In this document: one piece after another, positions 1 to 26,255 of the stretch
How positions within the stretch are numbered: the first letter of the stretch is position 1
Layout of the letters: the number at the start of each line of letters is the position of its first letter
Source: a virus
Length of the DNA stretch: 26,255 nucleotides
Strand: one strand, 5' to 3'
IMG/VR virus record: IMGVR_UViG_3300050821_000629
Location: 1-26,255 of that record
Position numbers and translations under genes: made by a program
Notes under the pieces: generated by a model
Database searches by the model: none
Seen by the model: only the letters and a program-made list of their open reading frames with translations
What the model was told of the DNA's origin: nothing

Positions 1-5
1 CCACG

Positions 6-1025
6 TTATTGATTTCCTTTCCATGTAAATTCTGATTCGCTCCAATCGCGATTGTATGATGCACCTACACCAGTGAAGAAATCATTATATTGGAAATTAT
101 TTATACCATCATAGAACCACTTACGGATAGGATTATAAGTAACTTCATAGATTTTCTTAAATCCTAGATTCTCTACACATAAATTAATTCGTGAATCAAC
201 AAAGTGTTTCATTTGAGTATCAGTGATACCATCTACTTCGCCCTTCTCAAAAATCATATCAACGATGCGATGTTCATGAATGCGAATTGTTTCTGCAATA
301 TTTCTTACCTTTTCTTCCAATTGCTCTATTTCTTCTGCGCTTAATTCCATCTCCGATTTCAATGTTCGGAATAGCCAGGCACCTGCTTCAGCGTGTAGGT
401 TTTCGTCTCGAACGCTAAAATTTATGCCTCGGACGACATTCATAAGTTTGTTTTTGCCTTGACTCTGAAAGTGTTTCAGATAGGCGAAAGACGAATAAAG
501 AACTGCGCCCTCAATCATACTGAATCCTGCGAGTGAAAGCAAATCGTCTTTATTTGATAATACTGAATCAATGAATTCCATTCTATCATTAAGAACTGGA
601 TCATTGATGTATGATGTGTAAAATTCTTCTGTTGCAAGACCTAGAGTTTCATTAATCTTAGCATAGAATGGTGCATGCACATTTAGTTCAAAAAATGAAA
701 AGCAACTTGCCATCTTTTCAATCTCTGGCCTAGGAAATTTCTTTCCCACAAATGATGACCAATATTCATTTCCTACAATGAGTTCATACTTAGTGAAAAG
801 CTTTAGCGTAGTAATCACACCGTGACGTTCTGCTTCACTCATATTGACTAATATGTCCTGCTTGTCTTTTTCTACTTTAATTTCTTCTGCAGTCCAGAAT
901 ACACTGTTTTGTTGTTTAGCAAATTCGTCTGCTTCTGGATAATCGAAAATGTATGCTTTCTTCGGGGTTTTGATGCGGGGTTTTTTCTTACGACTTACAT
1001 TGTTATTGCTATTTTCTTCTAACAT
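6..1025 (-). CDS. nrdB: Ribonucleoside-diphosphate reductase, class I beta (small) subunit
   Basis: Encodes the 339-aa radical-generating subunit of class I ribonucleotide reductase, which with NrdA makes deoxynucleotides for phage DNA synthesis in the host cytoplasm. The ferritin-like signature is visible: E81, E113, H117, E172 (in FSMIEGA) and E208xxH211 fit the diiron ligands, and Y121 sits four residues after H117 as the candidate radical tyrosine. The spacing E113-xxx-H117 is one residue longer than the ExxH of the E. coli enzyme. A lysine-rich N-terminal tail (residues 11-23) precedes the conserved core. NrdA is not in the window and may lie downstream (below position 1). Two promoters precede it, one sigma70-like and one late-like. 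The family call is secure; the metal-site details are my own alignment by eye. Confidence 0.95.
   Translation of the reverse strand: MLEENSNNNVSRKKKPRIKTPKKAYIFDYPEADEFAKQQNSVFWTAEEIKVEKDKQDILVNMSEAERHGVITTLKLFTKYELIVGNEYWSSFVGKKFPRPEIEKMASCFSFFELNVHAPFYAKINETLGLATEEFYTSYINDPVLNDRMEFIDSVLSNKDDLLSLAGFSMIEGAVLYSSFAYLKHFQSQGKNKLMNVVRGINFSVRDENLHAEAGAWLFRTLKSEMELSAEEIEQLEEKVRNIAETIRIHEHRIVDMIFEKGEVDGITDTQMKHFVDSRINLCVENLGFKKIYEVTYNPIRKWFYDGINNFQYNDFFTGVGASYNRDWSESEFTWKGNQ
98..105 (-). promoter_or_regulatory. Perfect T4-type late promoter box inside the nrdB 3' end
   Basis: The minus strand reads TATAAATA here, preceded by GG exactly as at 9882-9889. It lies about 90 bp before the nrdB stop and could drive a late gene beyond the left edge of the window. 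Because it is inside a coding sequence it could also be chance. Confidence 0.35.
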
Positions 1026-1054
1026 AGATGACCTAAATAATTTTTATGATTGTA

Positions 1055-1062
1055 TATTTACT
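1055..1062 (-). promoter_or_regulatory. Late-like promoter box upstream of nrdB
   Basis: Reads AGTAAATA on the minus strand, 29 bp before the nrdB ATG. It matches the xxTAAATA pattern found before other genes here. With the sigma70-like promoter further upstream, nrdB may be transcribed at two stages. Confidence 0.4.
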
Positions 1063-1112
1063 CGACCAACGTTGGAAGAGAAAGTATTATATAAACTAAA
1101 GTATGATAGGGT

Positions 1113-1142
1113 ATTATACTAAAATAAGCACTATACTTGCAA
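1113..1142 (-). promoter_or_regulatory. Sigma70-like promoter for nrdB
   Basis: On the minus strand TTGCAA (1142-1137), an 18-bp spacer and TATAAT (1118-1113). The -35 box falls in the loop of the terminator hairpin at 1124-1157, so the end of one unit and the start of the next are interlocked. The 15-mer TTATTTTAGTATAAT covering the -10 box recurs at the promoter of the gene at 15520, suggesting a common early-promoter type. Confidence 0.55.
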
Positions 1143-1157
1143 AGGTATAGTGCTTAT
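1124..1157 (-). terminator. Rho-independent terminator after the beta-helix fibre gene
   Basis: A perfect 13-bp stem (ATAAGCACTATAC and its complement) with an 8-nt loop, followed by TTTTAG on the minus strand, 12 bp after the stop codon at 1169. Confidence 0.85.
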
Positions 1158-1168
1158 GTTTCGCCAGA

Positions 1169-2767
1169 TCAAGACAAAGTGAAGCGTTTAACAACATATC
1201 TGAATGTAGCATTTACGCCCTGATTTGTAGTTGTATAATTTAGAGTTACTGTTACTCCAGAAAGAGTTGATAAGCTGAATGTAACTCCAGTTGCAGCGGA
1301 TGCCTCAAGTTGATCGTCAGATATTGTTTGACCAGTGGAACTAATTGCAACTTTTATCTGACCTGTTCTAGTATTAGTTCCCCTGATAATTGAATATTCG
1401 ATGATATAACTATCTGCTGACGTAGTAATAAAAGAGATACCTGTTGTTGTGGGTGACGCAGTATTATCAGTAAGTGTTGCTGTGACACCTGGGCCGACTC
1501 GATAGATACCGTTTTGTTCGCCAATGTGCGGCAATGCGAAATAGTTGCTTGAGCTATTTAATGCAACACGAGAAAAGAGCGCATTATCTGTATCGTTACG
1601 AAGGAAAATATCGCCGATGGATTGATTATCACTACCCAAGAAATTTATCACATTGTTCGTTGGATTGCCTATACCTAAATTTGCGTTAGCAACATCACCG
1701 TAATAATTGTTGCTACTTGTAATTCCAGAAATAGTATAGACATTCATTCCAATGTCATAAATTTTGTGGAAATATGATGCAGAAACGCGCCAGGCGACTG
1801 GGCCCTTAACAGCAGCACCAATACCATTTGTATTTTTACCTAATACATGGCCTTGAAATAAATCATGAAAATAACAACGATTGAACACAATGTGTTGCAT
1901 ATCATCATCTGCTGTAGCTGCGAATGCCAAACCACTAAATTCGCAATCAGTAAAATCAACGTTAGTAGTATTAACTGAAGGGAATGAAATAATTGTGGCA
2001 CATGGATTGCTCAATCCTGCAGTTGATGGCAAAACTTGTGGGCCTGAGAATTTACATTGCTTAAATGCAATATTAGTTGCAGCAGTCATGCTCAAAATAA
2101 GTTGATCAGATAGTGTAGAAAATGAGATACCATCAATATCAATATAATTCGGCAAGGTAGCACCATTTGACCCGACGTTTGAATCAATTTGTTGCAAACT
2201 ATCAGCAATTTTTACACATGCTGATTGAGTATTATCTGATTGTGTTATAATCGTTCTATTTTTTCCTGCCCCAACTAAATGAGCAAATGTCGGAACACGA
2301 ATTACATCTCCGGAGATTATATAATTGCCTGGTGGAAAATATAAAGTTCTACGGGAAGATATGTTCGATGGTTGTATGCAATATAATTGAAATAATGCTC
2401 TGTTAATTGCAGCAACGTCATTAGTAACTCCATCTCCGGCAGCACCAAAATCTTTTATACTAACAAAGTCATCAAGTTTCTGTTGCAGTGATCGCATTAC
2501 TGGTTGGCTACTCGATGGACCAGTCTGAACATTGTATCCAGCAGACGCGCCTTTATACGTATATGCTGAGACTACTGCGAAAATATCAGAATGCTCCGTC
2601 AAAATTTCAGTAACACCCAACTCTGGTGCGCCTTCTTGAATTGTTCCATTGCCGATGAAAAGTTGCTGTGTGTCAATCGACCAGCCAAATTCTGCGGAAC
2701 TCAAGCTTGGTAAATCTTCATTGAGGCCCCGACGTTGCTGTATCTTCGAGATTTGCACAATACTCAT
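1169..2767 (-). CDS. Tail fibre/tailspike with pectate-lyase-like beta-helix
   Basis: A 532-aa virion protein. The N-terminus (residues 1-45) has the short motif IQQRRGLNEDLPSLS, then AEFGWSIDTQQLFIGNG. This resembles the N-terminal module of phage fibres and of the Bordetella phage tropism protein Mtd. Residues about 90-180 contain VSIKDFGAAGDGVTND, RTLYFPPGNYIISG and HLVGAGKNRTII, the classic start of a pectate-lyase-3 superfamily right-handed beta-helix. The middle is beta-rich with repeated Asn/Cys/Phe positions (NVDFTDCEFSG, IVFNRCYFHD). Known relatives bind or degrade surface polysaccharide. I cannot identify catalytic residues, so a purely adhesive role is equally possible. It has its own late-like promoter and terminator, so it is a single-gene unit. 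Confidence 0.8.
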   Translation of the reverse strand: MSIVQISKIQQRRGLNEDLPSLSSAEFGWSIDTQQLFIGNGTIQEGAPELGVTEILTEHSDIFAVVSAYTYKGASAGYNVQTGPSSSQPVMRSLQQKLDDFVSIKDFGAAGDGVTNDVAAINRALFQLYCIQPSNISSRRTLYFPPGNYIISGDVIRVPTFAHLVGAGKNRTIITQSDNTQSACVKIADSLQQIDSNVGSNGATLPNYIDIDGISFSTLSDQLILSMTAATNIAFKQCKFSGPQVLPSTAGLSNPCATIISFPSVNTTNVDFTDCEFSGLAFAATADDDMQHIVFNRCYFHDLFQGHVLGKNTNGIGAAVKGPVAWRVSASYFHKIYDIGMNVYTISGITSSNNYYGDVANANLGIGNPTNNVINFLGSDNQSIGDIFLRNDTDNALFSRVALNSSSNYFALPHIGEQNGIYRVGPGVTATLTDNTASPTTTGISFITTSADSYIIEYSIIRGTNTRTGQIKVAISSTGQTISDDQLEASAATGVTFSLSTLSGVTVTLNYTTTNQGVNATFRYVVKRFTLS

Positions 2768-2796
2768 TTGTAAATCCTTGAATTTAATATATCAAG

Positions 2797-2804
2797 TATT
2801 TACC
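2797..2804 (-). promoter_or_regulatory. Late-like promoter box for the fibre gene
   Basis: Minus strand reads GGTAAATA, 29 bp upstream of the fibre ATG at 2767. The ribosome-binding sequence AAGGATTTACAA follows, just before the start codon. Confidence 0.5.
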
Positions 2805-2819
2805 GATTCTGTGCTGAGA

Positions 2820-3503
2820 TTAAAGTTGCTTAGTATAATATTCTTCTACCTTTGCCCACCACAATTCTTCCCAAGCAGAGAATACATCACCCTCGATAAC
2901 AAATTCTTGATACTCACATGCACGACTGCACATCAACACAACACCAGTATTGATTTTAGTCCCGAACATATTATTGTGTGCTGCTGCGTATGCTGACAAT
3001 TGCAATTTGTAATCGTCAATCCATTCTTCTTTCTTTGGTTTGTTCGTTTGCTTGAAATCGATGATAGCTGGCTGACCTTTCCACATTCCAACTAAGTCAG
3101 TACTTCCTGCATAAATGCCTTCGTAATACAAAGGAATTTCAATGCCCCAGATTTCACTTACGTTAATAAGACCTTTACTAATGATTTCTTGGGCCATATT
3201 ATACGATTGTTGCTGAATAAGATTGCTTCCTGGTTCTTTGAGGTTACCGAGGCAATATTCCTCAAGCTTTTTGTGCATTGATGTGCCTGTATTCGCCGCT
3301 TCCGTCGTGATTTGTTGTGCATTAGTCTTTCCTACTCTATTACGCCAATTGTTTAATGCTTGTATCTTTTCTTGAGATTTAGTATCCGAAAGAATTGTTG
3401 TGACCGAAGGAAGCTTTTTACCGTCTGGTGTTGCGTAATGTCTAACGCCATCGATTGTTTCACGAGGAACAGGCTTATATTCGTATAGATTGTTAATTAT
3501 CAT
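2820..3503 (-). CDS. PD-(D/E)XK exonuclease, RecB/MGME1-like
   Basis: A 227-aa protein with the RecB-family nuclease layout. H77 lies in TGTSMHKKLEEYC, the acidic residue in AGSTDLVGMW, the D-x-K of AIIDFKQTNK, and the QxxxY motif in LQLSAYAAA. These order as in MGME1-like and Cas4-like nucleases, which degrade single-stranded DNA ends; in a phage this would fit DNA processing, recombination or host-DNA degradation. Three cysteines (EYC near residue 83, and CSRAC near 192-196) are present, fewer than the four that hold an iron-sulfur cluster in Cas4 and AddB. It begins directly after the stop of the IscA-like gene with no SD sequence, so it is probably translationally coupled to it. The fold call is strong; the substrate is unknown. 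Confidence 0.8.
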   Translation of the reverse strand: MIINNLYEYKPVPRETIDGVRHYATPDGKKLPSVTTILSDTKSQEKIQALNNWRNRVGKTNAQQITTEAANTGTSMHKKLEEYCLGNLKEPGSNLIQQQSYNMAQEIISKGLINVSEIWGIEIPLYYEGIYAGSTDLVGMWKGQPAIIDFKQTNKPKKEEWIDDYKLQLSAYAAAHNNMFGTKINTGVVLMCSRACEYQEFVIEGDVFSAWEELWWAKVEEYYTKQL

Positions 3504-3833
3504 TTAAAATGTAACGGAAGAACCGCATCCACAATTTGCCGAAACATTTGGGTTCGTATATTCAAAACTTTCATTGAATCCTTTTCTGACAAAATCAATT
3601 GTCATACCGTCTAAAAAATGTATTGCATCTTCTGCAACAACCAATGCAATCCCTGATTCGATCATCCCAAAAGATTGAAATAGGTGGTCATCTTCGTTAG
3701 TTGTTGCAACTGATTCAAGTTTATAAGAATATCCATTGCACCCTGTTGAGATTAGACTCAATCGGAACCCTGCATTATTTTGTTCAGTCAATTTGACAAA
3801 CTGCGCCGCTGCTGTTTCTGTAATTTGGATCAT
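3504..3833 (-). CDS. A-type iron-sulfur cluster carrier (IscA/ErpA/HesB-like)
   Basis: A 109-aa protein. The start at 3833 is chosen because MIQITE is the family N-terminus and AGGAG stands before it at good spacing; an upstream in-frame ATG would add an unsupported 13 residues. The three cluster cysteines are visible: one in STGCNGYSY and two in the C-terminal CGCG. This is the C-x(n)-CxC pattern of IscA, which binds Fe-S clusters and passes them to target proteins in the cytoplasm. Length and motif positions match the family. Homologs are found in aquatic T4-like phages. Its client here is unknown; the neighbouring nuclease and the phage ribonucleotide reductase system are possibilities, not demonstrated. 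Confidence 0.9.
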   Translation of the reverse strand: MIQITETAAAQFVKLTEQNNAGFRLSLISTGCNGYSYKLESVATTNEDDHLFQSFGMIESGIALVVAEDAIHFLDGMTIDFVRKGFNESFEYTNPNVSANCGCGSSVTF

Positions 3834-3878
3834 AATTTTCTCCTTTCTGTAGTATAACTCATTGTCTCTCACAATGCA

Positions 3879-3902
3879 AAACGCCCTTATCCAGGGCGTT
3901 TA
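3879..3902 (-). terminator. Terminator after the 7304-3900 late operon
   Basis: A 9-bp stem (AAACGCCCT with its complement AGGGCGTTT) around a 5-nt loop, followed by a T run on the minus strand. It overlaps the stop codon of the ART-like gene at 3900. Confidence 0.8.
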
Positions 3903-4535
3903 ATTTATTCCTAACTTATGTGTAAGTGTTATATTTTCTTGACCGAAGATTGGTCTTTCTGCCTCCACTGCAACATATCGTCCTAAGATATTAATTTCAT
4001 TGCCAGATTTCAATGCTGCATCAAAATATCGATCCGTATAATTAAATTCATCGACCAATGATCCTTCTCCTGGATATGCATTATGAAATTCTTCTAGATT
4101 GTATCCGCCGAATATGGAACCGAAATCATTTACCATTGGTGACCAACTAAATGAAAAGCCATTAACAGGAAAAATATAATATAGATCACCGAATGTGTTT
4201 GCTGCCCCTGCTGCTGACGTTGTAGATATCGAATTTGATCTATTTGCTTTTATTCCTGATCTTTTGAAATGCTCATTAAAAAGATCAACTACGCCTTTGT
4301 TTGTAAAGGTTCGTCTTGCTTTTCTTGGGGCACCTATGAATGCATATCCATGTGATCCCCTAAATCCTCTATACAAAGGTTTGTGAGCTTGACGCATCGC
4401 TTGAAGTGCATCACTACAATGTTTTTCAATTAGGAGAATCAATTTATCATTAGCAGATGCATTGGTGGATAAGAAATCCATCTTCTCGCCTGGCGCTAAT
4501 TCTGAATCAAATTCATTGAACTCGTATATTCTCAT
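3900..4535 (-). CDS. ADP-ribosyltransferase-like protein, paralog 1
   Basis: A 211-aa member of a seven-gene family in this window. The N-terminus MRIYEF is followed by a linker, then a helix with CSDALQAM (40-47) and LYRG (R56). Next come APRKARRT, RSNSISTTS (99-107), GDLYYIFPVNGFSFSWSP (116-132), and ALKSGNEINILG (174-185, E180). The order Arg / S-T-T / Glu followed by hydrophobic-x-hydrophobic-x-Gly matches the R-S-E layout of ADP-ribosyltransferases such as the VIP2/exotoxin group and T4 Alt/ModA. The residue two before the Glu is Gly rather than Glu or Gln. Start overlaps the upstream stop by ATGA. It is the last gene of its operon. Fold assignment is from motifs by eye; activity and target are unknown. 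Confidence 0.65.
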   Translation of the reverse strand: MRIYEFNEFDSELAPGEKMDFLSTNASANDKLILLIEKHCSDALQAMRQAHKPLYRGFRGSHGYAFIGAPRKARRTFTNKGVVDLFNEHFKRSGIKANRSNSISTTSAAGAANTFGDLYYIFPVNGFSFSWSPMVNDFGSIFGGYNLEEFHNAYPGEGSLVDEFNYTDRYFDAALKSGNEINILGRYVAVEAERPIFGQENITLTHKLGIN

Positions 4536-5143
4536 TGCACCAATTCTGATTTAATTTTATTATAAAATGCTTCAGCATCTAATGCATAATACTCACCAGT
4601 GATGCTAACTTCATTCCCAGATGCTATCGCCGCTGGTAGATTTTGATCAGTATATCTCATTACAACAACAAGTAATTCTTTTACAGAATTGCAATCATAT
4701 TTCGCCATTAGTCTAGGAAGATCATTTGTGCTGTAGGCTCCGCCAGTCATAGATCCGAAATCTTCTACAACTGGTGACCAAGTAAATGCAAATCCATCCT
4801 TAGGGAGAATGACATAAACATCACCAAAATTTCCTGCTTCGCCATATGAAGATGTGGTTGATATTGAATTAGTTCTTATTGCTTTGAATCCAAGGTCAGT
4901 GAATGCTGCGTCTATTTGTTTTCTAGGTTCAGTAAAGGTAGCAGTTGTTCTATCTATTCTTGTTTTAGCGTGTATAACTGGTCTATCTTCTTCGCCCATA
5001 CCTCTAAACAACATTTTGTTAGTCTGAACCATTGCAGTCCAAATTTGGGAACAATTTTTCTTTAAAATGTTGAACACATCTGCATCACTAAAGCCAGGCA
5101 TGACTTGTGTTTTTTCACCATGTTCTATTTCATAGATTCTCAT
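4532..5143 (-). CDS. ADP-ribosyltransferase-like protein, paralog 2
   Basis: A 203-aa paralog with N-terminus MRIYEIEHGE. Conserved blocks are CSQIWTAM (31-38), LFRG (R47), a basic IHAKTRIDRTT segment, RTNSISTTS (90-98), YVILPKDGFAFTWSP (110-124) and AIASGNEVSITGEYYA (172-187, E178). The helix block departs from the family CSDA (here CSQI). The start forms TAATG with the stop of the acidic protein upstream. Same fold inference as paralog 1: an NAD-dependent mono-ADP-ribosyltransferase-like domain with a GxE rather than ExE catalytic end. The N-terminal I-Y-E could be a prohead-protease site. Could be inactive; only biochemistry would tell. Confidence 0.65.
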   Translation of the reverse strand: MRIYEIEHGEKTQVMPGFSDADVFNILKKNCSQIWTAMVQTNKMLFRGMGEEDRPVIHAKTRIDRTTATFTEPRKQIDAAFTDLGFKAIRTNSISTTSSYGEAGNFGDVYVILPKDGFAFTWSPVVEDFGSMTGGAYSTNDLPRLMAKYDCNSVKELLVVVMRYTDQNLPAAIASGNEVSITGEYYALDAEAFYNKIKSELVQ

Positions 5144-5583
5144 TACGAACCTCTATGCAATGCTCGCTTAGCCATGTCACCAACAGTGTCTCTTGGCTCT
5201 TCTTCAAAACCGTTGTCTTCTTCACCATTGATATCATCGAAGCTCTGATCTGCTGGATGTTTTTCTTCTCCTCCTTCAGAATCTTCTTCGTCATCATTAT
5301 CAAGATCGTCACTGCTGACAGGTTCTTCATCACCCGGGAGACGCAAGGTAATTGTATCTTTATTGAAATCTTTAATCAGATTTTTAACAGTCGGATCTTC
5401 TTCATATGCAGCAGCTAGTGCATCATAATCAAAATACGATCCAGAATTTGATACCATATTGATAACACTTTGGGTAGACATTTTAGCTGGAGCACTGCTA
5501 TCTTCTGCGCGGTTGGCTAAAAAACTCAGGACTGTCACCAGTCCTGAATCCATATTGTCGTCTGAAAATTCACGTAATCTCAT
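5143..5583 (-). CDS. Acidic conserved phage protein, candidate head-core component
   Basis: A 146-aa protein beginning MRLREF. Residues 30-85 look folded (STQSVINMVSNSG, DYDALAAAYEEDPTVKNLIKDFN). Residues 85-135 are extremely acidic (DDLDNDDEEDSEGGEE) and probably disordered, and the tail is basic (MAKRALHRGS). Similar small acidic proteins occur in aquatic T4-like phages without an assigned function. Its position between a scaffold-like protein and ART-like genes, and the shared N-terminal signature, suggest a prohead core or packaged protein, comparable in character to T4 gp67 or gp68; that comparison is inference. It overlaps both neighbours by one base. Confidence 0.6.
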   Translation of the reverse strand: MRLREFSDDNMDSGLVTVLSFLANRAEDSSAPAKMSTQSVINMVSNSGSYFDYDALAAAYEEDPTVKNLIKDFNKDTITLRLPGDEEPVSSDDLDNDDEEDSEGGEEKHPADQSFDDINGEEDNGFEEEPRDTVGDMAKRALHRGS

Positions 5584-6293
5584 TATCGACGTGCTCTTCC
5601 TACTGAAGTCACTTTTTCATCTGCGCCGAATGGGTCGCCTTCACCACCTGCTGATGGCATTGCCATGTCTGGAGCTTGACCTAGACCCGCAAATCCTTCT
5701 TCTCCACCAGCCACATCACCACCTTCTGCGCCAGGCATTCCTGCATCACCCATACCAGTAACCATATCAGCAGAATCACCAGTCAGTGCGCGAGTTGATG
5801 AATCTACTCCTGCGCGAGCTTGCTTAACTGAATCCAGAACTTGGTTCAATAAATCAGTTACAGATGATACAAATTGTGATGACTTGTCTGCGCTAATTGT
5901 GTCACGAATGCTGTCGCCCAATGGCGGTAATTCTTCGTTAATAATCTTGCTCAAATCTTCAGTCATTGATTGCAAACGATCTACGATATCTTTGGCAGCT
6001 AAAATAACTTCAGCTTGCTTCATTTCATCTTCTAGAAGTTTGCGATGTTGTTCAAAAACCCAACGATCAATTGTTGATTTCATCATATAAGCTTCGAACA
6101 TTGCTTTGTCTTGCTTACCTTTACCACTTACTGTATTTCTTTTTGCAGCAAGTTTTGATTCAAGCAATCTTGAAAGCTTAGAAGCCTTCTTGATTGTCAT
6201 TTTTGAAAAATCAATTTTGTTGCCGTTATAAGATTCAAGCAAGTTGTTTAATTTGCTTGAACTAGAGTTTTTATTAAAATCTCGGAGATTCAT
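5583..6293 (-). CDS. Helical and disordered phage protein, scaffold/core-like
   Basis: A 236-aa protein starting MNLRDF, a variant of the local N-terminal signature with Asp in place of Glu. Residues 1-165 are charged and largely helical, with coiled-coil-like stretches (RWVFEQHRKLLEDEMKQAEV, DIVDRLQSMTEDLSKIINEE). Residues 170-225 are Gly/Ala/Met/Pro/Asp-rich and surely disordered, ending in a basic GRARR tail. AAGGAT precedes the start, and a late-like box lies 31 bp upstream. The composition is typical of internal scaffold or core proteins of phage heads, but there is no motif that proves it, and the usual capsid genes (portal, protease, major capsid) are not adjacent. Function not recognised. 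Confidence 0.6.
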   Translation of the reverse strand: MNLRDFNKNSSSSKLNNLLESYNGNKIDFSKMTIKKASKLSRLLESKLAAKRNTVSGKGKQDKAMFEAYMMKSTIDRWVFEQHRKLLEDEMKQAEVILAAKDIVDRLQSMTEDLSKIINEELPPLGDSIRDTISADKSSQFVSSVTDLLNQVLDSVKQARAGVDSSTRALTGDSADMVTGMGDAGMPGAEGGDVAGGEEGFAGLGQAPDMAMPSAGGEGDPFGADEKVTSVGRARR

Positions 6294-6823
6294 TGTGATG
6301 ATCCTTTAATATACTTGATTATGTATTTAGCGTCGGAAATAGAAATTGATAATTGTATTTTGGCATTCTCGACTTTGTTACGTGCTTCACTCAGTTTTCC
6401 TGTGTAAAGATCGAATTGCCACCAATCTTTTGTTTGTTTTTTCTTGAAATCAGAAAGCTTCTGTTCATATATCTTAACTTCATTTGTCGAAGTGATATAA
6501 TCAGTGCTGCATAATAATAGTTTATCAGCAAGTGCGAATTGTTTTTTAGTGATTAGTAACGCAAAGAGAACTGCTTGTAGTAGGGTTGAGAATGTTCCCA
6601 TTTCATCGTCAGCTTGTGTCTTAACAGTGAATTGGTCTTGATTGATATAAATTTTATAAAACCCAAGAGAGAAACCATAAGTAGTTTTTGTTATTAGGAA
6701 TGGATATTCCTTCTTGAGTTTTACAATTTCAGATTTTGAAAATTCTTCTAATGTATTCAATAGTCTAGAAATCTCAGAACTTTGCGACTCGGTAAATTGT
6801 TTCTTTACGTTTATCTTTGCCAT
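6290..6823 (-). CDS. Conserved T4-like phage protein, unknown function
   Basis: A 177-aa protein. I place the start at 6823 (MAKINVKKQF), where AAAGGGG stands upstream; the open frame runs on to 6913 but that part overlaps the preceding gene and reads like a shadow. Residues 20-100 are mixed alpha/beta (EIVKLKKEYPFLITKTTYGFS, FYKIYINQDQF), then a hydrophobic helix (TLLQAVLFALLITKKQFALAD) and a long charged C-terminal helix (KIYEQKLSDFKKKQTKDWWQF). No signal peptide or known motif. It overlaps the upstream small protein by 50 bp and the downstream gene by 4 bp within the late operon, which fits a virion or assembly role by context only. Confidence 0.55.
   Translation of the reverse strand: MAKINVKKQFTESQSSEISRLLNTLEEFSKSEIVKLKKEYPFLITKTTYGFSLGFYKIYINQDQFTVKTQADDEMGTFSTLLQAVLFALLITKKQFALADKLLLCSTDYITSTNEVKIYEQKLSDFKKKQTKDWWQFDLYTGKLSEARNKVENAKIQLSISISDAKYIIKYIKGSSQ
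6324..6331 (-). promoter_or_regulatory. Possible internal late promoter for the 5583-6293 gene
   Basis: Minus strand reads GCTAAATA, 31 bp before the ATG at 6293, the same distance as the other xxTAAATA boxes. It lies inside the preceding gene, so it could be a coding coincidence. Confidence 0.3.
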
Positions 6824-6983
6824 CCAACAACCCCTTTTGTCGTAAATGATCTGCAATATTACTTTCATATTCAGACATTTTCTTTGATGAAAGCATACCT
6901 GCCTCTTGAACACGATTATAAACTTCGTGTTCTTGATTATTTACGATTGTAGGAATTTGTCCCAAAATTTCAACTATCTTCAA
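6774..6983 (-). CDS. Small conserved phage protein with MKIVEI N-terminus
   Basis: A 69-aa protein (MKIVEILGQIP...). The N-terminus fits the local M-[K/R]-[I/L]-x-E-I signature. The middle, NNQEHEVYNRVQEAG, LSSKKMSEYESNIADHLRQKGLLDGK, looks like a short helical domain with a DNA-binding-like recognition helix (ADHLRQKGLL); similar small proteins are found in T4-like phages. A 9-bp gap separates it from the membrane protein upstream, and its 3' end overlaps the next gene by 50 bp. Function unknown. It is real because it is the only good frame here and is conserved in style with its operon partners. Confidence 0.6.
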   Translation of the reverse strand: MKIVEILGQIPTIVNNQEHEVYNRVQEAGMLSSKKMSEYESNIADHLRQKGLLDGKDKRKETIYRVAKF

Positions 6984-6992
6984 TGTTTTCTC

Positions 6993-7304
6993 TTAGTGTA
7001 AAAAGTGTAGTGCTAGTGCGCCGCATATAGAAAGAAGGCCACCAATTACATATGTGCCAATACTAAACCATTTTTCATTTGATGCTGACGTTTTTGATTC
7101 TAATGCATTTGTTAATGTTTTAACGCTGTCCTTGATTTCAGATATTTCAGATTTTAATGACGTAAATTTTTCATCCACATTTTGGCTAACCGCATTTAGT
7201 TTGTCATCTAAGTTTTGATATCTTAACGAACAAATTGCTACGTGAGCTTCCAGGCTCTCACTTTCGATATCTGCAATATCAACTGCTTTATTATTTTCAG
7301 CCAT
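6993..7304 (-). CDS. Small coiled-coil membrane protein, holin-like topology
   Basis: A 103-aa protein. Residues 15-35 (SLEAHVAICSLRYQNLDDKL) are conserved in style with small phage membrane proteins. Residues 30-75 form a heptad-rich coiled coil (VDEKFTSLKSEISEIKDSVKTL), and residues 80-100 form one C-terminal transmembrane helix (FSIGTYVIGGLLSICGALAL). There is no signal peptide, so the coiled coil would face the cytoplasm. Known proteins of this shape in phages include some holins and membrane anchors, but nothing here proves lysis function, and no endolysin is adjacent. GGGGGA lies about 10 nt before the ATG. First gene of the late operon that ends at 3900. Confidence 0.6.
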   Translation of the reverse strand: MAENNKAVDIADIESESLEAHVAICSLRYQNLDDKLNAVSQNVDEKFTSLKSEISEIKDSVKTLTNALESKTSASNEKWFSIGTYVIGGLLSICGALALHFLH

Positions 7305-7346
7305 TATTTTTTGATCCCCCGATACGTAATAATGAATCCATAATAA

Positions 7347-7354
7347 TATTTAGT
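7347..7354 (-). promoter_or_regulatory. Late-like promoter for the 7304-3900 operon
   Basis: Minus strand reads ACTAAATA, 42 bp upstream of the ATG at 7304, in the 76-bp gap after the gene ending at 7381. It fits the xxTAAATA pattern, though the first bases differ from the T4 consensus. Confidence 0.4.
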
Positions 7355-7380
7355 TGTTGAGGTATTCATAATATAAGCGT

Positions 7381-7863
7381 CTATAATAAGGTCGGTGCAA
7401 AATACACGTTTTTCATATCTTTTTTCGTTGTAAATACAGATTTTTGAAACGAAAATGATTCATTTAGTGCTGAAATAATAGGAACACCATCAAAGTCATC
7501 TACTAGGCTTTGTAAAGGTATATTGCTTACATCATATACATTTGCTGCTTCTACACCGAATGTTAATGTCCAGACTGTTCCTGTACCACCGAACTCTGCT
7601 CCAAAGTCATAAAATGTTAAATCTTGATTAAGAAGGATTACTGAATTTTCTAAATAAATTGGTTGCGCTCTAAGTCCTATAATCTGAATTACTGTTTCCC
7701 AATTACGTTGTTGATTTCTACTCTTTTTCCAGACTGGTTCAGTGTCTAAAGTTTCACCTAGTAGGTTTGTTTTCTTTATATTCTTAAATTGTCCTATCGT
7801 TCCTGTAGTTGAAATATCAACTAAGGTATGAAGCTTGATGTAGGACAGACCTTCTTGGATCAT
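7381..7863 (-). CDS. Conserved T4-like phage protein, probable virion component
   Basis: A 160-aa beta-rich protein. The stretch WKKSRNQQRNWETVIQIIGLRAQPI (residues 45-70) resembles a conserved block I associate with unnamed proteins of aquatic T4-like phages; the rest holds paired aromatic strands (GTGTVWTLTFGVE). No enzymatic motif or membrane segment is seen. Its start overlaps the stop of the ParB-like gene by ATGA, so they are coupled. Position among late genes suggests a baseplate or neck role, but I cannot assign it. No terminator follows it. Confidence 0.6.
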   Translation of the reverse strand: MIQEGLSYIKLHTLVDISTTGTIGQFKNIKKTNLLGETLDTEPVWKKSRNQQRNWETVIQIIGLRAQPIYLENSVILLNQDLTFYDFGAEFGGTGTVWTLTFGVEAANVYDVSNIPLQSLVDDFDGVPIISALNESFSFQKSVFTTKKDMKNVYFAPTLL

Positions 7864-8327
7864 TTTTTATTACCGATAAATTTCTTCATGCTTTTTCTAT
7901 CTATTTCTTTTTGATAATCAATGCGAGCACCTTGAGTATATTTCAGCGGTGGGCATTGATGATTGTGCAATGGATCACATATGGACAACCAATCATCCAT
8001 GTTGATTGCATCTCTCATATTAGCATAGAGGATGCAATCAATAGTATCATATCCTTGTCTCTGTGCATATTCTAATCTACTACTGCCAGAATATACAGCC
8101 CAGATGCAACCATCATCATTCAACGTATAGTTTGAGTCATGATATTCTTTCATCCAATTTGTTTTATCGAATTTGACGATTATGATTGGGTAATGCATGC
8201 CATTGTTTTTAACTGCATGATGTATTTCATTATACGAGGCTTTCTGAACTTTATCAATAAGAGTTAATTTGTTTATTTCTACAGTTGTTATTGCAGTAGA
8301 ACGCCACTTAGAATTTAGGATGGTCAT
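7860..8327 (-). CDS. ParB/sulfiredoxin-fold protein
   Basis: A 155-aa protein. Residues about 15-50 (TVEINKLTLIDK... EIHHAVKNNGMHYPIIIVKFD) and residues 85-115 (WAVYSGSSRLEYAQRQGYDTIDCIL) form the ParB N-terminal/Srx-like pattern, in which the G-S-S-R-L segment resembles the CTP/ATP-binding loop. A later segment (LSICDPLHNHQCPPLKYTQG) is Cys/His-containing. No helix-turn-helix of the type that follows this domain in true ParB is visible, so chromosome partition is unlikely. Phage proteins with this fold include nucleases and nucleotide-binding proteins; which applies is unknown. AAAGGAAG precedes the ATG, and a late-like box is 17 bp upstream. Confidence 0.7.
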   Translation of the reverse strand: MTILNSKWRSTAITTVEINKLTLIDKVQKASYNEIHHAVKNNGMHYPIIIVKFDKTNWMKEYHDSNYTLNDDGCIWAVYSGSSRLEYAQRQGYDTIDCILYANMRDAINMDDWLSICDPLHNHQCPPLKYTQGARIDYQKEIDRKSMKKFIGNKK

Positions 8328-8343
8328 ACTTCTTCCTTTAGAG

Positions 8344-8351
8344 TATTTACT
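8344..8351 (-). promoter_or_regulatory. Late-like promoter for the ParB-like gene
   Basis: Minus strand reads AGTAAATA, between the terminator at 8358-8379 and the ATG at 8327. Confidence 0.45.
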
Positions 8352-8357
8352 AAAAGA

Positions 8358-8379
8358 AAAAGCACCCGAAGGTGCTTTT
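8358..8379 (-). terminator. Terminator with UUCG loop after the fibre-like gene
   Basis: 9-bp stem AAAAGCACC with its complement around CGAA on the plus strand, so the minus-strand RNA has a C(UUCG)G tetraloop, followed by a U run. It lies 13 bp after the stop at 8393. Confidence 0.9.
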
Positions 8380-8392
8380 GTTTTACTATAAA

Positions 8393-9010
8393 TTATCTAC
8401 CATACCACATATTAGTGGATTCAATGTATGTAAATTTTTTACTATATCCGTAACCTACCATATATGTAGATACACTATCAAAACTATATGTTCCATAATA
8501 TGTGGGTCCACCAAATGTTTGTACGATTGCTGTAGATCCTGAGGGGACAGTATATGTCACATTTGATACATCGCCTGCAGCTACCTCAAATGTATGTCCA
8601 TCAGCAATCGGCGTTGGCATTTGAAGAATAAAAGAACCATACGTAGGATTAGTATTATTATTTGACGCAGGTCCATTAACTAGAATCAAATATACATTTT
8701 GAGGAACAGTAACTGTTGTTCCAGAACTAGTTGAAACAGTGACCACTGATATAGAATTATTAAACTGAACCCCATTTTGTGCGGCAGAAATGTCACTTTC
8801 TACTTGTGATGCTGTAACAAAATTTGACGTGCTTGCTTGTGTTGCGTAAATTGATGCTGCTTGTGAGACAGATAGAAATTGAGTATTATCTACTGATAAA
8901 TCTCCGCTACTATCTACTAGAAGACCAGACGATGATTGAACTGCTACTCCGCCCAGTTGTGTTGATGATGCAATTGGTAAATCGAAGGTTACTTGAGTAT
9001 TGATTGACAT
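8393..9010 (-). CDS. Fibre-like virion protein
   Basis: A 205-aa protein rich in Ser, Thr, Val and Gly with almost no Lys or Arg. Residues 12-43 (PIASSTQLGGVAVQSSSG, LLVDSSGDLSVD) match the repeat style of phage tail fibres, where T-x-LGGV-x-V-x-SGL-x-V-D-G-L-S units build a fibre shaft. A second half (TVTVPQNVYLILVNGPASNN onward) is a beta-rich globular domain. No enzyme motif. AAGGAGA precedes the ATG at ideal spacing, and a late-like box and terminator bracket it as a single-gene unit. It could be a short fibre, whisker or head decoration protein. Confidence 0.65.
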   Translation of the reverse strand: MSINTQVTFDLPIASSTQLGGVAVQSSSGLLVDSSGDLSVDNTQFLSVSQAASIYATQASTSNFVTASQVESDISAAQNGVQFNNSISVVTVSTSSGTTVTVPQNVYLILVNGPASNNNTNPTYGSFILQMPTPIADGHTFEVAAGDVSNVTYTVPSGSTAIVQTFGGPTYYGTYSFDSVSTYMVGYGYSKKFTYIESTNMWYGR

Positions 9011-9073
9011 AATATTTCTCCTTAAGTTTAAAATGTTATCAAAGACTAAATGAATAATTCATCTAGACATAAG

Positions 9074-9081
9074 TATTTATC
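9074..9081 (-). promoter_or_regulatory. Late promoter for the fibre-like gene
   Basis: Minus strand reads GATAAATA, one mismatch from the T4 late consensus, 63 bp before the ATG at 9010 and just after the 9093-9118 terminator. Confidence 0.55.
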
Positions 9082-9092
9082 TTTGGAGAAAC

Positions 9093-9118
9093 AAAAAGAG
9101 CGCCGAAGCGCTCTTTTT
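9093..9118 (-). terminator. Strong terminator with UUCG loop
   Basis: 11-bp perfect stem AAAAAGAGCGC with its complement around CGAA (UUCG in the minus-strand RNA), ending in five U. It lies 22 bp after the stop of the gene at 9141. Confidence 0.95.
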
Positions 9119-9140
9119 AATTTACAACTTTAGTTAGCTA

Positions 9141-9842
9141 TTAAGCAAGAGTAATGCTTGAACCAAATTGACCAGCTGTCAATAGTGCTTCGCCACCGGC
9201 TGTTGCAGTAGTTCCTGCATTTACAACGATTGTTTGACGAACGTCAGTGCCGTTCAGGCCAACACTTGAACCTAGTGCTTGAATTGCAGATTGCAAGTCA
9301 GCAACAACTAGACCATAATCATTAGTAGGCGCAATCATACCAGACACGTTACTGTTACCGCCGCCTGACTGACCATAAAGTGATGCTGACCAAGCAGCTT
9401 GTTGTTCGAATACAACACTGATTTGATTCAATACAGTGCTACCACCATCAACTGCTACGCTACCACCAAGACCGTTACCAACTTGATATGCTAGAACAGT
9501 AACTTTTTGTGCTAGAACCTTAAGGATTGCTTCAACCACGCCACCAGACTGAATTTCTGAATTCACAGTTGTATAAGAACCAGAAGTGCCTGGAGTAACA
9601 ACACCAGTAAATTGATCCTTAGTTTGTGTTCCGCATAGATTAACTGCTGCTGCCGCACCAATTGTTGCACCACTTTGAACAGCAATCTTGAAGCAAGCGA
9701 TTTCTTTGCCGATACCTGTAGAGATGATTGTGCCAAGACTTGAATATCCGCTATTATCACGAATACCAATGTCCATAACATCCACGCCCATCGCGTCGCC
9801 ACTAACACGAGTAACACCAATGTTACTATAAATATAACTCAT
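9141..9842 (-). CDS. Unidentified probable virion protein, likely highly expressed
   Basis: A 233-aa Gly/Ala/Ser/Thr/Val-rich protein (MSYIYSNIGVTRVSGDAMGV...). It has few charged residues, two cysteines (ACFKI, NLCGT), alternating hydrophobic strands and a Gly-rich stretch (GQSGGGNSN). No transmembrane helix or signal peptide is convincing. The expression signals are the strongest in the window: a consensus TATAAATA late promoter, GGAG before the ATG, and an 11-bp UUCG terminator. That suggests an abundant structural protein, such as a head decoration, tail-tube-associated or fibre protein. I do not recognise the family. Confidence 0.65.
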   Translation of the reverse strand: MSYIYSNIGVTRVSGDAMGVDVMDIGIRDNSGYSSLGTIISTGIGKEIACFKIAVQSGATIGAAAAVNLCGTQTKDQFTGVVTPGTSGSYTTVNSEIQSGGVVEAILKVLAQKVTVLAYQVGNGLGGSVAVDGGSTVLNQISVVFEQQAAWSASLYGQSGGGNSNVSGMIAPTNDYGLVVADLQSAIQALGSSVGLNGTDVRQTIVVNAGTTATAGGEALLTAGQFGSSITLA

Positions 9843-9881
9843 TTTAATTCTCCAATAAATGTGAGCCGAAGCTCTTAATAG

Positions 9882-9889
9882 TATTTATA
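9882..9889 (-). promoter_or_regulatory. Consensus T4-type late promoter
   Basis: Minus strand reads TATAAATA, the T4 late consensus (recognised in T4 by gp55/gp33 with RNA polymerase), 39 bp before the ATG at 9842. Confidence 0.75.
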
Positions 9890-9910
9890 CCAAACGCAAA
9901 AAAGTTGCTT

Positions 9911-10477
9911 TTATGTGTTATTTTTAAAAACTTTATCTTTCATAAAAGCGCCATACGTTTCTACAGAACAAGCATAATATTCACCATGAATATAAATTTC
10001 GTTTCCTGACATTAACGCAGCAACAAAGTTTGTCCCATTAAATCCATATTTTGATACTAAGCTCGGATCATCCCCTTGAATCTCAGAAAATGCTAAATCT
10101 CTTATACGTTTTGCCCAAGTAAACGCAAATCCATTGATAGGGAAAATTAAATATGTTAGGCCATAGCCGCCGGCGAAAGAACTACTCGAAGTGCAAAAAA
10201 TAGAATTAGACCTAAGCGCAGTAAATCCAGAATGTTTTAATAAGAAATCAATACTTCTCTGTGACCTTTCTGATGTGTCAAGAGTATTTCTATTCTCCCT
10301 CGACTTACCGTGAAATGCAGAATGTTGTGCATATTTGACTCCCCTGTATAGAAACTTTTTCGTTGCTTTCATGGCTGAAAGTGCTTCAGAACAATTTTGT
10401 TCTACTAATGAATAAAAGTTTTCGAAATTTTGCTCAATTTCTACTTTCTCACCTGCTTCAATTTCATAAATTTTCAT
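9911..10477 (-). CDS. ADP-ribosyltransferase-like protein, paralog 3
   Basis: A 188-aa paralog with N-terminus MKIYEIEAGEK. Conserved blocks: CSEALSAM (29-36), LYRG (R45), HGKSRENRNT (56-65), GFTALRSNSIFCTSS (84-98), TYLIFPINGFAFTWA (108-122) and ALMSGNEIYIHGEYYAC (154-170, E160). The W-S-P of most paralogs is W-A-K here. It is the last of three tandem paralogs and ends the operon that begins at 15426; no hairpin follows its stop. Same R-S-E fold inference and same GxE variation as the others. An injected effector acting on a host protein or nucleic acid is the favoured but unproven reading. Confidence 0.65.
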   Translation of the reverse strand: MKIYEIEAGEKVEIEQNFENFYSLVEQNCSEALSAMKATKKFLYRGVKYAQHSAFHGKSRENRNTLDTSERSQRSIDFLLKHSGFTALRSNSIFCTSSSSFAGGYGLTYLIFPINGFAFTWAKRIRDLAFSEIQGDDPSLVSKYGFNGTNFVAALMSGNEIYIHGEYYACSVETYGAFMKDKVFKNNT

Positions 10478-11483
10478 GATTAAAGTCTACGACCAATTGA
10501 GTTACCTGGCTCAGGATCTGGTAAAAGAAAATATTTTAGGTAGTTCTGATTGACAGCATAAAACTCCCCACGAATCAGTATTTCATTTTTGGACCTCAAT
10601 GCTTCTTCAAAATGTGTATTATCAAATCTAATTTGACTGAAATAATATTTCAAATAATCATCAAATCTCACTTTATTTAAATCTGTATATTGTTTAGCAA
10701 AATTAGATGGAAAAGCTTTATGACGCCAAGATTGGATAACATTATTAGTTAAATCTTTAACATCAGGACTCCAGGTAAACTCAAATCCATTCTTAGGAAA
10801 TATCATATACAACTCCCCATATTGTTTTGCATCTGATTGACTTGTGGTGCAAAAAATAGAATTTGATCGCAATGCAGTCATACCTGCGTCTCTTAAATAT
10901 GCATCATATTTTTCTTGAGTTTCTAATTTTACATCCACTGGTTTCCTATCTTCTCTTGGTTTTCCTAAGAAAATATTTAAACTTGGCTTTAGCTTGAAAA
11001 AACGAGCTATAGAGTTACCCAATAACATTCCTCTGTACAATATTTGTGATATATTTTCCATGGCGGTATATGCATCTGAACATTCAGTTTTTATTTTCAT
11101 CGCCAGTTCTTTTAAATTTTCGGGCTTTATGTTTATCTTTTCACCTGCTTCAATTTCGTATATCTTCATGGCATATATTTTATAATTGCGTCTTCATACT
11201 TGTCTGATGAACAAGCATAGTATTCACCGTGAATCATAATTTCATTTCCACTCTTTAAGGCTGCATCAAAATTTGTATTTTTGTAATTAAATTCACCCAC
11301 GATATCAACTGCTGATAGATTAGATAAATCACCCGGGCTAATTTCTCGTTTACCCAACTCAATAAACAAATCTCCTACATCTGGGCTCCAAGTAAATGAA
11401 AATCCGTTCTTAGGAAAAATTATGAATGGTTTTCCGTATGAAGCTGCATCTACACCTTCTGTTGTGCAAAAAATAGAATTTGA
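10191..11483 (-). repeat. Near-identical DNA block within tandem ART-like paralogs
   Basis: The plus-strand words GTGCAAAAAATAGAATT (10191-10207) and GTGCAAAAAATAGAATTTGA (10847-10866 and 11464-11483) are identical over 17-20 bases in the three tandem genes. A close copy lies at 16106-16125 in paralog 7. They encode the conserved NSIFCT segment. Nearby codons differ freely, so this is a short conserved island rather than a whole-gene repeat. Confidence 0.7.
10480..11169 (-). CDS. ADP-ribosyltransferase-like protein, paralog 4
   Basis: A 229-aa paralog, N-terminus MKIYEIEAGEK. Blocks: CSDAYTAM (30-37), LYRG (R46), an insertion of about 12 residues before LGKPREDRKP (68-77), MTALRSNSIFCTTS (97-110), YMIFPKNGFEFTWSPDVKDL (121-140), a second insertion (about 150-185) and ALRSKNEILIRGEFYA (190-205, E196). 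Here the residue two before the Glu is Lys, not Gly. It is two bases from the next paralog and overlaps the previous one by ATGA, so the three are one translational unit. The extra loops near the presumed active site suggest a different target from its sisters; this is inference. Confidence 0.65.
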   Translation of the reverse strand: MKIYEIEAGEKINIKPENLKELAMKIKTECSDAYTAMENISQILYRGMLLGNSIARFFKLKPSLNIFLGKPREDRKPVDVKLETQEKYDAYLRDAGMTALRSNSIFCTTSQSDAKQYGELYMIFPKNGFEFTWSPDVKDLTNNVIQSWRHKAFPSNFAKQYTDLNKVRFDDYLKYYFSQIRFDNTHFEEALRSKNEILIRGEFYAVNQNYLKYFLLPDPEPGNSIGRRL

Positions 11484-11756
11484 ACGCAACGCAGTGAATC
11501 CTGTTTTCGCTAAAGCATTATCAATGTATGTCTGTAATTTAGGATTAGATGTAAGAGTTCTTCTATTTTCTCTTGGCATACTATGAAACATATTAGTGCC
11601 GACAGCACTCGCCACACCTCTATATAATAAGGTATAATTTCTGTGATATGCTTCCCATGCATCGCTGCATTCTGTTCTGACAATTTTAATGAAGGATGCA
11701 ATTCTATTTTTTGCTACATCAGCTCTCTCGCCTGGTGCTATTTCGTAAATTTTCAT
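11166..11756 (-). CDS. ADP-ribosyltransferase-like protein, paralog 5
   Basis: A 196-aa paralog, N-terminus MKIYEIAPGE. Blocks: CSDAWEAY (30-37), LYRG (R46), HSMPRENRRT (58-67), GFTALRSNSIFCTTE (86-100), FIIFPKNGFSFTWSPDVGDL (111-130) and ALKSGNEIMIHGEYYAC (166-182, E172). The Ser ending the S-T-T-S motif in its sisters is Glu here. Its start lies 3 bp after the stop of the homing-endonuclease gene, so the endonuclease gene is inserted immediately upstream. GGAAATAATTT precedes the ATG. Fold and role inferred as for the other paralogs. Confidence 0.65.
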   Translation of the reverse strand: MKIYEIAPGERADVAKNRIASFIKIVRTECSDAWEAYHRNYTLLYRGVASAVGTNMFHSMPRENRRTLTSNPKLQTYIDNALAKTGFTALRSNSIFCTTEGVDAASYGKPFIIFPKNGFSFTWSPDVGDLFIELGKREISPGDLSNLSAVDIVGEFNYKNTNFDAALKSGNEIMIHGEYYACSSDKYEDAIIKYMP

Positions 11757-11759
11757 AAA

Positions 11760-12656
11760 TTATTTCCATACTGAAACTACATTGTATCCTAATTCTTTCA
11801 ATCGTATTTCTCTCATAAGAGTTTCGATGTATCTATCTCCTGCTGATTTTCCTCGTATGATTACATCTGGGTCGCAGTGTTTGTTTGTAGGATGCCCATG
11901 CCAATATTTCCCGTGATATTCATATACAGTGTTAGTAGATGGATCGTAACCGTCGGCCTTAACTTTATTTCCTGTGGGTAAAATAATTGTGTGTTGATTT
12001 ACAATATTGGGATTATTAAATGATTTAATCCATTGTTGTTCTGCGCTGCTTGTGGCTCCACCCCCACAGATTGGACATCCACAACCGCACAAATGGTCCG
12101 TTGCAGTTTGTTCAAATTCTTTGTGTTTAGGGCATACAATTATTACTTTCTCAAACGCACCTTTGTATTCAACTTTAGAATAATCATATTTGTTTCCGTG
12201 TCTGATTTTTGCTTTTTTGACAAAATCTTCTATAGGCGGCATTAGTTTATTTTTCGTGCGTTCTATACCACATTTCTTACAACCTCTACCCGTCAAGTGC
12301 GCATTAGGTGATTGCTCAAATATATCGTGAATCGGGCAAACAATTTTTACATGAGTTCTGTGATTTACATAATTAACAAATGAATAATCGTATTTGTCAC
12401 CGTGAATTTCTTTAGCTTTTTCAAGAAATTGTTCTTTGGTCATTTTTCTTTTGTCATGGCATATAGTATTTCCACATTCCGTACAGCCATGCTTACTGAT
12501 TAAATGATTCTCAGGTGCTTGTTTAAATTTTCCGTGTATAGGACAAACTATAATCACTTGAGTCTTGATGTTGATATATTCAACAAATGAATAATCAAAC
12601 TTTTCCCCATGTGCTTGTTTAGATTTTTCTATAAATTTAATAAAATTTTCGTTCAT
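11760..12656 (-). CDS. Homing-endonuclease-like protein: three zinc repeats plus Vsr-like nuclease
   Basis: A 298-aa protein. Three repeats of about 65 residues each run F-x-x-x-(A/S)-K-x-x-HG-x-K-x-DYS-x-V-x-Y ... V-x-I-V-CP-x-H-x-x-F-x-Q ... HL ... GC-x-x-CG. Their zinc-ligand sets are C38/H41/C58/C61, C107/H110/C126/C129 and C175/H178/C194/C197 (DUF723-like). The C-terminal domain (residues 205-298) has KADGYDP, VYEYHGKYWHGHP and RLKELGYNVVSVW, resembling the Vsr/EDxHD endonuclease fold of I-Bth0305I-type homing enzymes. Such freestanding genes cut sites in relatives lacking them and spread by repair. It sits between the KxDG protein and the tandem ART-like genes and disturbs neither frame. 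A repair or restriction role is less likely. Confidence 0.8.
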   Translation of the reverse strand: MNENFIKFIEKSKQAHGEKFDYSFVEYINIKTQVIIVCPIHGKFKQAPENHLISKHGCTECGNTICHDKRKMTKEQFLEKAKEIHGDKYDYSFVNYVNHRTHVKIVCPIHDIFEQSPNAHLTGRGCKKCGIERTKNKLMPPIEDFVKKAKIRHGNKYDYSKVEYKGAFEKVIIVCPKHKEFEQTATDHLCGCGCPICGGGATSSAEQQWIKSFNNPNIVNQHTIILPTGNKVKADGYDPSTNTVYEYHGKYWHGHPTNKHCDPDVIIRGKSAGDRYIETLMREIRLKELGYNVVSVWK

Positions 12657-12674
12657 TATTAATTTTTATCATAA

Positions 12675-13952
12675 TCAGTGGCCATGGGCAAGGCTATTAT
12701 TTTTTGAGAACTCAAGCCTATCCACAAGTTTTATTACATCTCCGGAATTCCCAACACAGACGAATCCCTCTGGGGTGGTTACACGGTAACTGCCATCATC
12801 CATCTTTAAGAAAGCGCCAACAGTGCCGATCTTTTGCAATTTTCTGATAATACCTAATTTCATTTCAATCAATGTCTTATAGATTTCTAGCACTCTAGTA
12901 AATGTATTGATGTTCTGAATAATAAATTCTTTCAAATCTTTAATCTTCTTAAGACGATTTTGTGCAGCTTTGCTTTCTGCTCCGCCAGTCAAATCCCCTA
13001 GACCAGTCATCATTTTGTCTTCGAAAAATTTCAAATAATCATTGATGAATTTAGAAGAATCATCAACTAGAACTCCTTGTCTAACTCTAGCATTAATGAA
13101 TACTTGAATCGTCTTAGAAATATCAGGATGCTTAATCACTTTATTAAAGTTTGCTTCCCCAATCAATGATGCTAGACGTTGAATACTAGACAAATCTTTC
13201 TTGAACTCATTATCTTCTTCTGGCGTTAGTGATGCAATACCAGTCAAGTCTTTAAACGATGCATCATCAAACCAAATATCTAAATTCGGGTGTAACATTG
13301 CAATAGCTTCTGATACTGCAGGACCATGTGATGCAGCCATTGTTTGAACGCTTGTGCCCTCATATACTGTATGAAAGATAATGCCGAACTTAGCTTTCAT
13401 AATTCTCTTGCCTAATTCAGAATTCATTTCAACTGCATACGCAATTGTATTAGGCTTGAACATAACGTATTGTTTGCTATCGATTTCTTCACTATAAAGA
13501 TCATTCTTCGCAAACATCAAATCGCCTTGCATGATGCCAGTCATACCAATCTTAGATAGATATTTGTGTGCAGCCTTGAGCTTCATTGCAAGTTCTGGTT
13601 GTTCGCCATAATACTTCTTTAAATCTGCTGTGCTTTTAATTAGCTTTGGTTCTTTACTTAATGCTGCTTTAGTTCCAACAAAGAATTGTCCATCCATCGG
13701 ATCTATACCGCAAATAATTGATGGCGAGCCGTCCCACTTAGTTGTAATGTTTTTCTTTGCAACCCCCATACCTTGTTCTAGATTAGCACGAACTAAATCT
13801 AAAAATTGAATTGCAATATCAACGCCTTCGAAACCATAATCAAATACTGTATCCTCGAGGTGAGCTAGATGACTAAGGCGGTGTGGTTTTTCACTTTTCA
13901 CAGCTTCCATCAATTTTTGTTGATGCATCTTCTTAATATCGTTGAATTTCAT
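12675..13952 (-). CDS. Phage protein with KxDG nucleotidyltransferase-like motif (DUF6267-like)
   Basis: A 425-aa protein starting MKFNDIKKMH, a variant of the local N-terminal signature. Residues 66-95 (KKNITTKWDGSPSIICG, then FFVGTK) contain K72-W-D-G75, like motif I of ATP-dependent DNA/RNA ligases and capping enzymes, where the Lys carries AMP or GMP. MTGIMQGDLMFAKN (137-150) sits where ligase motif III would be, and KAKFGIIFH (186-194) could be motif V. The rest is helical with a basic middle. It resembles unnamed T4-like phage proteins that I associate with DUF6267. It overlaps the divergent ART-like gene by ATGA. Function unknown; a covalent nucleotidyltransferase is a testable guess. 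Confidence 0.65.
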   Translation of the reverse strand: MKFNDIKKMHQQKLMEAVKSEKPHRLSHLAHLEDTVFDYGFEGVDIAIQFLDLVRANLEQGMGVAKKNITTKWDGSPSIICGIDPMDGQFFVGTKAALSKEPKLIKSTADLKKYYGEQPELAMKLKAAHKYLSKIGMTGIMQGDLMFAKNDLYSEEIDSKQYVMFKPNTIAYAVEMNSELGKRIMKAKFGIIFHTVYEGTSVQTMAASHGPAVSEAIAMLHPNLDIWFDDASFKDLTGIASLTPEEDNEFKKDLSSIQRLASLIGEANFNKVIKHPDISKTIQVFINARVRQGVLVDDSSKFINDYLKFFEDKMMTGLGDLTGGAESKAAQNRLKKIKDLKEFIIQNINTFTRVLEIYKTLIEMKLGIIRKLQKIGTVGAFLKMDDGSYRVTTPEGFVCVGNSGDVIKLVDRLEFSKNNSLAHGH

Positions 13953-14824
13953 TTAAATTTACCTTGTTTAATTAGATGGTCTAATGCATCTTTATTTGCT
14001 ATAACGCAGCGCCCTGAGAACCAACATTCTCGTCCAGTTCCGCCATACAATTCAGATCCTGCTTTTCCTGAAACGGATAAGCTTGCAATTTGATTGGGAG
14101 TTACTATAGAAAAATTATTAAGAACCGGATCTAACACACGTTCCATATATTGTCCAACACTCGTATTTTTACTAAATTGATCAATACTATAGTATGAGGC
14201 TTCTTCGTGGGTGTTTAGAACAGATATCGGTTGTTTTAAGAAAGCAGGAATAAATTTATCTAATTTGTTCCCTTCAAAATCCCAATATCTTGCATCTGCA
14301 TCTATTAAATTTTGTTTTTTTGCCCAATCAATCATTCTGTTTTGCATGAATGAAGCGAAATCTCCCAATGACCCAAGATGAGATTCCTCAAATGATTCCC
14401 ACATGTCAAACGATGGGCAAACTCCAATCTTAGTTCCGTTTTCTGGGAACACACAGAACAGTGTCCCATATCCACCAGCATACTTAGTTGATGTTGAACA
14501 TATTAATGCTCTATCTCTAGGTGGAAATTGTTTCCAAGCTTGCGATACTTTTGATGTAAAGAATGTATAGATGTTATTTGTATTTTGTGATCTACGTGCG
14601 ATTTGTGAGGAATCAATTGCATAGAAATTATCCTCAAATTTATTGCCGGCTGACCAATTGTTAAAACCTTTAAACAGTGATTTGCCTGTCTTAACATAAG
14701 CATTCAATGCATCAGAACAATGTGTTTCAGCGATAGCAATCGCCTTGGGTATATCTATAACTTTTGTATATTCTGCTGCTTTCTTTGGATCAAGAATTGC
14801 TTCTGCGATTTCATAAAATCTCAT
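13949..14824 (-). CDS. Divergent ADP-ribosyltransferase-like protein, paralog 6
   Basis: A 291-aa distant family member, N-terminus MRFYEIAEA. CSDALNAY (36-43) and LFKG (50-53) align with the family helix and LYRG, but the key Arg is Lys (K52). ALICSTSTKYAGGYGTLFCVFPENG (106-130) matches the S-T-S block and the following strand, without the W-S-P. The C-terminal GRECWFSGRCVIA (264-276, E266) aligns with N-E-I-x-I-x-G-x-Y-Y-A. About 90 extra residues are inserted between them. Arg to Lys at the first catalytic position may mean altered or lost NAD chemistry. It overlaps its upstream neighbour by TAATG. The relationship is clear from motif order, but its activity is uncertain. Confidence 0.6.
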   Translation of the reverse strand: MRFYEIAEAILDPKKAAEYTKVIDIPKAIAIAETHCSDALNAYVKTGKSLFKGFNNWSAGNKFEDNFYAIDSSQIARRSQNTNNIYTFFTSKVSQAWKQFPPRDRALICSTSTKYAGGYGTLFCVFPENGTKIGVCPSFDMWESFEESHLGSLGDFASFMQNRMIDWAKKQNLIDADARYWDFEGNKLDKFIPAFLKQPISVLNTHEEASYYSIDQFSKNTSVGQYMERVLDPVLNNFSIVTPNQIASLSVSGKAGSELYGGTGRECWFSGRCVIANKDALDHLIKQGKFK

Positions 14825-15426
14825 TACACCACCCTTTGAGTATTAGTCGCCTTCTTATATTGATCTTCTAAGTATTGAATCGACTTTGGATTAGTGACTA
14901 ATTGTCCTTTCTCATTGGTCCAACCTTGTTGTGTTCTACTATATGTCCCACCATTGACTTTAATCTGACTACCAACAGGCGTTGCTGATGGATTGACTTG
15001 GTGTGGCATATTTTGTTGTTGTGTTGTGCCAGCTAATGTATTAGGTGTAGCAGTATTCGATACGTGTTGATCTGGGCGCCCAGTATTAAGATTTACTTCG
15101 GCTAATTTACGACCAACAAGTTGTTTAACAAATTGTTTAATATTTCCTGCATTAACTTTAGTCGCATCTACGTTGTAACCATTTCCATCAAGATTAGTTT
15201 TAAAAAATTTAGTTGCCCAAGCTCCAATTTGCTTCGAATATTCAGCTGGGTCACGTAGATTTACTTGACCTTGTTGCAAACGTTGCAAATGGGCTTTCAA
15301 TACTTGTAAAGTTTTACCTGTAACGGCTACAGTTCTATTTTGTTCAGCATTTCGAAAAGGTCTGACTGCTGCGTTGCCAATATTTCGGGCAGTGTTCATC
15401 GGATTCCAAAATTCATCTAATCGCAT
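14824..15426 (-). CDS. Phage protein with MRLDEF N-terminus, possible packaged protein
   Basis: A 200-aa basic protein. The N-terminus MRLDEFWNP fits the local signature. Residues 40-110 are helical (KTLQVLKAHLQRLQQGQVNL, IKQFVKQLVGRKLAEVNL). Residues 112-150 are a Thr/Asn/Gln/Pro linker, and the C-terminus (GSQIKVNGGTYSRTQQGWTNEKGQLV) looks like a small WW-like or beta-hairpin module found in some phage virion proteins. First gene of the operon running to 9911. A late-like promoter lies 21 bp before the ATG. No recognised function. Confidence 0.6.
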   Translation of the reverse strand: MRLDEFWNPMNTARNIGNAAVRPFRNAEQNRTVAVTGKTLQVLKAHLQRLQQGQVNLRDPAEYSKQIGAWATKFFKTNLDGNGYNVDATKVNAGNIKQFVKQLVGRKLAEVNLNTGRPDQHVSNTATPNTLAGTTQQQNMPHQVNPSATPVGSQIKVNGGTYSRTQQGWTNEKGQLVTNPKSIQYLEDQYKKATNTQRVV

Positions 15427-15446
15427 AATTTATACTCAATATCTTA

Positions 15447-15454
15447 TATTTATG
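15447..15454 (-). promoter_or_regulatory. Late promoter for the 15426-9911 operon
   Basis: Minus strand reads CATAAATA, one mismatch from TATAAATA, 21 bp upstream of the ATG at 15426. It follows the terminator at 15474-15498. Confidence 0.6.
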
Positions 15455-15473
15455 AATTGCAGCTTACAAAAGA

Positions 15474-15498
15474 AAAAGCCCTGAAATTCAGGGCTTTT
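15474..15498 (-). terminator. Terminator after the small membrane protein
   Basis: 11-bp stem AAAAGCCCTGA with its complement and a 3-nt loop, then a run of T on the minus strand; 22 bp after the stop at 15520. Confidence 0.85.
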
Positions 15499-15519
15499 AT
15501 GATTAAACTTTGATTTTTA

Positions 15520-15711
15520 TTATCCGTAAATACCTTTTGCACACGCCCAAGCAATGAATGCAACAAACAAAATCAATGCTGCTGTTGCGATATACGCAAG
15601 AGGTGCAAATGAGAACATGTCGAGGAAAACTTCATAGCAAAATATTGCGCCTATCATCCAAAGTTTTATGACGAGTCCCAATAGAAATCCAATTGCTTGT
15701 AACAACGGCAT
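15520..15711 (-). CDS. Small two-helix membrane protein
   Basis: A 63-aa protein with two hydrophobic segments: residues 4-25 (LQAIGFLLGLVIKLWMIGAIFC) and 33-58 (FSFAPLAYIATAALILFVAFIA), with only three charged residues before the C-terminal KGIYG. AGAGGTGG precedes the ATG at good spacing. It forms a one-gene unit with its own sigma70-like promoter and terminator, inserted between late ART-like genes, so it is probably expressed early. It could be a superinfection-exclusion, lysis-control or host-membrane protein; none of these is shown by sequence. Confidence 0.65.
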   Translation of the reverse strand: MPLLQAIGFLLGLVIKLWMIGAIFCYEVFLDMFSFAPLAYIATAALILFVAFIAWACAKGIYG

Positions 15712-15738
15712 GATACCACCTCTTTTTTCAGTAATTAC

Positions 15739-15767
15739 ATTATACTAAAATAAAGCAATTTGGGCAA
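15739..15767 (-). promoter_or_regulatory. Sigma70-like promoter for the small membrane protein
   Basis: Minus strand TTGCCC, 17-bp spacer, TATAAT (15744-15739), 28 bp before the start codon. The -10 region shares TTATTTTAGTATAAT with the nrdB promoter. Confidence 0.7.
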
Positions 15768-15773
15768 CCAGAC

Positions 15774-15791
15774 TGTTGTATTTTTACAACA
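15774..15791 (-). other. Short hairpin after paralog 7
   Basis: TGTTGTA, TTTT, TACAACA: a 7-bp AT-rich inverted repeat 11 bp after the stop at 15802. There is no U run on the minus strand, so it is a weak terminator at best. Confidence 0.3.
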
Positions 15792-15801
15792 TAAGTTTAG
15801 T

Positions 15802-16431
15802 TTAATAAAATAATGTGCTGAATGCATGTATAAAGTCTGCTCTATAAAATGCATAGTATTCACCAGTAATCATAATTTCATGACCAGACGCAAGTGCTTG
15901 CGTAAAATTATCACTAAATCCATGTTCATCTGCAAAAGATGAGGATTGTGTGTCAATTTTGAAATTATTCATTTCATCTCTATTGGCTTCTGAAACAAAA
16001 TCAGTAAAAAAGTCATCATATTTAATATTATATGTGCATTTAAATCCATCAAAAGGAAAAATCATATAAACCTTTCCATACATTGATGCTGTTATAGCCC
16101 TACTTGCGCAAAAAATTGAATTTGATCTTAGTGCAGTAAATCCACTTTTTAATAATCCTGTATCTAATAAATTACTAATTTCTTCGCTAGTGTCCGTTGG
16201 CCTGCGATCTATTCTAGATTTACCGTGTAATGCATAAGGATGTTCTCCCTTGATTCCTCTAAAACAATAGTTCTTCGCAGCCTTCATTGCTGCAACAGCG
16301 TCACTACAATTTGCTAAAATTAATTGTTTGTATTGTTCTATTTCATGCTCTTCAGGTGGTGCATTATATCCACTAGATGTATCCTGTCGAAATGATTGTT
16401 TCTCACCTGCTTCAATTTCATTTATCCTCAT
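15802..16431 (-). CDS. ADP-ribosyltransferase-like protein, paralog 7
   Basis: A 209-aa paralog, N-terminus MRINEIEAGEK. Blocks: a longer Gln/Glu/Pro linker (12-32), CSDAVAAM (42-49), CFRG (R58), HGKSRIDRRP (69-78), GFTALRSNSIFCAS (97-110), YMIFPFDGFKCTY (122-134, in place of F-T-W-S-P), and ALASGHEIMITGEYYAF (179-195, E185). It is separated from the other paralogs by the sigma70-driven membrane gene. It overlaps the small helical gene upstream by 14 bp and shares its late promoter at 16707. Same fold inference; loss of the W-S-P block marks it as one of the more diverged copies. Confidence 0.65.
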   Translation of the reverse strand: MRINEIEAGEKQSFRQDTSSGYNAPPEEHEIEQYKQLILANCSDAVAAMKAAKNYCFRGIKGEHPYALHGKSRIDRRPTDTSEEISNLLDTGLLKSGFTALRSNSIFCASRAITASMYGKVYMIFPFDGFKCTYNIKYDDFFTDFVSEANRDEMNNFKIDTQSSSFADEHGFSDNFTQALASGHEIMITGEYYAFYRADFIHAFSTLFY

Positions 16432-16687
16432 TCTTACTCTCTTTGACGCGCTGAATACCTCTACTGAATTTGACTGGTGCTTGATTTTTTATACTATTCA
16501 ACAATCTGCTTTCCAAATCTCGTGCAGTTTCTTCGTCATACGATTCACGAATCAAATTTACGAGATTTATTGCAGACTGAATAATATTGTTCGCCCTGGA
16601 TTCAATAAGATTTTCACGATCCTTATTAAAGCGTGCTGAATGAAGGCTATTCAATTCTTCAAGAATCGATTTTGGTTTCTGTGACAA
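16418..16687 (-). CDS. Small conserved helical phage protein
   Basis: An 89-aa, fully helical, charged protein. The block ESRANNIIQSAINLVNLI, then RESYDEETARDLESRLLNSIK and KFSRGIQRV, resembles short proteins found near replication and head genes of aquatic T4-like phages. The start is TTG at 16687, supported by GGAG eight bases upstream and a late-like box before that; there is no in-frame ATG. It is co-transcribed with paralog 7. Function unknown. Confidence 0.6.
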   Translation of the reverse strand: MSQKPKSILEELNSLHSARFNKDRENLIESRANNIIQSAINLVNLIRESYDEETARDLESRLLNSIKNQAPVKFSRGIQRVKESKNEDK

Positions 16688-16706
16688 GGGGCGGCTCCGA
16701 TTATAG

Positions 16707-16714
16707 TATTTATT
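16707..16714 (-). promoter_or_regulatory. Late promoter for the 16687-15802 pair
   Basis: Minus strand reads AATAAATA, one mismatch from consensus, 20 bp before the TTG start at 16687; it touches the stop codon of the helicase gene. Confidence 0.5.
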
Positions 16715-18179
16715 ACTTCTCTGACTTCAATCCATCTAACATAGATTTTAGCTTATTGCTTTGTATTTTTCCAGAAGATCGTCCAGCAATAGCTTCATCT
16801 GCTACCTTAAATGGATCTATTCCATTCTTGGGTCGTGGAGTAACATCAGCAGAATTAGTTATTGGTTGTGATGCACCATTGCCCCTCTTAACTTGATCTA
16901 GAATACTACTAATAGATGGCCTGCTAGATTCACTGTCATCAACATCAAAGAAACGCAATGATTCAATGTTAAATCCCAAATCAATTTTTTGACCCACTGA
17001 CCCACTATTACGAGTTTTTAAAAACTGCATGCAATACCTGCCCCGTTCTCTCATTGAATTGCTAGTGAATAATGCGAATGCGTTATCTGCTGTATAAATC
17101 TTAGAAATACCACCTGCGATGTTATCATGACCGAATTCAGTTTCATCAACGCCGCTGCGATTAAACTGGCATGCTGTTAATAACAATACATTTAGTTCAT
17201 TAGACAAATTTCTCAATTCCTCTGCAACATATTTGTCTTTAACGAATAAGTCGGATGGATTCACTTTAATACTAATCGGCATCATCAAATCAAGATAGTC
17301 AATAACTAGAAAATCAATAATCATACCTGTCTGAATTTGTAACTCTTTCAAATATGTCTTAATATGATTTACATTGCTTTGTGCTGGCAAGAATTTAACT
17401 TGTAACTTACCAGCTTTCTTTCCCGCCATCTTTACTTTTAATTCAACATCATCAATTTCTTTGAAGATGTTTTTCATTGGCATGTCAGTAATCATACCAT
17501 CCATACGCATACAACAAAGTTCTTCTTTCAATTCTAGAGTAATATAAACACCATTCAATCCCGTCTTAGACCAATTAACTGCCATGTTCTGCATGAACAA
17601 ACTTTTACCACCGCCAGAGTTTGCAACTACAATATTCAATTCTTTACGATTCATACCGCCATATAACTTTTCGTCTAGAGTCTTTAATCCTGTGCTAATC
17701 TGACCATTCGATTCTTTGAGTGACATTAGACGCTCTCTAGGATTTTCGTAATAGTCCGTTCCCAAATTTCTTGTCAATCCAATTTGCACTGCATCTTTGA
17801 TTAGCTTTTCAATTGGATCAAAGTTACCTTTACCTTCGCTTGATAATTTTTCAAGCAAATCAGCAGATTTAAGAATAGCTCTTTCTAATGATTTTTGTTT
17901 GGTGAATTTTTCAAATTCATCCAACGCCCACTCTTTCTTTGATTCGATGTTTTCAATTTGAGTTGATGATAATTCAAGTCCTGTAATCGATTTCAATTGT
18001 TCAATGTCAGGCAATGATCTATACTGATCTGCATATACCTGAATAAATTCTGCCGATTCTCTTAATGTTCTATCGAAATTTTCTGCACTGTATATTGAAG
18101 ATACTCTGCTATACAATTGTGGATCTTGCAGTAAGAACCTGATCATCATTTTCTGAAAATTTATACCATATTCATTCAT
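16713..18179 (-). CDS. 41: Replicative DNA helicase, DnaB family (gp41-like)
   Basis: A 488-aa hexameric helicase that unwinds the fork and works with the primase encoded just upstream. Residues 1-130 are the helical N-terminal domain. The RecA-like core begins with ISTGLKTLDEKLYGGM (161-176), then Walker A ANSGGGKS (186-193), the E-L-K segment of ITLELKEE, and Walker B FLVIDYLDLM. The sensor motif LLLTACQFNRSG and arginine-bearing LKTRNSG follow. The C-terminal 70 residues are a Ser/Pro/Lys-rich tail. Length and motif order match T4 gp41. Its start overlaps the primase stop by 8 bp, so the two are translated together. Confidence 0.93.
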   Translation of the reverse strand: MNEYGINFQKMMIRFLLQDPQLYSRVSSIYSAENFDRTLRESAEFIQVYADQYRSLPDIEQLKSITGLELSSTQIENIESKKEWALDEFEKFTKQKSLERAILKSADLLEKLSSEGKGNFDPIEKLIKDAVQIGLTRNLGTDYYENPRERLMSLKESNGQISTGLKTLDEKLYGGMNRKELNIVVANSGGGKSLFMQNMAVNWSKTGLNGVYITLELKEELCCMRMDGMITDMPMKNIFKEIDDVELKVKMAGKKAGKLQVKFLPAQSNVNHIKTYLKELQIQTGMIIDFLVIDYLDLMMPISIKVNPSDLFVKDKYVAEELRNLSNELNVLLLTACQFNRSGVDETEFGHDNIAGGISKIYTADNAFALFTSNSMRERGRYCMQFLKTRNSGSVGQKIDLGFNIESLRFFDVDDSESSRPSISSILDQVKRGNGASQPITNSADVTPRPKNGIDPFKVADEAIAGRSSGKIQSNKLKSMLDGLKSEK

Positions 18180-19203
18180 TTATTTTTATCCTTTTCTTCA
18201 TAAATTTTTTTGCCAGAAGCTCTATCTTAATTTTGTTATGCACTACTGAATTAAAAATTGTTTCTAGCACAAATAATTTACCTAAATCATGAACTGCATC
18301 ATTAATATCCTTAAAATCTTCTCCCCATACAGGGAAACTCACTCCCCAACCATTCTTCATAGCATCATTAACTAATCCCATTCCAGTTTCATTAAAATCT
18401 GGCACTACTATTATTTCTTTGTTTAAACTTTCAATGATATTTGCTTGATCATCATTAATTTCACCATGCAATACTGCAACAGCATCTATTGTCATAGCAT
18501 CAAATAAACCTTCACAAACAATCACATGGTTACTTTTTCGTTTAATTTGTTCATCTAAATTATAAACATATCCCTTAGGTGTATTTTTGATAAATTGCTT
18601 TTTATCAATTGCTCTAGATGACCAACCAACGAGATTATTGTGATAATAGAATGGAACAATAACGTGTCTGCTTAGTTTCCAATCATTATGTTTGTTTGGA
18701 GACCACATCAAATCATATTTTTCTAGATTGATATGTCTGTTATATGCGTAAGTCATAACATCCAAAAAATCTTCATCTAAATTATTGCCTTCGATGATAT
18801 AAGAAAACTTTTCTGTTCCTCTAGGCATTTCAATCGTAGGGAATGATGTTGGGACAGGTAAAGTTTGCCGTTCGACAAGCTCATACTCACCATTTGCTTT
18901 TAATTCAAGAGCATCGAATTGCAATACATCAACTTGATCTTGGGGTATTCCAAACCATTTCAGAAGATTTTTAAATCGTAATGACAGTGGTCTGCCAGGC
19001 ACCCAATTTGTAGTATAGGAACAATTAAAACAATGCCAGGCGCATGTTCCATCGCCCTCAAATAAAAATCCGCCGCGGCCCCGCTTATCCAGAGTTTCAT
19101 TATTATGAATGCAACATGGTGCATTGCAAGTCTTCCAACCATTCGAAGTTGGTTTCAAGCTAACGTGAGATTGAATGAAAGATTGTAAAAAGAAAGCGTT
19201 CAT
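18172..19203 (-). CDS. 61: DNA primase (gp61-like)
   Basis: A 343-aa primase that lays RNA primers for the lagging strand with the gp41-type helicase. The N-terminal zinc ribbon is visible: C26, C30, C31 and H33 region (CNAPCCIH), then W-H-C-FNC near residues 55-60. The toprim domain carries VIVCEGLFDAM (the motif Glu), IIVVPDFNETGMGL, and DINDAVHDLG. The usual D-x-D reads D-F-N, so the second Asp is replaced. There is no SD sequence; the ATG at 19203 lies inside a 12-bp inverted repeat and 9 bp after a sigma70-like -10 box. The family call is strong. Confidence 0.9.
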   Translation of the reverse strand: MNAFFLQSFIQSHVSLKPTSNGWKTCNAPCCIHNNETLDKRGRGGFLFEGDGTCAWHCFNCSYTTNWVPGRPLSLRFKNLLKWFGIPQDQVDVLQFDALELKANGEYELVERQTLPVPTSFPTIEMPRGTEKFSYIIEGNNLDEDFLDVMTYAYNRHINLEKYDLMWSPNKHNDWKLSRHVIVPFYYHNNLVGWSSRAIDKKQFIKNTPKGYVYNLDEQIKRKSNHVIVCEGLFDAMTIDAVAVLHGEINDDQANIIESLNKEIIVVPDFNETGMGLVNDAMKNGWGVSFPVWGEDFKDINDAVHDLGKLFVLETIFNSVVHNKIKIELLAKKFMKKRIKINE

Positions 19204-19227
19204 AGTAAGAGATTATACTATGAACGC
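19196..19227. promoter_or_regulatory. 12-bp perfect inverted repeat over the primase start
   Basis: GCGTTCATAGTA at 19196-19207, an 8-bp spacer, and its exact complement at 19216-19227. The right arm overlaps the -10 box TATAAT (19217-19212, minus strand) and the left arm covers the primase start codon. It could be a protein-binding operator on DNA, or a hairpin hiding the start codon in longer transcripts reading through from 20190. Confidence 0.6.
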
Positions 19228-19241
19228 ACATTGAAAAACAA
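19212..19241 (-). promoter_or_regulatory. Sigma70-like promoter for primase-helicase
   Basis: Minus strand TTGTTT, 18-bp spacer, TATAAT at 19217-19212. A start about seven bases downstream would leave only a few bases of leader before the ATG at 19203. Confidence 0.5.
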
Positions 19242-19245
19242 GTTA

Positions 19246-20190
19246 TTAGGAGCGATACAAAATCTTAGTCACCAAGCCATTATATACAATATATTGCCCA
19301 GCTGAAATAACATAAGTAACAGCAGATGGGACAGAATATAGTGTATAACCGCTGTTGTTGGTGATTGCGAATCTAACGAAATTGTATTGCCCAGTAAATG
19401 AAATAATATCTGGAGTAGTTTGGTTTGTGTAATTAGTAGTCACAATATTAAACCAACTCACATTGGATGGTGTTGCAACTGACACATCCAATGAACCTTG
19501 AACTGTAACTGAACCAGTGAAGTTCTGAAAATAATATTGCGCAGAATGCAATCCACTTACGTTATTATTGCTTGGCATATCAGCAGACATTGCATCACTG
19601 ATTGCATTAATGGGATTCAGTGCTGCGATATTGAAAATAGAGAACGGATCATCAGTTGAACCATTTGTAGAACCTACAGTATTTGCAGAAAACACAGCCA
19701 TTGCACTTGGTCTGAACGATGGATATGAACCATCTTCTAACTCTAGTTGTCCTCTTACTTGATAATCTTCGGTTGCATACGCAACTACATTATTTCCATT
19801 GTTATCAATTGCGGATACTGAGAAATTATAAAAATTCTTTTCTAGCGCTTCTAATACATTTGCTGGGATAACAGCGGTAATAATTCCATTGATTGGATCA
19901 ACTACTGTGCATTGAATTACAACAGAAACTTGGGCATTATCTGCTTGACTTGGATTAGGAAATCCTTGAAAGTCACTAACAATATAGAATGTAAATGAAT
20001 ATCCGGTTATATTGACAGGCTTTTGATCATTGTTTTTGATTAGAAGCTTGATCGTATTGTCAATTCCTTTATAAAGTCTAATTGGTCGTGAATAATTCAT
20101 TCTGTTTATCCTGTTGATGGTAGGATCCTCAACAATCTGAATGATTGCTTGTCCTTGATTTTTAAAAAAGTATCTGATAGCGGTTTGCAT
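19246..20190 (-). CDS. Beta-rich phage protein, probable virion component
   Basis: Up to 314 aa. Residues 31-150 (MNYSRPIRLYKGIDNTIKLL, NNDQKPVNITGYSFTFYIV, GIITAVIPANVLEALEKNFYNFSVSA) form an immunoglobulin-like or baseplate-like beta domain. Residues 190-314 (FTGSVTVQGSLDVSVATPSN, ITNNSGYTLYSVPSAVTYVI) are a second beta domain. No membrane segment or enzyme motif. The start is uncertain: the ATG at 20190 has no SD and sits at the expected transcript start of the late box at 20196. The ATG at 20100 has AGGA eight bases before it and would give 284 aa. The upstream segment (YFFKNQGQAIIQIVEDPTIN) does look like real protein. A single-gene late unit; function not recognised. Confidence 0.6.
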   Translation of the reverse strand: MQTAIRYFFKNQGQAIIQIVEDPTINRINRMNYSRPIRLYKGIDNTIKLLIKNNDQKPVNITGYSFTFYIVSDFQGFPNPSQADNAQVSVVIQCTVVDPINGIITAVIPANVLEALEKNFYNFSVSAIDNNGNNVVAYATEDYQVRGQLELEDGSYPSFRPSAMAVFSANTVGSTNGSTDDPFSIFNIAALNPINAISDAMSADMPSNNNVSGLHSAQYYFQNFTGSVTVQGSLDVSVATPSNVSWFNIVTTNYTNQTTPDIISFTGQYNFVRFAITNNSGYTLYSVPSAVTYVISAGQYIVYNGLVTKILYRS

Positions 20191-20195
20191 ACATA

Positions 20196-20203
20196 TATTT
20201 ATC
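20196..20203 (-). promoter_or_regulatory. Late promoter for the 19246 gene
   Basis: Minus strand reads GATAAATA, one mismatch from consensus, immediately before the ATG at 20190. Confidence 0.5.
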
Positions 20204-20262
20204 AGACCAGAATTTTATGCTGGCTAAATATAACTGCGACATTCTACATAGAAAAATTATAC

Positions 20263-20622
20263 GTGAGCGAAATTTTAGACAAATATCCATTCTTGACATT
20301 GCTAACATATGGTGGCAAAGAGTATCTGGGCATAATTCAAAACCTCGATGATACCATAACATCTATATACGATATAGAAGCAATAAAGTCTGAAGAGGAT
20401 CGTATTAGGTTTTTAACATTAGGGGATCAATGGTGGTGGGAATCTAATAGGTCTATTCCTATTAATTTATTTCTAAAATCTGAATGGACCAACTTTAAGT
20501 ATTGTTTGAAGACGTTTAATTCTAAAGACGTTACGATCATCAAGGGACCGCAAGTGAGTTTGAAAGAGCTTGCCGCAAAAAAGACCAAAAAGCGTAGTAT
20601 CTTCTTGGTCAAAAAAATCTAA
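20263..20622 (+). CDS. Conserved phage protein, only plus-strand gene
   Basis: A 119-aa protein if started at GTG 20263 (MSEILDKYPFL...). The open frame extends left to 20149, but that part overlaps the divergent gene and lacks protein character. Blocks LTYGGKEYLGIIQNLDDTITSIYD, GDQWWWESNRSIPINLFLK, LKTFNSKDVTIIKGP and KKTKKRSIFLVKK resemble a short conserved protein of T4-like phages with no assigned function. The C-terminus is strongly basic. No good SD is seen. Its stop overlaps the stop of the minus-strand gene at 20619, tail to tail. A CTAAATAT-like box near 20224 could be its promoter. Unknown role; nucleic-acid binding is possible from its basic tail. Confidence 0.7.
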   Translation: MSEILDKYPFLTLLTYGGKEYLGIIQNLDDTITSIYDIEAIKSEEDRIRFLTLGDQWWWESNRSIPINLFLKSEWTNFKYCLKTFNSKDVTIIKGPQVSLKELAAKKTKKRSIFLVKKI

Positions 20623-21203
20623 TACCCAAATTCTCTAGCAATTGCATTAATTTGCACAACTAAGGAGATTGAAAAGGAAATTCCGTGCGCCTTTTTGAAT
20701 CCATACTCCCTATCTGTCTTATCCCACACCGTTTTTCTAATTTCATCCCAACTTAAATCCTGAAGATGTTTCTTAGCTGGTCGTATGATTGCTATAAGCA
20801 TTGCTAATTCTTCGATTGATTGTGGTTTCTTTCTCACAACCAAATCCCAATAATTTCCTATGTGAGCAATCTTTGAGCAAAAAGTTTTATCTAATAATAA
20901 TTTCCAATCCGGTTCTTTGTTCATCAAATAATCTAGATCGTCCTCATCCTTCACATACAAATAAACAGAGTTATTCAACACATCAATTTTGAAGTATCCC
21001 AATTTCTCAGCTTCTTCATAAGTATATGCTGCAAGCTTATCTTTTGTGACTGGATCGAAAGGAATCTTTTGAACATAGATACCAACATTATGCTTAGCAA
21101 TTTCTCCGCGAGTGATCTGAGATGCTGAAACGTGTTCAATATGCTTCAGCAATTCATCACGATTTTTTACATCCAAATCAATGTCAAAGTTTATATTATT
21201 CAT
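20619..21203 (-). CDS. DnaE finger-domain-like phage protein
   Basis: A 194-aa protein; start at 21203 (MNNINFDIDLDV), with AGCAGG seven bases upstream. The blocks IPFDPVTKDKLAAYTYEEAEKLGYFKIDVLN (47-77), LAMLIAIIRPAKKHL (142-156) and YGFKKAHGISFSISLVVQIN (172-191) recall, in order, three segments of bacterial DNA polymerase III alpha. There they read (G/L)-x-x-K-x-D-x-L, x-x-R-P-x-x-x and G-F-N-K-S-H-x-x-x-Y. The PHP domain and most of the palm are missing, so it is not a complete polymerase. Related fragments appear in aquatic T4-like phages. It ends the 23872 operon. It could be a decoy or a clamp/template-binding fragment; function unknown. Confidence 0.6.
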   Translation of the reverse strand: MNNINFDIDLDVKNRDELLKHIEHVSASQITRGEIAKHNVGIYVQKIPFDPVTKDKLAAYTYEEAEKLGYFKIDVLNNSVYLYVKDEDDLDYLMNKEPDWKLLLDKTFCSKIAHIGNYWDLVVRKKPQSIEELAMLIAIIRPAKKHLQDLSWDEIRKTVWDKTDREYGFKKAHGISFSISLVVQINAIAREFGY

Positions 21204-21871
21204 CAAAAACCTGCTGCATTCATAATATCTTTTGCATACTGAACATCTGATTGGCATTTCGCAAACTTAGATTTCCAATGATCTGGATCGATAAAAGAAA
21301 AAATAAATTGAACTTGATCTTCAGTAAGATTGTTTAAAAATTCTACACCAGTTGGGCTATTGTATATTACCCAGGCAGAAGTTTTACCAGTTGCAATGTC
21401 TTGACAAAGTTTATTTGTATTTCCGAATCTAAAATAATCGTTAATTTGCGCGTTGTTATCTTCCGCCCATTTTTCAGCATTGATTATAAATCTCTCCATC
21501 GCCACACTTGCATGCTCTTTCTTAGTATGATCTATTAACCATTTGTCATAATTAGAATCTTTGCACCACTGATCAATCTTAATATTACTCGAAAGAATCC
21601 ATTCAGTAAAACTAGTCGGATTAAAGCAATGAATGCTTTCCATAAAGTTACCAAATTTAACAAATGCAGAATAGTATGGTGAATCAACGAAGTCTGCATA
21701 TGTGCGCTTCTTACTATCATTTACATTAAGTTCGAAAAATCTAAGCCAAGCATTGAAGCCCAATCTTACGCCGTAGTGGGTTTGCTGTTTCCAGCGTTGC
21801 CCTTTAACACAGACATGTGTCTGTAGAGTGGTTGCTTTTTTGAATTCTTTATTGCAATACTGACACTTCAT
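21203..21871 (-). CDS. Zinc-finger phage protein, unknown function
   Basis: A 222-aa protein. I place the start at ATG 21871 (MKCQYCNKEF), where the zinc finger begins and the upstream gene has just stopped; the frame extends to 21979 but only as overlap. C3-x2-C6 with H20 and C22 (KCQYC ... LQTHVC) forms a C2H2/C2HC-like finger. The rest is helical: HYGVRLGFNAWLRFFEL, SPYYSAFVKFGNFMESI, WCKDSNYDKWL and a C-terminal QDIATGKTSAWVIYNSPTG. Similar proteins sit in the replication cluster of aquatic T4-like phages. Probably DNA- or RNA-binding; no catalytic motif is seen. Confidence 0.65.
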   Translation of the reverse strand: MKCQYCNKEFKKATTLQTHVCVKGQRWKQQTHYGVRLGFNAWLRFFELNVNDSKKRTYADFVDSPYYSAFVKFGNFMESIHCFNPTSFTEWILSSNIKIDQWCKDSNYDKWLIDHTKKEHASVAMERFIINAEKWAEDNNAQINDYFRFGNTNKLCQDIATGKTSAWVIYNSPTGVEFLNNLTEDQVQFIFSFIDPDHWKSKFAKCQSDVQYAKDIMNAAGF

Positions 21872-21872
21872 T

Positions 21873-22331
21873 TCATTTGAAGAAGGCTTTGATATCTTTT
21901 TCCTGCCAACCGAGTTCGCGGGCATGTTCTTTACATTCTTGCTCACTGTTAATTGTTGCGAGGAGGCCAATTTCATCATCCTTAAGATTTGGGTTAATGT
22001 GTTGAAAGAATTTAACTACTTTGTTATTAGAAGACTTCTCTTTCTTTTTTGCAGCTATCCATTGATGAAACTGCACCCCTATTCCAGGGCTTGCTGTTGT
22101 GCATACTAACCATTGTAGCTTAGGATGTTTATTTAGGTCCCAAAAATGCACATTCACTCGTTTATTTGCTGCTATAAGATAATACGCTTCTAAATCTGTT
22201 TCTCCTTTAACAGAAGAAACATATCTGAGCATTACATATCCACTAAATTTCTTTTTGTCTTCATCACTTAAATTATCGTAGAATTTTAAATTCTTGCGAT
22301 CTAATGCTGTTAGTTCGTCTTTAAGAGCCAT
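21873..22331 (-). CDS. Conserved phage replication-cluster protein
   Basis: A 152-aa basic helical protein: MALKDELTALDRKNLKFYDN, LSDEDKKKFSGYVMLRYVSS, YYLIAANKRVNVHFWDLNKH, PKLQWLVCTTASPGIGVQFH, then a Lys-rich segment and C-terminal LGWQEKDIKAFFK. It resembles small proteins found beside replication genes in aquatic T4-like phages, some annotated as clamp-loader small subunit (gp62), but I see no proof of that identity and the gp44/gp45/gp43 genes are not adjacent. Its start overlaps the last SH3-like gene by 11 bp. Function open. Confidence 0.6.
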   Translation of the reverse strand: MALKDELTALDRKNLKFYDNLSDEDKKKFSGYVMLRYVSSVKGETDLEAYYLIAANKRVNVHFWDLNKHPKLQWLVCTTASPGIGVQFHQWIAAKKKEKSSNNKVVKFFQHINPNLKDDEIGLLATINSEQECKEHARELGWQEKDIKAFFK

Positions 22332-22656
22332 ATTGTTCGTTAAGTTTTAATAAGCCAATTAATCGTTCTTGTTCGCTATCGAATACATATACTTCAATTG
22401 CGCACATTACTTCTAAACTATGCTTTGATGCCATCATATTCAATTTCTCAGGCACATCTGTAGCATCATATTCTAACACATATTTGCAATCGTCCCATAT
22501 AATCCAGGCTGGTTTTCTTCCCCATTCATCAATTATTGGTCCGCCGATATGTGCTATAAATCCGCAAACAAGAGACTGAACTGATTTATGTTGGTACGGT
22601 TTTCGCCAAATAATATACTTGCCTTGAGCAGCGTTATCTTCTCTGAGTTTATCCAT
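22321..22656 (-). CDS. SH3-like mini-paralog 4
   Basis: A 111-aa protein, the longest of four tandem relatives. ATG 22656 is preferred over the TTG just upstream and overlaps the previous gene by 8 bp. A beta-rich body (GKYIIWRKPYQH, HIGGPIID, PAWIIWDDCKYVLEY) is followed by an inserted segment and the family tail VFDSEQERLIGLLKLNE. The tail and the central W-D aromatic strand tie it to the genes at 22649, 22870 and 23136. Probably a small barrel protein that binds RNA, DNA or protein; function unknown. Confidence 0.55.
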   Translation of the reverse strand: MDKLREDNAAQGKYIIWRKPYQHKSVQSLVCGFIAHIGGPIIDEWGRKPAWIIWDDCKYVLEYDATDVPEKLNMMASKHSLEVMCAIEVYVFDSEQERLIGLLKLNEQYGS

Positions 22657-22873
22657 CAAGTTTTAATATGGTTGCTAATGCTTCTTTTTCGTCTTTTACA
22701 ACATAGATCCAATCGTAAGTAAAATAATTTACATCAACTCTGCTTGACACACCGACGTCCCAATCAATCATAACGTAATTAACTTCATTTGGGAGCAATC
22801 GTATTGTTCCAGTCGCTGCTACATATTTGCTTCTATGTGTCATCAACACTTTATAACCATCTTGTAATTTCAT
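22649..22873 (-). CDS. SH3-like mini-paralog 3
   Basis: A 74-aa protein. MKLQDGYKVLMTHRSKYVAATGTIRLLP resembles the first strands of a KOW/SH3 barrel, followed by YVMIDWDVGVSSRVDV and the shared tail VVKDEKEALATILKLDG. The ATG overlaps the stop of its upstream relative by ATGA. It is too small to be an enzyme. Small basic-aromatic barrels of this kind often bind nucleic acid; unproven here. Confidence 0.6.
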   Translation of the reverse strand: MKLQDGYKVLMTHRSKYVAATGTIRLLPNEVNYVMIDWDVGVSSRVDVNYFTYDWIYVVKDEKEALATILKLDG

Positions 22874-23139
22874 GATAGTTTCATTATTAATGCCAATTTT
22901 TCTTGCTCAGTATTTACGACCGTACTAGTAGACCACCATCCATCAGATGTAGAGAATGGTAGAAGCGCAGTTATACCATCATCCCAATGAATCATTACTC
23001 CCGGGCGTGGTATTCCAGATATCTGTTTTCCAATCCTACCACTGCGTATTCTCTTAGTGCCAGGGTTTGCGGTCCAATGTAAGCTACCCGACGCTACGAT
23101 ATATTGCCCAGGTTTTAATTGTTTGGGATCTGTTATCAT
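22870..23139 (-). CDS. SH3-like mini-paralog 2
   Basis: An 89-aa protein: ITDPKQLKPGQYIVASGSLH, a basic segment (GTKRIRSGRIGKQISG), RPGVMIHWDDGITALL and the tail VVNTEQEKLALIMKLS. The order G-Q-Y-I-V-A-S-G, W-D-D-G and the E-Q-E-x-L-x-x-I-x-K-L ending match its neighbours. ATGA overlap with the upstream stop. Likely a small barrel with a basic loop; role unknown. Confidence 0.6.
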   Translation of the reverse strand: MITDPKQLKPGQYIVASGSLHWTANPGTKRIRSGRIGKQISGIPRPGVMIHWDDGITALLPFSTSDGWWSTSTVVNTEQEKLALIMKLS

Positions 23140-23372
23140 TTTAATTTCAATATAATTCCTAGTGCTTCTTGTTCAGTTTTTGCTACTTTATTATAAGGGT
23201 TGTCAATAAAATATGAATACCTGTGCTGGGTGGGATAAGAGAGGTGTTCCCATTTTACCATGATATATGATTGTTGATCTTGTTCTGGGCTTCCAATGAC
23301 TAATGTAATTACACCTCTATAAAATCTCTCAGCCTTACCTGAGATTACTATCTGGCCTTTCTCTAATAACAT
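23136..23372 (-). CDS. SH3-like mini-paralog 1
   Basis: A 78-aa protein. ATG 23372 is chosen because it forms TAATG with the preceding stop; a GTG two codons upstream is less likely. LEKGQIVISGKAERFYRGVI is followed by YIMVKWEHLSYPT and the tail KVAKTEQEALGIILKLK. First of the four tandem relatives after the conserved protein at 23372-23872. The same barrel inference applies. Confidence 0.6.
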   Translation of the reverse strand: MLLEKGQIVISGKAERFYRGVITLVIGSPEQDQQSYIMVKWEHLSYPTQHRYSYFIDNPYNKVAKTEQEALGIILKLK

Positions 23373-23872
23373 TACCACACCAATGAATAATTTATAATTT
23401 CTGATGCCTTAGTAATGTCCTTAACGAAAAAAGCACACATGGGTTCTGGACCATTCGTTAGTGGAACTGCAAGTATTTGCCCAGATCGCAGCTTAGGAAA
23501 ATACCACCGAACATCTTGATAGATATCAACTATATCGACGGATTTAAATTCAGGTCTAAATGCGGTTCGTGGATTAAACGTATAAGCAGAAAAGCCCCGA
23601 TCATTGATCGAGGTTAAAGGGACAACTTCTAGATCACCAAAATCTGGTTCTCCAATTACTATACTCCAATCCACAGGCATTTTAATTTCATTGTCACCAA
23701 TTCGTAGAACGAGGGCTGGACTATTGAAGCTTTCTAAGAAAATTAATGGTATTGCAAAATAATCTGGATTCTTTGGTTCGCTATTGTCTAGCACCCAAAA
23801 ACTTAAATCTTCTGTTTCGTCAGGGATTTCAGTCAGTTCATACGAAAAATTGTTAAGCGTGAGAATTCTCAT
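23372..23872 (-). CDS. Conserved T4-like phage protein, unknown function
   Basis: A 166-aa protein beginning MRILTLNNFSYELTEIPDET. Central blocks FAIPLIFLESFNSPALVLRI, MPVDWSIVIGEPDFGDLEVV and PLTSINDRGFSAYTFNP, then YQDVRWYFPKLRSGQILAVPL and GPEPMCAFFVKDITKASEII, give it the look of a highly conserved phage protein; the family has no function I know. No membrane segment. It is the first gene of the operon ending at 20619, behind a sigma70-like promoter, so it is likely made early or middle. SD is weak (GAGTAA, nine bases before ATG). Confidence 0.7.
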   Translation of the reverse strand: MRILTLNNFSYELTEIPDETEDLSFWVLDNSEPKNPDYFAIPLIFLESFNSPALVLRIGDNEIKMPVDWSIVIGEPDFGDLEVVPLTSINDRGFSAYTFNPRTAFRPEFKSVDIVDIYQDVRWYFPKLRSGQILAVPLTNGPEPMCAFFVKDITKASEIINYSLVW

Positions 23873-23895
23873 TGTTTATTACTCATAATTACGTT

Positions 23896-23924
23896 AGTAT
23901 AACAAATTGAAATAATTAAATCAA
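23896..23924 (-). promoter_or_regulatory. Sigma70-like promoter for the 23872-20619 operon
   Basis: Minus strand TTGATT, 17-bp spacer, TATACT (23901-23896), 24 bp before the ATG at 23872. Its -35 box overlaps the stop codon of the GIY-YIG-like gene. Confidence 0.65.
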
Positions 23925-24289
23925 CCATAGAAGAAATTTTCATCGTCATCCAATGAACAATATTTGTCAATATGTTCTTCATTCGGAACAAATGTTCCTG
24001 TGCGATGATACACAGTAATACCTGCATCGTTGAGTTTTTTTATTTCTTCCAACTCAATTTGTTCTATTTTGTCAGGTGAATCTTCTATTAGAGTCTCTAC
24101 AAGAAAATTTTCGGCGCCAAACTTTTTTATAGCGACCATTATTTTCAAGCATGGATTGTTAGTTTTTGCACTTCTAAAATCTTTAGAGTATTCAACTAAT
24201 TCATCCCATCTTTCTTGAGCCGAATTCTGTGCGATACCAATACATATTGCACCATTCGTTGTATTTGTTAATTTATAAACTACACTCAT
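23921..24289 (-). CDS. Degenerate GIY-YIG-like protein
   Basis: A 122-aa protein; ATG 24289 overlaps the helicase stop by ATGA and is preferred to a GTG three codons upstream. VVYKLTNTTNGAICIGIAQNSAQERWDEL (3-31) follows the GIY-YIG pattern, with the first motif reading V-V-Y and the second C-I-G. The conserved Arg is present (ERW). Then LKIMVAIKKFGAENFLVETL and a Glu in IEQIELEEIKKLN match the later part of the domain. Known members are homing endonucleases and repair nucleases. Loss of both signature glycine/tyrosine positions suggests reduced or altered activity. It lies directly behind the UvsW-type helicase, so it might have arrived as a mobile nuclease and decayed; inference. Confidence 0.7.
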   Translation of the reverse strand: MSVVYKLTNTTNGAICIGIAQNSAQERWDELVEYSKDFRSAKTNNPCLKIMVAIKKFGAENFLVETLIEDSPDKIEQIELEEIKKLNDAGITVYHRTGTFVPNEEHIDKYCSLDDDENFFYG

Positions 24290-25746
24290 TCTTGCCACTC
24301 CATTTTAGTAATTTGAAAGGGATATTCTGATTCCTTGTAAAACTTTTTTCTTGCAGTTAAATGGCGCTTACTGAATTTCATAGTAGAACAAACATCGTAA
24401 ATTTCTGCATGGTCTTTACCAAATCCCTTGCGCAATGCTCGACCAATACTTTGAATTACTCGGACAAAACTTTTTCCCGCCTCTAACAACATTAAATTAT
24501 CTAGCTTAGTGATGTTGATACCTGTCGATGCTACACCATACGTAGCAATAGTAATAGAATTAGTTGCGAAGTTGATTTCTGAATAATGTTCTTTACGTTT
24601 GTCAGCCTTAATATCACCATTGATAAAAATAGATCCAGGCAAGATAGACTCTAAGTATTCACCAGTCGCTTTTCTATCAACAAGTATCAAAGTATTGCCT
24701 GTTTTTGCAATTTCTATAATCTTTTTTGCTAAGAAATCAAGTCTTTTTTCAGTAGTAACAAGATACTTCAACTCACTCGCATAGTCTTTATATTCTACAT
24801 AATCTTGTAATTGCCAAACATTAACATTGCAACTTGACAATACCCCTATGTCTTGTAATTCGTGTGCTTGTAGCTCTCCGACAACTGGACCAATTGAGAT
24901 TAGTAATGCTGCTGCTGCATATTCCTCTTTTGGAATAGTTCCAGTTAAACCCCAGCGAATAGGGATCATTGCAAACGCACTTGTGAGTAAGCTTTTTAAT
25001 TCATCGCCCTTGATTCCGTGGGCTTCGTCAATGATAATCGATACAACTCCATCAATGAACTCATGTATGTCGATTGCCGCCTCTCCGGCTTTCGTTTTTT
25101 TGAATAACGAAGATAGACTCTGCCAAGTGCAGATAGTATGAGTTTTATCATATTCTTTTCGATCACCATAAAATACACCGCAATCTAATCCTATGTTTTT
25201 ATAATCTTCTTCAGTTTGTAGAACTAAGCTCTTGTTCGGAACAACAATGATTGTCCTACCATATTTTTCACATTGATAGCTCATGGCAGCACAAGTAATT
25301 GTTTTGCCTGCGCCAGTTGCGGCAACTTGAATACTTTGTTGGTTATTGAAGAATTGATTTACAATCTCAACCTGGTAATCGCGTAACATGATCGGCTCAC
25401 CTTCAGCTGGATGTCCTTTGGGCCACACTTTATGAGAGAAAAGGGTTTCATCGATCGGTTCTAGCTCAAACACACGATCATAGTCTCTATTATCGACTAA
25501 TTCAATATCATAGCCATCATCTTCTAGTATTGGAAGAATAACTGGCAACAGATTAATATAAGATGCTCCCCCAACTGTAAAATACGCAACCTTGCCGTCC
25601 CAACGTCCCAACTTATATGCTGGTGTGTGAATCGCGTATGGTAAAACATACGACAATAAATTCGTCAGTTTGCGCCGTGTTGAGGCTTCTAATCCGTGAA
25701 TCTTAAGATTCACTTCATCCTTAATTTCTAATATACATGATTTCAT
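24286..25746 (-). CDS. uvsW: SF2 DNA helicase (UvsW-like)
   Basis: A 486-aa helicase if started at ATG 25746 (MKSCILEIKDEVN); a TTG at 25791 would add 15 residues, and neither has an SD. The N-terminal domain contains YKLGRWDGKVAYF, as in UvsW relatives that bind branched DNA. The ATPase core has a Q-like motif (MLRDYQ), Walker A ATGAGKT, PNKSLVLQTE, DEAH, GLTGTIP, then ATYGVASTGIN and the arginine-finger motif VIQSIGRALRKG. In T4 UvsW unwinds recombination and origin intermediates and shifts replication to the recombination mode. The overlap with the GIY-YIG-like gene puts them in one transcript. Confidence 0.9.
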   Translation of the reverse strand: MKSCILEIKDEVNLKIHGLEASTRRKLTNLLSYVLPYAIHTPAYKLGRWDGKVAYFTVGGASYINLLPVILPILEDDGYDIELVDNRDYDRVFELEPIDETLFSHKVWPKGHPAEGEPIMLRDYQVEIVNQFFNNQQSIQVAATGAGKTITCAAMSYQCEKYGRTIIVVPNKSLVLQTEEDYKNIGLDCGVFYGDRKEYDKTHTICTWQSLSSLFKKTKAGEAAIDIHEFIDGVVSIIIDEAHGIKGDELKSLLTSAFAMIPIRWGLTGTIPKEEYAAAALLISIGPVVGELQAHELQDIGVLSSCNVNVWQLQDYVEYKDYASELKYLVTTEKRLDFLAKKIIEIAKTGNTLILVDRKATGEYLESILPGSIFINGDIKADKRKEHYSEINFATNSITIATYGVASTGINITKLDNLMLLEAGKSFVRVIQSIGRALRKGFGKDHAEIYDVCSTMKFSKRHLTARKKFYKESEYPFQITKMEWQE

Positions 25747-25799
25747 ATAGTTATGTATTCGTTTATGATTACACACTATATAGAAATCCAACCACTAAA

Positions 25800-26129
25800 T
25801 CAAGTTGTTTTGCCCCAACACTTAACTAAACGAGAATATCTGTATTTAAATTGATGACTTTGCTCAATTGTATATCGCCCTAAATCAAATGGACCATCTA
25901 AACACACTAATGCATAATAGAAAGCTGTTCGTGGTGTTTTGCTTATCGCTCTCTCACCTTGTTCCCATTTACCTTTAACTACTTCTTTAGCAAAGTAATA
26001 TGCTGTTTCTGGTAGTGCAGCAATTTGATTCAATTGTGTCTGCTTGAGTGGGACTCCAGGAATGATCGGGTAACTAAAATTTATCAATGATTCTAAGTAA
26101 TTCATTTGTTCGCTGTTTAAACTATACAT
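25800..26129 (-). CDS. Small protein with two A-Y-x-x-A repeat units
   Basis: A 109-aa protein. Two repeats of about 27 residues are visible: LPETAYYFAKEVVKGKWEQG and TPRTAFYYALVCLDGPFDLG, each followed by E/R-x-x-I. This resembles short helical repeats of phage and mobile-element proteins in which P-x-x-A-x-x-Y-A-x-x-V-x-x-G-R-W-x-x-G recurs. AGGAAAAATT precedes the ATG. It stands alone between the terminator at 26176 and the helicase gene 53 bp downstream. Function unknown. Confidence 0.65.
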   Translation of the reverse strand: MYSLNSEQMNYLESLINFSYPIIPGVPLKQTQLNQIAALPETAYYFAKEVVKGKWEQGERAISKTPRTAFYYALVCLDGPFDLGRYTIEQSHQFKYRYSRLVKCWGKTT

Positions 26130-26175
26130 AATTTTTCCTATATATGCTTAGTTATTCTAACATATTCAATGGCCA

Positions 26176-26206
26176 AAAGAAAAGCGCTCCAAGAGCGCTT
26201 TTCTTT
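26176..26206 (-). terminator. Strong terminator
   Basis: A 14-bp perfect stem (AAAGAAAAGCGCTC with its complement) and a 3-nt loop, with U-rich end on the minus strand; 15 bp after the partial gene's stop at 26221. Confidence 0.9.
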
Positions 26207-26220
26207 AATCTAATTTGGAT

Positions 26221-26255
26221 TTAGCGGAGAGTGTTAAACTTACTCATGATCCAGC
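26221..26255 (-). CDS. 3' end of a gene entering from the right edge
   Basis: On the minus strand the last codons read W-I-M-S-K-F-N-T-L-R then TAA at 26223-26221, followed at once by a strong terminator. The rest lies outside the window, so the gene cannot be identified; the terminator directly behind it is what supports it as a real gene end. Confidence 0.35.
   Translation of the reverse strand, partial: WIMSKFNTLR

Follow-up and report, generated by a model that had tools for sequence, protein, structure and literature searches.

The window, a virus record of 26,255 bases, carries in its right part a run of minus-strand genes that includes four tandem mini-genes, named here m1 to m4. One small accessory family has probably been expanded here in tandem, in a lineage-specific manner, within a cargo slot of a jumbo-phage replication operon. 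The jumbo phage of which the window forms a part belongs to the PA5oct/Atu_ph07/Phosso group, and tblastn searches with its 166-aa and 222-aa proteins located it near PA5oct, Atu_ph07, Phosso, Salicola SCTP-2 and the Munch/CBB/GAP32 group. The order of the genes, in the direction of their reading, is as follows:

24286-25791, minus strand: UvsW-like helicase (ResIII, E 8.2e-20; phrog_16 DNA helicase, E 2.5e-67)
23921-24289, minus strand: GIY-YIG nuclease-like ORF (phrog_7168 homing endonuclease, E 5.8e-09), between the helicase and phrog_11279 genes
23896-23924, minus strand: sigma70-like promoter site with extended -10, upstream of phrog_11279-m1-m2-m3-m4
23372-23872, minus strand: 166-aa phrog_11279 protein (E 3.9e-45), left border of the slot, upstream of m1
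23136-23372, minus strand: m1, ORF of 78 aa, putative SH3-like mini-protein
22870-23139, minus strand: m2, ORF of 89 aa, SH3-like mini-protein, modelled with AF2
22649-22873, minus strand: m3, ORF of 74 aa, putative SH3-like mini-protein, the best conserved of the four
22321-22656, minus strand: m4, ORF of 111 aa with its ATG at 22656, modelled with AF2
21873-22331, minus strand: 152-aa phrog_11758 protein (E 8.9e-27), right border of the slot, downstream of m4
beyond the phrog_11758 gene, minus strand: 222-aa phrog_11058 protein with a zinc-finger-like start
after the phrog_11058 gene, minus strand: 212-aa polymerase-type protein

The 152-aa phrog_11758 protein was also considered as a counterpart of the T4 clamp-loader small subunit, given its similar layout, but the candidate was rejected as no significant PDB or Pfam profile match was obtained. 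The UvsW-like helicase of the window is uninterrupted, unlike that of the related contig L007 (11-2808), which seems to be broken at its DEAH/DECH box by an intein-like insertion that includes an endonuclease-like ORF. A strong terminator-like hairpin of 14 pairs lies at 26176-26206, past the end (26129) of a 109-aa ORF at 25800-26129.

The end-to-end overlap of four tandem mini-genes, described in an earlier note on this DNA, was borne out in both the ORFs and their junctions. The start of m1 overlaps the stop of the upstream gene through TAATG, ATGA forms the overlap at both the m1-m2 and the m2-m3 junctions, m3 and m4 overlap by 8 bp, and m4 overlaps the next gene by 11 bp. Such overlapping stop and start codons on the same strand suggest one transcript and coupled translation, in such a way that m1 to m4 are probably co-transcribed and translationally coupled. 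The sigma70-like site, whose first hexamer starts at 23924 and whose second ends at 23896, had been taken as an operon promoter that hinted at early host-takeover proteins. The site is present, and it is kept in L007 in the same context (TATACT vs. TATAAT), but sites of this kind are no commoner in the region than in shuffled sequences (20 found, 24.4 expected), and it was not seen upstream of the phrog_11279 gene in relatives other than L007. As it precedes the conserved phrog_11279 gene and those that follow, it is uninformative regarding host takeover.

The relationship between the four proteins was studied by alignment and by a leave-one-out test, in which a profile built from the other groups was scored against 3000 shuffles. 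In the four-way alignment, residues G6, W41, V63, E67, E69, L71, K76 and L77 (m1 numbering) are invariant, and the common W-(D/E) strand and C-terminal tail proposed before are indeed found, with E-x-E-x-L...L present in all four aligned proteins. Scores of 29.9, 21.0 and 15.1 bits were obtained for m1, m2 and m3, respectively, which none of the 3000 shuffles reached, and a marginal score of 9.7 bits for m4 (3 of 3000 shuffles). When the tail was cut off, m1, m2 and m3 were still above chance, although weakly (0, 7 and 10 of 3000 shuffles), and m4 was not; pairwise Z-scores agreed with these results. Thus, of the proposal of one diverged family, the part concerning m1 to m3 holds beyond the tail, whereas the membership of m4 would rest on the tail, the predicted fold and its position, having in mind that its kinship outside the tail depends on a model whose alignment includes m1 to m3. 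Taken together, m1 to m4 probably descend from one ancestor, all encoding the same tiny binding domain. No significant sequence match for the minis was found in Pfam, PHROGs, NCBIfam, PADLOC or PDB.

In order to predict the fold, AF2 was run for m2 and m4 on an alignment of eight sequences, the same for both, so the two models are not independent. The model of m2 (pLDDT 80.9, pTM 0.73) shows five strands and a C-terminal helix at residues 78-88, and that of m4 (pLDDT 79.0, pTM 0.72) shows an SH3-like barrel, also with a C-terminal helix, and has the topology of m2 plus a helix (65-75) inserted between strands 3 and 4. In both predictions the barrel strands 1 to 5 follow the SH3 order, strand 5 is preceded by a short helical turn, and the helix comes at the end. 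The SH3-like fold suggested from the sequence is therefore backed by prediction for m2 and m4, with matches to Tudor and SH3 folds, and the different predicted folds that the earlier note had named as a counterargument did not arise for these two modelled proteins; m1 and m3 would fit the same barrel according to the alignment. The nearest solved folds (VIA-align) were TraI for m2 (Z 7.6) and Spindlin1 for m4 (Z 6.9), values below 8 that indicate the fold class and no function. The five-stranded barrel topology is common to SH3-like/Tudor small barrels such as the Spindlin Tudor repeats, the translocation-signal domain of TraI and ribosomal protein L19, but the minis have no significant sequence match to them, and such Z-scores may reflect a mere common arrangement. 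As for the Tudor/chromo readers, whose aromatic cage binds methyl-lysine or methyl-arginine, the resemblance seen is one of fold only. The viral fold matches were mostly uncharacterised proteins, and those of m2 included two predicted structures of DUF4314 phage proteins (E 0.010 and 0.067); these differ from the minis, which stand as four tandem copies and gave no match to the DUF4314 Pfam profile at E <= 1 with any of m1 to m4. Regarding the tail, it is common to the four as claimed, but the models of m2 and m4 make it a predicted helix that ends the domain, and not a loose separate signature peptide. Its start, T/S/D-E-x-E, reads as a helix-capping box, and the C-terminal helix, the best conserved part of the minis, most likely completes the domain and supplies the common sequence signature.

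The spread of the family is narrow. It is known from three records, namely the window, L007 and L087, the last forming one contig with L088, and both the L007 and L087 contigs come from metagenome 3300050821. L007 is the nearest relative, with a phrog_11279 protein 88% identical to that of the window, and its three minis keep the gene order of the window and are orthologous to m2 (41% identity), m3 (73%) and m4 (52%), the ortholog of m1 being absent. The L087 contig has an m4 ortholog 97% identical, and as it starts in the m4 neighbourhood it says nothing about other copies. The family profile search and copy-number comparison put forward in the earlier note thus yielded four copies in the window and three in L007. 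Pattern scans of IMG/VR with m1, m2, m3, m4 or a joint profile detected L007, L087 and L088 only, and tblastn of m1 and m2 against 50,697 phage records produced chance matches only. No further copies turned up in five reference genomes, all complete, or in ten longer contigs, the one weak match (E 0.037) in that scan belonging to another small-protein family.

The 166-aa phrog_11279 protein has matches in 58 phage records, and the slot between it and the phrog_11758 gene was compared in 86 loci, among them 80 from viral records and 5 from reference phages. The 80 include many near-identical loci, so the counts are of records and not of independent events: minis were present in 2 of the 86 slots and no gene was found in 13, among them those of PA5oct, SCTP-2 and Munch. 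Most slots contained one gene of 74-111 aa with an IYKLS-type helix end plus a coiled-coil gene, ten had a 90-aa gene ending in DATLFEITY, and the L080 slot contained two tandem sets, one of five IYKLS-type and one of four FAW-type genes. The remaining occupants included a 2OG-Fe(II) oxygenase, a GDSL-like protein, an epimerase, a radical-SAM protein and a NUDIX protein. This varied content points to a place of optional genes, and repeatedly of tandem arrays of small families; it is a precise spot in the replication operon where small proteins are swapped or multiplied between fixed flanking genes, and a good place to seek optional replication helpers or host-directed inhibitors. Homology between the minis and the small IYKLS family that occupies this slot in relatives was considered and found unsupported (profile comparison probability 1.5%). 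The presence across relatives expected of a core replisome gene of the lineage was not observed (2 of 86 slots), and the minis may be replisome subunits in this one lineage.

According to the reading of a tandem expansion of an accessory family, a single ancestral gene encoding an SH3-like barrel with a C-terminal helix would have duplicated in tandem, the copies would have diverged and been retained by selection, and m1 would have been gained or lost after the split from L007. Each barrel could serve as a module that binds a protein or nucleic acid of its own while DNA is being replicated, in the role of an accessory factor or inhibitor that lies outside the core replisome. The comparison with relatives showed that m2, m3 and m4 are under purifying selection, with dN/dS of 0.04 for m4 against L087, about 0.11 for m3, and 0.27 for m2 against L007, values that argue for real, constrained genes.

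A second possibility, which we regard as unlikely, is that the minis are host-directed or anti-defence inhibitors, each copy binding a host protein of its own, with an arms race as the cause of their multiplication. The exchangeable content of the slot and the narrow spread of the minis are in line with it, as is the faster evolution of m2 and m4 relative to their conserved neighbours when the window is set against L007 (dN of 0.54 and 0.40 vs. 0.09-0.18). Nevertheless, dN/dS was below 0.3 throughout, with no sign of positive selection at this distance and with synonymous sites near saturation, and the minis are embedded in a replication operon. No match appeared in a defence-system protein library, which omits most inhibitors, and the search found no relatives of the minis with a known host target.

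Slightly less probable still is that the four barrels form a single complex by way of the common helix, perhaps an accessory factor for replication, the hetero-oligomer that the earlier note had suggested. The tandem overlap suggests balanced synthesis, the helix is where conservation is highest, and the genes are placed among replication genes; against this, L007 has three copies, none stands in the same slot across the wider group, and the members diverge unequally (41 to 73% identity to their orthologs). Copy number (four vs. three) and distribution, with most relatives devoid of minis, make an obligate four-subunit complex general to the group unlikely, and this part of the proposal is not sustained. 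A variant of it, in which tandem-duplicated barrels join by the conserved helix into a hetero-oligomeric accessory factor for the replication machinery of this phage, with a subunit number that varies between close relatives, has a low probability. Finally, the least credible of the readings takes the tail as a C-terminal docking motif common to several small-protein families, with the minis as one set of carriers, as 21 Phosso proteins have DAMLFKLTW-like ends (0.4 expected) and the slot occupant of L073-L084 bears such a tail, but the mini tails score from -9 to +5 bits against the FKLTW motif (m3 and m4 exceed shuffles slightly; for m1, m2 and k2 the signal is weak or absent) in comparison with 22 bits for L073, the profile comparison with the IYKLS family gave a probability of 1.5%, and the AF2 models make the tail a helix of the domain.

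Considered as a tandem expansion, the minis exemplify the duplication and divergence of tiny single-domain phage genes. Tandem sets of small, paralogous SH3-like genes are of a kind already known. This family matches no tested library, and our literature search on tandem SH3-like phage proteins found nothing specific. One jumbo-phage group encodes a small SH3-fold protein upstream of the DNA polymerase, e.g., AAL82950.1 (PMC7824862), likewise in a replication gene neighbourhood, but that protein belongs to another phage group and is likened by description, whereas the present genes form an optional tandem set. Bacillus phage G has about 35 zinc-ribbon copies, a lineage-specific expansion (PMC7824862). 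These zinc ribbons, the FKLTW-tailed proteins of Phosso and the IYKLS array of L080 resemble the minis in that one small protein has multiplied and diverged, in tandem for several of them, but they are other families, with no sign of an SH3-like barrel.

The 21 Phosso proteins (L095-L117) have different N-terminal parts and the common tail F-x-x-x-x-D-A-M-L-F-K-L-x-W, the expected 0.4 being derived from the internal rate, and seven of them are clustered, e.g., in L099 at 15355-19922. In L080, the two tandem families lie at positions 6511-8558: five genes of 60-86 aa that share the module 'KTNPGLTDLL...FYILG' at their C-terminus, together with four genes of the 'WFAWxPV' type. The window itself contains six to seven paralogues of 188-291 aa (phrog_11975/12810) at 3900-5143, 9911-11756, 15802-16431 and, more distantly, 13949-14824, which start with M(K/R)I(Y/N)E(I/F) and carry the motifs RG, N-S-I and S-G-N-E-I-x-I-x-G-E-Y. 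They may have an arrangement like that of ADP-ribosyltransferases, and their start could be a capsid-targeting sequence; relatives of these paralogues were found at seven places in Atu_ph07. The window (11760-12656) and L087 (3457-4401) encode endonuclease-like proteins that are related to each other and contain repeated 'HGDKYDYS...CPIH' modules, and their different placement in two close phages suggests a mobile gene.
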